NCBI RefSeq assembly: GCF_014171475.1
Contig: NZ_CP048817.1
Coordinates: 1,612,001 to 1,676,000 of the forward strand
Direction: 5' to 3'
Source: Sphingomonas sp. So64.6b
Lineage (GTDB): Bacteria > Pseudomonadota > Alphaproteobacteria > Sphingomonadales > Sphingomonadaceae
Length of the DNA stretch: 64,000 nt
The notes under the pieces are model-generated. The model worked only from the letters and a program-made list of their open reading frames with translations, did no database searches and was not told the DNA's origin. Both the position numbers and the translations under genes were made by a program. Positions 1 to 64,000 of this stretch are shown here, one piece after another; positions within the stretch are counted from its first letter, which is position 1, and the number at the start of each line of letters is the position of its first letter.

Positions 1-38
1 GCTTCGATCCGGCTGGCCTCGCGCGACTGTTTCCGGGG

Positions 39-296
39 ATGGCGAAGCGACCGGAATCGACCGAAGCGCCAACGCCGCAAGCCAAGGGCGGCAGGCCAGC
101 CGGGAAGAACGGCGAGCCGATCGCCCGCATAGCGAAGCGACTGATCGCGCTCACAGCCGGCGAATTGGTACTATATACCGCAGAGGCCGTGGCGAGCGAG
201 CTGATCAGCGAATATCAGCGGCTCAACCTGCAACCGCCTAGCCCGGACAACGCTAGGCGGGATGCCCAAGGCATTTTGCGCGCCGTGCGAAACTAG
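39..296 (+). CDS. Small protein of unknown function
   Basis: An 85-residue basic protein, rich in Ala, Arg and Pro at the N terminus, followed by a probably helical segment (residues 25-70). I recognise no family. The frame is open upstream to the window edge without a stop, so the true start may lie outside the window and ATG at 39 is only the first available one. It lies just ahead of short GTTTC-type iterations, a tRNA-like segment and a transposase. That setting suggests an accessory or prophage-derived gene, but nothing in the protein itself proves this. Confidence 0.4.
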   Translation: MAKRPESTEAPTPQAKGGRPAGKNGEPIARIAKRLIALTAGELVLYTAEAVASELISEYQRLNLQPPSPDNARRDAQGILRAVRN

Positions 297-337
297 GTTT
301 CACACCGTTTCACACAGGGTTTCGCACCCTTTCGCCC
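297..337. repeat. Short iterated motif GTTTC(A/G)CAC
   Basis: Directly after the stop codon the motif GTTTCACAC occurs at 297-305 and 307-315, then GTTTCGCAC at 319-327 and a weaker copy at 329-337. Spacing is 10 to 12 bases, about one helical turn, as in protein-binding iterons. No function can be assigned from so short an array. Confidence 0.45.
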
Positions 338-376
338 GATATTCATTCGCCTCGCCACGGCCCATCCCACAGTTGC

Positions 377-444
377 GGGCCTAGCTTGGTGCGGTGGATG
401 ATTTGCTAGTCGAGAAGCTCCGGGTTCGAATCCCGGTAGGTCCA
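377..444 (+). other. tRNA-like segment (degenerate tRNA or integration scar)
   Basis: The 3' half is a convincing tRNA end: T stem and loop CCGGG-TTCGAAT-CCCGG at 420-436, then TAGGTCC and A. The acceptor strand at 377-383 (GGGCCTA) pairs with 437-443, with one G-U pair. The middle is about five bases short of a normal tRNA, and neither a regular D arm nor an anticodon stem can be drawn. CCA is not encoded (the following bases are CGA). It could be a decayed tRNA, or the tRNA 3' fragment left at the edge of an integrated element. I would not count it as a working tRNA. Confidence 0.4.
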
Positions 445-515
445 CGAAATAAATGAAGCCCCCAGCCATAAGGCACGGGGGCTTCATCCGCTGATGCGGA
501 AGACTTGCTAGTCGA
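396..515. repeat. Pair of 18-nt direct repeats around a hairpin
   Basis: GGATGATTTGCTAGTCGA at 396-413 recurs as GGAAGACTTGCTAGTCGA at 498-515 (16 of 18 bases identical, last 11 identical). The first copy is inside the tRNA-like segment; the second is just past the hairpin and before the transposase region. The arrangement resembles a duplicated attachment site or a small insertion scar. Confidence 0.45.
453..487. terminator. Strong GC-rich hairpin, bidirectional terminator-like
   Basis: A perfect 11-bp stem (ATGAAGCCCCC at 453-463 with GGGGGCTTCAT at 477-487) closes a 13-nt loop that contains a further GCC/GGC pairing. Read on the minus strand the stem is followed by TTTATTTCG, so it is a better terminator for minus-strand transcription, i.e. 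downstream of the transposase. Read on the plus strand there is no T tract. Confidence 0.55.
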
Positions 516-630
516 TCGCCCTTATAGCGGCAGCTTCAACTGGCGTCCACGCGCGTCTCGCATCGAGCGACGATGCGGTTGCGTCCGCCAGCGCTGATTG
601 CGCATCTTGATCGCGATCTTCGCCTTGGTG

Positions 631-1569
631 TCAGGCTGCGATACCAGTGCTGCTATAGGTCAGGCGCTTGCCGACGATCCCACGCATCGCCTGTTGCGTG
701 CGTTCGCCATCATCGAAGCCGTTGGCTTGACGGTATGAATAGCGGAACTCGAACTCGGCGAGATAGCGGTGAAGGTGACGCTCGCCACAGTGCTGATAGA
801 CGCCTTTCATTCCCCGCTTGAAGATCGAGAACGAGCCCTCGATCGTGCTGGTGTGGATCACCGGATTCTCGCGATCGACATATACGCCTTTCTGGTGTGG
901 CGTCGTCGCGTGCGAGGCGAAGTGGCGATGCATGTGACGGTACTGGCCCGCATCGTCGGTCAGCAGGTTCGCTTCGGCGGCGATGTTCTCGATCAGTATG
1001 GGGGTGAGACTGGCGACCGTTACCTTGTCCACCACCATCATGCGCGTGCGGCCGGTATCGCGATCCAATAGCGACAGCACTTTCATCTTGTGCTCGTAAC
1101 CCCCCTTGGCCTTTTCCGCGCCCTTGCGGCGTCCGATGAACGTCTCGTCCACCTCGACGAAACCGCCGCCCGAGCCGAACGGGGCAAGGTCGCCAGAGCG
1201 CATCGCTTCTCGGATGCGATGGGCGAGGAACCAAGCCGACTTATAGGTGATCTCAAGGATGCGGTGGAGTTGGTGCGCCGAAACGCCCTTCTTACTCGCG
1301 GTCATCAGATAGACGGCTTGAAGCATGATATTCAGCGGCAGGCGGGCGTGTTCGAACACGGTCCCGATCTTGACCGTGAACTGCTTTTTGCAATCCCCGC
1401 ACCGCCACAGCCCGACCCGGATGCGCTTGGCCGGGTTGGCTGTTACCTTCGTGATCCGATCGACACCGCCACAGTGCGGGCAGGATTTCCCGTCCGCCCA
1501 AATGATCGATTCCAGATGCGTGAAAGCCTTCGCTTCATCGTGAAATTCGGGACGGGAAAGAACCGACAT
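631..1569 (-). CDS. IS1595-family (ISXO2-like) transposase
   Basis: A 312-residue intact transposase. The N terminus has a zinc ribbon (C30-x2-C33 and C57-x2-C60, in CPHCGG and WRCGDC). The catalytic domain shows D141 in VEVDETFIG, D205 in LLTDDAGQY and E244 in TSTIEGSFS, the DDE/DDN triad pattern of the ISXO2-like domain. Length is normal for the family. It would catalyse cut-and-paste or copy-out movement of its own element. Start is the ATG complementary to 1567-1569, preceded on its strand by a 9-bp dyad and a TATACT-like -10. No accompanying passenger gene is evident. Confidence 0.93.
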   Translation of the reverse strand: MSVLSRPEFHDEAKAFTHLESIIWADGKSCPHCGGVDRITKVTANPAKRIRVGLWRCGDCKKQFTVKIGTVFEHARLPLNIMLQAVYLMTASKKGVSAHQLHRILEITYKSAWFLAHRIREAMRSGDLAPFGSGGGFVEVDETFIGRRKGAEKAKGGYEHKMKVLSLLDRDTGRTRMMVVDKVTVASLTPILIENIAAEANLLTDDAGQYRHMHRHFASHATTPHQKGVYVDRENPVIHTSTIEGSFSIFKRGMKGVYQHCGERHLHRYLAEFEFRYSYRQANGFDDGERTQQAMRGIVGKRLTYSSTGIAA

Positions 1570-1612
1570 TGCTTTGCTCCTGACGTGCCATTTTCATAGC
1601 TGGTCAGGAGCG
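631..1612 (-). mobile_element. IS1595-family insertion sequence (minimum extent)
   Basis: One transposase gene plus its promoter dyad define the least extent of the element. I searched 488-630 against 1570-1654 by eye and found no convincing terminal inverted repeats or target duplication, so the true ends are unknown. The element lies 82 bases beyond the 3' end of the nitronate monooxygenase gene and interrupts no recognisable gene. The intact transposase frame suggests it is recent or still active. Confidence 0.7.
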
Positions 1613-1630
1613 TATTTGCAAAGTATATAA
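1576..1630 (-). promoter_or_regulatory. Transposase promoter with 9-bp dyad
   Basis: GCTCCTGAC at 1576-1584 and GTCAGGAGC at 1603-1611 form a perfect inverted repeat with an 18-nt spacer, seven bases upstream of the transposase start. On the minus strand a TATACT hexamer (complement of 1622-1627) lies just upstream, so the dyad would sit over the transcript start. It could be an operator or an RNA hairpin that hides the ribosome site and limits transposase expression. Confidence 0.45.
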
Positions 1631-1651
1631 TCGCCTCTGAAGAGGAGGGGC

Positions 1652-2611
1652 TTAGAGTGCCAATCGCGCCCGCGCCGCGAGATATTCCCGCTCCAGCCGA
1701 TCGATGCGCGTCGCGACCGGTTCGATCGCCGAGACCGCGCCGACGCCCTGGCCCGAGCCCCAGATATCCTTCCACGCCTTGGCCTTGCTGCCATTGCCGC
1801 CGCCAAAATTCATCGTCGACAAATCGCCTTCGGGCAAATTGTCCGGGTCCATGCCCGCCGCGACGATCGAACTGCGCAGGTAATTGCCGTGCACGCCGGT
1901 AAACAGGTTCGAATAAATGATGTCGGCCGCTTTCGATGCGACAATCGATTCCTTGTAGCCCTGATCGGCATTGGCTTCATCGGTGGCGATGAAGGGCGAG
2001 CCGATATAGGCGAGGTCGGCGCCCATCGCGAGCGCGGCAAGCACCGCATCGCCGATCGCGATCGATCCGGACAAGGCAAGCGGCCCTTCGAACCATTGGC
2101 GGATTTCCTGGATCAGCGCGAAAGGTGAGAGCCGGCCGGCATGGCCACCGGCACCGGCCGCCACCGCGATCAGGCCGTCGGCACCCTTTTCCACCGCCTT
2201 GCGGGCGAAACGATCGTCGATGATGTCGTGCAGGGTGATGCCGCCCCAGCCATGCACCGCAGTATTGAGATCCTCGCGCGCGCCGAGCGACGTGATGACG
2301 ATCGGCACCTGCCATTTGGCGCAGGTCGCGAGATCGGCCTCAAGCCGCTCGTTGGAGCGGTGGACGATCTGGTTGACCGCATAGGGCGCGGCAGGCCGGT
2401 CGGGATTGTCGCGATTCCAAGCCGCCAGCTCTTCGGTGATGCGGTGCAGCCACTCGTCGAGCTGGGCCTGAGGTCGCGCGTTGAGCGCGGGGAAAGCACC
2501 GACGATTCCCGCTTTGCACTGGGCAATGACCAGGTCCGGGTTGGATATGATGAACAACGGCGACCCGATAACGGGCAGGCGAAGGCGCTGCAGAATTGGC
2601 GGTAAGCTCAT
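1652..2611 (-). CDS. Nitronate monooxygenase (2-nitropropane dioxygenase family)
   Basis: A 319-residue TIM-barrel flavoprotein. Members oxidise alkyl nitronates, such as propionate-3-nitronate, using FMN and oxygen, a detoxifying role in the cytoplasm. The N-terminal LRLPVIGSPLF is the typical flavin-site strand, and GAGGHAGRLSPFAL (H157) carries the conserved catalytic histidine and phosphate-binding glycines. The AALAMGADLAYIGSPFIAT segment is the second phosphate-binding strand. Length matches bacterial members. It stands alone; the gene to its left is an insertion sequence and the gene to its right is divergent. Exact substrate is unknown. The fold can also serve in enoyl reductases (FabK), but the GGHAG pattern favours this call. 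Confidence 0.88.
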   Translation of the reverse strand: MSLPPILQRLRLPVIGSPLFIISNPDLVIAQCKAGIVGAFPALNARPQAQLDEWLHRITEELAAWNRDNPDRPAAPYAVNQIVHRSNERLEADLATCAKWQVPIVITSLGAREDLNTAVHGWGGITLHDIIDDRFARKAVEKGADGLIAVAAGAGGHAGRLSPFALIQEIRQWFEGPLALSGSIAIGDAVLAALAMGADLAYIGSPFIATDEANADQGYKESIVASKAADIIYSNLFTGVHGNYLRSSIVAAGMDPDNLPEGDLSTMNFGGGNGSKAKAWKDIWGSGQGVGAVSAIEPVATRIDRLEREYLAARARLAL

Positions 2612-2685
2612 GGCCCAGTTTCATAGCGCAACTGAAATGACTGTCCAGCCATTGGCACCCGCGCTTGCCAAGCTGTCCGAACGTA

Positions 2686-2714
2686 TTACTGGGGCAACAC
2701 ACACGAGATAATAT
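2686..2714 (+). promoter_or_regulatory. Possible promoter of the M1 aminopeptidase gene
   Basis: TTACTG at 2686-2691, a 17-nt spacer and TAATAT at 2709-2714 give a weak sigma-70-like match close to the ATG at 2729. The -35 is poor, so this is tentative. Confidence 0.25.
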
Positions 2715-2728
2715 ATCCAGAGGTCGCC

Positions 2729-5329
2729 ATGACGTTCACTCCTGTCGCTCGCGCTACGGCCTTGTTGTTGTTGTCGGTTTCCACCTCCGCGCTTGCTGCG
2801 GGACGATTGCCGACCAATGTCGTGCCGACCGCCTATGACATCACCGTCAGGCCCGATGCCAAGGCGATGACCTTTACCGGCGCGGAAGCGATCCAGGTCG
2901 AGGTGAACGAACCGACGACGACGATTGTACTCAACGCCGTTGACCTGGTGGTCGATTCGGCAACCTTCGATGGTGTCGCCGTGACGGTGAAACAGGACCA
3001 GGAGGCGCAACTGCTGACCGTGACGCTGCCCAAAGCAGCGAGCAAAGGCGCGCATACGCTGAAATTCACCTGGAGCGGCAAGATCAACGAATCGCCGCTC
3101 GGCATGTTCGCGATCGACTATAAGAACCCTCATGGTAGCGCGGCCCGGATGCTCGCCACTCAGTTCGAGGCGCCCGATGCGCGCCGCTTCGCGCCGATGT
3201 GGGATGAACCGTCGTTCAAGGCGACTTTCACGCTATCGGCCGAAGCGCCGGCCGACCAACTCGCCTTTTCCAACATGCCGGCCACGACGATCGGCAAACC
3301 GGTCGGAGGAAAGAAACTCTATCGATTCGCCACCACGCCGAAAATGTCGAGCTATCTGCTGTTCCTCGGCATGGGCGACATGGAACGACGCACGGTGATG
3401 GCCGGCAAGACCGAGATCGGCATCATCACACGGCGCGGCGTGGGTGAGCAGGGGCAATATTCGCTCGACGCCGCCAAACGCTTGCTGACCTATTACAACG
3501 ACTATTTCGGCCAACCCTATCCGCTGCCCAAGCTCGACATGATTGCCGGGCCGGGCGGCAGCCAGACCTTTGGCGCGATGGAAAATTGGGGCGCGATCTT
3601 CTATTTCGAACAGGAATTGCTGTTCGACCCGAAGCGCGCGACCGAGAGCAATCGCCAGCGGATTTATACCGTCGTGGCCCACGAGATGGCGCATCAATGG
3701 TTCGGCGATCTCGTGACCATGGCATGGTGGGACGATCTGTGGCTTAACGAGGGTTTCGCGTCGTGGATGGAGGGTAAGGCCAGCGCCGACCTCAATCCGA
3801 GCTGGAATGCGACGACCGCGCTGGTCGGCAGCGAGCGGGAAGTCGCGCTGGGCGCCGATGCGACCGCCGCGACTCACCCGATCATCCGCAAGATCGAGAC
3901 GGTCGACCAGATCAACGAGGCATTCGACGGCATCACCTATCAGAAAGGGCAGGCGGTGATCGGCATGTTCGAATCGACGCTGGGGCCGGATGTCTTCCGC
4001 GATGGCATTCGCCGCTACATGGCGAAGTATAAATACGGCAACACCGTCACCGATCAGCTCTGGGCTGAACTCGCCGTCGCCGCGGGCAAGCCGGTGGCGG
4101 ATATCGCCCATGACTTTACCCTGCAGGGCGGCGTGCCGCTGGTCACATTGATCGGGGCAAGCTGCAGCAACGGTACGACCACAGCGACATTGACCCAGGG
4201 GCGTTTCGGTCTCGATGCCAAATCGAAGACGCCGCAGACCTGGCGCGTGCCGCTGAAGATCGGTGTGGTCGGCCAGGACGCGACGAGTACGATCGTGCAG
4301 GGCGCGGCGCCCGCCACTATGAGCGTCAAGGGTTGTGGCACGCTGATCCTCAATCAGGGCAAGGGCAGCTATTTGCGCGGCAAATATGATGCGGCGAGCC
4401 ACGCCGCGATCGTACGTGACTTCCGTAATGTCGCGCTGGCAGACCGTCTCGGCACGTTGGGCGACGATTATGCGCTGGCAATGAGCGGCGACCAGGATTT
4501 GTCGCTCTATCTCGCGTTGACTGGCGCGGTGCCGGTCGATGCCGATCCGCTTGAATGGGATATGGTGTCCGGTCAGTTGCTCCGCCTCGCCAACCGGTTC
4601 GAGGATACACCGCTCGAAGCACCACTCAACGCTCGCAACATGGCGATGCTGGCCCCGGTGATAAAGCGCATCGGATATGAGGCGAAGCCAGGTGAATCGG
4701 CATTGGTGACGAATATGCGTGAGAATTTGATCGGCGGGCTGGGCGGCATCGGCGATCCCGAAATCGCGGCGATGGCGCGGCGTTACGTCGCGGCGCTTGC
4801 CACCGACGCGAATGCGATTCCGCCGGCGATCCGTTCGCCGATCCTGCGCACCTATGCGGTCAATGCGACGGCGCCCGAATGGGACGCGCTGTTGGCGATC
4901 ACACGTGCGGAGAAGAACCCGGTCACGCGCAATACCTATATCCGGCTGCTCGGCGGCGCGCGCGATGTCGCGCTGGCGCAGCGTGCGCTCGATCTGATCA
5001 AGACCGACGAGTTCAGCGCGCCGCAAAAGGCCAGCCTGTTACGCGGGGTATCGACCCGGCATCCCGATCTCGCGGTCGATTTCGCGCTCGCCAATCTCGC
5101 GCTGGTCGATGGATTCACCGAAACCAGCAATCGGTCGACCTATATCCCCGGGCTGGGTGCGGGATCCGACGATCCGGCGATGCCGGCGAAGCTCACCGCT
5201 TTTGCCGAGAAGAACCTGCCTGAAGCGGCGCGGGGCGGTGCGGCGCGGGTCGTTGCCGGCATGGCCGCACGGCACGCCGTGACCGAGCGGTTGCGCCCGG
5301 CGGTCGAGGCCTGGGCGGCGGGCAAATAA
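2729..5329 (+). CDS. M1-family zinc aminopeptidase, exported
   Basis: An 866-residue peptidase that removes N-terminal residues from peptides. Residues 1-23 form a signal peptide ending near SALAAG, so the protein is probably periplasmic. The exopeptidase motif GAMEN is at 282-286. The zinc site is H318-E-M-A-H322 with the third ligand E341 in WLNEGFASW, the spacing normal for M1 enzymes. The C-terminal half (about 530-866) is the helical ERAP1-like domain. Overall architecture resembles alanyl or lysyl aminopeptidases of the puromycin-sensitive type rather than cytoplasmic PepN. It is monocistronic, convergent with the next gene nine bases away. Identity of the family is secure; the preferred residue is not readable. 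Confidence 0.95.
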   Translation: MTFTPVARATALLLLSVSTSALAAGRLPTNVVPTAYDITVRPDAKAMTFTGAEAIQVEVNEPTTTIVLNAVDLVVDSATFDGVAVTVKQDQEAQLLTVTLPKAASKGAHTLKFTWSGKINESPLGMFAIDYKNPHGSAARMLATQFEAPDARRFAPMWDEPSFKATFTLSAEAPADQLAFSNMPATTIGKPVGGKKLYRFATTPKMSSYLLFLGMGDMERRTVMAGKTEIGIITRRGVGEQGQYSLDAAKRLLTYYNDYFGQPYPLPKLDMIAGPGGSQTFGAMENWGAIFYFEQELLFDPKRATESNRQRIYTVVAHEMAHQWFGDLVTMAWWDDLWLNEGFASWMEGKASADLNPSWNATTALVGSEREVALGADATAATHPIIRKIETVDQINEAFDGITYQKGQAVIGMFESTLGPDVFRDGIRRYMAKYKYGNTVTDQLWAELAVAAGKPVADIAHDFTLQGGVPLVTLIGASCSNGTTTATLTQGRFGLDAKSKTPQTWRVPLKIGVVGQDATSTIVQGAAPATMSVKGCGTLILNQGKGSYLRGKYDAASHAAIVRDFRNVALADRLGTLGDDYALAMSGDQDLSLYLALTGAVPVDADPLEWDMVSGQLLRLANRFEDTPLEAPLNARNMAMLAPVIKRIGYEAKPGESALVTNMRENLIGGLGGIGDPEIAAMARRYVAALATDANAIPPAIRSPILRTYAVNATAPEWDALLAITRAEKNPVTRNTYIRLLGGARDVALAQRALDLIKTDEFSAPQKASLLRGVSTRHPDLAVDFALANLALVDGFTETSNRSTYIPGLGAGSDDPAMPAKLTAFAEKNLPEAARGGAARVVAGMAARHAVTERLRPAVEAWAAGK

Positions 5330-5338
5330 GATCGCCGG

Positions 5339-6445
5339 CTACGCCGCGCCGAACAGCGTTCTGAACTGGCGCGGCTGCGACCGAAGATATTGTTTCGGCG
5401 CGACGACCTGCGCGCCGAGTTCGGCGGCGGCGTGCCACGGCCAGCGGGGATCGTAGAGAATCGTGCGGGCCAGGGCGATCATGTCGGCGTCGCCGGTTGC
5501 GATGATCGCCTCGGCCTGGTCGAAACCGGTGATCAGCCCCACCGCGACGACGGGCATTTTGGTCGCCTGCTTTACCGCACGCGCGAGCGGAACCTGATAG
5601 CCGGGCCCGGCCGGAATCCTCTGCGCGGGATGGAGCCCGCCGCTCGACACGTGGATGGCGGCGCAGCCACGCTGCTCGAGCGCCTGGGCGAAGGCGATCG
5701 TCTGCTCGATATCCCAGCCGCCTTCGACCCAATCGGTGCCGGACGCGCGCATCGTAACCGGCTTGCCGGCCGGAAATGCCGCACGCACCGCGTCGAATAT
5801 TTCCAGTGGGAAACGCATGCGGTTCTCCAGCGAGCCGCCATAAATGTCGTCACGCTTGTTCGACAAAGGCGAGAGGAACTGGTGCAGCAAATAGCCATGC
5901 GCGCCGTGGAGCTGTATGGCGTCGAGACCAAGTCGCGCGGCGCGCCGGGCGGCCGCCGCAAAACCATCGCGCACTCGCTTCATTCCATCCACGTCGAGTG
6001 CGCTCGGGGCGTTGTCGCCCGGATTAAAGGCGATTGCCGACGGCGCCTGGGTTTGCCAGCCATGCGGTTGACCGGGCGCGATTTGCGCGCCGCCGGCCCA
6101 AGGCACTTCGGTCGACGCCTTGCGTCCGGCATGGCTGAGCTGGATCGCGACCGGCATCGGCGACCATCGCCTGACGCTGTCCAGCACCTTGCCCATCGCC
6201 GTTTCGGTCGCGTCATCCCATAATCCGACGTCGGCCCAGCTGATCCGCCCTTCGGGCAGAACCGCGGTCGCTTCGATCGTCAGCAGTGCCGCGCCCGACA
6301 GGGACAACTGACCGAGATGGATCAGGTGCCAGTCGGTCATGCAGCCGTTCTCGGCCGAATATTGGCACATCGGCGCGATCACGATGCGATTGGCAAGGTC
6401 GAGGCTGCCTATACGAAGTGGTTGGAAAAGCGCAGGCAGGGGCAT
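5339..6445 (-). CDS. NADH:flavin oxidoreductase, Old Yellow Enzyme (YqjM/XenA type)
   Basis: A 368-residue FMN-dependent ene-reductase that reduces activated C=C bonds or nitro groups with NAD(P)H. Visible features: RIVIAPMCQYS with C27 and Y29 (the class that tunes FMN with cysteine, as in YqjM), the substrate-binding histidine pair H180 and H183 in QLHGAHGYLLHQFLSP, RMRFPLEIFDAVR, and the FMN phosphate region MIALARTILYDPRWPWHAA. Length is typical. The gene is read away from the BLUF gene's direction of origin, i.e. both are on the minus strand with 88 bases between. Physiological substrate is unknown; a detoxification role is usual. Confidence 0.93.
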   Translation of the reverse strand: MPLPALFQPLRIGSLDLANRIVIAPMCQYSAENGCMTDWHLIHLGQLSLSGAALLTIEATAVLPEGRISWADVGLWDDATETAMGKVLDSVRRWSPMPVAIQLSHAGRKASTEVPWAGGAQIAPGQPHGWQTQAPSAIAFNPGDNAPSALDVDGMKRVRDGFAAAARRAARLGLDAIQLHGAHGYLLHQFLSPLSNKRDDIYGGSLENRMRFPLEIFDAVRAAFPAGKPVTMRASGTDWVEGGWDIEQTIAFAQALEQRGCAAIHVSSGGLHPAQRIPAGPGYQVPLARAVKQATKMPVVAVGLITGFDQAEAIIATGDADMIALARTILYDPRWPWHAAAELGAQVVAPKQYLRSQPRQFRTLFGAA

Positions 6446-6533
6446 GTGGACGCTCCAGAGGGGAAAGCCGGAGCCAACGCACGACCATCACGAAAGTGCA
6501 ACGGCTATCCCAAGCCGCCCGACGCGATACCCA

Positions 6534-6941
6534 TCAGTCGCGGGCGTCGGCAGCGCTGGTTGCGATCAATCGCCGGAACCGTTCGCTGATACCGTCCGAC
6601 GCGTTGGAAAGCAGGCGCCGCATCTTTGCATCATAGACGTCGACCGGATCGCCGGCGCGCTTGAGTATCATGCTCCAACTGCCGAATCCCCGCGCTTCGA
6701 TCGGTCGGTCGTGCAACGTTTCAACGTCGCGATGCCTGGAATCAAGAATGATCCGGCCAAAGGTCGCCTCGACGCTTGTTGCCGGTCCTTCGATCACTTG
6801 CATGAAATGCGTGCCGTCGGACCACAATAGGCCAGTCACGCCGTCGATCGCATTATTGTGGCGCGACTGCTCGAGAATGGCGGCAAGATCGGCTTTTCCG
6901 GCAGGCGCGGTGCTAACGCTGATATAAAGTATCTGACGCAT
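6534..6941 (-). CDS. Short BLUF-domain blue-light photoreceptor
   Basis: A 135-residue protein consisting almost only of a BLUF domain, which binds FAD and switches hydrogen bonding on blue light. The photoactive residues are all present and have a constant offset from AppA of Rhodobacter: Y6 (Y21), N30 (N45), Q48 (Q63), W89 (W104) and M91 (M106). Characteristic segments are NAIDGVTGLLW and FMQVIEGP. There is no attached EAL, cyclase or B12 domain, so it must signal through a partner protein, as in PixD/Slr1694-type short BLUF proteins. No obvious partner is adjacent; the Old Yellow Enzyme gene lies downstream on the same strand. Confidence 0.93.
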   Translation of the reverse strand: MRQILYISVSTAPAGKADLAAILEQSRHNNAIDGVTGLLWSDGTHFMQVIEGPATSVEATFGRIILDSRHRDVETLHDRPIEARGFGSWSMILKRAGDPVDVYDAKMRRLLSNASDGISERFRRLIATSAADARD

Positions 6942-7014
6942 TCCCGGCCCCTTTCCAGGACAAGCTAGTCCAACCCGCCGATCTCGTCATTGTGCCAGAT
7001 CAAGGTGTTGTGAC

Positions 7015-7539
7015 TCAGTCCACCCGCTTCAAGCCAATGGCGCAACCATGCGCCTTGTCGACATAATGCCGGGCCGAGATCAGCAGCATGGCCTGTGCGT
7101 TATCATCGAGTTCCCGGATTGCCCGCGCCGGGCTGCCGACGATCAGGCTGCCGGCGGGGAAGGTCTTGCCTTCGGTCACCAGCGCGCCCGCGCCGACGAT
7201 GCACCCGTCGGCGATCACCGCGCGGTTGAGGACGATCGCCCCCATACCGATCAGCACGCGGTCACCGATCGTGCAGCCGTGCAGGATCGCCTTGTGTCCG
7301 ATCGTGCAGTCGGCGCCGATCGTCAGCGGCGCACCGGCATCCGAATGACACACCGCGCCCTCCTGGATATTGCTGCGCGGGCCGACGATCATTGGTGTGT
7401 TGTCGCCGCGGATGACCGCTCCGAACCAGACGCTCGCATCCTCGCCAAGCAGGACTTCGCCGATCAGGTCGGCGCTTGGCGCGACCCAGGCGCCGGGTGC
7501 CAGATGCGGACGTTTTCCGTCGATTTCATAAAGCGGCAT
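7015..7539 (-). CDS. Gamma-carbonic-anhydrase-like hexapeptide protein (YrdA/PaaY type)
   Basis: A 174-residue left-handed beta-helix protein with repeated hexapeptides such as IGADCT, IGHKAI and IGDRVL. The three zinc-binding histidines of the gamma carbonic anhydrase family appear at H65 (GAVCHSD), H82 and H87 (IGHKAILHGC). Related proteins form trimers; some hydrate carbon dioxide, others hydrolyse thioesters. The protein is cytosolic with no signal peptide. It stands between the BLUF gene and the Kef-type antiporter gene, all on the minus strand, with gaps of 73 and 71 bases. Enzymatic activity cannot be decided from sequence. Confidence 0.9.
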   Translation of the reverse strand: MPLYEIDGKRPHLAPGAWVAPSADLIGEVLLGEDASVWFGAVIRGDNTPMIVGPRSNIQEGAVCHSDAGAPLTIGADCTIGHKAILHGCTIGDRVLIGMGAIVLNRAVIADGCIVGAGALVTEGKTFPAGSLIVGSPARAIRELDDNAQAMLLISARHYVDKAHGCAIGLKRVD

Positions 7540-7610
7540 GGTCGATCTCCCTGAACACGCCGCTTAAGAGCAACGACATCGCCGCGCAAACCGTCGCGAA
7601 TTGTCCAGCG

Positions 7611-9410
7611 TTAGTTGGCATTCTCGCCGAGCGTGCCGGTGCCGGTGGCCTTGCGCGCCCGGCGCAATCGGGGTTCGCGCTCGAGGCTTGCCGCGGCCAT
7701 GATCTCCTTACGCAACTCGTCGCGCTTCTCGTGGATCGAGGCGATCACCGGACCGACCGCAACGCCGAGATCGACCAGCACGGCTTCCGATAATTGCAGC
7801 GAGCTTTCCAACGTTTCGGGCACCGCGTCGGTTGCGCCGGCGCGGTAAAGTTCGGCGGCATGCGCGGTGTCGCGGGCGCGGGCGACGATGGTCAGGCCGG
7901 GCACCCAGCCGCGCACGCGGCGCGTGAGGCGGACCGACAGCACGGGGTCGTCCATCGTCAGGATCAGCGCTTTGGCCCGGCCAAGGTTGAGGCGATCGAC
8001 CAGTTCGGCGCGCGATACATCGCCGAAGATCACTGGATAACCCTCGGCGCGTGCCGCCGACACGGCATCGATGTCCGCCTCGACCGCAATGAACGGTTGG
8101 TTGTGTACCTTGAGCATGTCGGCGACCATGCGCCCGACGCGACCGAAGCCGATCACCACCGTGCCCGGACCTTCGGGCGGAATCTCGGCCTGGTCGAGAT
8201 CGCTCTTGTCGCGCTGCTCGATGCCTTTGGCGACCTTCTTGCCCAATTGCGCGAGCAATGGCGTGATGGTCAGGCCGATCGCGGTGACCGTCTGCCAGAA
8301 ATTCGCGGTCGATTGCTGGATCAGTTGCGCTTGCGCCGCGGCACCGAGCACGATCAGCGTCGTTTCCGACGGACTTGCCATCAGCACGCCCGCTTCGGCC
8401 GCCACACCGTTACGAATGCCGGCAAATTTGAGCAGCCCGAACGTCATGGCGGTCTTGACCGAAACGACGCTGGTGATGGCGAGCAACAGTTCGGGCCAAT
8501 TCTCCAGGATGAGCCGGATGTCGAGGCTCATCCCGACAGTGATCAGGAATACGCCCAGCGCGAGACCTTTAAATGGCGCGGTGATGACCTCGACTTCGCT
8601 ATGATATTCGGTTTCCGCGATGAGCAGGCCGGCGAGCAGCGCGCCGACGATCGGCGACAGGCCCGCGGCGGTCGTGGCGAGGCTGGCGACGATCACCACC
8701 AGCAGCGATGCGGCAAGGAAGAGTTCGGGGCTTTTGGTCCGTGCGGCCTGCGCGAACAGCCGGGGCAGGAATATGCGCCCGGCGACGAAGATCACCGCGA
8801 TGGTAAACAAGCCCCGCGCCGCGACACCTAATATGCCGCTCAGCCCGTCGCCTGCCGCGCTGGGGGCCATTGCCGCAAGGGCAAAGATGATCGGCACAAG
8901 CGCCAGGTCTTCGAACAGCAGCATTGCGAACGAAGTCTTGCCGACCGGGCTTGCGGTGCCCGCGATCGGCAGCACCAGCGCGGTCGACGACAGCGCAAGC
9001 GCGAGGCCGAGTGCGGTTGCGCCGGCCCAGCTTTGCCCGATGAAGTGAAGTGCCAGCCCGATCACGACGGCCGAACCCAGCAACTGTGCGGCACCCGTGC
9101 CGAACACCAGCTGCCGCATCGCCCAGAGCCGCTTGAGCGACAGTTCCAGCCCGATCGAAAAGAGCAGCAGGATGATGCCGAATTCGGCGAACGGTTCGAT
9201 CGAATGTGCATCGGAGATCGTGATGTAGTATAACCACGGATAGTCGCGAACGAGCGTGCCCAGACCCGACGGACCGACGAGGAGACCAACCAGGATGAAG
9301 CCGATCACCGGGCTGATCTTGAACCGCGCAAAGGCCGGAATGACGATCCCCGCCGCGCCAAGGATGACAAGGGCGTCGCTGAAACCGGCGTTGCTGAGGG
9401 GGGAGGCCAT
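7611..9410 (-). CDS. CPA2 cation:proton antiporter with TrkA-N domain (Kef type)
   Basis: A 599-residue inner-membrane transporter. The first 390 residues are a Na+/H+ exchanger-type domain with about 12 hydrophobic segments, including ISPVIGFILVGLLVGPSGLG and LLFSIGLELSLKRLW near the N terminus. Residues from about 415 to 540 form a nucleotide-binding TrkA-N/RCK domain starting GTVVIGFGRVGRMVADML. This architecture is that of KefB/KefC/YbaL potassium or proton efflux systems. The tail after about 560 is basic. The start at 9408-9410 is 38 bases from the divergent FAD monooxygenase gene, so the two share one short regulatory region. Confidence 0.93.
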   Translation of the reverse strand: MASPLSNAGFSDALVILGAAGIVIPAFARFKISPVIGFILVGLLVGPSGLGTLVRDYPWLYYITISDAHSIEPFAEFGIILLLFSIGLELSLKRLWAMRQLVFGTGAAQLLGSAVVIGLALHFIGQSWAGATALGLALALSSTALVLPIAGTASPVGKTSFAMLLFEDLALVPIIFALAAMAPSAAGDGLSGILGVAARGLFTIAVIFVAGRIFLPRLFAQAARTKSPELFLAASLLVVIVASLATTAAGLSPIVGALLAGLLIAETEYHSEVEVITAPFKGLALGVFLITVGMSLDIRLILENWPELLLAITSVVSVKTAMTFGLLKFAGIRNGVAAEAGVLMASPSETTLIVLGAAAQAQLIQQSTANFWQTVTAIGLTITPLLAQLGKKVAKGIEQRDKSDLDQAEIPPEGPGTVVIGFGRVGRMVADMLKVHNQPFIAVEADIDAVSAARAEGYPVIFGDVSRAELVDRLNLGRAKALILTMDDPVLSVRLTRRVRGWVPGLTIVARARDTAHAAELYRAGATDAVPETLESSLQLSEAVLVDLGVAVGPVIASIHEKRDELRKEIMAAASLEREPRLRRARKATGTGTLGENAN

Positions 9411-9448
9411 GGGTGCATCTAATCGTAACGCTGCCGGTTTGTCAGCCG

Positions 9449-10663
9449 ATGACTGAGGAAAATACCGATCTGGTGATTATTGGCGGCGGTCCAGCGGGGA
9501 TGATGGCCGGGCTGTTGTTCGCGCGCGCCGGGGTCAGGACGCTGGTGCTGGAGAAGCATGGCGATTTCCTGCGCGATTTTCGGGGCGATACGGTCCATCC
9601 GTCGACCCTGCGCATTTTCCATGAGCTTGGCTTGCTCGATGAGCTTTTGAAGCGGCCGCATAACCGGGTCGAGCAATTGGGCGGGCGTGTCGCCGGCCAG
9701 AACTTGAAGATCGTTGATTTCCGCCATCTTCGCGTGCCCGCGCCGTACATCGCGCTGATGCCGCAATGGGAGTTCCTCGATTTCGTTGCGGAACAGGCGC
9801 GCCGCTATCCGACCTTCTCATTGCGGCAGAACTGCGCGGCGATCGATCTGATCGAAGAAGGCGGGCGCGTCACCGGCGCCCGAACGAAAGATGGCGCCGA
9901 AATTCGTAGCCGCCTCGTCATTGCCTGCGATGGTCGTGATTCGCGTTTCCGTGCCGGCTTACCGCTCACGACGGTCGGGGCGCCGATGGATGTGTTCTGG
10001 TTTCGCATTCCAAAAGTGATGCAGCCCGACAACGACAGCATGGGCGTGTTCGATACCGGGCTGTTGTTCGTACTGATCGACCGCGGTGATTATTGGCAAT
10101 GCGCTTTCGTCTTCGCCAAGGGCGGGGCGGAGAAGATCAGGGCTGAGGGCCTCGACGCCTTTCTGACGCGCGTTCGCGCGGTCGGCCCGGAAACGGCGAC
10201 GGTCGCAGAAGGCGTGAAGAGCTGGGACGACATCAAACTGTTGACCGTGACAGTCGATCGGCTTGATCGCTGGCACCGCCCCGGTTTGCTGATCATTGGC
10301 GACGCGGCGCATGCCATGTCGCCGATCGGCGGGGTAGGGATCAATCTGGCGGTGCAGGATGCCGTTGCGGCGGCAAATGCGCTGGCCGGCCCGCTGGCGA
10401 ATGGCGCGGCAATCGATGCATTGCTGCAAAAAGTGCAAGATCGCCGCATGTTCCCGACCAGACTTACTCAGGGTTTCCAGCGCGCGATCCAGGACCGCAT
10501 CATCCAGCCGCTGTTGGCCAGCACCACGCCGATGGCGAAACCACCCCTGGCCGCGCGATTGCTCGATGCGATACCGCTCTTGCGAAGAATTCCGGCACGA
10601 GTCTTGGGGCTCGGCTTCCGGTCGGAACATGTCCGATCGCCGGAAGCCGAGCGAGCGGATTAG
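9449..10663 (+). CDS. FAD-dependent monooxygenase (UbiH/PHBH fold)
   Basis: A 404-residue flavoprotein hydroxylase. The Rossmann FAD motif [15 protein letters not shown] is at residues 7-21, a second cofactor motif near residue 160 reads [12 protein letters not shown], and [22 protein letters not shown] near 285 is the flavin-ribityl motif of aromatic hydroxylases. A GTG at 9413 extends the frame, but homology to the FAD motif begins right after the ATG at 9449, so I prefer that start. Its stop overlaps the stop of icd tail to tail (TTAG). The substrate is unknown; ubiquinone-pathway and aromatic-ring hydroxylases share this fold. Confidence 0.88.
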
Positions 10664-11877
10664 CTCGCGCCCATCGCGGTTTCCAGATTGACGCGTACAG
10701 CCTCGAAAAACTGCTCGGTCGTCATCCAGGGCTGATCCGGTCCGATCAGGATCGCGAGATCCTTGGTCATCTTGCCGCTCTCGACCGTGTCGATGCAGAT
10801 TTTTTCGAGCAGCTCGGCGAACTCGGTCACTTCAGGCGTGCCGTCGAACTTGCCGCGATATTTCAGACCACCGGTCCAGGCGAAGATCGACGCAATCGGG
10901 TTGGTCGAGGTCGCTTTGCCTTGTTCGTGCATGCGGAAATGGCGCGTGACGGTGCCGTGCGCGGCTTCCGCCTCGACCGTCTTTCCGTCCGGCGTGAGCA
11001 GGACCGAGGTCATCAGGCCGAGCGAGCCGAAGCCCTGCGCTACCTGATCCGACTGCACGTCGCCGTCGTAATTCTTGCAGGCCCAGACGAACTCGCCATG
11101 CCATTTGAGCGCCGAAGCGACCATGTCGTCGATCAGCCGATGCTCATAGACGATGTTGGCTTCCTTGAACTTATCTTTGAATTCGCTTTCAAAAACCTCG
11201 GCGAAGAGATCCTTGAAGCGGCCGTCATAGGCCTTGAGGATAGTGTTCTTGGTCGAGAGATAGACCGGCCAGCCGAGATTGAGGCCGTAATGCATCGACG
11301 CACGCGCGAAATCGCGGATCGAATCGTCGAGGTTGTACATCGCCATCGCGACGCCCGATGACGGGAACTGAAACACTTCCTCGTCGATCACGGTGCCATC
11401 ATCGCCCTCGAATACGAGCCGCAGCTTGCCCGGGCCGGGCACGCGGTAATCGGTCGCGCGATACTGGTCGCCGAAAGCGTGGCGGCCGACGACGATCGGG
11501 TGGGTCCAGCCCGGAATCAGGCGGGGCACGTTCTTCATCACGATCGGTTCGCGGAATACAACGCCGCCGAGGATGTTGCGGATCGTGCCGTTAGGCGATT
11601 TCCACATCTTCTTCAGGCCGAACTCCTCGACCCGCGCCTCGTCCGGCGTGATCGTCGCGCACTTTACGCCGACGCCGTACTTCTGGATCGCCTTGGCCGA
11701 TTCGACGGTGATCTTGTCGTCGGTCTCGTCGCGCTTGCCGATCCCAAGGTCGTAATATTCGAGGTCGATATCGAGATAGGGGAGGATGAGCCGCTCGCGA
11801 ATCCACTGCCAGATGATCCGCGTCATCTCATCGCCGTCGATCTCCACGACAGGCGTCTTCACCTTGATCTTCGCCAT
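10660..11877 (-). CDS. icd: NADP-dependent isocitrate dehydrogenase
   Basis: A 405-residue enzyme of the TCA cycle converting isocitrate to 2-oxoglutarate. It is of the eukaryote-like homodimeric class (IDH1/2 type), shown by [17 protein letters not shown] at the N terminus, [13 protein letters not shown] for the isocitrate site, [18 protein letters not shown] and [11 protein letters not shown] for metal and NADP binding. A longer frame reaches 11937, but the conserved N terminus begins at the ATG complementary to 11875-11877, preceded by GGAAAGAG on its strand. It is convergent with and overlaps the monooxygenase gene by four bases. Confidence 0.97.
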
Positions 11878-12049
11878 CGATACTCTTTCCGTAAGGGGAG
11901 GTTTGGTCCTAGCTCTAGATTGGGCGTCTAGGAGCAAGGATGGCTGCGATCAACCTCGGCACGCCAGAGAAATGGTCATGACAGCCATGAAGTGGGCGAT
12001 CACGCGCTGCAGCGTTGTCACGTTGCACTGCGGTGAGTAGAACAACGTC

Positions 12050-12778
12050 ATGTCATCACTTGATAAACCGCCACTGGCGAACTCGACCGTCAAATGGCGT
12101 TTTCCCGATATGCATCCCGAGGGCCGCAAATATGTCCTGATCGCGGGCGTGTTCGTCCTGTTGTCGCTGATCTTCTGGGATTTCATCACCTGGCCGCTGA
12201 TCGGCCTGACGATCTGGGTCGTATCCTTTTTCCGTGATCCCGTTCGCGTGACACCGACAGGTGAAGGGCTGATCATCGCCCCCGCCGACGGGCTGATTAC
12301 GATGGTCGAGCGCGTGCCCGTGCCACGCGAACTGGCCGGCGAGAATGGCCTTGGCGATGCACCGCTGATCCGTGTGTCGATTTTCATGTCGGTGTTCGAC
12401 GTGCACATCAACCGTACCCCGATCGCCGGCACGATCCGCCAGGTCGTGTATATTTCGGGTAAATTCCTCAATGCCGATCTCGACAAGGCGAGCGAGGAGA
12501 ATGAGCGCCAGCACATCGTCGTCGAAGGTCGCGATGGGCGGCGCGTCGGCATGACCCAGATTGCCGGCTTGGTCGCGCGGCGCATCCTGGGGTTCGTCAA
12601 GCCGGGCGATATGGTCGCCAACGGCCAGCGCGTCGGGCTGATCCGTTTTGGCAGCCGGGTCGATGTCTATCTGCCGGACGATGTCTCGTGTCAGGTTTGT
12701 CTAGGACAACGCTCCATCGCGGGCGAAACAGTCTTGGGCCGGGTCGGCGGCGTTGTGCCGACCGGCATTGCGCAATGA
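12050..12778 (+). CDS. psd: Phosphatidylserine decarboxylase proenzyme, short form
   Basis: A 242-residue proenzyme that makes phosphatidylethanolamine from phosphatidylserine at the inner membrane. A hydrophobic segment lies at about 28-60. Autocleavage at G201-S202 (in LIRFGSRVD) creates the pyruvoyl cofactor on the small alpha chain; D80 in APADGLI and H119 in FDVHINR are the likely maturation partners. The GS motif without a preceding LGST and the small size mark the short form common in alphaproteobacteria. pssA follows 37 bases after the stop, giving the usual psd-pssA pair. Confidence 0.96.
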
Positions 12779-12815
12779 CTCGAGCATGCGTGACGGATTT
12801 GAAGGGACAGCATCG

Positions 12816-13619
12816 ATGAGCCGTCCTCCCCGGCAATTGTCGCGCGGTTTGCCGCTGCGTGCAGTCGCGCCCAACGCGGTCACCGCTCTGGCCTTATGCT
12901 GCGGCCTGACAGCAATCCGTTATGCGATTTCGCAGAATTGGGAGGTTGCGGTCACGCTGATCCTGATCGCGGGCGTACTTGACGGCATCGACGGACGCAT
13001 TGCCCGGATGCTGCATGGCGAGAGCAGGTTCGGCGCCGAACTCGATTCGCTGGCCGACGCGATCTCGTTCGGCGTGTCGCCGGCGCTGATCATCTATCTT
13101 TGGTCACTTAACGCTTTGCCGCGTATCGGCTGGCTCTGCTCGCTGGTTCTGGCGGTCTTCTGTGCGCTCCGTCTCGCGCGGTTCAACGCGAATATCGATG
13201 TCACGGAGCAACCGCACAAATCGGCCGGGTTCCTGACCGGCGTCCCGGCGCCAGCGGCTGCGGCGATGGCATTGTTACCGCTGTTCATGTGGTTCTGGAC
13301 TAGCGAGCCGCTGTTTCAGTCGCCCTATCTCGTTGCGCCTTGGGTCGCGATGGTCGCGCTCCTGATGGTGTCGAGCGTCGCGACTTATTCGTGGAGTTCG
13401 CTCAAACTGCGGCGGAACATCCGCTTCGAGGCGCTGGCAGTTGTGGTGATCGTCGGAGCGGCCATGGTGTCGGCCCCATGGCACACGCTATCGCTCCTGT
13501 GCATCGCCTATATCGTCTCGTTGCCGTTCAGCATAACCTCCTACGCAAGGGTCAGGCGACAGCGCGGATCGCAACCGTCGCCACCGCTCGCGGCCGTACC
13601 ACCGACCGTCGATCTCTGA
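12816..13619 (+). CDS. pssA: CDP-diacylglycerol-serine O-phosphatidyltransferase
   Basis: A 267-residue membrane enzyme that joins serine to CDP-diacylglycerol, supplying the substrate of Psd. The CDP-alcohol phosphotransferase signature D-x2-DG-x2-AR-x8-G-x3-D-x3-D is seen from D56 onward (DGIDGRIAR then GAELDSLAD). Several hydrophobic segments follow. The frame extends upstream to 12753, but ATG 12816 has a good ribosome site AAGGGA nine bases ahead, so it is preferred. The 3' end overlaps a small gene on the opposite strand by 68 bases. Confidence 0.95.
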   Translation: MSRPPRQLSRGLPLRAVAPNAVTALALCCGLTAIRYAISQNWEVAVTLILIAGVLDGIDGRIARMLHGESRFGAELDSLADAISFGVSPALIIYLWSLNALPRIGWLCSLVLAVFCALRLARFNANIDVTEQPHKSAGFLTGVPAPAAAAMALLPLFMWFWTSEPLFQSPYLVAPWVAMVALLMVSSVATYSWSSLKLRRNIRFEALAVVVIVGAAMVSAPWHTLSLLCIAYIVSLPFSITSYARVRRQRGSQPSPPLAAVPPTVDL

Positions 13620-13773
13620 CCGTCAAGCGATGCGTGGAGGCGAGGATGGGATCTTCGCGTCCAGACAAGATCGCGACGATCCGCGGCATCGCCGGCATCA
13701 GGGTAAATGCGAACACTGCAAGAGCGGCAGCGAAGGCGCCGGCGAAAATCAATAGTGCGACGAACGTCATCAT
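13552..13773 (-). CDS. Small single-pass membrane protein of unknown function
   Basis: A 73-residue protein with one long hydrophobic segment (FVALLIFAGAFAAALAVFAF, residues 4-23), a short linker and a basic arginine-rich tail. The frame extends to 13800, but a clear AGGGAG ribosome site (complement of 13782-13787) lies eight bases before the ATG at 13771-13773. A second ATG follows immediately. The inner domain LSGREDPILASTHRLTVRDRR looks conserved rather than random. It is convergent with pssA and overlaps its last 68 bases. Function unknown. Confidence 0.6.
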   Translation of the reverse strand: MMTFVALLIFAGAFAAALAVFAFTLMPAMPRIVAILSGREDPILASTHRLTVRDRRSVVRPRAVATVAIRAVA

Positions 13774-13892
13774 TTGCCCAACTCCCTGAATTTGGGCCAC
13801 GGTCTGAATGCGCTAACCATAGTAAGCGCCGTTCCGTTCCATGTCCGCCTTACGAACCCTTTATGTTCCACTGATGTTCCGCATGTCAACAC

Positions 13893-13921
13893 TTGATTTG
13901 CGGATCGCTGTCGGATAGAGG
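13893..13921 (+). promoter_or_regulatory. Possible promoter of the rpsB operon
   Basis: TTGATT at 13893-13898, a 17-base spacer and TAGAGG at 13916-13921 give a plausible sigma-70 promoter 118 bases before rpsB, leaving a leader long enough for S2 autoregulation. The -10 is weak, so the assignment is tentative. Confidence 0.35.
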
Positions 13922-14038
13922 GCGCGCCTTCACACCGCATGGGAAGCACACATCGCCGGTGTCCGCCTGGTTGGCCCATTAGGGCTCGCTCGACGGATTA
14001 CTCGCTTCCCAGAGGCTCAACCGGAAAGGAACTATCTT

Positions 14039-15019
14039 ATGGCGGCACCTGTCGTCTCCATGCAGCAATTGCTCGAAACGGGCGCGCATTTCGGCCACCA
14101 GACGCATCGCTGGAACCCGAAGATGAAGCCTTACATCTTTGGCGACCGCAACGGCGTCCACATCCTCGATCTGTCGCAGACCGTTCCGCTGTTCGCGCGT
14201 GCGCTCGAATTCGTCGCCGCCTCGACTGCCGCTGGCGGTAAGGTGCTGTTCGTCGGTACCAAGCGCCAGGCGCAAGAGCCGGTCGCGGACGCAGCGCGCC
14301 GTTCGGGTCAGCATTTCGTCAACCACCGCTGGCTGGGCGGCATGCTCACCAACTGGAAGACCATTTCGAACTCGATCAAGCGCCTCAAGACGCTCGAAGA
14401 GCAGCTGACCGGCGATACGCACGGCCTGACCAAGAAGGAAGTGCTGCAGCTTACCCGTGAAAAGGATAAGCTTGAGCTGTCGCTCGGCGGCATCCGCGAC
14501 ATGGGCGGCATTCCCGACGTGATGTTCGTGATCGATGCGAACAAGGAAGAGCTGGCGATCAAGGAAGCCAATACACTTGGTATCCCGGTCGTCGCGATCC
14601 TCGATTCGAACGTTTCGCCCGACGGCATCGCGTTCCCGGTGCCGGCCAATGACGACGCCAGCCGCGCGATCCGTCTGTATTGCGAAGCGATCGCGATCGC
14701 TGCGACGCGTGGCGGCCAGGAGCAGCAGCAGCGCCGTGGCGTTGATGTCGGTGCAATGGATGCGCCGCCGGTCGAGGAAGCGCTGACCGTCGCTCCGGCC
14801 GCTGAAGAAGCGCCGGCCGATACGTCGGTGACCGCTGAGACCTTCGCTGCGCCGGAAGCGCCTGCTGCGGAGGCACCCGTTGCCGACGCACCGGCCGCCG
14901 AAGCACCTGCAGCGGTAGAAGCTCCGGCAGCAGTCGAAGCACCGGTTGAGCCCGAGGCGCCCGCCGCCTCGACCGAACCGGAAACGGCCGCTGAAGGCGA
15001 GCGCCAGATCGACGCCTGA
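14039..15019 (+). CDS. rpsB: 30S ribosomal protein S2
   Basis: A 326-residue ribosomal protein. The S2 core (residues 1-230) is clear: [60 protein letters not shown] and PVVAILDSN. It is about 80 residues longer than the enteric protein because of an Ala/Pro/Glu-rich tail (about 240-326) with imperfect EAPAA-type repeats. Such acidic tails are seen in alphaproteobacterial S2. It heads the translation and envelope operon, followed by tsf. A GGAAAGGA ribosome site precedes the ATG. Confidence 0.98.
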
Positions 15020-15038
15020 ACCGTCGCCGGAATGACAT

Positions 15039-15076
15039 GCGGGCGGGGTAGGGCGTTTCAGCCTTTTCCCGCCCGC
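15039..15076 (+). promoter_or_regulatory. rpsB-tsf intercistronic hairpin (attenuator-like)
   Basis: GCGGGCGGG at 15039-15047 pairs perfectly with CCCGCCCGC at 15068-15076 around a 20-nt loop. There is no T run, so it would act as an RNA-stabilising or attenuating structure rather than a full terminator. A partial transcription stop between rpsB and tsf is a known arrangement in other bacteria. Confidence 0.55.
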
Positions 15077-15108
15077 ACCCATATTTGAAGCACAAGAGGA
15101 AAATTGAC

Positions 15109-16041
15109 ATGGCCGAGATCACGGCAGCAGCGGTGAAGGACCTGCGCGAGAAGAGCGGCGCGGGCATGATGGATTGCAAGAAGGCGCTGACCGAAGCCGG
15201 TGGCGACATGACGGCGGCGATCGACTGGCTGCGCGCCAAGGGGCTCGCCTCGGCGGCCAAGAAGTCCAGCCGTACCGCGGCCGAGGGGCTAGTCGGCATC
15301 GAAGTGTCGGGCACCAAGGGCGCTGCGGTCGAAGTCAATTCCGAGACCGATTTCGTCGCCAAGAACGTGCAGTTCCAGACCTTCGTGCGCGACGTGACCT
15401 CGGTCGCGCTCGAGCTCGGCGATTCGATCGACACGATCAAGGCGGCGCAGCTCGGCGACAAGACGGTCGACGAGACGCTGACCAACAACATCGCGACGAT
15501 CGGCGAGAACCAGACGATCCGCCGCGCCAAGCGCCTCGAAGTGACGCAGGGTGCGATCGTACCTTATGTCCATAACGCGGCCGCTCCCGGTCTCGGCAAG
15601 ATTGGCGTGCTCGTAGCGCTCGAGAGCGATGCGGGCGCCGATGTGCTCGAGCCGCTCGGCAAGCAGATCGCGATGCACATCGCGGCGGCTTTCCCGCTCG
15701 CGCTGAACGAGGATGGCCTCGATCCAGAGATCGTCGAGCGCGAGCGCGCGATCGCGACCGAAAAGGCAGCCGAGAGCGGCAAGCCGGCCGACATCGTCGC
15801 CAAGATGGTCGACGGTGCAATCGCAAAGTACCGCAAGGAAAACGCCCTGGTCAGCCAGCTGCTGGTGATGGACGGCAAGACCAAGATCTCCGATGTCGTC
15901 GCCAACGCCGCCAAGGCAGCTGGCAAGTCGATCGAACTGGTTGACTATGTCCGGTTCCAACTCGGCGAAGGTATCGAGAAAGAAGCGAGCGACTTCGCAG
16001 CCGAAGTCGCCGCGGCTTCGGGCGTCAAGCAGCCCGCTTGA
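15109..16041 (+). CDS. tsf: Elongation factor Ts
   Basis: A 310-residue guanine-nucleotide exchange factor for EF-Tu. The N-terminal signature [19 protein letters not shown] and the TDFVAKN segment of the core domain are intact. A TTG at 15085 extends the frame by eight residues, but ATG 15109 has the ribosome site GAGGA at the right distance and matches the family N terminus. It is co-transcribed with rpsB, with a hairpin in the 89-base gap. Confidence 0.98.
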
Positions 16042-16051
16042 TCTGACATGC

Positions 16052-16116
16052 CCTCTCCCGACAGCGGGAGAGGCACCAGAAGGCCAGGGTCGACATGCAG
16101 TCGGCTCTGGCCTTCT
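16052..16116 (+). terminator. Double hairpin after tsf
   Basis: Two stems follow tsf. The first pairs CCTCTCCC (16052-16059) with GGGAGAGG (16066-16073). The second pairs AGAAGGCCAG (16078-16087) with CTGGCCTTCT (16107-16116) and extends inward through G-U and Watson-Crick pairs. There is no poly-T tail, so termination may be partial or the stems may guard the rpsB-tsf message. Confidence 0.55.
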
Positions 16117-16216
16117 TGGTAAATGAGGTCGGCCATCCGGCTGCCTTCGCGCTTCCCATCGACGGTCGTGCCGACTAAGGTCCGCGCCGCCCCGTCCGCC
16201 AGCATGTTGGAACCTT

Positions 16217-16939
16217 GTGACAGCACTTCGCTTCAAACGCATATTGCTGAAATTATCGGGCGAAGTCCTGATGGGCGAGAATGGTCTCGCCATCGATCCC
16301 GCCGTGACCGCGCGCGTTGCGGGTGAGATCGCGGACGTGAAGGCGCAGGGCTATGAGCTGTGCGTCGTCGTTGGCGGCGGCAATATCTTCCGCGGGCTGG
16401 CGGCCGCCGCCAAAGGTTTCGAACGCGCGACCGCTGACCATATGGGCATGCTCGCGACGGTCATGAATGCGCTCGCCGTGCAGAACGCGCTTGAACAAAT
16501 TGGTGTTTCCACCCGCGTCCAATCGGCCATTTCGATGGACAAGATATGCGAGCCGGTAATTCGCCGCCGGGCCGAACGCCACCTGGAAAAAGGCCGCGTG
16601 GTGATCTTCGCCGCGGGCGTCGGCGAGCCTTATTTCACGACCGACAGTGGTGCCGCGTTGCGCGCCGCGGAGATGAAATGCGATGCCTTGTTTAAAGGCA
16701 CCTCTGTCGACGGCGTCTACGATGCCGATCCGAAGGTCGTGCCCGGCGCGACACGTTACGATACGGTCAGCTACGATACCGTGCTGGCCAAGAATTTGAA
16801 GGTAATGGACGCTAGCGCCATTGCGCTTTGCCGCGACAACAATATCCCGATCGTCGTTTTCAACATCCGTGAACATGGCAATTTTGCCGCCGTTCTCGCG
16901 GGTGAGGGCGTGTCGACGACGGTTCAGAAGGAGCAGTAA
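16217..16939 (+). CDS. pyrH: UMP kinase
   Basis: A 240-residue amino-acid-kinase-fold enzyme phosphorylating UMP to UDP in pyrimidine synthesis. Motifs: [13 protein letters not shown] (phosphate site), [25 protein letters not shown] and the ATP-site region [13 protein letters not shown]. The start is GTG at 16217, the only start that fits the conserved N terminus; the ribosome site is weak. frr follows after two bases, so the pair is translated together. Confidence 0.97.
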
Positions 16940-16941
16940 TC

Positions 16942-17499
16942 ATGGCAGCCTATGATAAGGCCGATCTCGAGCGCCGCATGGCCGGAAGCGTCGAGGCATT
17001 GAAGCACGACCTACAGGGTCTGCGTACCGGTCGTGCGTCAACTTCGTTGCTCGATCCGGTCACTGTTGAGGTCTATGGCGCACATATGCCGCTCAACCAG
17101 ATCGCTACGGTGTCCGCCCCTGAGCCGCGCATGTTGTCGGTGCAGGTTTGGGACAAGGGCAATGTCGGCCCGGCCGACAAGGCGATTCGCTCGGCCGGCC
17201 TCGGCCTCAACCCGATCGTCGATGGCACGACTTTGCGCCTGCCGATCCCCGACCTGACCGAAGAACGTCGCAAGGAACTGGCCAAGCTCGCCGGCAAATA
17301 TGCCGAGGATGCCCGGATCGCCGCGCGCAACGTGCGCCGCGACGGCATGGACAGCCTGAAGATCGACGAGAAAAAGGGCCTGTTCGGCGAGGACGATCGC
17401 AAGAAGCTCGAAACCGAAGTGCAGAAGCTGACGGACAAGACGATCGGCGATATCGATGCCGCCGCGTCGGCCAAGGAAAAGGAAATCCTCGGCAAGTGA
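16942..17499 (+). CDS. frr: Ribosome recycling factor
   Basis: A 185-residue factor that, with EF-G, splits post-termination ribosomes. Conserved segments: [36 protein letters not shown] and the C-terminal long helix with [12 protein letters not shown]. Length is normal for the family. The stop TGA shares one base with the ATG of uppS, a sign of translational coupling. Confidence 0.98.
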
Positions 17500-18260
17500 T
17501 GCCCGTGCCCGCCACGGCCGCGCATCCCGCTGCCGGGACGGCGCCATTGCCCACCGGGACGGCGTCATTGCCGCGTCATGTCGCGATCATCATGGATGGC
17601 AACGGTCGCTGGGCGAAGAAGCGGTTTCTGCCGCGCTTCGCCGGGCATAAGGCCGGTGTCGAAGCGGTTCGCTCGGTCAGTCGCGCTGCCCGGGCGATGG
17701 GGATCGAAGCACTGACCCTGTACGCCTTTTCGTCGGAAAACTGGCGCCGCCCCGAAGAAGAAGTGAGCGACCTGATGGGGTTGCTGCGCCTGTTCATCCG
17801 CACCGATATCGATGAACTGGTGCGCGAAAACGTGCGGTTGCGGGTGATTGGCGATTACCGGCGCTTTTCCGCCGACCTCGTTCAGCAAGTGAATGATGCG
17901 ATCGCGCGGACCGCTGCCAATACCGGGCCGATCCTGGTCATCGCGCTCAATTATGGCGCGCAGGCCGAAATCGCTGCGGCGGCACGGCGGCTCGCGGCAA
18001 AGGTCGGCCAAGGTACGCTCGATATCGCGGCGATCGACGAAGCGGCGATCGAGGCCGAACTCGACACCAACGATCTGCCGCCGCTCGACCTGCTCATTCG
18101 CACCTCGGGCGAGATCAGGCTTTCCAACTTCCTGCTGTGGCAGGCGGCCTATGCCGAATTGCTTTTCGTCGACACCCTCTGGCCTGATTTCGACGCAGCC
18201 GCGCTGGACAAGGCCGTCGCCGAATTCGGCCAGCGTCAGCGGCGCTTCGGCGGCCTTTGA
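17499..18260 (+). CDS. uppS: Isoprenyl transferase (undecaprenyl diphosphate synthase)
   Basis: A 253-residue cis-prenyltransferase that builds the C55 lipid carrier for peptidoglycan and polysaccharides. The signature HVAIIMDGNGRWAKKR with D33 marks the active site, and DLLIRTSGEIRLSNFLLWQ and AYAELLF are the isopentenyl diphosphate and dimer motifs. The frame stays open far upstream, but the ATG overlapping the frr stop gives a normal length with a 25-residue Ala/Pro-rich lead. Confidence 0.97.
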   Translation: MPVPATAAHPAAGTAPLPTGTASLPRHVAIIMDGNGRWAKKRFLPRFAGHKAGVEAVRSVSRAARAMGIEALTLYAFSSENWRRPEEEVSDLMGLLRLFIRTDIDELVRENVRLRVIGDYRRFSADLVQQVNDAIARTAANTGPILVIALNYGAQAEIAAAARRLAAKVGQGTLDIAAIDEAAIEAELDTNDLPPLDLLIRTSGEIRLSNFLLWQAAYAELLFVDTLWPDFDAAALDKAVAEFGQRQRRFGGL

Positions 18261-18262
18261 CC

Positions 18263-19045
18263 ATGCAAACCTCGGACCTTGGGCTGCGTGCGGCAGTCGG
18301 CGTGCTGCTTATCGCCGTGGCCGCATTGGCGTTGTGGGCCGGCGGTATCGGTTTCTGGCTGCTCTGTGTCGTGCTGGCGCTGTTGATGATGGCGGAATGG
18401 GCCGATCTCGACGGGGTCGACCGCAAGACCCGTCGCACAGCGCAGTTCGCGCTGTCGATCCCATTGGCGCTGATGGCGCCGGCGTCGCTGATTATCGAGA
18501 TCCATAATTTCTTCACGCTCGGGCTGCTCGCCGGCGCGGCATTCTTCATCGTCATCGTGACAAAACGACCGACGTTGGCGGCAGGGGCGATCTATTGCGG
18601 GTTACCGGTGCTCGCGTTGCTGTTCATCCGCCGCCAGGATGAGGGCATCGTCTATACGCTCTGGGCGTTGGCGCTGGTCTGGGCATGTGACATCGGCGCC
18701 TATTTCGCTGGTCGCGCGATCGGCGGACCCAAGTTATGGCCTGCGATCAGCCCGAACAAGACCTGGGCAGGCCTGATCGGCGGCGTGGTACTGGCGAGCC
18801 TGTTCGCACTGTCGATGCATATTCTGTACGGGCTGCCGTGGCGCATGACGCTGGCGACGCCGGTCCTAGCGGTGCTGGCGCAAGGTGGCGATTTGTTTGA
18901 AAGCTGGTTGAAACGTCGCGCTGGGGTGAAGGATAGCGGCGACATCCTGCCCGGGCATGGCGGCGTGCTCGACCGGCTCGACGGACTTGTCCCGGTTGCA
19001 CCGCTTGCCGCGTTGCTTGTCATCCTGCCGCGGTTCTACACGTGA
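18263..19045 (+). CDS. cdsA: Phosphatidate cytidylyltransferase
   Basis: A 260-residue membrane enzyme making CDP-diacylglycerol, the common precursor of phospholipids, including the substrate of PssA. The family signature near the C terminus is intact: SWLKRRAGVKDSGDILPGHG followed by GVLDRLD. Several transmembrane segments precede it. ATG 18263 lies two bases beyond the uppS stop; an upstream TTG is possible but less likely. Its stop overlaps the GTG of dxr by three bases. Confidence 0.96.
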   Translation: MQTSDLGLRAAVGVLLIAVAALALWAGGIGFWLLCVVLALLMMAEWADLDGVDRKTRRTAQFALSIPLALMAPASLIIEIHNFFTLGLLAGAAFFIVIVTKRPTLAAGAIYCGLPVLALLFIRRQDEGIVYTLWALALVWACDIGAYFAGRAIGGPKLWPAISPNKTWAGLIGGVVLASLFALSMHILYGLPWRMTLATPVLAVLAQGGDLFESWLKRRAGVKDSGDILPGHGGVLDRLDGLVPVAPLAALLVILPRFYT

Positions 19046-20214
19046 AGACGATCACGATCCTTGGCGCCACCGGGTCGGTCGGGAGTTCGACACTTGACCT
19101 GGTCGAGCGGGAACCGGAACGATTTCAGGTCCTCGCGCTGACCGCAAATTGCGATGTCGAGAAGCTGGCCAAGGCGGCGATCCGCACCAACGCCCGCCGT
19201 GCGGTGGTAGCGGACGAAAGCTGCCTTGCGGCACTGCGCGACGCGCTTGCCGGAACCGGTATCGAAACAGCGGGCGGCGCCCGTGCGCTGCTGGAAACCG
19301 CGGCGATGGGCGCGGACTGGACGATGGCGGCGATCGTCGGCTGTGCCGGGCTAGAACCGGTCATGGCCGCGGTCGGGCAGGGCGGCACGGTGGTGCTCGC
19401 CAACAAGGAGCCGCTGGTATCGGCGGGTGATGTCGTCCTCGCCGCGGCCAAACGCCATGGCGCGACGCTGTTGCCGGCGGATTCCGAGCACAACGCGATT
19501 TTCCAGTGCTTCGATTTCGAACGGCCCGAAGCGATTCGCCGAATCATCCTGACCGCAAGCGGCGGCCCGTTCCGCGACTGGTCGATCGAACAGATGCGCG
19601 ACGTGACACCCGAACAGGCGGTGGCCCACCCCAATTGGTCGATGGGCGCAAAGATCTCGATCGACTCGGCGACCTTGATGAACAAGGGCCTCGAACTGAT
19701 CGAGGCGGCGCGGTTATTCCCCATCGCGCACGACCGGATTGAGATCATCCTGCACCGGCAGTCGGTGATTCATTCGCTGGTCGATTATGTCGATGGATCG
19801 GTGCTTGCACAGCTCGGCCCGCCCGACATGCGTACGCCGATCGCTCATTGCCTCGCCTGGCCTGACCGCATGGCGACGCCGATGGCGCCGCTCGATCTGG
19901 TGGCGATCGGTCGACTCGACTTCGAAGCACCTGACCCTGTGCGTTTTCCAGCGCTGCGGCTGGCGCGCGAGGCACTGGACGCGGGGGGTGCCAGGCCGGC
20001 AATTCTCAATGCCGCCAATGAGGTCGCCGTCGCGGCATTCCTTGACCGCCGTATCGGCTTCCTCGAAATTGCCGCAATCGTCGCCGATACGCTGGAGCGT
20101 TACGACCCGGCCGCTCCAGAGACGCTCGATGCTGTGTTGGCAATCGACGCTGAGGCCCGGAGGATCGCGGGTGCCAGAATAGCGGGTGGGCGTGTGAAGG
20201 ATTGCGTGATTTGA
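19042..20214 (+). CDS. dxr: 1-deoxy-D-xylulose 5-phosphate reductoisomerase
   Basis: A 390-residue NADPH enzyme making 2-C-methyl-D-erythritol 4-phosphate, the committed step of the MEP isoprenoid pathway. Motifs: ITILGATGSVGSSTLDLVE (NADPH site), ANKEPLVSAGDVV, LLPADSEHNAIFQ (metal site) and SIDSATLMNKGLE. The GTG start overlaps the cdsA stop (GTGA). A later pathway enzyme, IspDF, is encoded at 55331-56524 in this same window. Confidence 0.98.
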   Translation: MKTITILGATGSVGSSTLDLVEREPERFQVLALTANCDVEKLAKAAIRTNARRAVVADESCLAALRDALAGTGIETAGGARALLETAAMGADWTMAAIVGCAGLEPVMAAVGQGGTVVLANKEPLVSAGDVVLAAAKRHGATLLPADSEHNAIFQCFDFERPEAIRRIILTASGGPFRDWSIEQMRDVTPEQAVAHPNWSMGAKISIDSATLMNKGLELIEAARLFPIAHDRIEIILHRQSVIHSLVDYVDGSVLAQLGPPDMRTPIAHCLAWPDRMATPMAPLDLVAIGRLDFEAPDPVRFPALRLAREALDAGGARPAILNAANEVAVAAFLDRRIGFLEIAAIVADTLERYDPAAPETLDAVLAIDAEARRIAGARIAGGRVKDCVI

Positions 20215-21344
20215 TCCAGACCCCGGGCCTTTGGCTGTATATCCTGGCGTTTATGCTGGTGATCGGACCGCTCGTGTTCGTTCACGAGATGGGCCATTAT
20301 CTCGCCGGCCGCTGGTTCGGTGTGAAGGCCGATGCTTTTTCGATCGGGTTCGGCCGCGAGATATTCGGCGTGACCGACAAGCGTGGCACGCGGTGGAAAT
20401 TCGGCTGGCTGCCGCTCGGCGGCTATGTGAAGTTTGCCGGCGACATGAACCCGGCGAGCCAGCCCGACGCGGCCTGGCTGGCGTTGCCCGCGGCCGAGCG
20501 TGCGCAAACCTTCCAGGCCAAACCGGTCTGGCAGCGCGCGATCATCGTCGCGGCTGGGCCGGTGGTGAATTTCGTGCTCGCGGTCCTGATCCTGAGCGGA
20601 TTTGCGATGGCATATGGCGAAAACCGCACACCGCCGGTGATCGCGATGGTGGCGCCGGGCAGCGCGGCGGCCCATGCGGGCCTGGCGATCGGGGATCGCA
20701 TCACATCGCTCGGCGGTCGCGCCGTGGAAACCTTCAACGACATCAGGCAATATACCGTGCTGCGCCCGCAAGAGCGCGTCGCGATCGAATATCAGCGCAA
20801 CGGTGTCGCGCGGAGCGCCGAGATCACCATCGGTGCCGCCGTCGAACGCGATCGATTCGGTAATGAGTTCCGCAAAGGGCAGCTTGGCATAGCCGGCGGA
20901 AGCGGCGTCTATCAGCCGGTCGGCTTTCTCGAGGCGCCGGGTGTCGGTGTGCGCATGACCGGCGAAACCCTACGCAGCACGCTGGATGCTTTGGGACAGA
21001 TCATCAGTGGGCGGCGATCGGTCAGTGAGTTGGGTGGCCCGCTTCGCATCGCGAAGGTTTCCGGCGAACAGCTTTCGCTCGGGGTGCCGACGCTGATTTT
21101 GCTGATGGCATTTGTGTCGATTAACTTGGGGTTCATCAACCTCTTGCCAGTTCCTATGCTCGATGGCGGTCATTTGTTTTTCTATGCGATCGAAGCGGTC
21201 CGGCGGCGTCCCGTTAAACCGGAGGTCCAGGAATGGGCATTTCGTGGCGGATTGACGGCGTTGCTTGCGCTGATGATCCTCGTGACGTTCAATGATTTGG
21301 GCGCATTCGGGCTGTGGAAGAACCTGGCCGGGTTGATCGGTTGA
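20202..21344 (+). CDS. rseP: RIP zinc metalloprotease (site-2 protease)
   Basis: A 380-residue intramembrane protease that cuts anti-sigma factors or signal peptides. The zinc motif H28-E-M-G-H32 lies in the first membrane helix (FVHEMGHYLAGRWFGVKADA), a PDZ domain spans about 125-200, and the second zinc motif is NLLPVPMLDGGHLFFY near 305. There are four membrane segments in the usual order. The start is uncertain: TTG 20202 overlaps dxr by 13 bases, TTG 20211 by four. bamA follows, the order seen in many proteobacteria. Confidence 0.96.
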   Translation: MRDLIQTPGLWLYILAFMLVIGPLVFVHEMGHYLAGRWFGVKADAFSIGFGREIFGVTDKRGTRWKFGWLPLGGYVKFAGDMNPASQPDAAWLALPAAERAQTFQAKPVWQRAIIVAAGPVVNFVLAVLILSGFAMAYGENRTPPVIAMVAPGSAAAHAGLAIGDRITSLGGRAVETFNDIRQYTVLRPQERVAIEYQRNGVARSAEITIGAAVERDRFGNEFRKGQLGIAGGSGVYQPVGFLEAPGVGVRMTGETLRSTLDALGQIISGRRSVSELGGPLRIAKVSGEQLSLGVPTLILLMAFVSINLGFINLLPVPMLDGGHLFFYAIEAVRRRPVKPEVQEWAFRGGLTALLALMILVTFNDLGAFGLWKNLAGLIG

Positions 21345-21408
21345 CGCGGTTGAGGCAGGGCAGGCGAATTAAAGCGGCCCGTGTAATTTTCTCCGGTTGG
21401 GGTGGACA

Positions 21409-24129
21409 GTGACAGCGATCAAGGTTTCGAAATTCGGCGTTCGCGCCACGACAGCGTTGCTTGCGGGCACGATGCTGTCTGGGCTGCCGATTGCGGCCAA
21501 TGCGCAGGCCGCGCCGCAGACACCAGCGCCTCAGGCCGCCGCACCTCAACCAGCCGCACCCCAGGCGCCGGCCCCGGTCGTCGCTCCGGTGACACGCACG
21601 ATCAAGTCGCTGCGCGTCGAAGGTTCGCAGCGCATCGAGCCCGACACCGTGCTGTCCTACACCAAGCTGCGCGTCGGCCAGCCCTATACAAATGAGACGC
21701 TCGATCAGGGTTTGCGTGATCTGCTGGCGAGCGATTTCTTTGCTGATGTATCGATCGCGGGTGTTGAAAGTGGCGACATCGTCATTCGCATCCGCGAGAA
21801 TCCGGTGATCAACCGTATCGTGCTGGAGGGCAATAAGCGCCTCAAGTCGGACAAGATCACCAAGGAAATCAAGCTCGCACCGCGTCAGATCTTCACGCGC
21901 ACCGCGGTCCGTCAGGACATTGCGCGGATCGTCGAGCTGTATCGCCGCCAGGGCCGGTTCGGCGCGTCGATCGAGCCAAAGATGGTCATGCTCGACCAGA
22001 ATCGCGTCGATGTGGTGTTCGAGATCAGCGAAGGACCGAAATCCAAGGTCCGTCAGATCAACATCATCGGCAACGAGGTGTTCGACGACGACAAGCTGCG
22101 CGAACAGATGGCGACCAAGCAAGCGCGCCTGTTCCGGCTGCTCAGCTCGAACACGAGCTACGACCAGGATCGCATGGCGTATGACCAGCAGAAGATGCGC
22201 CAATTCTACCTGACCGAAGGTTATGCCGACTTCAAGGTGACCTCGGCGGTCGCCGAACTGACCCCGGACAAGTCCGATTTCATCATCACCTATGTGGTCG
22301 AAGAAGGGCCGCGCTACAAATTCGGCGATGTCAGCGTCGACAGCTCGATCCGCGATTTCAACAATGACGCACTGGCCAAGAGCCTGGCGATCAAGAAGGG
22401 CGACTGGTACAACGCGAAGCTGGTCGAGAATTCGGTCGACAGCCTGAGCGAGGCGGCCGGCCTTTACGGCTATGCCTTTACCGAGGTGAATCCGGAATTC
22501 CAGCGCGACCGTGAAAACCTCACCATGTCGCTGAATTTCAATATCGCCGAAGCCAAGCGCTCCTATGTCGAGCGAGTCGACATCAACGGCAACACCAACA
22601 CCCAGGACAAGGTGGTCCGCCGCGAGATCCGCCTGTCAGAAGGCGATGCGTTCAACAGTTTCCAGGTCAAGCGTTCGCAGGACCGGATCAATTCGCTCGG
22701 CTTCTTCCAAGACAAGTTCGAGATCAAGCAGACCCCCGGATCGGCACCAGACCGCGTCGTCCTGACCGCCGATGTCGAGGAAAAATCGACCGGCGAGTTG
22801 CAGCTGTCGGCCGGTTTCTCGAGCCTCGAAAGCTTCATCGTCCAGGCATCGATCCGCCAGCGCAATTTCCGCGGCAAGGGTCAGGAGCTGCGCGCGAGCG
22901 TCAATTATTCGAGCTATTCCAAGTCGGTCGAACTCGGTTTCACCGAGCCCTATCTGTTCGACAAGAATATCGCGATCGGCGGCGATATCTTCCGCCGCGA
23001 TTATAATTCGTTCAACTATGTCGGCGACCAACGCCAGACGACCTACACCCAGGTATCGACCGGCTTCCAGATCCGTGCGGGCATCCCGCTCACCGAATAT
23101 TGGTCGCTCTCGGCGCGTTACGGTCTTTCTTTCGACAAGGTCGGCCTGGACAGCCAGTATTTTACCAACGGCACCTGCGACCCGGTAAAGGCCGGACGAT
23201 ATCTGTGCGACGCGATTGGCAATCGCGCGACGTCATCGGTTGGTTACTCACTGATCTTCGACAGCCTTAACAGCCGGTTGCGGCCGAGCGCGGGCCAGCG
23301 CCTTGTGTTCAGCCAGGATTTTGCCGGTCTGGGCGGCGATGTCCGTTATGTCCGGACGCGGTTCGATGCCGATAAATATTGGGGCATCGGTGGCGGCTTC
23401 ATTCTGTCTGCCAGCCTGGAGGGCGGCTATATCCACTCGCTTGAGGGCAGCAAGGGCCCAGGCATCGACAAGGTGCGCATCACCGATCGCTTCTATCTCG
23501 GCGAACCGGAGTTTCGCGGCTTCGACATTCGCGGCGTCGGGCCGCGTGTCCAGCGGACCAATTATATAATCGATGCAAGCGGCAATCAGGTCCTAGATAC
23601 CAACAAGGACAATATCATCGACGATGCGCTCGGCGGTCGAGCTTATTATTCCGGGCGCCTCGAACTTGAAATCCCGCTCAGTGCAGGCGCGCGCGAACTC
23701 GGTTTGCGACCATCTATCTATCTGCAAACCGGCGCGCTGTTCGGCATTACCAAGCCGCTGGATACGATTACGTTCCCCACCGAGAACGGCAAATTGGTAT
23801 CGCCGTACCTCACGAATGATGCCGGTCAACGACTTTACGGCATTACCCAAGCCGATGGTGGCACGATCGTTACGACCTGCGCAGTCGGTATTCCAGATGC
23901 TTCGGGCGTCTGTAATGGCGGCACTGCAAACACTGTTCTCCACACCGGGGTACAGCCTTTCAGGGAGGAATTCGTAGGCAATTCGGCCAAGCCGCGCCTG
24001 TCGGTCGGTGCCGGCGTTAACTGGACTTCACCGTTCGGCCCGCTGCGCATCGACGTTGCTTACGCCCTGCTCAAGGACAAGGGCGACGATACGAAACTCA
24101 TCACTTTCAACGTAGGGACAGCTTTCTGA
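21409..24129 (+). CDS. bamA: Outer membrane protein assembly factor BamA
   Basis: A 906-residue Omp85 protein that inserts beta-barrel proteins into the outer membrane. A signal peptide ends near AANAQA and is followed by an Ala/Pro/Gln-rich linker. Five POTRA domains span about 65-420, and a 16-strand barrel fills the rest, with the lid-lock RGF motif in GEPEFRGFDIRGVG and a terminal aromatic residue (GTAF). A TTG at 21397 is in frame; GTG 21409 gives the better signal peptide. Its stop overlaps the start of the skp-like gene. Confidence 0.97.
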   Translation: MTAIKVSKFGVRATTALLAGTMLSGLPIAANAQAAPQTPAPQAAAPQPAAPQAPAPVVAPVTRTIKSLRVEGSQRIEPDTVLSYTKLRVGQPYTNETLDQGLRDLLASDFFADVSIAGVESGDIVIRIRENPVINRIVLEGNKRLKSDKITKEIKLAPRQIFTRTAVRQDIARIVELYRRQGRFGASIEPKMVMLDQNRVDVVFEISEGPKSKVRQINIIGNEVFDDDKLREQMATKQARLFRLLSSNTSYDQDRMAYDQQKMRQFYLTEGYADFKVTSAVAELTPDKSDFIITYVVEEGPRYKFGDVSVDSSIRDFNNDALAKSLAIKKGDWYNAKLVENSVDSLSEAAGLYGYAFTEVNPEFQRDRENLTMSLNFNIAEAKRSYVERVDINGNTNTQDKVVRREIRLSEGDAFNSFQVKRSQDRINSLGFFQDKFEIKQTPGSAPDRVVLTADVEEKSTGELQLSAGFSSLESFIVQASIRQRNFRGKGQELRASVNYSSYSKSVELGFTEPYLFDKNIAIGGDIFRRDYNSFNYVGDQRQTTYTQVSTGFQIRAGIPLTEYWSLSARYGLSFDKVGLDSQYFTNGTCDPVKAGRYLCDAIGNRATSSVGYSLIFDSLNSRLRPSAGQRLVFSQDFAGLGGDVRYVRTRFDADKYWGIGGGFILSASLEGGYIHSLEGSKGPGIDKVRITDRFYLGEPEFRGFDIRGVGPRVQRTNYIIDASGNQVLDTNKDNIIDDALGGRAYYSGRLELEIPLSAGARELGLRPSIYLQTGALFGITKPLDTITFPTENGKLVSPYLTNDAGQRLYGITQADGGTIVTTCAVGIPDASGVCNGGTANTVLHTGVQPFREEFVGNSAKPRLSVGAGVNWTSPFGPLRIDVAYALLKDKGDDTKLITFNVGTAF

Positions 24130-24866
24130 TGAATACGTACAAGAAGTTTTTGCTGGCTAGCGCGATGATCGCGTCGCCGCTCATCGCCGCAAGTTCGGCG
24201 CAGGCACAGGTTTCCGGCATTGCCGTCGCCGATCCTGAAGGGGCCATCCTCGGCGCCAAATCGCTTGAGGCCGCCAATGCGACGATCGCCACGACGTACA
24301 AGGCTCAGCTCGATCAGGTACGGACCCGGCAGCAGGCGCTTCAAACCGAGCTGACGGCGCTCGCCGCGCCGCTCGACACGAACAAGGACAAGCAGGTTTC
24401 CGAACAGGAACTCGCCGCTGCCGAAGCCGCGAAGAATCCGATCCTGCAGAAGATCAAGACCGCACAGACCAATGGCCAGCAGGAAGTCTCGCGGCTGAAC
24501 GCGCCCGCACTCCGTGCGCAAGCCTATGTGATCGAACAGATCACCCAGAAATATAACCCGGCGCTGGAAACGGTCGTCGCGGCGAAGAAGATCAGCCTGG
24601 TGCTCTCGGCCAACAGCGCCCAGTTCGCTCAGCCGGCTGTCGACATCACCGACGCGATCCGCGCGGAAATCGATCGCGTGCTGCCGACCGCGAACATCAC
24701 GCCGCCGGCCAACTGGCAGCCTGGCCAGCAGACCGTCCAGCTGCTGCAGCAGTATCAACAGGCGGTCTATGCGCAGGCAGTGCGTCAGGCACAGTCGCAA
24801 GGAGCGGCGCCTGCTGCCCCCGGTGCGACCACGCCCCCAGCAAAGCCGCAACCGCAGGGCCGGTGA
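24129..24866 (+). CDS. skp: OmpH/Skp-family periplasmic chaperone
   Basis: A 245-residue exported protein (signal peptide 1-26, ending SAQAQ) that should hold unfolded outer-membrane proteins for BamA. After [13 protein letters not shown] comes a long helical coiled region (about 45-150), then a Pro/Gln-rich tail of about 50 residues not present in enteric Skp. Within the helical arm, residues 83-94 ([12 protein letters not shown]) match an EF-hand calcium loop pattern. The ATG overlaps the bamA stop (TGATG). The position between bamA and fabZ supports the call. Confidence 0.9.
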
Positions 24867-25354
24867 GCGACATGAGTGAAACGGGGGCGCCCGGCCCAGT
24901 TGATATCGGCCCGCTCGATATCGGACGGGTCATGGCGGCGCTTCCGCACCGTTATCCGATGCTGCTGGTCGACCGTGTCGAGGAATTGATCCTCGACCGG
25001 TCGATCGCGGCAATCAAGGCGGTGACGATCAACGAGGGGTTTTTCCAGGGGCACTTCCCTGGCCGTCCGATCATGCCCGGCGTTCTGATCGTCGAGGCGA
25101 TGGCGCAGGCGGCCGGTATCCTCGCGGTTGAATCGTTCGGCCTCGCCGGTTCGGGCAAGCTCGTTTATTTCATGGCGATCGACGGTGCGAAGTTCAGGAA
25201 GCCGGTCGAACCTGGCGTTCTGCTGCGGCTCGAAGTGGAATTCGTGCAGAAGCGATCGAGCGTATGCAAATTCGCCGGCCGCGCGACGATCGACGGACAA
25301 TTGGCGGCCGAGGCCAATTTCACCGCGATGATCGCGGATCCGCCCAAGGCCTAA
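24863..25354 (+). CDS. fabZ: (3R)-hydroxyacyl-ACP dehydratase FabZ
   Basis: A 163-residue hotdog-fold dehydratase of fatty-acid elongation. The catalytic pair H64 ([11 protein letters not shown]) and E78 (LIVEAMAQA) and the [13 protein letters not shown] segment are canonical. The GTG at 24863 overlaps the skp stop; ATG 24872 is an equally possible start. In enteric bacteria lpxD precedes and lpxA and lpxB follow this gene; none is present here. Confidence 0.97.
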
Positions 25355-25418
25355 AAGTCTGTTTGACTACCGGCTCTTGCCGTATCGTGGCGCCTCGTGT
25401 AGGCCCCGCGCCTTCGCT

Positions 25419-25442
25419 GCTGGTCGGAAACCAGCGGTTTTT
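25419..25442 (+). terminator. Rho-independent terminator after fabZ
   Basis: Stem GCTGGT (25419-25424) with ACCAGC (25430-25435), a five-base loop, then GG and TTTTT. It closes the long envelope operon. It ends only a few bases before the rpmE ribosome site (GGAGA), so it could also work as a leader structure for rpmE. Confidence 0.65.
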
Positions 25443-25456
25443 CCCGGAGATTTGAC

Positions 25457-25684
25457 GTGAAGAAAGATATCCATCCCGATTATCACACCATCAAGGTGCA
25501 GATGACCGATGGCACCGTGTACGAAACCCGCTCCACCTGGGGCAAGGAAGGCGACACGATGACGCTCGAAATCGATCCGCTGGCGCATCCGGCATGGACC
25601 GGCGGCCGTGGCACGATGCTTGACACCGGCGGCCAGGTCGCACGCTTCAACAAGCGTTTCGGCGGTCTGACTCTCAAGAAATAA
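25457..25684 (+). CDS. rpmE: 50S ribosomal protein L31 (zinc-free form)
   Basis: A 75-residue L31. Family features: [11 protein letters not shown] at the start, [12 protein letters not shown], and the HPAWTGG and RFNKRFGG segments. It has no cysteine at all, so it is the C-minus type that cannot hold zinc. Such forms avoid zinc demand. The start is GTG at 25457 behind a GGAGA site. A terminator-like hairpin lies directly upstream and another follows the gene. Confidence 0.95.
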
Positions 25685-25693
25685 CGGCTGCCG

Positions 25694-25714
25694 CGCGCCG
25701 TCGTTAACGGCGCG
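25694..25714 (+). terminator. Hairpin after rpmE
   Basis: CGCGCCGT (25694-25701) pairs with ACGGCGCG (25707-25714) over a five-base loop, followed by TTAG. It is a strong stem with a very short T stretch, a plausible terminator. Confidence 0.5.
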
Positions 25715-25766
25715 TTAGCCAAGCGGGCATAGGCTCTCCCTTCATCGCTCACGCGAAAGGGGAGCC

Positions 25767-26090
25767 ATGTTCGCCGCCGAATACGAACCCGCAGTGACCA
25801 GCAACGGACGCCGGCGAGCCCCGCGCGCGCCGGTGTCGCTCGACGCGCGGATCGGGCGGGGCGGGCTCGACCGCACCTTGTGCAAGGTGGCGGATCTGTC
25901 GATTCATGGCGCCCGTATCCACAGCTATTCAGGACTGCGCAGGGGCGCGGTCATCTGGTTGACTCTGCCGCTGCTTGGCCAGGTTGCCGCCACGGTGATG
26001 TGGGCCGATGACTTCGAGGCCGGCTGCCAATTTCATCACGCACTCGACGATGCGGCTTTTGAGACACTGACCGCGCTCAGTGCGAACTAG
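25767..26090 (+). CDS. PilZ-domain protein
   Basis: A 107-residue protein that is one PilZ domain. The cyclic-di-GMP binding motifs are both visible: an RxxxR arginine cluster at residues 15-20 (RRRAPR) and DLSIHGARI, the D/N-x-S-x-x-G motif. The C-terminal strand ATVMWADDFEAGCQFHH is typical of stand-alone PilZ proteins of alphaproteobacteria. It likely binds cyclic-di-GMP and affects motility or surface traits through a partner. A good site AAGGGGAG precedes the ATG. Confidence 0.9.
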   Translation: MFAAEYEPAVTSNGRRRAPRAPVSLDARIGRGGLDRTLCKVADLSIHGARIHSYSGLRRGAVIWLTLPLLGQVAATVMWADDFEAGCQFHHALDDAAFETLTALSAN

Positions 26091-26185
26091 GTTGAGATTG
26101 GGGTAATGCGCGATTATGCCAGCCACGCCGGTGTAAGGCCAATTTTCCCCAGTGACATGACTTGGTGGCGGACTGGAACGCGGCG

Positions 26186-26386
26186 ATGAACCTGCTGTGC
26201 ATGATCCTGAAACATCAGCGCGACGCCAGCCGCGTCTGGGACGATGGCCATAATTATCGCGCGCCATGCCGCCGTTGCGGTTTCCCGTTGATCAAGGTGA
26301 CGTTCGGCGATTGGCGCGCATTCGATGCGACCCGTGATTACGAGGCCGACGGCGCACCGCGCAAGTCACGACCGCTCAGTAGATAA
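26186..26386 (+). CDS. Small zinc-ribbon-like protein (DUF1660-like)
   Basis: A 66-residue protein. The layout MNLLCMILKHQRD near the start and CRRCGFPLIK in the middle (a Cys, a His and a C-x-x-C) is like the short phage and bacterial proteins grouped as DUF1660, which probably bind a metal. The frame reaches 26162, but the conserved part starts at ATG 26186. The ribosome site is weak. Function unknown. Confidence 0.55.
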   Translation: MNLLCMILKHQRDASRVWDDGHNYRAPCRRCGFPLIKVTFGDWRAFDATRDYEADGAPRKSRPLSR

Positions 26387-26651
26387 AGATCTGGCAGGCC
26401 ACGCCTGTTGCCCACTCGGCCACGCTTCTTGGAGATAAGGGCGGTCGTACTGCGTTTCTGGTGCACTTTCGACGGTCAGAGAACTTGGCGCAATCCCGGA
26501 AGCCCCGTAGCGGCCGATGCCGTTAGCCGACCAGTCATCAAATCGTGCAGGATCACGACTTTTCTGGCAACCTGTCTGCGATCAGGAACGTATCCCGAAC
26601 CACAGGCTTGTTTGACTGACCTGATGACGCTCGGTGACAGGAGAAATAATA
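26387..26651. other. Intergenic stretch without recognised content
   Basis: About 265 bases between the zinc-ribbon-like gene and the AT-rich gene pair. I see no coding frame with plausible composition, no strong hairpin and no clear promoter, apart from the AGGAG ribosome site at its right end. Confidence 0.5.
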
Positions 26652-26873
26652 ATGCAAAAAGACATGAAAAATAGAATCGCCGGAGCCGTTTTCGTTGTGA
26701 TCTCGATCGGAATATATGGATACGCATCCACATTTCTGAAAATGGGGCATGCCTTGTTAATCGCTGCTTTGCCGGCAGTGCCAACTATCTTAATTGCGAC
26801 CTATTTCCTAAAGAAAGCTCAAAAAAATGAAGCACGAAGCGCCGCCGATGCGCCGTCCAACCTAAAATCTTAG
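26652..26873 (+). CDS. Small two-pass membrane protein, unknown, AT-rich
   Basis: A 73-residue protein with two hydrophobic segments (about 10-25 and 33-54) joined by a short turn, and a charged lysine-rich C terminus. The frame starts earlier at 26634, but ATG 26652 has an ideal AGGAG eight bases upstream. Codon use is clearly more AT-rich than in the neighbours (many AAA, ATA, TTA codons), which suggests foreign origin. It is followed eight bases later by another small membrane protein. No family recognised. Confidence 0.6.
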   Translation: MQKDMKNRIAGAVFVVISIGIYGYASTFLKMGHALLIAALPAVPTILIATYFLKKAQKNEARSAADAPSNLKS

Positions 26874-26881
26874 TCTACGAC

Positions 26882-27112
26882 ATGAGCAAATGTTTACGGA
26901 TTTTCGTCGTACTTGCGCTTGGATGCCTAGGCTCATTCCTGCTCTATATCGCATCATGGATATTGTATTTTAGCAATTACAGTGAAACGGACGTATCCGA
27001 TCGAGGTTATCGTGACACCGTATGGGTTATTTACATCGCGACCGTTCTTTGGGTGAGCTTTATTGGTCGCTGGCTGTTCAAGATCTATCGCACAAAGGGC
27101 AATGGACCTTAA
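26882..27112 (+). CDS. Small two-pass membrane protein, unknown
   Basis: A 76-residue protein with hydrophobic segments at about 6-28 and 47-67 and a short polar loop between them. Composition is again more AT-rich than the surroundings. It follows the previous small membrane gene by eight bases, so both are probably one transcript. It ends 84 bases from the 3' end of tRNA-Ser. No family recognised; a two-gene membrane module acquired together is possible. Confidence 0.5.
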   Translation: MSKCLRIFVVLALGCLGSFLLYIASWILYFSNYSETDVSDRGYRDTVWVIYIATVLWVSFIGRWLFKIYRTKGNGP

Positions 27113-27196
27113 AACAAGACAAGGACTGCCGCGCCCCTTCGACAAACGCGGGCATTGCCATTTCGGCGTGTGAGTCGAAATGGCGACCTTCGGCAT

Positions 27197-27286
<90 letters not shown>

Positions 27287-27451
27287 GCTCGCGCTTGCGC
27301 TTAATGTGCGGAGCGGCCGATGTGCAAGCGTCCAGTTTGCCTTCCACGTGACGGATCATGCGCGCTGCCGTGCGGTACATGCGACCGTCGGGGGTTTGTG
27401 TCGCCGTCGCGCTGTGGCAAAGTCCGTCCGATGCGGAGGACGGCAATCAAG

Positions 27452-28480
27452 ATGAAACAATGGTTTGGGGCGGCGCTCGCCGTGTTTGGGTGCGTAATAT
27501 TTGCCGGATCGGCGCAGGCGCAGGATGAGGCCGGATTCCAGGACTATCTCGTCACGCTCAGGGCACAGGCACAGGCGCAGGGCGTCAGCCGCGCGACGCT
27601 CGACGCGGTGATGCCGGCACTGACGCTCAACACCCGGGTGATCGAACTCGACCGGGCCCAGCCCGGCGCCAGCCCCACCACGTCCGGCATTCTCAATTTT
27701 GCGCCCTACAAGGCGCGCCATGTCGATGCCTCCCGGATCAATCGCGGGCGCACCGCCTATCAGGCGCAGCGTTTCCGGCTGCAGCGGATCGAGCGCGAGC
27801 TCGGTGTGCCCGAATCGGTCATGGTCGCGATCTGGGGACATGAGACCAATTATGGCAGCGTGATGGGCAATTTCGATTTGCCCCGTGCACTGGCGACGCT
27901 CGCCTTTGAAGGGCGCCGCCGCGAGCTGTTCTCGGCCGAATTTATCGCGACCTTGCAGATGATGGATCGTGGTCTACCGCGCAGCCGTTTGCTGGGCAGC
28001 TGGGCGGGGGCGACCGGCGGGCCGCAATTCCTGCCGTCAATCTATATCCGGCTAGCGCGAGACGGCGATGGCGATGGCAAAGCCGATATCTGGACCAGCG
28101 ATGCCGATACGCTGGCCTCGATCGGCAATTATTTCGCCAATGCCGGCTGGCGCGCCGGGCAACCCTGGGGATTCGCGGTCAATGTGCCCACGGGGTTCGA
28201 TCGCAGTTCGATCACCAACCGCACGCTGTCACCGCGCTGCCCCAAGGTGTTCGAGCGGCACAGTGCGTGGAAGACGATGGCCGAGTGGCGTGCGCTTGGC
28301 GTTGCCCCGCAAACCAGGACCTGGCCGGGTGACCGCGTCCTGGCGACATTGCTCGAACCCGATGGCCCGGGAAAAACCGCCTATCTGCTAACCGGAAATT
28401 ATCGGGTTATCCTCGATTATAACTGCTCGAATTTTTACGCTCTTTCGGTCGGGTTGCTCGCGGATGCAGTTGAACAATAA
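27452..28480 (+). CDS. Lytic murein transglycosylase (MltB family)
   Basis: A 342-residue exported enzyme (signal peptide 1-24, GSAQAQ) that cleaves peptidoglycan strands to 1,6-anhydro ends. The catalytic glutamate is E131 in AIWGHETNYGSVMG; GSWAGATGGPQFLPSIY is the second family motif. The frame extends far upstream, but the ATG at 27452 starts a proper signal peptide and has GGAGGA upstream; ATG 27431 is an alternative. The rlpA gene overlaps its end by 17 bases, so both cell-wall genes are coupled. Confidence 0.94.
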   Translation: MKQWFGAALAVFGCVIFAGSAQAQDEAGFQDYLVTLRAQAQAQGVSRATLDAVMPALTLNTRVIELDRAQPGASPTTSGILNFAPYKARHVDASRINRGRTAYQAQRFRLQRIERELGVPESVMVAIWGHETNYGSVMGNFDLPRALATLAFEGRRRELFSAEFIATLQMMDRGLPRSRLLGSWAGATGGPQFLPSIYIRLARDGDGDGKADIWTSDADTLASIGNYFANAGWRAGQPWGFAVNVPTGFDRSSITNRTLSPRCPKVFERHSAWKTMAEWRALGVAPQTRTWPGDRVLATLLEPDGPGKTAYLLTGNYRVILDYNCSNFYALSVGLLADAVEQ

Positions 28481-29516
28481 ATTGATCGCCGGATTTACGC
28501 TGCTCCTCGCCGGCTGCGGCGGGAGCGGGGGCTATGCGGAAACGCCGCGGCTCGCCAATCCCACCATGGCGATGGTCGACCAGCCGCCATTGACGATGGC
28601 GTCGCAGAACGCCGCTTATGGCGCGCAACGTGGGGCAACCTATGCGCCGCCGGCATCGGATCGCCCGATGCCGGTGCAGCAGGCATCCGGGTCTGTTCCC
28701 GCCGACATGCCAACTGGCAATGGCCCGCGCGGCACGTCCGGCGAGCAACGCTACGACGCGGTCGGTTATGCCAGCTGGTATGGGGAGGAAATGGGCGGTG
28801 GACGCACCGCATCGGGCCAGCCTTTCGATCCCGCCGCGATCACCGTCGCGCACAACAGCCTGCCGCTCGGCTCGTTCGTCGAGATCACCGCGCTCGATAC
28901 CGGGCGGACCATCGTCGCGCTTGTTAACGATCGCGGCCCGGGATCGAGCGATCGGCTGATGGATCTCTCGCGCGGTGCCGCGCAGTTGCTCGGCATCACG
29001 GCGCTGGCCCCGGTTCGCGTCCGGCTGATCAACCCGCCGCCGCCAGATCAGATGGCGCTGCGGCAGGGAAGGGCCGCGTCACCGCGAATCGATGCGCCGC
29101 AAGCCTTACTGACGGCGCTACGGCACAAATTACCGACCCGGTCGGCACCCGTCGCTGTTGCCCGGCCGGCCTCCACACGACAGGCACCGATCCGGGCGAC
29201 GCCGTCTCGCACGACACCGCCACGTCAGGCGCCAGGGGCGAGCTATACCGCGCCAGGAACTGCTCCAAGCCAGCCGCAAGCGGCGCCAAAACTAGTCGTG
29301 CGTGGGGGGGGCGGCCTATACGTCCAGGTTGCCGCGCTCTCCAATGCGGCGCGCGCGCAATCGCTTGCCGCGAGCCTGGGCGGACGCGTGGTGCAGGCCG
29401 GCTCGATCTTCCGTGTGCAGATTGGGCCGTTCGCAAACAACGCTTTGGCGCAACGGGCGCGTGACGATGTGGCGAGACGTGGTTATGGAGATGCCAGGAT
29501 CGTGAAAACGAACTGA
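28464..29516 (+). CDS. rlpA: RlpA-family septal lipoprotein with SPOR domain
   Basis: A 350-residue lipoprotein. The lipobox LLAGC puts the lipidated cysteine at C18. The double-psi beta-barrel spans about 95-190, with ASWYGEEMGGGRTASG, HNSLPLGSFVEIT and VNDRGPG. A long Pro/Ala-rich linker (about 195-270) leads to a C-terminal SPOR domain (GGGLYVQVAALSNAARA to the end) that binds denuded septal peptidoglycan. In other bacteria RlpA is a lytic transglycosylase for naked glycan at division. It overlaps the preceding transglycosylase gene and precedes a DD-carboxypeptidase gene. Confidence 0.94.
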   Translation: MQLNNKLIAGFTLLLAGCGGSGGYAETPRLANPTMAMVDQPPLTMASQNAAYGAQRGATYAPPASDRPMPVQQASGSVPADMPTGNGPRGTSGEQRYDAVGYASWYGEEMGGGRTASGQPFDPAAITVAHNSLPLGSFVEITALDTGRTIVALVNDRGPGSSDRLMDLSRGAAQLLGITALAPVRVRLINPPPPDQMALRQGRAASPRIDAPQALLTALRHKLPTRSAPVAVARPASTRQAPIRATPSRTTPPRQAPGASYTAPGTAPSQPQAAPKLVVRGGGGLYVQVAALSNAARAQSLAASLGGRVVQAGSIFRVQIGPFANNALAQRARDDVARRGYGDARIVKTN

Positions 29517-29543
29517 GTCATCCCCTAGCGTTACGGACTGCCC

Positions 29544-30728
29544 ATGAAGAACATGCCGATCAAGAAGCTCGCCGCCGCCTCCGTCATCGCCCTTGTGCTG
29601 GCCAATCCGGGCATGGCCGCCGCGCCAGTGTTCGAGACGCCGGCACCGGTCGCCTATCTGACCGATCTGTCGTCGGGCGCCGTCCTTTATTCGAAGGATC
29701 CGGACCGGCGCATGCCGCCCGCGTCGATGGCGAAGATGATGACGGTCTATGTCGCGTTCGACATGCTGAAGAAGGGCGAGATCAAGCTCGACCAGCAGTT
29801 CGACGTCCGGCCCGAGACGTGGAAGCAGTGGCATGGCCCGGCTGCCGGATCGACCATGTTCCTGTCGACCGGTGAGAAGGTCAGCGTCGAAAATCTCCTG
29901 AAGGGCATTGTGACGCTCTCCGGCAACGACGCTTGTGTCGTGCTGGCCGAGGGCATCTCCGGCACCGAAGCGGCATTTACCGAGCGGATGAACCAGGCGG
30001 CCAAGCGGCTCGGCCTGACCAACAGCCATTTCGGCACGTCGAACGGCTGGCCCGACAATGGCGTGACCTATGTCACCGCTCGCGACCTGGCCAAGCTGGC
30101 GGCGGCGACGATCAAGGACCATCCGGATTATTACAAGAAGTTCTATTCGCTGCCGAATTTCACCTGGGGCAAGACGCTGGGCGCGGGCGCTGACATCACC
30201 CAGGCGAATCGCGACCCATTGCTCGGCCGCGTTGCCGGGGCGGACGGGCTGAAGACCGGCCACACCGATGAGGCCGGTTATGGCTTCACCGGCTCCGCGC
30301 AGCAGAATGGCCGCCGCCTGATCATGGTCATGGCCGGCTTGACCAGCTCGAACCAGCGGATCGAGGAATCGGTCAAGTTCATGAATTGGGGCTTCCGCGC
30401 CTGGCAGGCTAAGCCGATCGTCGCCAAGGGTCGCAAGGTCGAGACCGCAGAGGTCCAGCTTGGCACCGCGAGCAGTGTCGGCCTGGTTGCGCCGTCCGAC
30501 CTAACCGCGACTTTGCCGGCGGGCGCCGCGCCCGATATCCAGCTGCGCGTGGTCTATAATGGACCGATCAAGGCACCGATCAAGGCCGGCCAGCACATCG
30601 CCGACCTGATCGTGACGACCCCCGATATGCCGGCGCAGAGCCTACCGCTGGTCGCCGACAAGGATGTCGACGAGGCGGGCTTTTTCGGCCGCGCCTGGGC
30701 TGGCCTGATGGGCCTGTTCGGCGGGTGA
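29544..30728 (+). CDS. D-alanyl-D-alanine carboxypeptidase (PBP5/6 type)
   Basis: A 394-residue penicillin-binding protein that trims the terminal D-Ala of peptidoglycan stem peptides. The signal peptide ends near PGMAAAP. The three active-site motifs are present: S61-M-A-K64 in PPASMAKMMT, SGN in VTLSGNDAC and KTG in DGLKTGHTDEAG. The C-terminal PBP5 domain and an amphipathic membrane-anchoring end (FFGRAWAGLMGLFGG) follow. The stop overlaps the GTG start of tmk, so wall and replication genes form one forward transcript. Confidence 0.95.
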   Translation: MKNMPIKKLAAASVIALVLANPGMAAAPVFETPAPVAYLTDLSSGAVLYSKDPDRRMPPASMAKMMTVYVAFDMLKKGEIKLDQQFDVRPETWKQWHGPAAGSTMFLSTGEKVSVENLLKGIVTLSGNDACVVLAEGISGTEAAFTERMNQAAKRLGLTNSHFGTSNGWPDNGVTYVTARDLAKLAAATIKDHPDYYKKFYSLPNFTWGKTLGAGADITQANRDPLLGRVAGADGLKTGHTDEAGYGFTGSAQQNGRRLIMVMAGLTSSNQRIEESVKFMNWGFRAWQAKPIVAKGRKVETAEVQLGTASSVGLVAPSDLTATLPAGAAPDIQLRVVYNGPIKAPIKAGQHIADLIVTTPDMPAQSLPLVADKDVDEAGFFGRAWAGLMGLFGG

Positions 30729-31351
30729 GGGGGCGCTTCATCTCGCTCGAAGGCGGCGAGGGGGCGGGTAAATCGACTCAAGTCCGGCGCCTTGCCGAGG
30801 CGCTGGGCGCGCGCGGGATAGAGACGCTGGTCACGCGCGAACCTGGCGGCAGCGAGGGCGCGGAGGCGATTCGCAGCTTGCTGATGCAAGGATCGGTCAC
30901 GCGCTGGAGCCCGCACAGCGAAGCCTTGCTGTTCGCGGCAGCTCGAGCGGACCATGTCGAGAAGCAGATCCAGCCCGCGCTTGGCGCCGGGACCTGGGTG
31001 ATCTGCGACCGGTTCATCGACAGCAGCCGCGCCTATCAGGGCGTTGCCGGCGGAATCGACGACGCGGCGGTGCTGGCGCTGCACGGTTTCGGATCGCGCG
31101 GCCTGCTGCCCGATCGCACCTTCATCCTCGAAGTGCCGCTCGATCAGGGGCGCGCGCGGGCGGATGATCGCGACGGCGCTGCAGCGGATCGCTTCGCGGC
31201 GCGCGGCGACGATTTCCATGGCCAGGTCGCGGCGGCATTTCGCGGCTATGCCGAGCATGAGCCCGACAGAATGCGCCTGATCGATGCATCGGGATCGCCG
31301 GAGGCGGTGACCGAGGCTTTGCTCGCCGGCTTGGCCGATCTGCTGCCATGA
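30725..31351 (+). CDS. tmk: Thymidylate kinase
   Basis: A 208-residue kinase making dTDP from dTMP. The P loop is EGGEGAGKSTQ (K16), DRFIDSSRAYQG is the DRx motif, and the lid RADDRDGAAADRF follows. Start is GTG overlapping the stop of the carboxypeptidase gene (GTGA), and its stop overlaps the ATG of holB. The order tmk-holB-metG-tatD-MBL hydrolase is common in alphaproteobacteria. Confidence 0.97.
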   Translation: MRGRFISLEGGEGAGKSTQVRRLAEALGARGIETLVTREPGGSEGAEAIRSLLMQGSVTRWSPHSEALLFAAARADHVEKQIQPALGAGTWVICDRFIDSSRAYQGVAGGIDDAAVLALHGFGSRGLLPDRTFILEVPLDQGRARADDRDGAAADRFAARGDDFHGQVAAAFRGYAEHEPDRMRLIDASGSPEAVTEALLAGLADLLP

Positions 31352-32334
31352 CCTTGCCGATCGGCAATGACGCCGCTCATGCCGCCTTTGCCTCGGCGAT
31401 GGCCGGCGGCACTTTGCATCATGCATGGCTGTTCGCCGGGCCTGAGGGCGTCGGCAAGGCAAGTTTTGCGCGGATCGCGGCGTTGCGCCTGCTTGCCGAA
31501 GGCGCGAACCCCGGCTCGCTGCCACCCGGTTACGACGTGCCCGAGATCGACCGCACCCGATCGTTGATCGCGGCCGGTTCGCATCCTGACTATCGCGAAT
31601 TGTCACGCCAGCCCAAGGATGCCGACAAACCCGGCCAGGATCTCGCGCGGAGTATTCCGATCGCGCAGGTCCGCGCACTCGGTCCGATGTTCGCGACCAC
31701 CCCGTCAATGTCGTCGCGCCGTGTCGTGCTGATCGATGCGATCGATGAGGTCGAGCGGCCGGGCGCATCGAATGCACTGCTCAAGAGCCTGGAAGAACCG
31801 CCTGCGGGTACGATCTTCCTGCTCATCAGCCATGCGCCGGGGCGTTTGCTGCCGACAATCCGCTCGCGCTGCCGCCTGCTGCGCTTCGATCCGCTCGACG
31901 ATGCGGCGATGAAACGCGTGCTGCACGGGCAATTGCGTAATGCCAGCGATGCCGAGATCGCCGCGCTGGTAAAGGCGGGGCAGGGATCGCCCGGCCGCGC
32001 GCTGGGTTTTGCCGGCCTCGATATGGCCGCGCTCGACACGGCACTGACGGGAATCGCGAAAGATGGCGACCCGAGCAACGCCCAGCGCGCTAAGCTGGCC
32101 AAGCTCTTGTCTCCCAAAGCCGCACAGCCGCGCTACGAGGCGTTTCTGGACCGGGCCCCCGCGTTTATCGCCGCCGCAGCCCCGGCGAAGCGCGGTGCCG
32201 CGCTGCAGACGGCCCTGAACAGCTACGACGCTGCCCGCGCCCTGTCGGCCAGCGCTCGCGGCCTATCGCTTGATGCGCAGGCGACGGTGTTCGAAATGGC
32301 CGGACTGGTCGCCACGCTGGCGGAGCGCGACTGA
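31348..32334 (+). CDS. holB: DNA polymerase III subunit delta prime
   Basis: A 328-residue clamp-loader subunit. The AAA+ start HHAWLFAGPEGVGKASFA keeps a Walker-A-like loop, and LKSLEEPPAGTIFLLISHAP with RSRCRLLRF is the family sensor region. The four zinc-binding cysteines of the enteric protein are not seen in the corresponding stretch (about 45-80). It overlaps tmk by four bases. A palindromic repeat separates it from metG. Confidence 0.94.
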   Translation: MTLPIGNDAAHAAFASAMAGGTLHHAWLFAGPEGVGKASFARIAALRLLAEGANPGSLPPGYDVPEIDRTRSLIAAGSHPDYRELSRQPKDADKPGQDLARSIPIAQVRALGPMFATTPSMSSRRVVLIDAIDEVERPGASNALLKSLEEPPAGTIFLLISHAPGRLLPTIRSRCRLLRFDPLDDAAMKRVLHGQLRNASDAEIAALVKAGQGSPGRALGFAGLDMAALDTALTGIAKDGDPSNAQRAKLAKLLSPKAAQPRYEAFLDRAPAFIAAAAPAKRGAALQTALNSYDAARALSASARGLSLDAQATVFEMAGLVATLAERD

Positions 32335-32383
32335 TCTCGACCAAGCCAGGCGAGCAATGTGAATCGAGCCGGCATGCAGCTAG

Positions 32384-32472
32384 GCGTCATGCCAGCGCAG
32401 GCTGGCATCTCTCTGTGAGGTCCACCACGGGTGCCCAACCGCGAGAGACCCCAGCCTTCGCTGGGGTGACGC
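32384..32472. repeat. Intergenic palindromic repeat (REP-like), holB-metG
   Basis: Two short palindromes face each other: GCCAGCGCAGGCTGGC near 32391-32406 and CCCCAGCCTTCGCTGGGG near 32449-32466, and the whole unit begins GCGTCA and ends TGACGC. This is the pattern of a dispersed extragenic palindrome in sphingomonad genomes. It could stabilise or end the holB transcript. Confidence 0.65.
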
Positions 32473-32537
32473 ATTTGTGAGTGATCGATCGGCCCTAAGG
32501 CTTCAATTGCGCCGCGCCCTGTTCTAGGGACTGCGGC

Positions 32538-34075
32538 ATGGCCGAACCTTACTACATCACCACCGCGATCAGCTATCCCAATGGACGCCCGCATATCGGG
32601 CACGCCTATGAGGCGATCGCGACCGATGCGATCGCGCGTTACCAGCGTCAACTTGGGCGCGATGTGCGGTTTCTGACCGGGACCGACGAACATGGCCTGA
32701 AGATGGTGCAGGAGGCGCGCAAACGCGACCTGGCGCCACGCGCGCTTGCGGATGAAATGAGCGGTCATTTCAAAGCGATGGCCGATGCTCTGAACATCTC
32801 TTATGATCGATTCATCCGCACCAGCGACAGTGATCATTACCATGCGAGCCAGGCGATTTGGCGCGCGATGGAAGCGGCCGGCGATCTGTATCTGAGCCGC
32901 TACGAAGGCTGGTATTCAGTCCGCGACGAGGCATTCTACGACGAATCCGAACTGGTTGAGGGGGAGGGCGGCAAGCTCTCGCCACAGGGCACGCCGGTCG
33001 AATGGACCGAGGAGGAGAGCTGGTTCTTCCGCTTGTCGAAGTATCAGCAGCCTTTGCTCGACCTTTATGCTGCCGATCCCGATTTCATCCGGCCCGAGGG
33101 ACGACGTAATGAAATCCTGCGCTTCGTCGAAGGTGGCCTGTCCGACCTGTCGGTATCGCGCACCAGCTTCGATTGGGGTGTGCCGGTGCCGGGCAGCCCG
33201 GGGCATGTGATGTATGTCTGGGTCGACGCGCTGACCAATTACCTGACCGGCGCGGGTTACCCCGACGATCTCGAACAGATGGAGCAATTCTGGCCGGCGA
33301 ACCTGCACGTCATCGGCAAGGATATCGTGCGTTTTCATACGGTTTACTGGCCAGCTTTCCTGATGAGCGCGAACCTGCCGCTGCCGCGCGCGGTGTTCGG
33401 CCATGGCTTCCTGCTCAATCGCGGTGAGAAGATGTCGAAGTCGGTCGGCAACGTCACCGACCCGATCGAGCTGGTCGAGCGTTTCGGCGTCGATGCGTTG
33501 CGGTATTTCCTACTGCGCGAAGTCAGTTTCGGCCAGGACGGCAGCTATTCGGAAGAAGCGATCGTCACGCGCTGCAATGCCGATCTCGCCAATAATCTCG
33601 GCAACCTCGCGCAGCGCTGCCTGTCGATCATCGCCAAGAATTGCGATGGCGTGGTGCCGGCCGCCGGCGAACGCACGGCGGCGGAGGATGGTCTGCTCGC
33701 CAGCGTCTCGGCGGCGGAAGACGGCATGCACGGCGCGATGAAGGATCTGGCGTTGCACAATGCACTCGACGCGATCTGGGCCGCGGCGCGCGACGCCAAC
33801 CAGTATTTCGCCGATCAGGCGCCATGGAGCGTGCGCAAGACCGACCCGGCGCGCGCCGATACGATCCTGTATCACACGGTGGAGGCGATCCGCCGCATCG
33901 CGATTCTCGCGCGCTGGGCGATCCCGGGTGGTGCGGACAAGCTGCTCGACCTGCTCGCGCAAAAGCCCGACGAGCGCCATTTCGAGGCGCTTGGCTGGCC
34001 GATCGGCGCCGGTGTCGTGCTGCCGGCGCCGGTCGGCGTGTTCCCGCGGCTCGAATTACCGGCGGAGGCCGACTG

Positions 34076-34076
<1 letters not shown>
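32538..34076 (+). CDS. metG: Methionyl-tRNA synthetase
   Basis: A 512-residue class I synthetase. The HIGH motif is in YPNGRPHIGHAYEAI (H19-H22) and the KMSKS motif in RGEKMSKSVGNVTDP. There is no four-cysteine zinc knuckle and no C-terminal tRNA-binding extension, so it is the short monomeric form frequent in alphaproteobacteria. The stop shares one base with the start of the tatD-like gene. Confidence 0.97.
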
Positions 34077-34852
<776 letters not shown>

Positions 34853-34858
34853 CAAGGC

Positions 34859-35635
34859 GTGAAGGTTCGTATTCTTGGATCGGGCACGTCGTCAGGCGTA
34901 CCGCGTATCGGCCCCAATCTGGGTGGGGATTGGGGCGCTTGCGACCCGAACAATCCCCGCAACCGCCGGACCCGCGCATCGATCATCGTCGAAACGGCAA
35001 CGACCCGCATCCTGGTCGATACCAGCCCCGATATGCGTGAGCAGCTGCTGGCGGCCAATGTGTCAGACATCGATGCGGTGATCTGGACTCATGACCACGC
35101 CGATCATTGCCACGGCATCGATGACCTGCGGCAAATCTATCATGCCAGGGGCCATCCTGTGCGCGGTCTGGCGAGAGCGGGGACAATCGCGGCGCTCACG
35201 GACCGCTTCGCTTATGCCTTTAGCGGCCGGGACGGTTATCCGCCGACGATCGCAGGAGAGATTCTGCCCGACGCGATCCAGATCGGCGATATATCAATCC
35301 GCGTCGTCGATCAGCCGCACGGTAACATCGAATCCGCCGGGCTGCGTTTCGAACATCGGGGAAAGTCGATCGGTTATGCAACCGATTTCAATATCTTAAG
35401 ACCTGATATGCGATCATTGTATCAGGATCTTGATATATGGGTGGTCGATGCGCTGCGGCGTTTGCCGCATCCGACGCATCCGGAACTGGCGGCGGTGCTC
35501 GAATGGATCGAACAATTGCGGCCCGGGCGGTCTGCGCTGATCCATATGGACCAATCGATGGATTATGCCACATTGGTGGCCGAGCTGCCCGACGGGATCG
35601 AGCCGGGCTATGACGGATTGGAACTCACAGCGTGA
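34859..35635 (+). CDS. MBL-fold metallo-hydrolase (PhnP-like)
   Basis: A 258-residue beta-lactamase-fold hydrolase. The metal motif is T77-H-D-H-A-D-H83, further ligands in DQPHGNIES and in the ALIHMDQSMDY end. The N terminus VRILGSGTSSGVPRIG is typical of PhnP/lipoyl-octanoyl-transferase-like MBL proteins that cleave cyclic phosphodiesters. The start is GTG six bases after the TatD stop. This gene regularly follows tatD in alphaproteobacteria; the natural substrate is not known. Confidence 0.9.
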   Translation: MKVRILGSGTSSGVPRIGPNLGGDWGACDPNNPRNRRTRASIIVETATTRILVDTSPDMREQLLAANVSDIDAVIWTHDHADHCHGIDDLRQIYHARGHPVRGLARAGTIAALTDRFAYAFSGRDGYPPTIAGEILPDAIQIGDISIRVVDQPHGNIESAGLRFEHRGKSIGYATDFNILRPDMRSLYQDLDIWVVDALRRLPHPTHPELAAVLEWIEQLRPGRSALIHMDQSMDYATLVAELPDGIEPGYDGLELTA

Positions 35636-36270
35636 CCAGCGGCCAATCTGCCAGCGTCATCTTCAGCATCTTATGCTTGGTGCTGGCGGTCAGCGCGCTG
35701 GGCGGCCGGCGCATTCCGCTCAACTTTGCGATCAAATCGGCGCTGGCCTGGGCGGCGATCATCGGCATCGTCTATATCCTGGTCGCGAACCGTGTCGCGA
35801 TCGTCAACGGGTTCGGCGCGGTCGAGCATTGGGCGAGCCTCGGCAAGCAACAAACCGACGGCAAGACGATCCGCATCGCGCAAAGCGACGATGGCCATTA
35901 TTACGCACGGGTCACGATCAATGGCGTGTCACGGTCGATGCTGATCGATAGCGGCGCGACGACCATCGCGCTGTCCGAGGCGACCGCCAACGCCGCGGGT
36001 GTCGTGTTCGATAAAAGCGGCGACCCGGTTCAGCTCGAAACAGCCAATGGCATTGTCGATGCGTGGCGCGCCAAGATCAAGCAGCTGGATATCGACGGGC
36101 TGCGCACGAAAGATATCATGGCGGTGGTTTCGCCGAACTTCGGCGAGATGGACGTGATCGGCATGAATTTCCTGTCGCGACTACGGTCGTGGCGCGTGGA
36201 GAACGGCGCGCTGGTGCTCGAGCCAATGGAAACCGGCGGAACCACCGACACCGATAGCGATTTAACATAA
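35632..36270 (+). CDS. Membrane-anchored retropepsin-like aspartic protease
   Basis: A 212-residue protein with two N-terminal hydrophobic segments (about 7-24 and 32-52) and a single retropepsin-like domain. The active site is D106-S-G in SMLIDSGATTIALSE; a second conserved segment is FGEMDVIGMNFLSRL near the end. One copy of the motif means the enzyme must dimerise, as in clan AA proteases. The GTG start overlaps the stop of the MBL gene (GTGA). Role unknown; the domain should face the periplasm. Confidence 0.88.
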   Translation: MTSGQSASVIFSILCLVLAVSALGGRRIPLNFAIKSALAWAAIIGIVYILVANRVAIVNGFGAVEHWASLGKQQTDGKTIRIAQSDDGHYYARVTINGVSRSMLIDSGATTIALSEATANAAGVVFDKSGDPVQLETANGIVDAWRAKIKQLDIDGLRTKDIMAVVSPNFGEMDVIGMNFLSRLRSWRVENGALVLEPMETGGTTDTDSDLT

Positions 36271-36292
36271 TGTATATTATCGGACTTGAGTT

Positions 36293-37084
36293 ATGAGCGA
36301 AGAGCAGGGCTCCCCTCCGGCGAGCGATAGCGCGACGGATCGCCCGATGGATCGTCTTGTCACGATCATGGCGCGACTGCGCGATCCGGTTGGTGGCTGT
36401 GAATGGGATTGCGCCCAGAACTTCGCGACGATCGCACCGTACACGATCGAGGAAGCCTATGAAGTCGCCGACGCGATCGCACGTGGCGATATGGCCGAGC
36501 TCAAGGACGAACTCGGCGACCTGTTGCTCCAGGTCGTGTTCCACAGCCGCATGGCCGAGGAAGCCGGCCTGTTCGCCTTGCCCGACGTCGCGGCGGCGAT
36601 CAGCGACAAGATGGAGCGTCGTCATCCGCATATCTTTGGCGATGTTGCCGAAGGCGGTCATTATCTGTGGGAACAAATCAAGTCCGAGGAACGGGCCGCC
36701 AAGGGCGAGACAAGCACCCTCGATGGCGTGGCGATCGGCCTGCCCGCCCTGCTTCGCGCCGAAAAGCTGCAGAAGCGTGCGGCGCGCACCGGTTTCGACT
36801 GGCCCGATGCGGCGGGACCACGGACGAAAGTGATCGAGGAGATCGCCGAGATCGATGCCGCCACGATCGATCAGCGCGAAGAAGAGGTTGGCGACCTGCT
36901 CTTTTCGGTGGTCAACTGGGCACGGCATCTCGGCGTCGATCCCGAAGCGGCGTTGCGCGTCGCCAATGCCAAGTTCGAGGCGCGTTTCAAGGCGATGGAA
37001 ACCGATGCAGGCGATGGTTTTGCCGACCTCGATCTCGATAAGAAGGAAGCGTTATGGCAGGCGGTCAAGCGCCGCGCTGGTTAA
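36293..37084 (+). CDS. mazG: Nucleoside triphosphate pyrophosphohydrolase
   Basis: A 263-residue all-alpha enzyme hydrolysing NTPs to NMP and pyrophosphate. Two MazG domains are visible: EEAYEVADAIARGD with LKDELGDLLLQVVFHS in the N half, and EEIAEIDAATIDQ with EEEVGDLLFSVVNWA in the C half, both following the ExxE...ExxD metal pattern. It closes the forward block and is convergent with hflX across a long palindromic repeat. Confidence 0.95.
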   Translation: MSEEQGSPPASDSATDRPMDRLVTIMARLRDPVGGCEWDCAQNFATIAPYTIEEAYEVADAIARGDMAELKDELGDLLLQVVFHSRMAEEAGLFALPDVAAAISDKMERRHPHIFGDVAEGGHYLWEQIKSEERAAKGETSTLDGVAIGLPALLRAEKLQKRAARTGFDWPDAAGPRTKVIEEIAEIDAATIDQREEEVGDLLFSVVNWARHLGVDPEAALRVANAKFEARFKAMETDAGDGFADLDLDKKEALWQAVKRRAG

Positions 37085-37112
37085 TATGCCTGGGGTTTCA
37101 TCCGCCCAAACG

Positions 37113-37177
37113 CCGTTCGGGCTGAGCCTGTCGAAGCCCAAGCGCCGTATGCCCTTCGACAAGCTCAGGGCGAACGG
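37113..37177. repeat. 27-bp inverted repeat between mazG and hflX
   Basis: Arms 37113-37139 and 37151-37177 are near-perfect reverse complements (23 or more of 27 pairs) with an 11-nt loop. The arm contains CTGAGCCTGTCGAAG, a sequence typical of the dispersed palindromes of sphingomonad chromosomes. Lying between convergent genes, it likely serves as a bidirectional terminator. Confidence 0.8.
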
Positions 37178-37197
37178 TGGGAGTGAGTTAACCCAGC

Positions 37198-38490
37198 TCA
37201 AACCACGCGTTGGTTGAACCTGTCATAGTCGCGTGGCGACATGCGCACTTGATAGATTGCCTGTTCGCCCTCGACCGCCTGATCGATCACTTCGCCATGG
37301 GCATGCAGCCACGCCGCGCCAGCACCATCGGCCGACTCCAGCGTGATGCTATAGCGTCGATGATTCTGCGTCAGCATCGCAGCCACGGTCTGGATCAGCG
37401 TATCGACCCCTTCCCCGCTCAGCGCCGAGATCGCGACGACGTCATCGCGCCGTTCCGCTTCGCCGAGCAATTCGGTGCGCTCGTCATGATCGAGCAGGTC
37501 GAGCTTGTTCCACGCCTCCAGCCGCGGGGTTTCCGACGCAACGCCGATGTCCTGTAGCACCGCTTCGACATCGCTGCGTTGTGCGATCGTGTCGGGATGA
37601 GCGATGTCGCGGACATGAATAAGCACATCGGCCGAGATGACCTCTTCCAGCGTCGCTTTGAACGCGGCGACAAGCTGGGTCGGCAGTTCCGAGACGAAAC
37701 CGACGGTGTCGGACAGGATCGCCTTGTCGAGCCCGGGCAAGCTGATCTGCCGTAGCGTCGGGTCGAGCGTGGCGAAAAGAAGATCTTCCGCCATGACGTC
37801 AGCACCAGTCAAGCGATTGAAAAGCGTTGATTTCCCGGCATTGGTATAGCCCACCAGCGCGATCACTGGCCAAGGCGCGCGCTGGCGCCGTTCGCGGTGG
37901 AGGCCGCGCGTACGGCTGACCTGTTCGAGCTCGCGCTTCAATCGCGCCATGCGATCGCGGATCAGCCGTCGATCGGCCTCGATCTGCGTTTCACCCGGGC
38001 CACCGAGAAAGCCGAAGCCGCCGCGCTGACGTTCGAGATGGGTCCAGCTGCGCACCAGCCGTCCCGCCTGATAATCGAGATGCGCCAGTTCGACCTGCAA
38101 CCGCCCTTCGGCCGTCGCCGCCCGCTCGCCGAAAATCTCCAGGATCAACCCGGTCCGGTCGATGACCTTGGCGCCAAGCTCTTTTTCGAGATTGCGCTGC
38201 TGGACCGGTGTCAGCGAGGCGTCGAACACGACAAGCTCGGCTTCTTCCATCCGCACTGTTGCGGCGAGCATCTCGACCTGCCCGCTGCCGAGCAGGGTCG
38301 AGGGGCGCGGCGCACGAACGCGATAGGAGACTTTCTCCGCTACGATCACGCCGATCGCTTCGGCCAACCCGGCCGTTTCCTCCAGACGCGCGGCTACATC
38401 GCGCGAGGAGGCACCATGTTCGGGAAACACGATAACGGCACGGGCACCACGCGAGAATTCATCGCGATCACGTTCAAAACCGGTGGTCAA
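37198..38490 (-). CDS. hflX: GTPase HflX
   Basis: A 430-residue ribosome-associated GTPase that splits stalled or damaged ribosomes. The N-terminal HflX domain has [20 protein letters not shown] and QTEIDRR-type region [13 protein letters not shown]; the GTPase domain has [12 protein letters not shown] (G1), DTVGF (G3) and NKLD (G4). The start is a TTG overlapping the hfq stop (TTGA), so it is translated with hfq. The hfq-hflX pairing is general among proteobacteria. Confidence 0.96.
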
Positions 38491-38978
38491 TCTTCTTCGC
38501 TATCCATTGTTTCATCAGCCAAATTCAGCGGATGCGCCGGCTGGATGGTGGACACCGCATGCTTATAGACAAGCTGCGACATGCCGTCGCGCTGGAGCAG
38601 CATGCAGAACAGGTCGAACGCCGCGATCTGGCCCTGAAGCATCACGCCATTGACCAGAAACATGGTCACATTGTCGTCCGATTTGCGCACCGCGTTGAGG
38701 AAGATTTCCTGCAACAGCGGCGTGCGCTTCTGCGCCTCGCCGACCGCATTGACGATCGCGGCGACATCTACCGTGCCCGATGGCATGATCGTCGAGATGG
38801 CGTGTTTGTAGATCAGCTGCGATTGGCCGTCACGGCGCAGCAATACCGAGAAATTGTCGAACCAGGTGACGATCCCCTGCAGTTTCACGCCCTTGACGAG
38901 AAACATCGTCACCGGCGTTTTCGACCTGCGCAACGCGTTGAGGAAAAGGTCCTGAAGAGAAGTCTGCTTGTCGGCCAT
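38487..38978 (-). CDS. hfq: RNA chaperone Hfq with two tandem Sm domains
   Basis: A 163-residue protein with two complete Hfq folds. Domain 1 (about 7-66) has [20 protein letters not shown] and Sm2 motif YKHAISTI at 57-64. Domain 2 (about 87-147) has [20 protein letters not shown] and YKHAVSTI at 138-145. Ordinary Hfq is one domain working as a hexamer; a tandem form would give a ring from three chains. Start is the ATG complementary to 38976-38978; the longer frame has no family match. An acidic tail (DETMDSEED) follows. Tandem Hfq is, to my knowledge, reported in Novosphingobium and relatives. Confidence 0.96.
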
Positions 38979-39141
38979 CGGTCGATCCTTTGTTCTTGGC
39001 GGGATTTTTCTCCCGCTGCGCGCCGGTTCCCGGCGTCGGATGGGCGCCATTGAGCGCCTGTCCCTAATCTAGGGATGCTGCAGTCTCGCGTCTAGTTGTC
39101 TGTTGGAATTGGATTTCCGACCGTGACGGCCAGGTCGGTGC

Positions 39142-40515
39142 CTATTCGTCGCGCGTCTCGGTGATGCCGAGCAGCTTCAGTTTGCGGTGCAAGGCCGAGC
39201 GTTCCATTCCGATAAAGTGCGCGGTGCGCGAAATGTTCCCCGAAAAACGCCTGATCTGGACGCGCAGATATTCGCGTTCGAATGTCTCGCGCGCCTCGCG
39301 CAACGGCGACCCCATGATGGCGTTGGTGCCCCCACCCATATCGCCCGGCTCGCCCAGCACTTCGGCCGGCAACAGATCGAGATCGATCCGACCGATCCGG
39401 TCGCCCGGTGCGAGGATGATCGTGCGTTCGACCACGTTGCGCAGCTGGCGGACATTGCCTGGCCATTCATAGGATTGCAGCGCAACCATCGCGTCGGGCG
39501 CGATTTCCGGCGTCGGCACGCGGCGTTCCGAGGCGTAATGGGCCATGAAATGATTGACTAGTGCGGGGATATCCTCGCGCCGTTCGCTAAGGCCGGGGAT
39601 GAGGACCGGCACGACGTTCAAACGATAATAGAGATCCTCGCGGAACCGCCCCTCGGCGATTTCCTGCATCAGGTCGCGCGAGGTTGCCGAGACGACCCGC
39701 ACATCGACCTTGACAATGCGCTGACCGCCCACACGACTGAAACTCTGATCGGTCAGCACGCGAAGGATGCGCGCCTGGGTCGCGATCGGCATATCGGCGA
39801 TCTCGTCGAGGAACAGCGTGCCGCCATGCGCCTGTTCGAGCAGGCCGGGACGGACGACACCGCCCCCCTCTTCCATCCCGAACAATTCCTCCTCGACCCG
39901 CTCGGGCGTCATGCGCGCCGCGCTGACGATGACGAACGGCGCATCGGCACGTTGGCTCCAGCCGTGAAGCAGGCGCGCGGCGACTTCTTTGCCGACGCCC
40001 GCGGCGCCCATCACCAGCACCCGGCTGCCGGTCGAGGCGACGCGCTTCAGCGTCGCGCGTACGCCATTAATCGCCGTCGAGCTGCCGGTCAGATCACTAT
40101 CGCGGCCGACCGTTGCGCGAAGCGACGCGACTTCGCGGCGGAGACGCTCGGTTTCGGTCGCACGCGCGACCATCAGCAACAGACGTTCGGCCTCGAACGG
40201 CTTTTCGATGAAGTCGGCGGCACCGCGGCGGATCGCCGCGACCGCGGTATCGAGATTGCCATGACCGGAAATGACCAGCACCGGGATCGACGGGTCGCGG
40301 CGCTTCAATTCATCGAGCAGTTCTAGCCCGTCAAGGCGCGATCCCTGCAGCCATACGTCGAGCAGCACCAGCGATGGGCGGCGCGCAGCAATCGCCTCAA
40401 GCGCGGCATCGCTGTCCGCCGCGCTGCGCGTTTCATAACCTTCGTCTTCGAGCACGCCCGAGACGAGTTCGCGGATATCGCGTTCGTCATCGACGATAAG
40501 GATATCGAGTGCCAT
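39142..40515 (-). CDS. ntrX: Response regulator NtrX (AAA+, degenerate sigma-54 contact)
   Basis: A 457-residue regulator paired with NtrY. Receiver domain 1-120 with acidic D9, D10 and phospho-acceptor D53 (LVLLDVW). The AAA+ domain has Walker A GAAGVGKEVAA and Walker B GGTLFLDEIADMP. The GAFTGA loop that touches sigma-54 is missing: the region reads EELFGMEEGGGVVRPGLLEQ. A Fis-type helix-turn-helix ends the protein (NISRTAHFIGMERSALHRKL). It probably acts through sigma-70 promoters. It follows ntrY by three bases; hfq follows after 163 bases. Confidence 0.95.
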   Translation of the reverse strand: MALDILIVDDERDIRELVSGVLEDEGYETRSAADSDAALEAIAARRPSLVLLDVWLQGSRLDGLELLDELKRRDPSIPVLVISGHGNLDTAVAAIRRGAADFIEKPFEAERLLLMVARATETERLRREVASLRATVGRDSDLTGSSTAINGVRATLKRVASTGSRVLVMGAAGVGKEVAARLLHGWSQRADAPFVIVSAARMTPERVEEELFGMEEGGGVVRPGLLEQAHGGTLFLDEIADMPIATQARILRVLTDQSFSRVGGQRIVKVDVRVVSATSRDLMQEIAEGRFREDLYYRLNVVPVLIPGLSERREDIPALVNHFMAHYASERRVPTPEIAPDAMVALQSYEWPGNVRQLRNVVERTIILAPGDRIGRIDLDLLPAEVLGEPGDMGGGTNAIMGSPLREARETFEREYLRVQIRRFSGNISRTAHFIGMERSALHRKLKLLGITETRDE

Positions 40516-40518
40516 TGG

Positions 40519-42768
40519 TCAGGTCCGATTTCGTGTGAGTTCAGTGGGGCGACGATCGTCGCTGTCGACGGCGCGGGCGTCCGCGCCATCGCCGGCATCC
40601 AGCGCGGCCAGAGCCGCCGCGTCGAATGTCATGGTTACGAGTGTGCCCCCACCCTCCCGGTCGCCGAACGACATCGTGCCGCAATGTTCCTCGACGATCT
40701 TGTTGACGATCGCCAGACCCAGGCCGGTGCCGCGCGCACGCGTCGTCATATAGGGTTCGACGATGCGGTCACGGGCTGCCGGCAGGCCCACGCCATTGTC
40801 GGCGATCCGGATCATGACCGAACGGCCATTCTCGCCGTTCAGCGTCATGGTGACTTCGCCGGCGGTTTCGCTGCCCCCCGCTTCGTTGCCCGCCACTTCA
40901 CCGCCCATCGCTTCGATCGCTTCGACCGCGTTCTTCACGATGTTGGTCAGCGCCTGGCCGATCTGGCGGCGGTCGCATACCAGTTCCAGGCCGGGCTGGT
41001 CGTTGATCATCACGAAGCGGATCGCCGGATGCGCGACCTCGTGCAGGAACAGCGCCTGTTTGGCGATGTCGCCGATCGATTCGGGCCGGAACAACGGCTT
41101 GGGCATGCGCGCGAACGAGGAGAATTCGTCGACCATGCGGCGCAGGTCGCCGACCTGGCGGATGATCGTCTCGGTCAGCCGTGCGAATGTGCCATCGTCG
41201 CTGGCGATCTGCTTGCCGTAACGGCGCTGCAGCCGTTCGGCGGCGAGTTGGATCGGGGTCAGCGGGTTCTTGATTTCATGAGCGATGCGCCGCGCGACGT
41301 CGGACCAGGCGGCGCGGCGCTGATCGAGCAATTGCTGGGTGATGTCGTCAAAGGTCAGGATCGGACCATCTTCGGATCGTGCGATCTTGACCGCGAGCGT
41401 CTTCGCTTCGCCGCCGGCATCGATCTCGACGATTGCATCGCGCGCATCGCTGCCGATCAACGCCGCCAGTTCGGGGGAAACGACGCTGAGCGGGCGGCCC
41501 ACCGGGTTGCTGTCGCCGGTGTTGAGGAATTCGGTCGCTGAGCGGTTGATCAGCCGGATCGTGCCGTCGCTGGCGACCGAGACGACGCCCGCCGACACGC
41601 CCGACATCACCGCTTCGATCAGCGCGCGGCGGCTCTCGAGCGCGCCGGTCTGTTCCTGCAAGCGCCCGGTCATCTGGTTGAAGGCATTCGCCAGCGTGCC
41701 GACTTCATCAGCGGTCTTGGGCGCGGGCACACGCGCGGTCAGGTCGCCATCGCTGACCCGGCGCGCGGCGGCGACCAATTCGCCGACCGGACGCACCAGC
41801 CGGTCGGCCACGGCGAGCGCGATCCATACTGCAATGCCGACGATCAGCAGCGAGATGCCGAGCAGTGCGGCATTGAAGCGCAACTGCAACGCGCGCGAAC
41901 GCGACTGCAGCACGCGATAATCGGCCAGGATCGCATCGCCGCGCTTGAGCTGCGCCGCGAGTTGCTCGTCGAACACCCTGGCGGTGTAGAGATAAGTGTG
42001 GCTGCCATAGTCCAGCGCAACCACCGCGCCGGCCCGGTCATTGTTCTGCACCGTGACGAACGGGGCGCCGCGATCGATATCATCCATCATCTGCGCGGTG
42101 ACGATATTTTCCAACGGCCGGCCATAGGGGTTGAGGACGGCGAGCGGGTCCTTCTCATTGCGGCGCAGGATCACCGCTTCGGACAATTCGCGATTATAGG
42201 TCTGTAGGAACAGTAACTCCCGGAACCTGCGGCTTTCCATCGGCAACTGGCGCAGATCGGCGGCCAGATCGCCGCTCATCGCCTTGGTCTGATCCGCGAC
42301 CCGGTCCAGCTCGCGCTGGTAGTTCTCGCGCACCAGAGCGCTGGCATTTTCCAGCATCCCGCGCGCACGGTCCGAGGACCAGAATTCCACGCCATATTGA
42401 AACAGCAGTGAAGCGAAGATCACGACCAGCAGGGTAGGAACGGCGGCGACCATCGAGAACATTGCCACCAGCTGGACGTGAAGGCGCCCCCGCCCACCCA
42501 GCGGCGACCGCGCTGCGCGCCGCATCGCCACGCGCCGCCCGAGCAGCACCATCAGGGCAATACCCGGCAGCAGGTTGGCGACCAGCAACAGCGCGATGAT
42601 CGTCGGGGTCAGCGAACGTTGCGGCGCCTCGCCACCGGTCACGACGAAATAAGTGCCAACCGCGATCGCGATCGCGCCGCCGAGTACGAGCAGCTCGACA
42701 AAAGGCGTGACACTGAACCGGCGGTTCGGCGTTTTCTCTACAGTCGAAGGAGCCAATCCGGCGTGCAT
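40519..42768 (-). CDS. ntrY: Sensor histidine kinase NtrY
   Basis: A 749-residue membrane kinase. Hydrophobic segments lie near 22-45, 55-75, 95-120 and 290-315, enclosing a periplasmic region (about 120-290). A HAMP domain (about 315-370), a PAS domain (about 380-480) and the kinase core follow, with the phosphorylated histidine in RRIAHEIKNPLTPIQLAAE and the ATP site DNGVGLPAARDRIVEPY and GTGLGLAIV. It partners NtrX in nitrogen and redox or envelope responses. The start lies 30 bases from the end of ntrC in the same transcript. Confidence 0.96.
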   Translation of the reverse strand: MHAGLAPSTVEKTPNRRFSVTPFVELLVLGGAIAIAVGTYFVVTGGEAPQRSLTPTIIALLLVANLLPGIALMVLLGRRVAMRRAARSPLGGRGRLHVQLVAMFSMVAAVPTLLVVIFASLLFQYGVEFWSSDRARGMLENASALVRENYQRELDRVADQTKAMSGDLAADLRQLPMESRRFRELLFLQTYNRELSEAVILRRNEKDPLAVLNPYGRPLENIVTAQMMDDIDRGAPFVTVQNNDRAGAVVALDYGSHTYLYTARVFDEQLAAQLKRGDAILADYRVLQSRSRALQLRFNAALLGISLLIVGIAVWIALAVADRLVRPVGELVAAARRVSDGDLTARVPAPKTADEVGTLANAFNQMTGRLQEQTGALESRRALIEAVMSGVSAGVVSVASDGTIRLINRSATEFLNTGDSNPVGRPLSVVSPELAALIGSDARDAIVEIDAGGEAKTLAVKIARSEDGPILTFDDITQQLLDQRRAAWSDVARRIAHEIKNPLTPIQLAAERLQRRYGKQIASDDGTFARLTETIIRQVGDLRRMVDEFSSFARMPKPLFRPESIGDIAKQALFLHEVAHPAIRFVMINDQPGLELVCDRRQIGQALTNIVKNAVEAIEAMGGEVAGNEAGGSETAGEVTMTLNGENGRSVMIRIADNGVGLPAARDRIVEPYMTTRARGTGLGLAIVNKIVEEHCGTMSFGDREGGGTLVTMTFDAAALAALDAGDGADARAVDSDDRRPTELTRNRT

Positions 42769-42798
42769 CGTGTCTTTGATACAACGTTATAGTTGCAA

Positions 42799-44265
42799 TT
42801 AGAACACAGAATCCAACCTCTCAACCGATGTCAGCCTCGGCCGACCGCCCGCCGCTGGGTCGATGCCCAGCATATCGAGCCGTTTTCTCAGCGTGTTGCG
42901 GTTGATTCCCAGCGCCCGCGCAGCGCGCAGCTGGTTTTGGCCGTGGCGCGCGAGCATCGCTTCGATCAATGGCCGCTCGACCTCGCCGATAATGCGGTCG
43001 TAAAGCGACCCGTCATCGAGCGCCGCGGGCTCCTCGCGCGCCAGGCGTTCGAGTCGCGCGCGCACCGCTGCCTCGATTCCGGGATCGCCCTCGAAGACCG
43101 CCGCAGTCGCGTTGCCGCCGAGCATCGCCCGGACCTCGTCAGCACCGATCCTTTCGTCGCGGCTGAGCACCGCGATGCGCCGCATGATATTCTCGAGCTC
43201 GCGGACATTGCCCGGCCAGTCATAATTCTCCAGCGCGACGATCGCGGCGGGATCGAGCTGTTTGCGCGGCAGGCCGCTCTCCGCCGCCTTGTCGAGGAAA
43301 TGTCGCGCGAGCAGCGCGATATCCTGCCGCCGCGCCCGGAGCGCGGGCAGCGTCACGGGCACGACGTTCAGCCGATAGAAGAGATCCTCGCGAAACTGTC
43401 CGCCGCTGACCAATTGCGCCAGCTCGCGATTGGTCGCGGCGACGATGCGGACATCTGCGCGGATCGTGCGCGCGCCGCCCACGGTGGTGAATTCGCCCGA
43501 TTGCAGCACGCGAAGCAGCCGGGTCTGCGCCTCCATCGGCATGTCGCCGATCTCGTCGAGGAACAAGGTACCGCCGGCCGCCTGTTCGAACCGGCCGGCC
43601 GATCGTGCCTGCGCGCCGGTAAAGGCGCCGCGTTCATGACCGAACAGTTCGGCCTCGATCAGCTCGCGCGGGATCGCGGCCATGTTCAGCGCGACGAACG
43701 GCGAGCGGCGACGCGTGCCGAGATCATGGATCGCGCGCGCGACCAATTCCTTGCCGGTGCCGGATTCGCCCGAGATCAGCACGGTCAGGTCGTTCGAGAC
43801 CACCCGGGCGATCACGCGATAGACGTCCTGCATGGCGGGCGACCGGCCGATCAGCGGCAGCGCGCTGTCCTCCGCATCGACCGATTCGAACGGCGCACCC
43901 TGACGCCGCGCCAGCGCTCCCTGCACCGCACGCGACAGGGCGTCGAGATCGAACGGCTTGGGCAGATAATCATAGGCGCCAACCTCGGTCGCGCGCACCG
44001 CGGTACTCAGCGTGTTCTGCGCCGACAGCACGATCACCGGCAGCGCGGGGTGCTCGGCGGTCAATCGCGCGACGCGGTCCAGGCCATTGCCGTCGGGCAG
44101 CACCACGTCGGAGATCAGCACATCCGGCAGCTTGATTGCCAGTTGCACATCGAGCTCGGCCAACGTCGCCACCGTCATGACGTCATAACCCGCTCGCCGC
44201 AGCGATTGCGCAACCACGGTGCGGATCGCGGTATCGTCGTCGAGAACCAGGATGGAGCCGATCAT
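42799..44265 (-). CDS. ntrC: Nitrogen regulator NtrC (sigma-54 activator)
   Basis: A 488-residue activator. Receiver domain with D9-D11 and phospho-acceptor D53 (VLISDVVLPDGNG); central AAA+ domain with Walker A ISGESGTGKELVAR, intact GAFTGA in HERGAFTGAQARSA and Walker B GGTLFLDEIGDMP; Fis-type helix-turn-helix at the C terminus (GQNQLRAARALGINRNTLRKR). With sigma-54 it should turn on nitrogen-assimilation genes. Its start overlaps the ntrB stop by four bases. Confidence 0.97.
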   Translation of the reverse strand: MIGSILVLDDDTAIRTVVAQSLRRAGYDVMTVATLAELDVQLAIKLPDVLISDVVLPDGNGLDRVARLTAEHPALPVIVLSAQNTLSTAVRATEVGAYDYLPKPFDLDALSRAVQGALARRQGAPFESVDAEDSALPLIGRSPAMQDVYRVIARVVSNDLTVLISGESGTGKELVARAIHDLGTRRRSPFVALNMAAIPRELIEAELFGHERGAFTGAQARSAGRFEQAAGGTLFLDEIGDMPMEAQTRLLRVLQSGEFTTVGGARTIRADVRIVAATNRELAQLVSGGQFREDLFYRLNVVPVTLPALRARRQDIALLARHFLDKAAESGLPRKQLDPAAIVALENYDWPGNVRELENIMRRIAVLSRDERIGADEVRAMLGGNATAAVFEGDPGIEAAVRARLERLAREEPAALDDGSLYDRIIGEVERPLIEAMLARHGQNQLRAARALGINRNTLRKRLDMLGIDPAAGGRPRLTSVERLDSVF

Positions 44266-45335
44266 GAACTTCCTCTCGGCAACAGGATGCGGAAGACGGT
44301 CGCTTCGGGCATCCCTTCGCGGGCATATTGGATGATCCCGCCCATGTCGCGGACCAGCTTGTCGACCAGGGCGAGGCCAAGCCCCTGCCCCTCCGGCTTG
44401 CCCGAGATGAACGGGTCGAACAGATGGTCGGCGATATCGGCCGGCGCGCCGGGGCCGTTGTCGATCACGCAGATTTCGATCGGCAAAGGCTGGCGCGGGC
44501 GGCCCGGCGCGGCGCTCACCGCCATGCCGTGGCGAAAGGCGGTGGACAGCGTGATGCGCGCATCGGCCTGATGTACCATCGCCTCGGACGCGTTCTTGAG
44601 CAGGTTGAGGATCACCTGAAGCATCGCGTCACGATCGACCAGGGCCGGTGGCAGCGACGGATCGAAGCGCTCCTCGATCGTGACGTCACGCGCAAAGCCA
44701 GCCAGCGCCACGCGGCGGGCATGGTCGAGCAACGGATAGATATTCTCCGGCACGGGATTGAGCGGGCGGGTGTCGGTGAAATCCTGCATGCGGTCGATCA
44801 GCGCCGCGATCCGGTCGACCTCGGTGGTGATCAGCGTGGTGAGCTCCTCCGCCCCCTCCCCGCCGCCGGCAAGCAATTGCGCCGCGCCGCGAATGCCCGA
44901 GAGCGGATTCTTGATCTCGTGCGCAAGCATCGCCGCCGCGCCGACCGCGGCGCGCGCGGCGGAGGCGCGGTCCGCGCTATGCCCCATCCGGCGCGAGGCG
45001 GCGGCATGATGCAGGGTGATCGCCCGCCAGCCGGGATAATCGGCGACCAGGGTTTCGATGAAATCCACCCGCACCCGCCCTGCCCGCGCGGTTTCGACCT
45101 CGATATCGAACGCGGCAAAGCCGTGACTGTCGCGGCCATTGTCGGCGCGCGGCGACTGCAGCACCGCTTCGACCGGCTGGCCGATCATCGCGCGTTCCGA
45201 CAGATTGAGCAGCGCCTCGCAATCGGCATTGGCATGCGCGATCCTGCCCTCGGGATCGACCACCAGCACCGCCACGGGCAACGCGGCAAAAAGATGAGAA
45301 AATTCCGGACCGGTACCATCGTCCGGTGCGGTCAT
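44262..45335 (-). CDS. ntrB: Nitrogen sensor kinase NtrB
   Basis: A 357-residue soluble kinase that phosphorylates NtrC and is normally controlled by PII proteins. PAS domain at about 10-115 (FAALPVAVLVVDPEGRIAHA), kinase histidine in MLAHEIKNPLSGIRGAAQ, and ATP site with DNGPGAPADIADHLFDPF and GQGLGLALVDKLV. The frame continues upstream into dusB; the ATG at 45333-45335 lies four bases after the dusB stop and matches the family start. Confidence 0.95.
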   Translation of the reverse strand: MTAPDDGTGPEFSHLFAALPVAVLVVDPEGRIAHANADCEALLNLSERAMIGQPVEAVLQSPRADNGRDSHGFAAFDIEVETARAGRVRVDFIETLVADYPGWRAITLHHAAASRRMGHSADRASAARAAVGAAAMLAHEIKNPLSGIRGAAQLLAGGGEGAEELTTLITTEVDRIAALIDRMQDFTDTRPLNPVPENIYPLLDHARRVALAGFARDVTIEERFDPSLPPALVDRDAMLQVILNLLKNASEAMVHQADARITLSTAFRHGMAVSAAPGRPRQPLPIEICVIDNGPGAPADIADHLFDPFISGKPEGQGLGLALVDKLVRDMGGIIQYAREGMPEATVFRILLPRGSS

Positions 45336-45339
45336 GACG

Positions 45340-46338
45340 TCACGCTGCCGCCTGGGTACGCCAGGGCGCGTAGAACTCCGCCAGCATCGCCTGCACCAAT
45401 TTGGGGTCGGCGATCTGATTGACGCGATTGCGGAACTCGGCCGATCCGTGCAGCCCGCGCGTGTACCAGCCGATATGCTTTCGCGCCATATTGACGCCGG
45501 TTTCGATACCATAGTGCGCGAGCATCTCGTCATAATGCTCTGCAATAACATCATATTGTTCGGAGATACTTGGATCGGGCAAGCGTCGGCCGCTGGCGAA
45601 CCATTCCATCACCTGGGCAAGCAGCCAGGGACGGCCATAAGCACCGCGGCCGATCATGATGCCATCGGCGCCGGATTGCTCCAGCGCCGCCTCGGCATCC
45701 TCGATCGAACAGATGTCGCCATTGGCGATCACCGGCACGCCCACCGCATCCTTCACCTGGCGGATGAACGCCCAGTCGGCGCTCCCCTTATACATCTGGT
45801 TACGCGTGCGGCCGTGCACGGTGATCAGCTTGACCCCAAGATCCTCGGCAATGCGTGACAATTCCGGCGCATTCAGGCTGTCGTGACACCAGCCCATGCG
45901 CATCTTGAGCGTCACCGGCACGCTGACCGCATCGACCACGCCCCGGATGATCGCGCCGGCATTGTCGAGATCGCGCATCAGCGCCGAACCGGCATCGCCA
46001 TTGGTCACCTTGCGCACCGGGCAGCCCATATTGATGTCGATGATCGCCGCCCCGCGATCCTCGCTCAGCTTCGCCGCCTCGCCCATTTCAAAAGGCGTGC
46101 AGCCGACCAATTGCATCGACACCGGATCCTCGATCGGATCCCAGGCCGCCTTTTGCAGTGACTGACGCGTCTCACGGATCGCGGCCTGGCTTGCGACCAT
46201 TTCAGTCACATTAAGGCCGGAGCCATAGCGGCGCACGAGTTTGCGGAACGGCATGTCGGTCACCCCGGTCATCGGCGCGAGCACGACGGGGCGTTCGATC
46301 CGGACAGGTCCGATCTGGATGGGGGAGAGGGTTTTCAT
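45340..46338 (-). CDS. dusB: tRNA-dihydrouridine synthase B
   Basis: A 332-residue FMN enzyme that reduces uridines of the tRNA D loop. Motifs: [17 protein letters not shown] (FMN site), [20 protein letters not shown] with the catalytic cysteine, KMRMGW, and [11 protein letters not shown]. The frame extends to 46386, but the ATG at 46336-46338 fits the family. It heads the ntrBC operon, the classical nifR3-ntrBC arrangement of alphaproteobacteria. Its promoter must lie in the 46339-46600 region. Confidence 0.96.
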
Positions 46339-46910
46339 GAATGTGCCTGAAAAACGGGCAGTAGTGGAAATGGGTGGGGATGGCAAGTTGGTGGTGCGGT
46401 GCGAAACCTGATGACCGGGATTGGGCCATTAGCCGACCGTCGGCTTTTGGTGCGCTGGGCGCACGGGCGGACTGCGTTGACGCTCGTCAGATCCATTCTT
46501 GCAGCAGTTGCAATAATTACCGCCTCACAGCGTTTTCGTTTGTGATCGCCGGTCTTCGTCGTCAGCGCTTCATATCTCGCCTTTCTCCTTAGAGCCGGAT
46601 TGATCGCGGGTCTGCTCTGATCACTTGATGTTCCCGCGGTTCCCGCCGCGGTTGAAGAGAAACATCATGTGGTGCAGCTACGTGACCGTCAGCCGAGCGC
46701 CCGACCGCTATGACAGAGAAAAGTGGACTGTCACCGTCACCGTAATCCGAACATGCCTTGCCCAAGGCAGCCCCCAATGAAGACGGTGTAATCCCGCCCT
46801 TTCATCCCGCTTCCCCGGTTGGGGTGAGGGATGCACCTTGGTACCATAAATTGGTCACGATGGCGTCCACCAATTGCGGTCGCCTGCAGCCACGCGATCC
46901 GCTGGACGAG
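46339..46910. other. Long intergenic region between dusB and the direct repeat
   Basis: About 570 bases with no coding frame I can support. It must hold the reverse-strand promoter of the dusB-ntr operon, which I could not pin down. A small symmetrical element CCGCGG-TTCCCG-CCGCGG lies near 46636-46653. Composition is mixed and slightly more AT-rich than the genes, as expected for decayed or regulatory DNA. Confidence 0.5.
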
Positions 46911-47178
46911 GCCAAATTCGCGACCGGGGATTCGGGACACGGTCCAACACCGGGACGGAAAACGCCAATCCATAACTAGCGCAGAAAGATGTATATCACA
47001 TTGATATTACAATATATTCCTCAATTTTTCTGGGCAGGAGGGGCCGAGGATATCGGACATTACCGGTGTTCCATATCTCTGCACCCATCGGCGATCCTTG
47101 GCTGCCACCGTCGCATTGTCCCGAATTCAAACGCCGCGCGGCGACTGCTACCGCACCGGCATGGAAAACCCCGCACCC
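46911..47178 (+). repeat. Direct repeat copy A at the left edge of the FixLJ cassette
   Basis: About 265 bases that align in the same orientation with 54983-55247, at roughly three quarters identity by eye, with few gaps. Shared landmarks in order: GCCAAAT, GGTCCAACA, CATTGATATT, ATATATTCC, ACCGGTGT, GCACCCATCGG, ATTCAAACGCCGC and GCATG. A dyad at 47049-47077 (GATAT to ATATC) is kept in both copies although its arms differ in sequence. It has no convincing coding content. Confidence 0.8.
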
Positions 47179-47273
47179 CATGCGAGCTGTCTTTCCACTG
47201 TTCGAATGAGGGCATCCCTAGGGCGGGAGCGACGGCGCGGGCAGCGACGGAAAGTAGGTAAATTGCGCGGTCG

Positions 47274-47299
47274 TCTGCGTAGTTTCCGACGCTGATCGC
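47274..47299 (+). promoter_or_regulatory. FixJ-box-like element upstream of phosphoketolase
   Basis: The 26 bases are 24/26 identical to 53324-53349, both placed 60-85 bases before a start codon. The core TGCGTAGTTTCC resembles the FixJ site I remember from the rhizobial fixK promoter (GTAAGTAGTTTCCC). With fixLJ encoded downstream in the same direction, autoregulation is likely. The match is from memory, not a matrix search. Confidence 0.55.
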
Positions 47300-47360
47300 G
47301 TGCGCGCGCGCCGCCTATGGCCGGCCTACAAGACAAGACACGACCCGACGGGACGCCGAT

Positions 47361-49760
47361 ATGACCGATATGACGATGGCCGCGATCGAGCGGTCCGGAA
47401 ACAACGCCGCCGGCCCACTGTCGCCCGACATGCTGCGGCGCATGCACGGCTATTGGCGCGCGGCGAACTATCTTTCGGTCGGGCAGATTTACCTCCGCGC
47501 CAATCCGCTGCTCGACCGGCCGCTGGAGATTGGCGACGTGAAAACGCGGCTGCTCGGCCATTGGGGCACGACGCCGGGGCTCAACCTGCTCTATGTTCAT
47601 CTCAATCGGCTTATCGTCGAACATGATCTCGATATGATCGCGGTCATCGGCCCGGGGCATGGCGGGCCGGGGATCGTGGCCAACACGTATCTTGAGGGGT
47701 CGTACACCGAAGCCTATCCCGCGATCGAGCGCAGCCGGGGCGGCATGGACCGGCTATTCCGGCAATTCTCCTGGCCGGGCGGTATCCCCAGCCACGTCGC
47801 TCCGGAAACACCCGGGTCGATCCATGAAGGTGGCGAACTGGGTTATTCGCTCGCCCATGCCTATGGCGCGGCGTTCGACAATCCCGACCTGATCGTCGCC
47901 TGCGTAATCGGCGATGGCGAGGCCGAGACGGGCGCGCTCGCGGCAAGCTGGCACAGCAACAAGTTCCTCAATCCCGCGCGCGACGGCACAGTGCTGCCGA
48001 TCCTGCACCTCAACGGCTTCAAGATCGCCAACCCGACCGTGCTGGCGCGCATCGGGCGCGAGGAGCTGACTGAATTGATGCATGGTTATGGCCATGAGCC
48101 ATTCTTCGTTACGGGCGACGATCCCGATATCGTGCATCAGTCGCTCGCGGCGACGCTCGACATGGTGGTGGAGCGGATCCGCGCGATTCAGGGCGCCGCG
48201 CGCAACGGCTTGTCGGACAATGGACGCCCGCGCTGGCCGATGATCGTGCTGGAAACGCCAAAGGGCTGGACCGGGCCGAAGGTCGTCGACGGCAAACCCG
48301 TCCAGGGCACCTGGCGCGCGCATCAGGTCCCGATCGCCGATTTCACCGATCCTGAGCACCTCCGCCAGCTTGAGCAATGGCTGCTCAGCTACCGCGCGGA
48401 TGAGCTGTTCGACGCCAACGGTAAGTTCCTTGATGACTATGCCTCGCTCGCGCCGACCGGGCACCGGCGAATGGGGTCGAACCCGCACGCCAATGGCGGT
48501 GCGCTGCTCGTGCCGCTGGCCCTGCCCGACTTTCGCGATCACGCGGTGACCGTGCCGGTGGCGGGCGGGGTGAAGGCAGCGGCGACCGCCGTGCTGGGCA
48601 ATTATCTCCGCGAGACCATGGCGCTCAACCTCGATGCCGCGAACTTCCGGCTGTTCGGCCCCGACGAGACCGCGTCCAACCGGCTGCAGGCGGTGTATGA
48701 GGTGACCGGCAAGGCGTGGATGGCGGAAACCGCGGCGGTGGACGAGCATCTCGATCGCGATGGCCGCGTCATGGAGGTGCTGAGCGAGCATCTCTGTCAG
48801 GGCTGGCTTGAGGGGTATCTGCTCACCGGGCGGCACGGGTTGTTCTCATGCTATGAAGCGTTCGTCCACATCGTCGATTCGATGCTCAACCAGCATGCCA
48901 AATGGTTGAAGGTCTCGGACAGTATCCCGTGGCGGCGGCCGATCGCGTCGCTCAACTATCTGCTCACCTCGCATGTCTGGCGGCAGGATCATAACGGGCT
49001 GTCGCATCAGGATCCTGGCTTCATCGATCATGTCGCCAACAAGACGGCGGGCGTGGCGCGGATCTATCTGCCGCCCGATGCCAATTGCCTGTTGTCGGTG
49101 GCGGATCATTGCCTGCGCAGCCGCAATTATGTGAACGTCATTGTCGCGGGCAAGCAGCCCGAATGGCAATGGCTCGGCATCGACGATGCAGTGCGCCATT
49201 GCACCGCGGGCGCCGGCGTGTGGAATTTCGCGAGCGATGCGGGCGAGCCCGACGTGGTAATGGCCTGTGCCGGTGACGTGCCGACGCTGGAGACGATGGC
49301 AGCGGTGATGCTGCTGCGCGAAAACATCCCCAATATCCGTATCCGCGTCGTCAACGTGGTCGACCTGATGGTGCTGCAACCGCAGTCCGAACATCCGCAC
49401 GGCCTCGACGATCGCGCGTTCGAGGCGTTGTTCACGGTCGACCGCCCGGTGATCTTCGCGTTCCATGGCTATCCGTCACTGGTCCACAAGCTGACCTACA
49501 AACGGCCCAACCATGCCAATATCCATGTTCGCGGATTCAAGGAGGAAGGCACCACGACCACGCCGTTCGACATGGTCGTGCTCAACGATCTCGATCGTTA
49601 TCGGCTGGCGCTCGATGCGGTCGAACGCGTGCCGCGGCTGCGCCACCTGATCCCCAATGCCCGCGCGCAATATTGGACCGCGATCGAACGCCACAAACTG
49701 TACATCGCCGAGCATGGCGACGACCTGCCAGAGATTAACGACTGGCGCTGGATCCGATGA
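47361..49760 (+). CDS. xfp: Phosphoketolase (xylulose/fructose 6-phosphate)
   Basis: A 799-residue thiamine diphosphate enzyme that splits xylulose 5-phosphate or fructose 6-phosphate with inorganic phosphate into acetyl phosphate and a shorter sugar phosphate, without redox loss. Motifs: YLRANPLL and [10 protein letters not shown] at the N terminus, GPGHGGPG, ThDP motif [18 protein letters not shown], and [13 protein letters not shown] plus [11 protein letters not shown] in the middle domain. Length is normal. It stands first in the cassette, and its stop overlaps the start of ackA, so acetyl phosphate is handed directly to acetate kinase. Confidence 0.97.
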
Positions 49761-50812
49761 AGGTCCTGACGCTGAACGAGGGATCGTCGTCGCTGAAATT
49801 TGGGCTGTATGAAGTCGGATTTGGCACGACGGAACAAGTATCGGCAGGCGAAGCCGACCCCGCCGACACGACACTCGACAAGATCGCGGATGCGCTGGGT
49901 GACGTGCGGCCGGACGCGGTCGGCCACCGCATCGTGCATGGCGGGCCGGATTTGTCCGCCCCCGTCCTGATCGACGCCGGGGTCATCGCCCGCCTTGAAC
50001 GTGCCACCGCCTTCGCGCCGCTACACGGCCCCGCATCGCTCGCCTTGATCGCGGCCGCGCAGGCCCGTTGGCGGGACCGGCCGCACATCGCATGCTTCGA
50101 CACCGGTTTTCATGCCGGCCTCCCCGATATCGCAGCGACGCTGCCGGTGCCCAGGGCGCTCCACGCATTTGGCATCCGTCGTTATGGTTTTCATGGCCTG
50201 TCCTGCCAGTCGATCCTCGACCAGCTCGGGGCCGGGCGCCCGGCGCGGCTGATCATCGCGCATCTCGGCAGCGGCGCCAGCATTACCGCCGTGCGGGATG
50301 GCCGATCGGTCGACACCAGCATGGGACTGACCCCGTCGGGCGGGGTCGTCATGGCGACACGTACCGGCGATCTCGATCCGGGTGTGTTGTTGTACCTGAT
50401 GCGCGAGCGAGGACTGGATGCGACCGCGCTGGAGGCGTTGATCGATCGTCAATCGGGGATGCGCGGCATATCGGGCATATCCGGCGATATCCGCGAATTG
50501 CGCGCGGCGGCGGGGGAAGACGCGAAGCTCGCCATCGCGATCTTCTGCCGATCGGCGGCAAAACAGATTGCCGCCATGATGGCTGTGCTCGGTGGGACGG
50601 ATATGATCGTCTTCACCGGCGGAATCGGCGAAAATGATGCGGAAGCCCGGGCCGATATCTGCCGCGATCTGGCCTGGGCCGGCGTGCCGGTCGCAAGCGA
50701 TCCCTATCCCGCGACGGTCGCTGTGCGCGTGATGCCGTCGCAAGAGGGCCATAGAATCGCGTCCGACGCTCGTGCCGTGCTGTGTGCGGCGTCGGGCAAG
50801 TCGCCGATTTGA
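49757..50812 (+). CDS. ackA: Acetate kinase
   Basis: A 351-residue ASKHA-fold kinase turning acetyl phosphate and ADP into acetate and ATP. Motifs: [59 protein letters not shown] and VFTGGIGEN. It is about 50 residues shorter than the enteric enzyme, with the loss spread over loops; the active-site motifs are all kept. Overlap with xfp (ATGA) shows a coupled pair. fixL begins 62 bases downstream on the same strand. Confidence 0.96.
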
Positions 50813-50874
50813 TAGGCATTTTCTGGCGTGGAGGTGGTACGCGATCGGCCCGGCGTTGCGCTGCATCGCCCGAT

Positions 50875-52419
50875 ATGAGGATTCGCGCGATCCCCCTGAA
50901 ACCCGGCATCCTGAATCCCGGCACCCTGGCGGAAGAGCTCGGTCTGTTGATCGACGGGGCGACCAACTACGCGATCTACATGCTCGACCCACAAGGGCAT
51001 GTGACGATTTGGAACCGCGGGGCGGAGCGCATCAAGGGGTGGACCCAGGCCGAAATCGTCGGCCGGCATTTCTCCGTTTTTTATCAGCCGCATGATATCG
51101 CGGCGGACAAACCCGCCGCCGATCTGGCGCGCGCCGCTGCCGAGGGCAGGCTGGAGGAAGAAAGCTGGCGCGTCCGCCGCGACGGCTCGGAATTCGTCGC
51201 TTGCGTCACGATGACGGCATTGCACGACGAGACCGGCGCGTTGCGCGGCTTCGGCAAGGTCGTGCGCGATCTTACCGAACAGAAAGCGGCGGAAACCGCG
51301 CTGGCACGGCGTGAAGAGCATCTGCGCTCCATCCTGGACACCGTGCCCGACGCGATGATCATCATTGACGAAGCCGGCACCATATCCTCGTTCAGCGCGG
51401 CGGCGGAGCGCTTGTTCGGCCATGTCGAAGCGGACGTGATCGGCCGCAATGTCTCGGTGCTGATGCCCGAACCGGATCGTGGCCGGCATGACGGCTACCT
51501 CGTCGATTACATGGGTGGCGGGGAGCGCAAGGTGATTGGGCGGGTGCGGCTGGTCACCGGCCTGCGCCGCAACGGCGAGACTTTCCCGCTCGAACTCGCG
51601 GTCGGGGAGGCATTGGTCGGTGACCGGCGCATCTTCACCGGCTTCATCCGCGACCTCACTGAGCGGCGGCGTACCGAACTTCGTTTGCAGGACCTGCAAT
51701 CCGAACTGATCCACGTCTCGCGGCTGAGCGCGATGGGCACGATGGCCTCCACGCTGGCGCACGAACTCAACCAGCCATTGACCGCCGTCACCAACTATCT
51801 CGAAGGCGCACGGGGCCTGCTCGATGATCCGACGCCCGAAACACTGGCGCTGGCACGCGAGGTGATGGAGGATGCGACGGCGCAGTCGATCCGCGCGGGC
51901 CATATCATCCGCCGATTGCGCGATTTCGTCGCTCATGGCGTGGTCAGCCAGCGGCCTGAGCCACTGAACCTGATGGTCGAGGAGGCCGCGCAGCTTGCAC
52001 TGATCGGCGCGCGCGCCGCCGGAATCCGGGTGGTGACGGAATATTCCCACGCGGATACCGTGGTGCGGGCCGATCGCGTCCAGATCCAGCAGGTGCTGGT
52101 CAACCTCATCCGCAATGCGATCCAGGCGATGGCGGACACCCCACGCCGTATCCTGACGATTGCGACACGCGCCGCCGACGATCATATGCAGGTGACCATC
52201 GCCGACACCGGCGGCGGTATCGCGCCCGGCGTCGCCGATCGTCTGTTCCAGGCATTCGCCTCGAGCAAGCCGGAAGGCATGGGTTTGGGCCTGTCGATCT
52301 GCCGTACGATCATCGAAGCGCATGGCGGCGCGATCTGGGCGAATGCGCTGCCGGACGACGGCACCGAATTCCACTTCACGCTCCTGCGCGCGGACCTGGA
52401 TGATATCGATGGCGGATGA
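50875..52419 (+). CDS. fixL: Heme-PAS oxygen-sensor histidine kinase FixL
   Basis: A 514-residue soluble kinase: PAS 1 (about 20-135), heme PAS 2 (about 145-265) and a HWE/HPK4-like kinase core. Key residues sit at a constant +5 from Bradyrhizobium FixL: heme ligand H205 (PDRGRHDGY, H200), oxygen-contact R225 (VRLVTGLRR, R220) and phospho-histidine H296 (LAHELNQPLTAV, H291). ATP site: DTGGGIAPG and GMGLGLSIC. No membrane segment. Start ATG 50875 has a weak ribosome site, so translation may rely on ackA. It overlaps fixJ. Confidence 0.95.
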   Translation: MRIRAIPLKPGILNPGTLAEELGLLIDGATNYAIYMLDPQGHVTIWNRGAERIKGWTQAEIVGRHFSVFYQPHDIAADKPAADLARAAAEGRLEEESWRVRRDGSEFVACVTMTALHDETGALRGFGKVVRDLTEQKAAETALARREEHLRSILDTVPDAMIIIDEAGTISSFSAAAERLFGHVEADVIGRNVSVLMPEPDRGRHDGYLVDYMGGGERKVIGRVRLVTGLRRNGETFPLELAVGEALVGDRRIFTGFIRDLTERRRTELRLQDLQSELIHVSRLSAMGTMASTLAHELNQPLTAVTNYLEGARGLLDDPTPETLALAREVMEDATAQSIRAGHIIRRLRDFVAHGVVSQRPEPLNLMVEEAAQLALIGARAAGIRVVTEYSHADTVVRADRVQIQQVLVNLIRNAIQAMADTPRRILTIATRAADDHMQVTIADTGGGIAPGVADRLFQAFASSKPEGMGLGLSICRTIIEAHGGAIWANALPDDGTEFHFTLLRADLDDIDGG

Positions 52420-53038
52420 GCGGCTTATCCATCTGATCGATGACGAAGACGCGATCCGCCGTTCCGCCAGTTTCCTGCTGCGCATGAGCGGGTTCCGGGT
52501 CGAAACCTATGCCTCCGGCGTCGCTTTCCTCGCAGTCGCCGCCAACGTAGAGCCGGGCTGCGTGCTGCTCGACATCCGCATGCCCGAACTCGACGGGCTG
52601 GAAGTACAGCGATTGCTCGGCGAGCGGGGCATCGCCCTGCCGATCGTGATGCTGACCGGCCATGGCGACATTGCCCTGTCGGTGCGCGCGATCAAGGCCG
52701 GCGCGGTCGACTTCCTCGAAAAGCCGTTCGAGAAGGACACCCTGCTGCGCGCCGTCGAGGAAGCATTCGAGCGGCTCGGCGCCGCACAGACCGGGCAGAT
52801 GGACGCCGCCGCGGCGACGTTGCGCCTCGCTGTGCTGACGCCGCGAGAGCGCGAGGTACTTGACGGCATGGTGCGCGGACAGGCCAACAAGATCACCGCC
52901 TATAAGCTCGGCATCGCCACCCGTACCGTGGAAGTCCATCGATCGAACCTGACGCACAAGCTCGGCGTACGCAGTATTTCCGACGTGTTGCGGATAGCGT
53001 TCGTCGCCGGTTTCGGCGGTCCACCAGCCGAGGGCTAG
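52409..53038 (+). CDS. fixJ: Response regulator FixJ
   Basis: A 209-residue NarL/FixJ-family activator. Receiver domain with acidic pair in HLIDDEDAIRR and phospho-aspartate in VLLDIRMPELDG, the switch region MLTGHGDIALSVRAIKAGA and K in FLEKPFE. The C-terminal LuxR-type helix-turn-helix reads LTPREREVLDGMVRG with NKITAYKLGIATRTVEVHR. The ATG at 52409 overlaps the fixL stop. It should be phosphorylated by FixL at low oxygen and bind the two GTTTCC elements of this cassette. No fixK or fixN genes occur in the window. Confidence 0.95.
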   Translation: MADERLIHLIDDEDAIRRSASFLLRMSGFRVETYASGVAFLAVAANVEPGCVLLDIRMPELDGLEVQRLLGERGIALPIVMLTGHGDIALSVRAIKAGAVDFLEKPFEKDTLLRAVEEAFERLGAAQTGQMDAAAATLRLAVLTPREREVLDGMVRGQANKITAYKLGIATRTVEVHRSNLTHKLGVRSISDVLRIAFVAGFGGPPAEG

Positions 53039-53217
53039 ACGAGCGCTCGGTTCGGCATCGTCAGATTTTTGCGCAACTCGGCCAATTGGGAACGATAGAG
53101 ATCGGCCAATCCCTCATGCGCTGCCCGGTCGCATTCGCCCGAAGAATGTTCGGCTTGGCGCAGCGTCTTGGCAAGACGGGTTTCGATATAGGTGATTTCG
53201 TTATGGCGCTTCGGCAT
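53035..53217 (-). CDS. 60-residue protein of unknown function
   Basis: A small helical, charged protein (MPKRHNEITYIETRLAKTL at the start, then EGLADLYRSQLAELRKNL) with one cysteine. ATG at 53215-53217 has a clear GAGGAG site seven bases upstream on its strand; the longer frame to 53397 is not supported. It is convergent with fixJ, overlapping four bases, and divergent from the GNAT gene. Function unknown; the shared intergenic region holds a FixJ-like element. Confidence 0.65.
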   Translation of the reverse strand: MPKRHNEITYIETRLAKTLRQAEHSSGECDRAAHEGLADLYRSQLAELRKNLTMPNRALV

Positions 53218-53323
53218 GGCGATCTCCTCATCGTTGAGCGATGAGCAGGCTCTAGCTGGTTTGATTTCGGACCGGCCGGGTCGGAATCTACTTAGGACCC
53301 AGACTCTGGAAATGCCCGCTCGA

Positions 53324-53349
53324 TCTACGTGGTTTCCGACGCTGATCGC
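53324..53349 (+). promoter_or_regulatory. FixJ-box-like element upstream of the GNAT gene
   Basis: Second copy of the 26-nt element (24/26 identical to 47274-47299), with core TACGTGGTTTCC. It lies 83 bases before the GNAT start and about 107 bases before the divergent 60-aa gene, so it could control either. The surrounding sequence is otherwise unrelated to copy one, which argues for selection on the element. Confidence 0.5.
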
Positions 53350-53432
53350 ACCCGGCTGCATTGGGTACATCCTTCTCGGGAAAGCCATTCCGATCAAGGA
53401 TATCCAGCGTGAATCAGACCAAGGCAGGTGAT

Positions 53433-53933
53433 ATGCTCACCACGCGAACCGGCTTCCGCTTCCACGTCCGGCCTGCTTTGTATGAGGACGATGGAACGCT
53501 GAAGGATTTCTTCTCGCATGTCACTCGCGCCGATCTGCGCTTCCGTTTCCTGACTGGCCTGAATGAAGTCGGCACCAGCCAGATCACCGCCCTCACTCAT
53601 CTCGACCATGATCATGCGGAAAACTTTCTCGCCTTCACTGCCGATGGATCGATGATGATCGGGACCGGCATGCTCGCGTGTGACGCGGCGTTCGAGCATG
53701 GCGAGGTCGCGATCGCGATCCGCGAGGATCACAAGCATCAGGGGATCAGCTGGGAATTGCTCGCCTATATCGCCCGCTATGCGGAGTCGAAGGGCGTGCA
53801 CACGCTGGAAGCGATCGAAAGCCGCGACAATCACCAGGCGATCGAACTGGAACGCGACATGGGCTTCACCGTCGCGCCCTATCCTGGCGACTCGACTCTG
53901 ATGCTCGTCAGCCGTCAGCTCGACCGGCGCTGA
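53433..53933 (+). CDS. GNAT acetyltransferase, Pat-like
   Basis: A 166-residue single GNAT domain. The N part (DDGTLKDFFSHVTRADLRFRF and ITALTHLDHDHAENFLAF) resembles the acetyltransferase domain of Pat/AcuA-type protein lysine acetyltransferases, where a similar LTxxDYDRE-type segment occurs. The acetyl-CoA site is in VAIAIREDHKHQGISWELL; RDNHQAIELERDMGF closes the fold. ATG 53433 is preferred over an upstream TTG. Near acetate kinase and phosphoketolase, a role in acetylating enzymes of acetyl metabolism is attractive, but the target is unknown. Confidence 0.8.
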   Translation: MLTTRTGFRFHVRPALYEDDGTLKDFFSHVTRADLRFRFLTGLNEVGTSQITALTHLDHDHAENFLAFTADGSMMIGTGMLACDAAFEHGEVAIAIREDHKHQGISWELLAYIARYAESKGVHTLEAIESRDNHQAIELERDMGFTVAPYPGDSTLMLVSRQLDRR

Positions 53934-53936
53934 TCG

Positions 53937-54923
53937 GTGATCGGAAAACATGCGCTGTTGCGGTACGCGGCCGTGGTCGCGCTGATGGGAATGAATACAG
54001 CTGCGACCGCGCAAACGCCGCCAGCGTCGAGCGATGGCGCGGTCGAAGCGCTCAAGCCCGGCGAATTCCTGTGGGCACCGGACATCGCGCCGGCCGGGCC
54101 TGTGACGATGATCGTCGGTCTCAAGACGCAGCGCGCCTATCTTTATCGCAATGGCCTCCCGATCGGCGTTTCGACGATATCGAGCGGTCGGCCGGGTTAT
54201 CGAACCCCGACCGGCATATTTACGATCCTGCAGAAAGACGCGGACCACACATCCAATCTCTACAAGGATGCACCGATGCCGTTCATGCAGCGGCTGACCT
54301 GGGGCGGGATCGCATTACACGCCGGCCATCTGCCCGGTTATCCCGATTCTCACGGCTGTGTGCGGCTGCCCCTGGCGTTTGCCAAACTGTTGTTCGGCGT
54401 CACTCGCCTGGGTCTCACCGTCATTATCACCGACGACGCTGAGGCGCCGGTGATATCGTCCGCACCGGGTATCATCGCCGCTGAACCGGATGACACGCAT
54501 CAACCGCCCGAACATTATACTTGGCGGCCGGACAGGTCCCCCGCCGGCCCGATATCGATCGTCGTCAGCGGCCGAGACCGTCGCGTCGTTGTACTGCGAA
54601 ATGGCATAGAGATCGGATCCGCGGCGATCACCATAGATGGTCCGGTTGACAGAACGGAGGCCTTCACGCTGAAAAGCATCGATTCGGCTGGCATCCACTG
54701 GTTGAGGCTACCGCTACCCGGCAACCCAAAGCCGACTGCGCCAGAACTTACCCCCATTGAGCGGGGCCGAGCGCATCTTCCCGAGACCTTTCGCGTTCTG
54801 CTCGACGGTATCCTGAGCCCAGGCACCACGTTGCTGGTCACGCGCGACTCACTCCGTAGCAGCGGGACAGGCACGAATATCGTTGTGCTGACGGCGGGCG
54901 ACAAAGGCACTGCAGCTCCTTAG
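53937..54923 (+). CDS. L,D-transpeptidase (YkuD) with degenerate second repeat
   Basis: A 328-residue exported protein (signal peptide 1-25). Residues about 45-170 form a YkuD domain with the active-site motif HAGHLPGYPDSHGCVRLP, whose cysteine makes 3-3 peptidoglycan cross-links or attaches proteins. Residues about 195-235 repeat the start of the domain: RPDRSPAGPISIVV against APDIAPAGPVTMIV, and VLRNGIEIGSAAI against LYRNGLPIGVSTI. The second copy lacks the catalytic motif. GTG start three bases after the GNAT stop, so both are co-transcribed. Confidence 0.9.
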   Translation: MIGKHALLRYAAVVALMGMNTAATAQTPPASSDGAVEALKPGEFLWAPDIAPAGPVTMIVGLKTQRAYLYRNGLPIGVSTISSGRPGYRTPTGIFTILQKDADHTSNLYKDAPMPFMQRLTWGGIALHAGHLPGYPDSHGCVRLPLAFAKLLFGVTRLGLTVIITDDAEAPVISSAPGIIAAEPDDTHQPPEHYTWRPDRSPAGPISIVVSGRDRRVVVLRNGIEIGSAAITIDGPVDRTEAFTLKSIDSAGIHWLRLPLPGNPKPTAPELTPIERGRAHLPETFRVLLDGILSPGTTLLVTRDSLRSSGTGTNIVVLTAGDKGTAAP

Positions 54924-54982
54924 GCCGGCTGTGAAGGTCTGCTTTAGAGAGCGTTTCAGAGCGGCAACAGCGGCCGAACGAT

Positions 54983-55247
54983 GCCAAATCCGCGACCGGA
55001 GATTCGTTACATGGTCCAACATCGGAACGACGAACGTCAATCCGGGACCAGCGCAGGACAAGGAATATCATATTGATATTGCGATATATTCCAAGCCTTT
55101 CTGCGCCGGGCTGGCCAAGGATATGCAACACGACCGGTGTAACATATCTCCGCACCCATCGGTCGTCCTTGCCGCCACCGCCGCTATCCCAGGATTCAAA
55201 CGCCGCCCGGCAACCGTTATCGCTTCGGCATGAAGATACCCGCACCG
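54983..55247 (+). repeat. Direct repeat copy B at the right edge of the FixLJ cassette
   Basis: Same orientation as copy A at 46911-47178 and about 8 kb away. Shared landmarks are in the same order. The dyad at 55120-55148 (GATATG to CATATC with inner ACAC/GTGT) matches the position of the dyad in copy A but uses partly different pairs, as expected for a conserved structure. The copy fills most of the 407-base gap between the L,D-transpeptidase gene and ispDF; I see no other content in that gap. Confidence 0.8.
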
Positions 55248-55330
55248 TTGGCCTGGCACCGCTGCGATCGGCCATTGCGCGCGCCGAATAGCGGGTGGCG
55301 AGGCGGTCGGGCATGGGCTAGGCGATCGGC

Positions 55331-56524
55331 ATGACGGTCAGTCCTGCCTCCCGCCCCGCCTCACCTCGCCCCGCCCGACCTCACATTGCCGCGATCATCG
55401 TCGCTGCTGGCCAGGGCCTGCGCAGTGGTGGCGACGGCCCGAAGCAGTTCGCACCCGTCGCGGGCAAGCCGATGATTGCGCACAGCCATGCCACGCTCGA
55501 CGCGCATCCGGCGATCGACCGGGTGATCGTCGTGATCGGCGACGGTCAGGATGCCGAACTCGACAAGGCGCTCGGCCTGGTCGAGCGGGTGACCGGTGGC
55601 GCCACCCGACGCCTGTCGGTTCTGGCGGGGCTGGAGCATCTCGCCGAAACCGACATCGATCGCGTGCTGATCCACGATGCCGCCCGCCCTTTCCTGCCCG
55701 TGGCGGTGATCGATCGCCTGCTCGCCGCGCTGGACGAGGATGCCGGCGCGGTTCCCGCCCTGCCCGTCGCCGACACGCTTGCGCGCGGCATGGAGGTGCT
55801 TGGCGCGGGCGTTTCGCGCGACGGCCTGTTCCGTATCCAGACGCCTCAGGCGTTCCGCTTCGACGCGATCCTCGCCGCACATCGCGGCTGGAGCGGCGAC
55901 GAACCCACCGACGACGCGCAGATGCTGCGTAAATCAGGAGCGGCCGTGGCTTTGGTCGAAGGCGACACGATGCTCGAAAAAGTGACTTATCCGGCCGATT
56001 TCGCGAGTGCCGAGGCGCGTCATGCCGCAACGATGCGCGTGCGCAGCGCAAGCGGTTATGACGTCCATCGCCTGGCCGAAGGTGAAGAATTATGGCTAGG
56101 TGGCGTCCTGATCCCGCACGACAAGGGCCTGTCGGGACATAGCGATGCCGATGTCGCGCTCCACGCGATCACCGATGCCTTGCTCGGCACGATTGCCGCG
56201 GGCGATATCGGCACGCACTTCCCGCCCAGCGACCCGCAGTGGCGCGGCGCGGATTCGGCGCAGTTCCTGGAATACGCCGCCGCGCTGATCCGGGAACGTG
56301 GCGGCATCATCGATTTTATCGACCTGACGATCATTTGCGAGGCACCGAAGATCGGCCCGCACCGCGCGGCGATGCGCGACCGCGTCGCGGCGCTGTTGCG
56401 GCTCACCGCCGGCCAGATTAGCATCAAGGCAACGACCACCGAGCGTCTCGGCTTCACCGGACGCGGCGAAGGCATCGCCGCGCAGGCGATCGCGACGATC
56501 AGGATCACGGGGGATGCACTATGA
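55331..56524 (+). CDS. ispDF: Bifunctional IspD/IspF of the MEP pathway
   Basis: A 397-residue fusion. The IspD part (about 17-235) has AAIIVAAGQGLRSGGDGPKQF, HDAARPFLP and the cytidylyltransferase strands; it makes CDP-ME. The IspF part (about 240-397) has SGYDVHRLAEGEELWLGG, LSGHSDADVALHAITDALLG and ATTTERLGFTGRGEGIAAQA; it makes the cyclic diphosphate. The kinase step (IspE) is between them and is not in the window. Fusion is common in alphaproteobacteria. Its stop overlaps the next gene (ATGA). Confidence 0.97.
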   Translation: MTVSPASRPASPRPARPHIAAIIVAAGQGLRSGGDGPKQFAPVAGKPMIAHSHATLDAHPAIDRVIVVIGDGQDAELDKALGLVERVTGGATRRLSVLAGLEHLAETDIDRVLIHDAARPFLPVAVIDRLLAALDEDAGAVPALPVADTLARGMEVLGAGVSRDGLFRIQTPQAFRFDAILAAHRGWSGDEPTDDAQMLRKSGAAVALVEGDTMLEKVTYPADFASAEARHAATMRVRSASGYDVHRLAEGEELWLGGVLIPHDKGLSGHSDADVALHAITDALLGTIAAGDIGTHFPPSDPQWRGADSAQFLEYAAALIRERGGIIDFIDLTIICEAPKIGPHRAAMRDRVAALLRLTAGQISIKATTTERLGFTGRGEGIAAQAIATIRITGDAL

Positions 56525-57054
56525 CGACGAAGCGGATCGGGCTGACGACGGCGATCGCCTTATGGGCTGGTCTCGCGGCGACCGGCGTGCAGGCGGGAGA
56601 AGCAACCAAGCCCTGCGTCACAGCGCCCGAGGCGACCGCCTTGATGCTCTACGTCGCGCCGGATGCTCTCCGTTCTGTCGGGATCATCTGTTCCTCGACC
56701 TTGCCGGCAAACGCGCTGGTGCGGCAGACCTCGGGCACATTCTTCGACAAATATCGCGGGCAAGCCGATATTTCCTGGCCGCTGGCCAAGGCGGCGATAT
56801 CGAAGATGTCCGGCCAGGATCTGAGCGTCATCCTCGACACCGATGCGGCACGGACGTTGATGTCGGCGATCGTCGCGCCGCTGATCACCAAGGATATCAA
56901 GGCGAAGGACTGCCCGGCGATCAACCGTATCACGACGCTCATCGCCCCGCTGCCGCCGCGCGACGCGGCCGAGTTAGTCGTGACGATCCTGCAATTGAGC
57001 AAGGACAAGGGTGCGAAGCAGAATCTGCCGATCTGCCCGATGACCGCGTCGTGA
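56521..57054 (+). CDS. Exported protein of unknown function
   Basis: A 177-residue protein with a signal peptide (1-25, ending GVQAG) and four cysteines in the mature part (C32, C57, C131, C172), which could form two disulfides. The rest is mostly helical with no recognised domain. It overlaps ispDF by four bases and pncC by three or four, so it is firmly embedded in this operon and presumably periplasmic. No function assigned. Confidence 0.8.
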   Translation: MTTKRIGLTTAIALWAGLAATGVQAGEATKPCVTAPEATALMLYVAPDALRSVGIICSSTLPANALVRQTSGTFFDKYRGQADISWPLAKAAISKMSGQDLSVILDTDAARTLMSAIVAPLITKDIKAKDCPAINRITTLIAPLPPRDAAELVVTILQLSKDKGAKQNLPICPMTAS

Positions 57055-57056
57055 CC

Positions 57057-57590
57057 ATGGATACCATCCTGCCCGCCGAGCTGGTCGAGGCCGCCCGGCG
57101 CGTCGTTGACAGCAATCGTGTCGCGGGGCGCAGGATCACCGTCGCCGAAAGCTGCACCGGCGGTCTCGTGGCGGCCGCGATCACCGAGATTCCGGGCTCT
57201 TCGGATATATTGGAGGCCGGCTTCGTCACTTATTCGAACGACGCCAAGCTCGAATTGCTCAAGATCAGCCCCGACGTGCTGGAAACCTTCGGCGCGGTGT
57301 CGATCGCGGTGGCGTGGAGCATGGCGCAAGCCGCGCTTGAAATGAGCGGTGCGGATGTCTCGGTCGCGATCACCGGCGTGGCCGGACCGGGTGGCGGCAC
57401 GGAGAAGAAGCCGGTCGGCACAGTGGTCTTCGCGCGTGCCGAAAAGGGCGCTGACCCTGCGCATATCGTCGCCGATCGCAAGGATTTCGGTGACCTCGGT
57501 CGCGGCGGCGTCAGGCTTCAAGCGGCGTTGTGTGCGCTCGAACTGCTGGTCGCGCCGGCCCCCGTCCCTGTCCTTGCCGACCCTGAATAA
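57057..57590 (+). CDS. pncC: Nicotinamide-nucleotide amidase (CinA C-terminal type)
   Basis: A 177-residue protein corresponding to the CinA C-terminal domain, which deamidates NMN in pyridine-nucleotide salvage. Motifs: ITVAESCTGGLVAAAITEIPG, GFVTYSNDAKLELL, ITGVAGPGGGTEKKPVGTV. The GTG at 57051 overlaps the previous stop and is an alternative start. Its last 73 bases overlap the RatA-like gene on the opposite strand. Confidence 0.94.
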   Translation: MDTILPAELVEAARRVVDSNRVAGRRITVAESCTGGLVAAAITEIPGSSDILEAGFVTYSNDAKLELLKISPDVLETFGAVSIAVAWSMAQAALEMSGADVSVAITGVAGPGGGTEKKPVGTVVFARAEKGADPAHIVADRKDFGDLGRGGVRLQAALCALELLVAPAPVPVLADPE

Positions 57591-58009
57591 AGCACCGCCG
57601 CGCGCTCTTCGAACGCGCCGATCATCTTGCGCAAGGCGGAGCCGAATACCTGCCCGGCAAGCATTTCGAACATGCGGTTCTTGAACGCGAAATCGACCGT
57701 GAAATCGACGAGGCAACCGTCCCCATCGGGGCGGAAAATCCATTCGTTACGCAGATGTTTGAGCGGCCCGTCGAGATAATCGACCCGAATATGGTCGGGG
57801 CGCTGCTTCTCGACCTTCGAGGTGAAGGTCTCGCGCAGTCCCTTGAAGCCGACGATCATGTCCGCGACCATCTCGGTCGAACTGTTCGATCGCACCCGGA
57901 TCGCGGTCACCCAGGGCAGAAATTCGGCATAGCGCCCAACATCGGCGACCAGGTCGAACATCTGTTCGCGGCTATAGGGCAGCCGGCGGGTTTCGGCGTG
58001 GCGGGGCAT
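57518..58009 (-). CDS. RatA/COQ10-family START-like protein
   Basis: A 163-residue polyketide-cyclase/START fold protein. YSREQMFDLVADVGRYAEFLPW and the following strands with VDFTVDFAFKNRMFEML are typical of the COQ10/RatA group, which binds ubiquinone or other lipids and supports respiration. In E. coli the relative RatA was named as a ribosome-association toxin. The stop of lipA shares one base with its start region, so it is co-transcribed with lipA. The 3' end lies antisense to pncC. Confidence 0.9.
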   Translation of the reverse strand: MPRHAETRRLPYSREQMFDLVADVGRYAEFLPWVTAIRVRSNSSTEMVADMIVGFKGLRETFTSKVEKQRPDHIRVDYLDGPLKHLRNEWIFRPDGDGCLVDFTVDFAFKNRMFEMLAGQVFGSALRKMIGAFEERAAVLYSGSARTGTGAGATSSSSAHNAA

Positions 58010-58929
58010 CAGGCGCGAGCGAGCTTTGCCTCTCTTGCCGCACGCAACGCCGCGAAATCGTCACCGGCATGGTAGCTCGACCGGGTCAGCGGCGACGCCG
58101 CAACCAGCAGGAAACCCTTGGCGCGTGCGATTGCGGCATAGGCGTCGAACGCTTGCGGCGTGACGAAGTCCAGCACCTTGGCGTGGCGTGGGGTCGGCTG
58201 GAGGTACTGGCCCATGGTCAGGAAATCGATATCTGCGGAGCGCATATCGTCCATCACCTGGTGCACCTCGAGCCGCTCCTCGCCCAGCCCGACCATCACG
58301 CCGGACTTGGTGAAGATCGATGGATCGTGCCGCTTGACACTCTCCAGCAAACGCAGCGACGCGTAATACCGCGCGCCGGGCCGGATCGTCGGGTAGAGCC
58401 GAGGGACGGTTTCGAGATTGTGGTTATAGACGTCGGGTCGTGCCTCGACGATCGATTCAACCGCGGCTTGCGCCTTGTTACGAAAATCCGGTGTGAGTAT
58501 CTCGATCGTCGTCTTCGGTGTTGTGCGGCGCAGCGCCTGGATCACCTTGACGAATTGCGACGCGCCGCCATCGGGCAAATCGTCACGATCGACCGAGGTG
58601 ATGACGATATGTTCGAGACCAAGCTCGGCCGCCGCGTCGGCGGTGTGCTGCGGTTCGAGCGCATCGACCGCACGCGGCATGCCGGTCTTCACATTACAGA
58701 ACGCACAGGCGCGGGTGCAGGTGTCGCCCAGGATCATCACCGTGGCGTGCTTCTTGGTCCAGCACTCGCCGATGTTCGGGCACGCCGCCTCTTCGCACAC
58801 CGTATTGAGGTTGAGCCGACGCATCATCGCCTTGGTTTCCGCAAAACCGACGCTGGTCGGCGCTTTGACACGGATCCAGTCGGGCTTGCGCTGGCGTTCC
58901 GGGCGGGGGAGCGGAGTCATCTCGTTCAT
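58009..58929 (-). CDS. lipA: Lipoyl synthase
   Basis: A 306-residue radical SAM enzyme that inserts two sulfurs into protein-bound octanoyl groups. The auxiliary cluster cysteines are C45, C50 and C56 ([14 protein letters not shown]), and the radical SAM cluster is C71-x3-C75-x2-C78 (CTRACAFC). Further motifs: [12 protein letters not shown] and MVGLGE. A conserved RSSYHAGD segment near the C terminus provides the last ligand. ATG 58929 or the second ATG at residue 4 may be used. Confidence 0.97.
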
Positions 58930-58994
58930 GAAGTCGCAGATAGCGATGCTTTGACGCGCTTGCCACCCCCCGTCCCCGGTGCAAGAGAAGCCGC

Positions 58995-59624
58995 ATGACC
59001 GGATTTGCTCACCTCATCGACGGCTATCGCCGTTTTCATGATTCGAATTGGTCGCGCGAACGCGCGCGATGGGCTCAGTTGATCGACAAGCAGAAGCCAC
59101 GGGTGATGGTCATCGCCTGTTCGGACAGCCGCGTCGATCCGGCGCAGATCTTCGATACCTTGCCCGGCGAAATCTTCGTCGTGCGCAACATCGCCAATCT
59201 GGTCCCGCCGTTCGAACTCGACGGCAGCCGCCACGGCGTCTCCGCCGCGCTCGAATTCGCGGTCACCCAGCTTGAAGTGTCGGAAATTGTGGTGATGGGG
59301 CATGGCTCGTGCGGCGGTGTCCATGCCTCGATCAGTCAGGAATTTGCCGGCAAGGCACCGGGTGAAGGCGGTTTCATCGCGCACTGGATCGACCTGCTCG
59401 ACGACGCGCGCGATGAGATCGTGTCGCGCATGGGCACCGGCGCAAGCGCGGTCCGCGCACTCGAAATGGAAACGGTGCGGATCAGCATTGCCAATTTGCG
59501 CACCTTTCCGTGCATTCCCGAGCGGGAAGCGGCCGGCACACTCAGGCTGCACGGTGCCTATTTCGCGATCGCCGATGGCATGTTGTATGTGATGGATGAG
59601 GACGGCCGCTTCGATATTGCCTGA
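58995..59624 (+). CDS. Beta-class carbonic anhydrase
   Basis: A 209-residue zinc enzyme interconverting carbon dioxide and bicarbonate. Zinc ligands C42 ([11 protein letters not shown]), H103 and C106 (MGHGSCGGV) and the catalytic D44-R46 dyad are in place. No signal peptide, so it is cytoplasmic. It is divergent from lipA with a 65-base gap. The window thus carries both a true beta carbonic anhydrase and a gamma-type homologue. Confidence 0.96.
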
Positions 59625-59679
59625 ATAGCCGCCGCACGGCACCATGGCGGCGGCCATTAGCGCCGTTTGGGGAAAGCAT

Positions 59680-60954
59680 ATGCAGTGGCGCGAATGGCTT
59701 GCCGGGCTCGGCCTGCCGATCCCGCAAACTCTCGGTATCGAACCGATCGTCGTCGCGGCATTGCTGGTGGTCGGTGCCTATTGGCTCGGCTGGATCATCG
59801 CAGCCCGAGCGACGCCCTCAATCACCCGTGCCCTGCTGCGCTGGACCGAACGCGCCGATGACGCGAGCGGCAAGCTCGTCAAGGGACTGATCCATTATTC
59901 GATCATGGCGCTGATCCTGATCGTCGCCGGCAATGTCACGTCATGGGTGACGGTCGCCCTGATGATCGTCGCGCTGGGACTCGGCTTTGCCCTTGCGATG
60001 CTGGTCTATCGTATCGGCCGGACCTTCGGGCTCGGCATGGCCTTGGCGAGTATCCTGGCGCTCGCCGTTTTCGTCGCGACCGCGGCGGGCACGCTGGGCG
60101 GACTACGGCCGATGATCGATGCGCTCGACGGCATCGGATTCAATGTCGGCTCGCGGCGAATCTCGATGCTCGGTCTGGTCAATTTCATCCTCGTCGCGGC
60201 GATCTTGTTCGTGCTGGCGCGACTGATCAACCGCATCCTGGTCCATTCGATCGCGCGGCTGACGCATCTCGATATTTCGCAGCGCGTGCTGGTGCAGAAG
60301 CTTGGCGGGATCGCGGTGATCATGGTCGCGGTGTTGCTCGGTATCGACCTGCTCGGTATCGACCTGACTGCGCTGGCGGTGTTTTCCGGGGCTATCGGCC
60401 TGGCGGTCGGGTTCGGCCTGCAAAAGACCTTCGGCAATCTCATGGCCGGGCTGATCCTGTTGATGGATCGGTCAGTGAAGCCGGGCGATGTGATCGTCGT
60501 CGGCGATACGTTCGGCGCGGTGACCAAGATCGGCATCCGCGCGGTCTCGGTCGTCACGCGCGACGGCAAGGAACATCTGATCCCGAACGAAACGCTGATG
60601 ACCGAGCCGGTCGAGAACTGGTCCTATTCCAGCCGCAACGTGCGCATCCATATCCCGATCGGCGTGTCTCATTCGTCCGACATCCTGCTCGCGCAGAAAC
60701 TGATGCTGGAGGCGGCGTTCGCCTCGGATCGGGTGCTCGCCGATCCCGCCCCAAGGGTCTGGCTGAAGGCGTTCGGCGAGAGTTCGATCGATCACGAGAT
60801 TCTTGCCTGGATCGCCGACCCTGAGGGCGGTGTGGGTGGTGTTCGATCCGAAATCCTCAACCGGCTGCTGATCCTGTTCCGCGACAACCAAATCGTGCTG
60901 CCCTTCCCGCAGCGCGACGTGAATATCCGCTCTGAGCAAGTTCCCGATCCGTAA
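59680..60954 (+). CDS. MscS-family mechanosensitive channel
   Basis: A 424-residue inner-membrane protein with five or more hydrophobic segments in the first 240 residues and the MscS pore and beta domain after that: VFSGAIGLAVGFGLQKTFGN then LMDRSVKPGDVIVVGD, GAVTKIGIRAVSVVTRDGKE and LIPNETLMTEPVENWS. It releases solutes under osmotic downshock. ATG 59644 is in frame, but ATG 59680 has GGGGAAAG just upstream and is preferred. It is convergent with ppk2. Confidence 0.93.
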   Translation: MQWREWLAGLGLPIPQTLGIEPIVVAALLVVGAYWLGWIIAARATPSITRALLRWTERADDASGKLVKGLIHYSIMALILIVAGNVTSWVTVALMIVALGLGFALAMLVYRIGRTFGLGMALASILALAVFVATAAGTLGGLRPMIDALDGIGFNVGSRRISMLGLVNFILVAAILFVLARLINRILVHSIARLTHLDISQRVLVQKLGGIAVIMVAVLLGIDLLGIDLTALAVFSGAIGLAVGFGLQKTFGNLMAGLILLMDRSVKPGDVIVVGDTFGAVTKIGIRAVSVVTRDGKEHLIPNETLMTEPVENWSYSSRNVRIHIPIGVSHSSDILLAQKLMLEAAFASDRVLADPAPRVWLKAFGESSIDHEILAWIADPEGGVGGVRSEILNRLLILFRDNQIVLPFPQRDVNIRSEQVPDP

Positions 60955-60957
60955 GCC

Positions 60958-61728
60958 CTATTTGAGCGCCTTGCGCGCCAGCTTCTCGACTGCCGAATCG
61001 AGCGGTGGCGGAGTCATATCGACATTCGCCTGGAGCCGGTCGGCGATCGCGGTCAGCGCGGCGATTCGCGCGGCCTTTTTATTGTTGCCGTCGATCGCGG
61101 ACCAGGGCCCCCAGCGCGTATCGGTGCGGCGGAACATCTCGGCCATGGCATCGAGATAGGCGTCGCGTTTGTCGCGGTTGCGATAATCATCGGCGCCGGT
61201 CTTCCAGCGCTTCCACGGATGGTCGAGCCGCGCCTTGAGCCGCTCGTCCTGTTCCTTTTGCGTGGTGTGGATGAACAGTTTGACGATCGTCGTGCCCGAA
61301 TCCGCCTGCTGCGCCTCGAACTCATTGATCTCGTCATAACCACGGCGCCACTGTGCCTCGGTCGCGAAGCCTTCGACCCGCTCGACCAGCACGCGACCAT
61401 ACCAGCTGCGGTCGAACACAGCGATGTTGGCGTTGCCCGGCAGTTTTTTCCAGAAGCGCCACAGGAAATGGTGCGCCAGTTCCTCCTCGGTCGGCGCCGA
61501 GATCGGCCAGACATCGAAGTTGCGCGGGTCCCATTGTGCGGTCAGGCGCTGGATGATGCCGCCCTTGCCCGCCGCGTCCCAACCCTCGAACAGCACCACC
61601 GCGCGCTTCTTGTGCACGATATGCGCGACCTGGATATGGGCGAGCCGTTCCTGAACCGCGGCGAGCGCGTCCGAATAGTCGCCATCGAACTTCTTGCCCG
61701 ATTCATAGTCGGATAGGTTGATGCTCAT
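60958..61728 (-). CDS. ppk2: Polyphosphate kinase 2 family enzyme
   Basis: A 256-residue P-loop kinase using polyphosphate to phosphorylate nucleotides. Walker A is in VLFEGWDAAGKGGIIQRL (about 45-62), Walker B and lid in FDRSWYGRVLVERVEGF, and KRWKTGADDYRNRDKRDAY is typical of single-domain PPK2. Substrate preference (ADP, AMP or GDP) is not readable. It starts 14 bases from the stop of the permease gene, so both may be one transcript. Confidence 0.94.
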   Translation of the reverse strand: MSINLSDYESGKKFDGDYSDALAAVQERLAHIQVAHIVHKKRAVVLFEGWDAAGKGGIIQRLTAQWDPRNFDVWPISAPTEEELAHHFLWRFWKKLPGNANIAVFDRSWYGRVLVERVEGFATEAQWRRGYDEINEFEAQQADSGTTIVKLFIHTTQKEQDERLKARLDHPWKRWKTGADDYRNRDKRDAYLDAMAEMFRRTDTRWGPWSAIDGNNKKAARIAALTAIADRLQANVDMTPPPLDSAVEKLARKALK

Positions 61729-61742
61729 CCCGCATCATAAGC

Positions 61743-63131
61743 TCAATCGGCGGGGATTTGCACGTCCCAAGCGCCGCGTCGACGCAGCACGAACCAGTAA
61801 TAAGCCGCGGAGCCGAGAATCTGCACACCGGTCATGATCAGGCCTGGCCGCCCTTCTTCGAGGTCGAGCCAGCTGGTCCATATGACATAAGCGAGCGCGA
61901 TCAGCGTGACGATCGGCGCGACCGGATACCAGGGCATGCGGTAATGCGCGTGCGCGGTCTTGCCCGAGCGGCGGCCCGAGATCGCCGCAAAGCAGATGCC
62001 GGCATAGATCGCGACCAGCCCGGTGCCGCTCAGCACCAGCAGCAATTGCAGCGGCAGGAAGCAGCATGCCATGCCGATCCCGCCGACCAGCAGCGTCCCG
62101 ACCCAAGGCGACCCAAGTCTGGGGTGGATCGCGGTCATCCAGCGATCGATCGGCCGGCCCCAGCTCCCATCTCGGGCAGTGCCATAGAAGAATCGTGCGC
62201 AAGCCAGGATGCAGGCGATCACCGCATTGATGATGGCGATCACCACACCGATCGACACCCAGGCCGACAGCGTCGCGCCACCGCGTAGCGTCACCAGGAT
62301 ACCGAACGGATCGTCCGCAGTGACAAATGCGTGCAGGTCCGGCGCGCTCATCAGTCCGGCGATGAGTGGCAGCACTTCGAACAGCAGTGTGAAGCCAAGC
62401 GCCCACATGATTGCGCGTGCGATCAGCTTAGATGGCTCATGCATCTCCTCGCCGAAATAGACCGCTGCGCCGTAGCCGTTGAGCGCGAAGATCGCGATCG
62501 AGGTGGCCAGCCCGATCGAAGCGGGCGATGCCGGCACCAGCGCGCCGAGATCGGGCATCACCGGGTGCAACAGGAAGTCGCCGAACGGCCGCACCGCGTC
62601 GGAAAAACCAAGCCACACGACCGCAGCGAGCGCCAGCACCTCGACCAGCAGGAAAAGGCCGGTGACCCAGGCGTTGACCCTGATCTGCAGCAACGCAATC
62701 AGCGTCGATGCACCGACGATCGCAACCGCGACGGGGATTTGCGGCAGGCCCGGCACCAGGGTGGCCAGTACAGCACTGACACCGAGCCCGGCGACCGGTG
62801 GAAAGAGCAAATTGTTGAACACATTGACGCCGAGCATGACAAAACCGGAGAGCGGCCCGAGCGTGTGTGCGACCATGACATATTCGCCACCCGCGACGGG
62901 ATAGGCGGAGGACAGTTCGGCATAGACGAACGCGGTGGCGACACAGACCAGGCCGGCAAGCAGCATGGCCCAGATCGCCCCGGTGCCAGCTACCTGCAGC
63001 ATCCCGGGAATGATCACGAAGACCGAAGATGCCGGCGTCGCGACCGAAAGGGTGAGGAACAACACGCCCATGACGCCAAGGCTGCGAACCAGCCGCGATG
63101 GCGGTTCCGGACTTAGCTGGTCATTGAGCAT
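61743..63131 (-). CDS. APC-family amino acid permease
   Basis: A 462-residue inner-membrane transporter with about 12 hydrophobic segments. The start LVRSLGVMGVLFLTLSVATPASSVFV and the segment ELSSAYPVAGGEYVMVA are the APC-superfamily substrate helices. The first 15 residues are cytoplasmic. The substrate, an amino acid or amine, cannot be told. It is read from a promoter in the 128-base gap after aspS, where a palindromic repeat lies. Confidence 0.92.
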   Translation of the reverse strand: MLNDQLSPEPPSRLVRSLGVMGVLFLTLSVATPASSVFVIIPGMLQVAGTGAIWAMLLAGLVCVATAFVYAELSSAYPVAGGEYVMVAHTLGPLSGFVMLGVNVFNNLLFPPVAGLGVSAVLATLVPGLPQIPVAVAIVGASTLIALLQIRVNAWVTGLFLLVEVLALAAVVWLGFSDAVRPFGDFLLHPVMPDLGALVPASPASIGLATSIAIFALNGYGAAVYFGEEMHEPSKLIARAIMWALGFTLLFEVLPLIAGLMSAPDLHAFVTADDPFGILVTLRGGATLSAWVSIGVVIAIINAVIACILACARFFYGTARDGSWGRPIDRWMTAIHPRLGSPWVGTLLVGGIGMACCFLPLQLLLVLSGTGLVAIYAGICFAAISGRRSGKTAHAHYRMPWYPVAPIVTLIALAYVIWTSWLDLEEGRPGLIMTGVQILGSAAYYWFVLRRRGAWDVQIPAD

Positions 63132-63198
63132 CGTCTATCCGCCCCCGCGAGATCGTCTCGGTTGCGCACATGAGGCACGATAGGCATCGGGACAAGTC

Positions 63199-63248
63199 CC
63201 CGGCGCGGGATCTACCCCCGTCGTCCCGGCTTTCGCGGGGATAACGGT
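63199..63248. repeat. Degenerate palindromic repeat between aspS and the permease
   Basis: CCCCGGCGCGGGATCT near 63199-63213 and CGTCGTCCCGGCTTTCGCGG near 63219-63238 recall the dispersed palindrome family also seen between holB and metG. The stem is imperfect. It may end the aspS transcript. Confidence 0.4.
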
Positions 63249-63259
63249 CGGTTCTGGTG

Positions 63260-64000
63260 TTACGCCGGCTTGACCGCCGGCGCGTCGATCGTGCGGATGT
63301 TGAGTTCCTTCAACTGTTTCGCGGTGGCGAAGTTGGGGGCGCCCATCATCAGGTCCTCGGCCTTTTGCGTCATCGGGAAGGTGATCACTTCGCGAATGTT
63401 CGGCTCGTCGGCGAGCAGCATGACGATCCGGTCCACGCCCGGCGCGGAGCCGCCATGCGGCGGGGCGCCGCACTTGAACGCGTTGATCATGCCCGCGAAG
63501 TTCGTATCGACATCGGCCTGAGTATAACCGGCGATTTCGAACGCCTTGTACATGATCTCCGGCTTGTGGTTCCGCACCGCGCCCGACGATAATTCGATGC
63601 CGTTGCACACGATGTCATACTGATAAGCGAGGATATCGAGCGGGTTCATCGTCTCCAGCGCTTCCATCTCGCCTTGCGGCATCGAGAAGGGGTTGTGGCT
63701 GAAATCGACCTTTTTCGCGTCCTCGTCATATTCGAACATCGGGAAATCGACGATCCAGCAGAACTCGAAGCGGTTCTGGTCGATCAGACCGAGCTGATCG
63801 GCGACGCGCGTGCGCGCCAGCCCTGCGAGCTTCGCCGCCTGGGCTTCCTTGCCCGCCGCGAAGAAGATGCCGTCATTCGGACCAAGGCCAAGCGCCGCGG
63901 CAATCGCCTTCATGCCGTCCTGGCCGTGGTTATTGGCGATCGGGCCGCCAAACACACCGTCCTTCTGCGTCGCATAGCCCAGGCCGGGGAAACCCTCGCT
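63260..64000 (-). CDS. aspS: Aspartyl-tRNA synthetase, C-terminal part (partial)
   Basis: The frame is open to the window edge, so only the last 246 residues are seen. It begins within the bacterial GAD insertion ([20 protein letters not shown]) and contains class II motif 2/3 regions: [36 protein letters not shown] and [19 protein letters not shown], which is motif 3. This bacterial-length form charges tRNA-Asp, and in many alphaproteobacteria also tRNA-Asn for the amidotransferase route. Confidence 0.97.

Follow-up and report, generated by a model that had tools for sequence, protein, structure and literature searches.

A predicted FixLJ-controlled phosphoketolase unit at the dusB–ispDF junction of Sphingomonas sp. 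So64.6b

In the 64,000-nucleotide stretch of the Sphingomonas sp. So64.6b genome analysed here (the window), genes for a phosphoketolase, an acetate kinase and a FixLJ-type regulatory pair lie between the core genes dusB and ispDF, which raises the questions of how this block came to be there and whether its fermentative genes answer to its own regulators. The reading that we hold to be likely is that of a self-contained 7.8-kb FixLJ regulon inserted at the dusB–ispDF junction, with FixJ predicted to drive both xfp–ackA–fixL–fixJ and GNAT–LDT under low oxygen.

Gene content and layout of the unit

All the genes named for this interval in the preliminary description (xfp, ackA, fixL, fixJ, a 60-aa open reading frame (ORF), a GNAT acetyltransferase and an L,D-transpeptidase (LDT)) were found (Table 1), and the start codons of the named genes were checked; fixJ searches began at 52412, i.e. 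without the first Met. The block is self-contained, as that description held, but the ends it gave (46911–55247) run through two direct repeats of ~275 bp (R), which it did not mention. The unit proper occupies 47178–54977, between the repeat copies, its limits being BLAST end points against genome G062. The latter carries the unit with 92.5% DNA identity over 7,800 columns (BLAST), adjoining an alternative-oxidase gene and not at dusB–ispDF.

Table 1 Features of the dusB–ispDF interval (positions in the window).
Feature	Position	Strand	Remarks
dusB	45340–46386	−	Left flanking core gene
Repeat R, left copy	46898–47177	+	Left flank orthologous to that of the single R copy in G062
Degenerate FixJ-type box TACCTACTTTCCG	47219–47260 (box 47248–47260)	−	Pointing left; TA offset 28
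FixJ-type promoter of xfp	47276–47317	+	Box TGCGTAGTTTCCG 47276–47288; TA 47316–47317
xfp, phosphoketolase, 799 aa	47361–49760	+	
ackA, short acetate kinase, 351 aa	49757–50812	+	Start overlaps xfp stop
fixL, two-PAS histidine kinase	50875–52419	+	62 bp after ackA
fixJ, REC + LuxR-type HTH	52409–53038	+	Start overlaps fixL stop
60-aa ORF	53035–53217	−	Convergent with fixJ
Weak FixJ-type box TAAGTAGATTCCG	53253–53294 (box 53282–53294)	−	Upstream of 60-aa ORF; TA offset 28
FixJ-type promoter of GNAT–LDT	53326–53367	+	Box TACGTGGTTTCCG 53326–53338; TA 53366–53367
GNAT, single domain, 166 aa	53433–53933	+	
LDT, YkuD-type L,D-transpeptidase, 328 aa	53937–54923	+	3 bp after GNAT
Repeat R, right copy	54973–55246	+	Upstream of ispDF; right flank orthologous to that of the single R copy in G062
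ispDF	55331–56524	+	Right flanking core gene

The phosphoketolase is full length (XFP_N, XFP, XFP_C) and passes the NF003619 cut-off (1411 vs 962 bits), and AckA passes PF00871 (288.5 vs 22 bits) and is just short of TIGR00016 (278.5 vs 293.4 bits). Phosphoketolase converts sugar phosphates to acetyl phosphate, from which acetate kinase forms ATP and acetate without a redox step. Among solved structures the GNAT best matches the C-terminal portion of 9it0, an 886-aa 'protein acetyltransferase' that we take to be PatZ-type. Pat enzymes of this type comprise an acyl-CoA-synthetase-like domain and a GNAT domain; the earlier label 'Pat-like' is apt in that the protein resembles the GNAT domain of a large acetyltransferase, but it is a GNAT domain only and not Pat. 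Acetylation and wall remodelling as outputs of the unit are speculation. The 60-aa ORF is likely to be a gene, since it is 97% identical in G062 and has three further protein clusters at 68–82% identity. No transposase or integrase was found inside the unit: the six larger genes fall in other families, and a Pfam search with the 60-aa ORF gave no match. Terminator-like sites were at chance level (5 found vs 5.0 expected), with none listed in the ackA–fixL gap, and sigma-70-like sites were above chance (6 found vs 2.0 ± 1.3 expected), none of the six coinciding with the two FixJ-type promoters.

FixJ-type promoters in the genome and across the genus

The box TRCGTRGTTTCCG lies upstream of both xfp and GNAT and is close to a published FixJ site, having GTAGTTTCC in common with the SELEX FixJ consensus GTAGTTTCCC (PMC4999443). 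Among the matches listed by a literature search for GTAGTTTCC, no title was on FixJ. The box occurs nine times in the 5.06-Mb genome, as against one reversed occurrence, with two sites in the unit and seven within C1:1409126–1432192, a 23-kb stretch of a larger island. Only exact matches to it are discriminating: the looser YRCGTRGTTTCCS gave 73 genome matches vs 79 reversed once a single mismatch was tolerated, and one exact YRCGTRGTTTCCS match (C1:3845049) lies outside both fixLJ loci. The same promoter pattern was found in other sphingomonad loci, with 51 matches vs 2 reversed. A TA begins at offset 27–29 after the box in 8 of the 9 sites of this genome and, elsewhere in sphingomonads, in 30 of 51 sites; counted by site, no other window of three offsets holds more than 7 of all 60.

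A scoring matrix trained on 42 sites of relatives only, with this genome and G062 left out, ranked the sites at 47276 (34.3) and 53326 (23.3) first and second in the 64 kb, the best of 10 shuffled windows reaching 16.3. The two minus-strand boxes, 53294(−) and 47260(−), score no higher than shuffled sequence does. The former and its TA spacing are identical in G062, and the latter is possibly the orphan half of a divergent promoter that in G062 faces the alternative-oxidase gene. The two promoter regions of the unit contain no TTGAN6TCAA site (≤1 mismatch). Among 80 xfp loci, the best of a longer list, 15 of the 58 non-sphingomonad and 1 of the 22 sphingomonad ones had FNR-type sites no more than 500 bp from xfp; a score of ≥16 over the 500 bp preceding the gene was reached by only 9 of these 22 sphingomonad loci.

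We sampled 201 congeneric genomes, 30 with the promoter pattern and 171 without. FixL at E ≤ 1e-120 was present in 28 of the 30 and 67 of the 171 (Fisher 1.1e-8), and FixL of ≥60% identity, a limit set after the hits were seen, in 27 of the 30 vs 9 of the 171, the latter nine having no pattern match (Fisher 1.4e-22); the genomes are related, so that both tests overstate independence. The reversed pattern occurs in more of these genomes than the real one (49 vs 30) but at 54 sites with at most 2 per genome, compared with 81 sites and up to 8 per genome, and is weakly associated with FixL (30/49 vs 65/152, p 0.018). The promoter pattern tracks the FixL ≥60% clade across the genus. Boxes with the GTAGTTTCCC core stand at predicted FixJ targets and are associated genus-wide with FixL, as sites predicted at the sequence level; this association and the fixed TA spacing before xfp and GNAT argue for the FixLJ control of xfp–ackA proposed in the preliminary description.

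Regulators, second island and origin of the unit

FixL has HisKA and HATPase domains and an adjacent fixJ. Its best NCBIfam match, NF041777 (sensor protein FixL, equivalog), is below cut-off (496.5 vs 850 bits), as is that of FixJ, NF006900 (FixJ equivalog; 230.8 vs 255 bits). The REC phospho-Asp of FixJ aligns with that of solved FixJ, and a GerE HTH is present. Alignment of the heme PAS with Bradyrhizobium FixL (BjFixL), for which we assume the residue numbers and roles of H200, R206 and R220, showed that the His of RHD (the proximal heme His, presumably H200) and the Arg at the R220 position are kept. The R206 position holds Asp, and because of this the oxygen affinity may differ from that of BjFixL.

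The unit is not the sole FixLJ/xfp module of this genome, the larger island holding a second fixLJ and xfp–ackA. Common targets are probable for the two FixLJ pairs, since the HTH region of the second FixJ is very similar to that of the unit and the island has the same boxes. These likenesses, and an island xfp (about C1:1415150–1417530) split into two frames (residues 7–248 and 247–799), also favour a reading in which the unit FixLJ, though functional, is redundant, both loci being controlled by the island FixLJ and the unit restoring phosphoketolase for the broken island xfp. We regard this as somewhat unlikely: the unit fixLJ genes seem to be under constraint, since their frames are open and 95–97% identical in G062, and the frame break in the island xfp could be a sequencing error. 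It is less probable still that the boxes are those of a different response regulator of the NarL/LuxR type, with fixLJ a mere neighbour and a signal other than oxygen. Both regulators do fall below their equivalog cut-offs, two pattern-bearing genomes (G006 and G019) lack a FixL match at E ≤ 1e-120, and the box is assigned to FixJ by sequence; yet the two fixLJ loci account for all nine exact TRCGTRGTTTCCG sites, the pattern follows the FixL clade in the 201 genomes, the box has the SELEX FixJ core and the heme His is conserved in FixL.

We return to FixJ as the predicted regulator and turn to the origin of the unit. Comparison of the dusB–ispDF interval across relatives, as the preliminary description had proposed, showed that dusB and ispDF are divergent and 41–754 bp apart in 35 of 38 genomes (13 of the 15 genera sampled), vs 8,944 bp here. 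Because the junction is short in these genomes and G062 has its unit elsewhere, with one R copy at its own dusB–ispDF site, the block is, as judged from genome comparison, an insertion and neither ancestral nor universal at this locus, the contrary case raised in that description failing on the short junction in relatives. The R copies (76% identical by BLAST) show 71.8% identity left vs right, and 76.3% and 75.5%, respectively, with the single G062 copy; the repeat is not young, because the copies differ from each other about as much as from that of G062. Three origins of R were rejected, namely a recent target-site duplication (the copies differ by 22–28% and, taken with the G062 one, make a star), mosaic copies from single-crossover integration (windowed comparison gave no clear mosaic) and a high-copy element (a DNA search found only two full copies in the genome, plus one 31-bp match). 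In G062, at least 21 short matches to a ~32-bp piece of the right R were found, with 40 candidates scored out of 309.

That the block is an old resident deleted in relatives is very improbable: the R copies are as unlike each other as each is to the G062 copy, which would suit it, but the short junction across 13 of 15 genera, the different location in G062, the doubling of R at the unit borders and a four-fold-site divergence from G062 that is lower in the unit (202/1308) than in five neighbouring genes (259/909) all speak against it. The five genes were 42799− (229 aa only), 44262−, dusB, ispDF and 58009−, with the ORFs 56649−, 58069+, 56514+ and 57755+ left out as doubtful. The xfp (residues 247–799) and FixL of the inserted unit pair with those of G062 with 100% support, apart from the island copies of the same genome.

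Known systems and implications for Sphingomonas

The preliminary description knew of no FixLJ-controlled phosphoketolase in sphingomonads, and a targeted literature search, with most subscription journals outside its scope, returned no such report; the physiology itself is known, in that Bradyrhizobium xfp–ackA depends on FixK2, which FixLJ induces (PMC9104804). Deletion of fixK2 in B. diazoefficiens lowered both xfp–ackA (bll2518–bll2517) and oleate hydratase ~10-fold or more (PMC9104804, PMC6515984). The present unit shares with that system a FixLJ family upstream and the same xfp–ackA operon, but has fixLJ inside the unit. The site listed for B. diazoefficiens is a FixK2-type box, whereas FixJ-type boxes stand on xfp here and no FixK-type box was seen; rhizobia reach xfp–ackA via FixLJ then FixK, and FixJ here appears to act directly. 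The R. palustris TIE-1 phosphoketolase Rpal_1869 is a predicted FixK target in a FixLJ–FixK cascade (PMC3050613), with FixK and not FixJ as the proposed direct regulator and mixed fixK-mutant data (a clear fall in 1 of 6 columns); another phosphoketolase is predicted in a FixK regulon (PMC2908626). For the FixJ regulon of Rhizobiales and Caulobacterales (fixK, nifA), a 50-genome survey (PMC4999443) gives a GTAGTTTCCC core site and, as conserved targets, fixK and a few others; its FixLJ section places orthologues in these two orders and names no sphingomonad, and FnrN is given as the sole FnrN/FixK-type regulator in Sphingomonadales.

Sphingomonad plasmid islands (S. paeninsulae, S. panacis and Sphingobium sp. 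TKS) also have FixLJ-type pairs, on plasmids typed as conjugative, and variously carry acetate kinase, GNAT, VIT, universal stress, BON and oleate hydratase genes, but the compact xfp–ackA–fixLJ–GNAT–LDT order is absent from the stretches examined. Among these three, boxes were found in S. paeninsulae only; of four plasmid stretches with FixLJ-like genes, three (L213, L215, L216) have no box and L214 has three, vs one match to the reversed pattern. A FixLJ-bearing plasmid island is also described in Sphingobium hydrophobicum (PMC6783567).

In the mechanism that we propose, falling oxygen would cause heme-FixL to phosphorylate FixJ, and FixJ-P would bind the TRCGTRGTTTCCG box (about −52 to −40), thereby activating the two main transcripts, with a third, of the 60-aa ORF, possible. 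The circuit would have positive feedback, because fixLJ lies within the operon that FixJ would drive. Phosphoketolase and acetate kinase would supply ATP when respiration is limited, and FixJ would replace the FixK/FNR step found upstream of xfp in some other proteobacteria. We suggest more tentatively, as a view that may well prove too broad, a transferable regulon in which sensor, regulator, promoters and fermentative output move as one 7.8-kb positive-feedback unit, cut out of a larger island, of which a left-facing promoter at the edge of the unit may be an orphaned remnant; phosphoketolase fermentation in Sphingomonas would thereby have passed from FixK/FNR regulation to direct control by FixJ, and would spread independently of the host's regulatory network.

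Sphingomonas-type bacteria are usually regarded as strict aerobes, and the main role known for FixJ is that of switching fixK and nifA. What looks new on the present predictions is direct FixJ control inside a movable unit, the physiology itself being known. Part of the genus appears to run a low-oxygen programme by direct FixJ control with a strict layout (box, TA 27–29 nt downstream), a promoter rule by which the regulon can be predicted in other genomes of Sphingomonas. The unit offers a compact oxygen-controlled module for study, and would show how a sensor and its targets can move together, which bears on the evolution of regulatory networks.

Gene content and insertion site of the cassette

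Searches against Pfam and NCBIfam recovered the block between dusB and ispDF as the preliminary description had it, with FixLJ, phosphoketolase, acetate kinase, GNAT and L,D-transpeptidase genes. The xfp product is a phosphoketolase (NF003619, 1411 bits, cut-off 962) and the ackA product an acetate kinase (PF00871); the fixL product is a two-PAS histidine kinase and the fixJ product a response regulator, whose top NCBIfam models were FixL and FixJ at scores below the respective cut-offs (496.5 bits, cut-off 850; 230.8 bits, cut-off 255). The remaining two larger genes encode the GNAT and a YkuD L,D-transpeptidase (LDT), and family searches of the cassette genes, including the 60-aa open reading frame (ORF), found no transposase. 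Three transcripts (xfp-ackA-fixL-fixJ, GNAT-LDT and the minus-strand 60-aa ORF) are likely because the gene pairs xfp/ackA and fixL/fixJ each share a few bases, no terminator-like site is listed in the 62-bp gap between ackA and fixL, and GNAT and LDT lie 3 bp apart (starts checked).

The interval comparison proposed earlier, made here for our genome and 40 relatives, set the locus apart. Both dusB and ispDF were found in 39 of these 41 genomes (no match in G007 and G020), on separate contigs in G033 and on one contig, always divergent, in the other 38. Between the matched ends the interval measured 41–754 bp in 35 of the 38, 1,234 bp in G027, 4,098 bp in G036 and 8,944 bp in our genome. Distribution of xfp was patchy (11/41 genomes, counting a weak partial match in G037), and neither dusB nor ispDF occurred in any of the relatives' 10 annotated xfp stretches.

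The end points of the preliminary description coincide with two direct repeats of about 275 bp that it left unmentioned (see table). The same cassette, with the same gene order, both promoter boxes and an adjoining alternative-oxidase gene, is present in the congener G062 (92.5% DNA identity; by gene, xfp 97%, ackA 87%, fixL 95%, fixJ 97%, 60-aa protein 97%, GNAT 98% and LDT 94%). The dusB-ispDF site of G062 itself is a 3.45-kb interval with one repeat copy and other cargo, a BD-FAE/esterase-like gene and further ORFs (within the stretch 1970001-1982000 of contig C1 of G062). The left flank of this single repeat is that of the left copy in the window and its right flank that of the right copy; our cassette therefore sits between two copies of a sequence that is single in G062. 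Three-way alignment gave identities of 71.8% (left-right), 76.3% (left-G062) and 75.5% (right-G062). Judged by their sequences the repeats are not young, and for this reason we propose neither a recent event nor a mechanism of insertion. Given the other cargo in G062 and the 4.1-kb interval in G036, the site between dusB and ispDF may be a hot spot for insertion. An imperfect palindrome of about 32 bp in the right repeat, with at least 21 short scattered matches in G062, three pairs of them spaced 79–115 bp, resembles an operator or a dispersed palindromic repeat.

Positions of the cassette borders, promoter boxes and second module (no prefix, window positions; C1, contig of our genome)
Feature	Position	Description
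Left repeat copy	46898-47177	direct repeat, 76% identical to right copy
Right repeat copy	54973-55246	direct repeat, 76% identical to left copy
Palindrome in right repeat	55120-55151	imperfect
Homology limits with G062	47178 to 54977	
Box of xfp	47276	FixJ-type motif
Box of GNAT	53326	FixJ-type motif
Second module (island)	about C1:1.409-1.442 Mb	second fixLJ and xfp-ackA
Island xfp	C1:1415149-1417526 (L014:13149-15526)	two frames

Divergence from G062 at four-fold sites was 202/1308 in the cassette vs 259/909 in five neighbouring genes, which suggests that the cassette was exchanged later than the backbone, a reading we hold loosely because ackA alone (25%) diverges at background level.

A second module and related plasmid genes

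The larger island of our genome also carries VIT1, two flavodoxin-fold genes, GNAT, alternative oxidase, L,D-transpeptidase, three BON proteins, GH130, a lysylphosphatidylglycerol-synthase-like gene, three P-type ATPases, oleate hydratase and alcohol dehydrogenase. Its xfp consists of two frames meeting at residue about 248, a sign that either the gene is truly broken or the assembly is wrong there. FixL and FixJ of the two modules share 64% and 60% identity, and in phylogenies built from 36 xfp rows (residues 247-799) and 23 FixL rows the window genes pair with those of G062 at 100% support, apart from the island copies. On this placement the cassette is a lineage distinct from the island and no fresh copy of it.

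FixL homologues (E<=1e-60) occur on 183 plasmid records, 123 of them typed conjugative, and related gene sets were seen on four inspected plasmid stretches; movement of such modules is therefore unsurprising. On the mobilizable plasmid pHMP9 of Sphingomonas sp. HMP9 (8911-14997), genes for a PAS-domain protein and a response regulator lie just upstream of xfp-ackA, separated from it by a transposase, and no box of the cassette type was found in this stretch.

The FixL sensor and candidate outputs

Oxygen sensing by the cassette FixL is likely, possibly with a different affinity, because its second PAS, aligned with Bradyrhizobium FixL, keeps the His of RHD and an Arg at the R220 position and has Asp at the R206 position. 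Of the 22 distinct FixL rows compared, 20 retain the heme His; the exceptions, from S. echinoides (L107) and a MAG (L125), are encoded near xfp and may respond to a signal other than oxygen. Acetylation and wall remodelling as outputs are guesses: the cassette GNAT is similar to a large protein acetyltransferase in the GNAT region and lacks the rest of that protein, and YkuD proteins are found repeatedly in related islands.

Promoter boxes and predicted control by FixJ

The upstream regions of xfp and GNAT, from which the pattern was derived, share the 23-mer TRCGTRGTTTCCGACGCTGATCG, absent from shuffled windows. Its core TRCGTRGTTTCCG occurs nine times in the genome (two in the cassette, seven in the island) vs once reversed; the looser YRCGTRGTTTCCS matches exactly at a tenth place, outside both modules (C1:3845049), and, with one mismatch allowed, shows no genome-wide enrichment (73 vs 79 reversed). 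A TA follows at offset 27-29 in 8/9 own sites and 30/51 unique sites in loci of other sphingomonads; no other three-wide window exceeds 7/60 sites, and the box-TA pattern has 51 matches in these loci vs 2 reversed. The box would lie at about -52 to -40 if the -10 stands at its usual place. With a matrix trained on 42 sites from relatives only, the xfp box ranked first (34.3) and the GNAT box second (23.3) in the 64-kb window, ten shuffled windows reaching at most 16.3. By score, neither a weaker box upstream of the 60-aa ORF (14.0) nor a left-facing box from the xfp promoter (11.4) was above chance; the G062 counterpart of the latter scores 18.2 and faces the oxidase gene. The promoter rule may extend beyond sphingomonads, since TGAGTAGTTTCCGA boxes with TA about 27 nt downstream lie near oleate hydratase and xfp on plasmid p_2 of Phyllobacterium sp. 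628 (L140: 7152, 8685, 8764).

Published FixJ sites selected in vitro are GTAGTTTCCC and GTAMGTAG (PMC4999443). Among 201 congeneric genomes, 95 of which encode FixL at E<=1e-120, the pattern CGTAGTTYCCGAN{25,27}TA occurred in 30 (81 sites, up to 8 per genome) and its reversed control in 49 (54 sites, never more than 2 per genome). FixL at this limit was present in 28/30 pattern-bearing genomes vs 67/171 others, and at >=60% identity, a limit chosen after the hits were seen, in 27/30 vs 9/171; the reversed control was weakly associated too (30/49 vs 65/152, p 0.018). Among the best 80 xfp loci of the matches listed (22 titled as sphingomonads, 58 others), fixL and fixJ matches both >100 bits were found in 13/22 sphingomonad vs 0/58 other loci. 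Within 500 bp upstream of xfp in these loci, a FixJ-type score >=16 (matrix from nine own sites) was reached in 9/22 vs 0/58 and an FNR/FixK-type site was present in 1/22 vs 15/58. Neither cassette promoter region contains an FNR/FixK-type site with up to one mismatch.

In published work, fixK2 deletion in B. diazoefficiens lowers phosphoketolase and acetate kinase about 10-fold, a FixK2-type motif is listed upstream of these genes and FixLJ induces fixK2 (PMC9104804); its phosphoketolase also appears in a microoxia table (PMC6515984). FixK is also predicted to act on a phosphoketolase in R. palustris, where mutant data are mixed (PMC3050613); a comparative study makes a similar prediction (PMC2908626). 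For sphingomonads, published accounts mention FixLJ on Sphingobium hydrophobicum plasmids, with no targets given there (PMC6783567), and fixJKL genes of S. sediminicola (PMC9861922). In keeping with the preliminary description, our search, mostly of journals available without subscription and of papers partly accessible, found no account of FixJ or FixLJ controlling phosphoketolase in sphingomonads. Promoter and genome comparisons give good support to the prediction that FixJ directly controls xfp-ackA and GNAT-LDT, and positive feedback of fixLJ on its own operon would follow from the operon layout.
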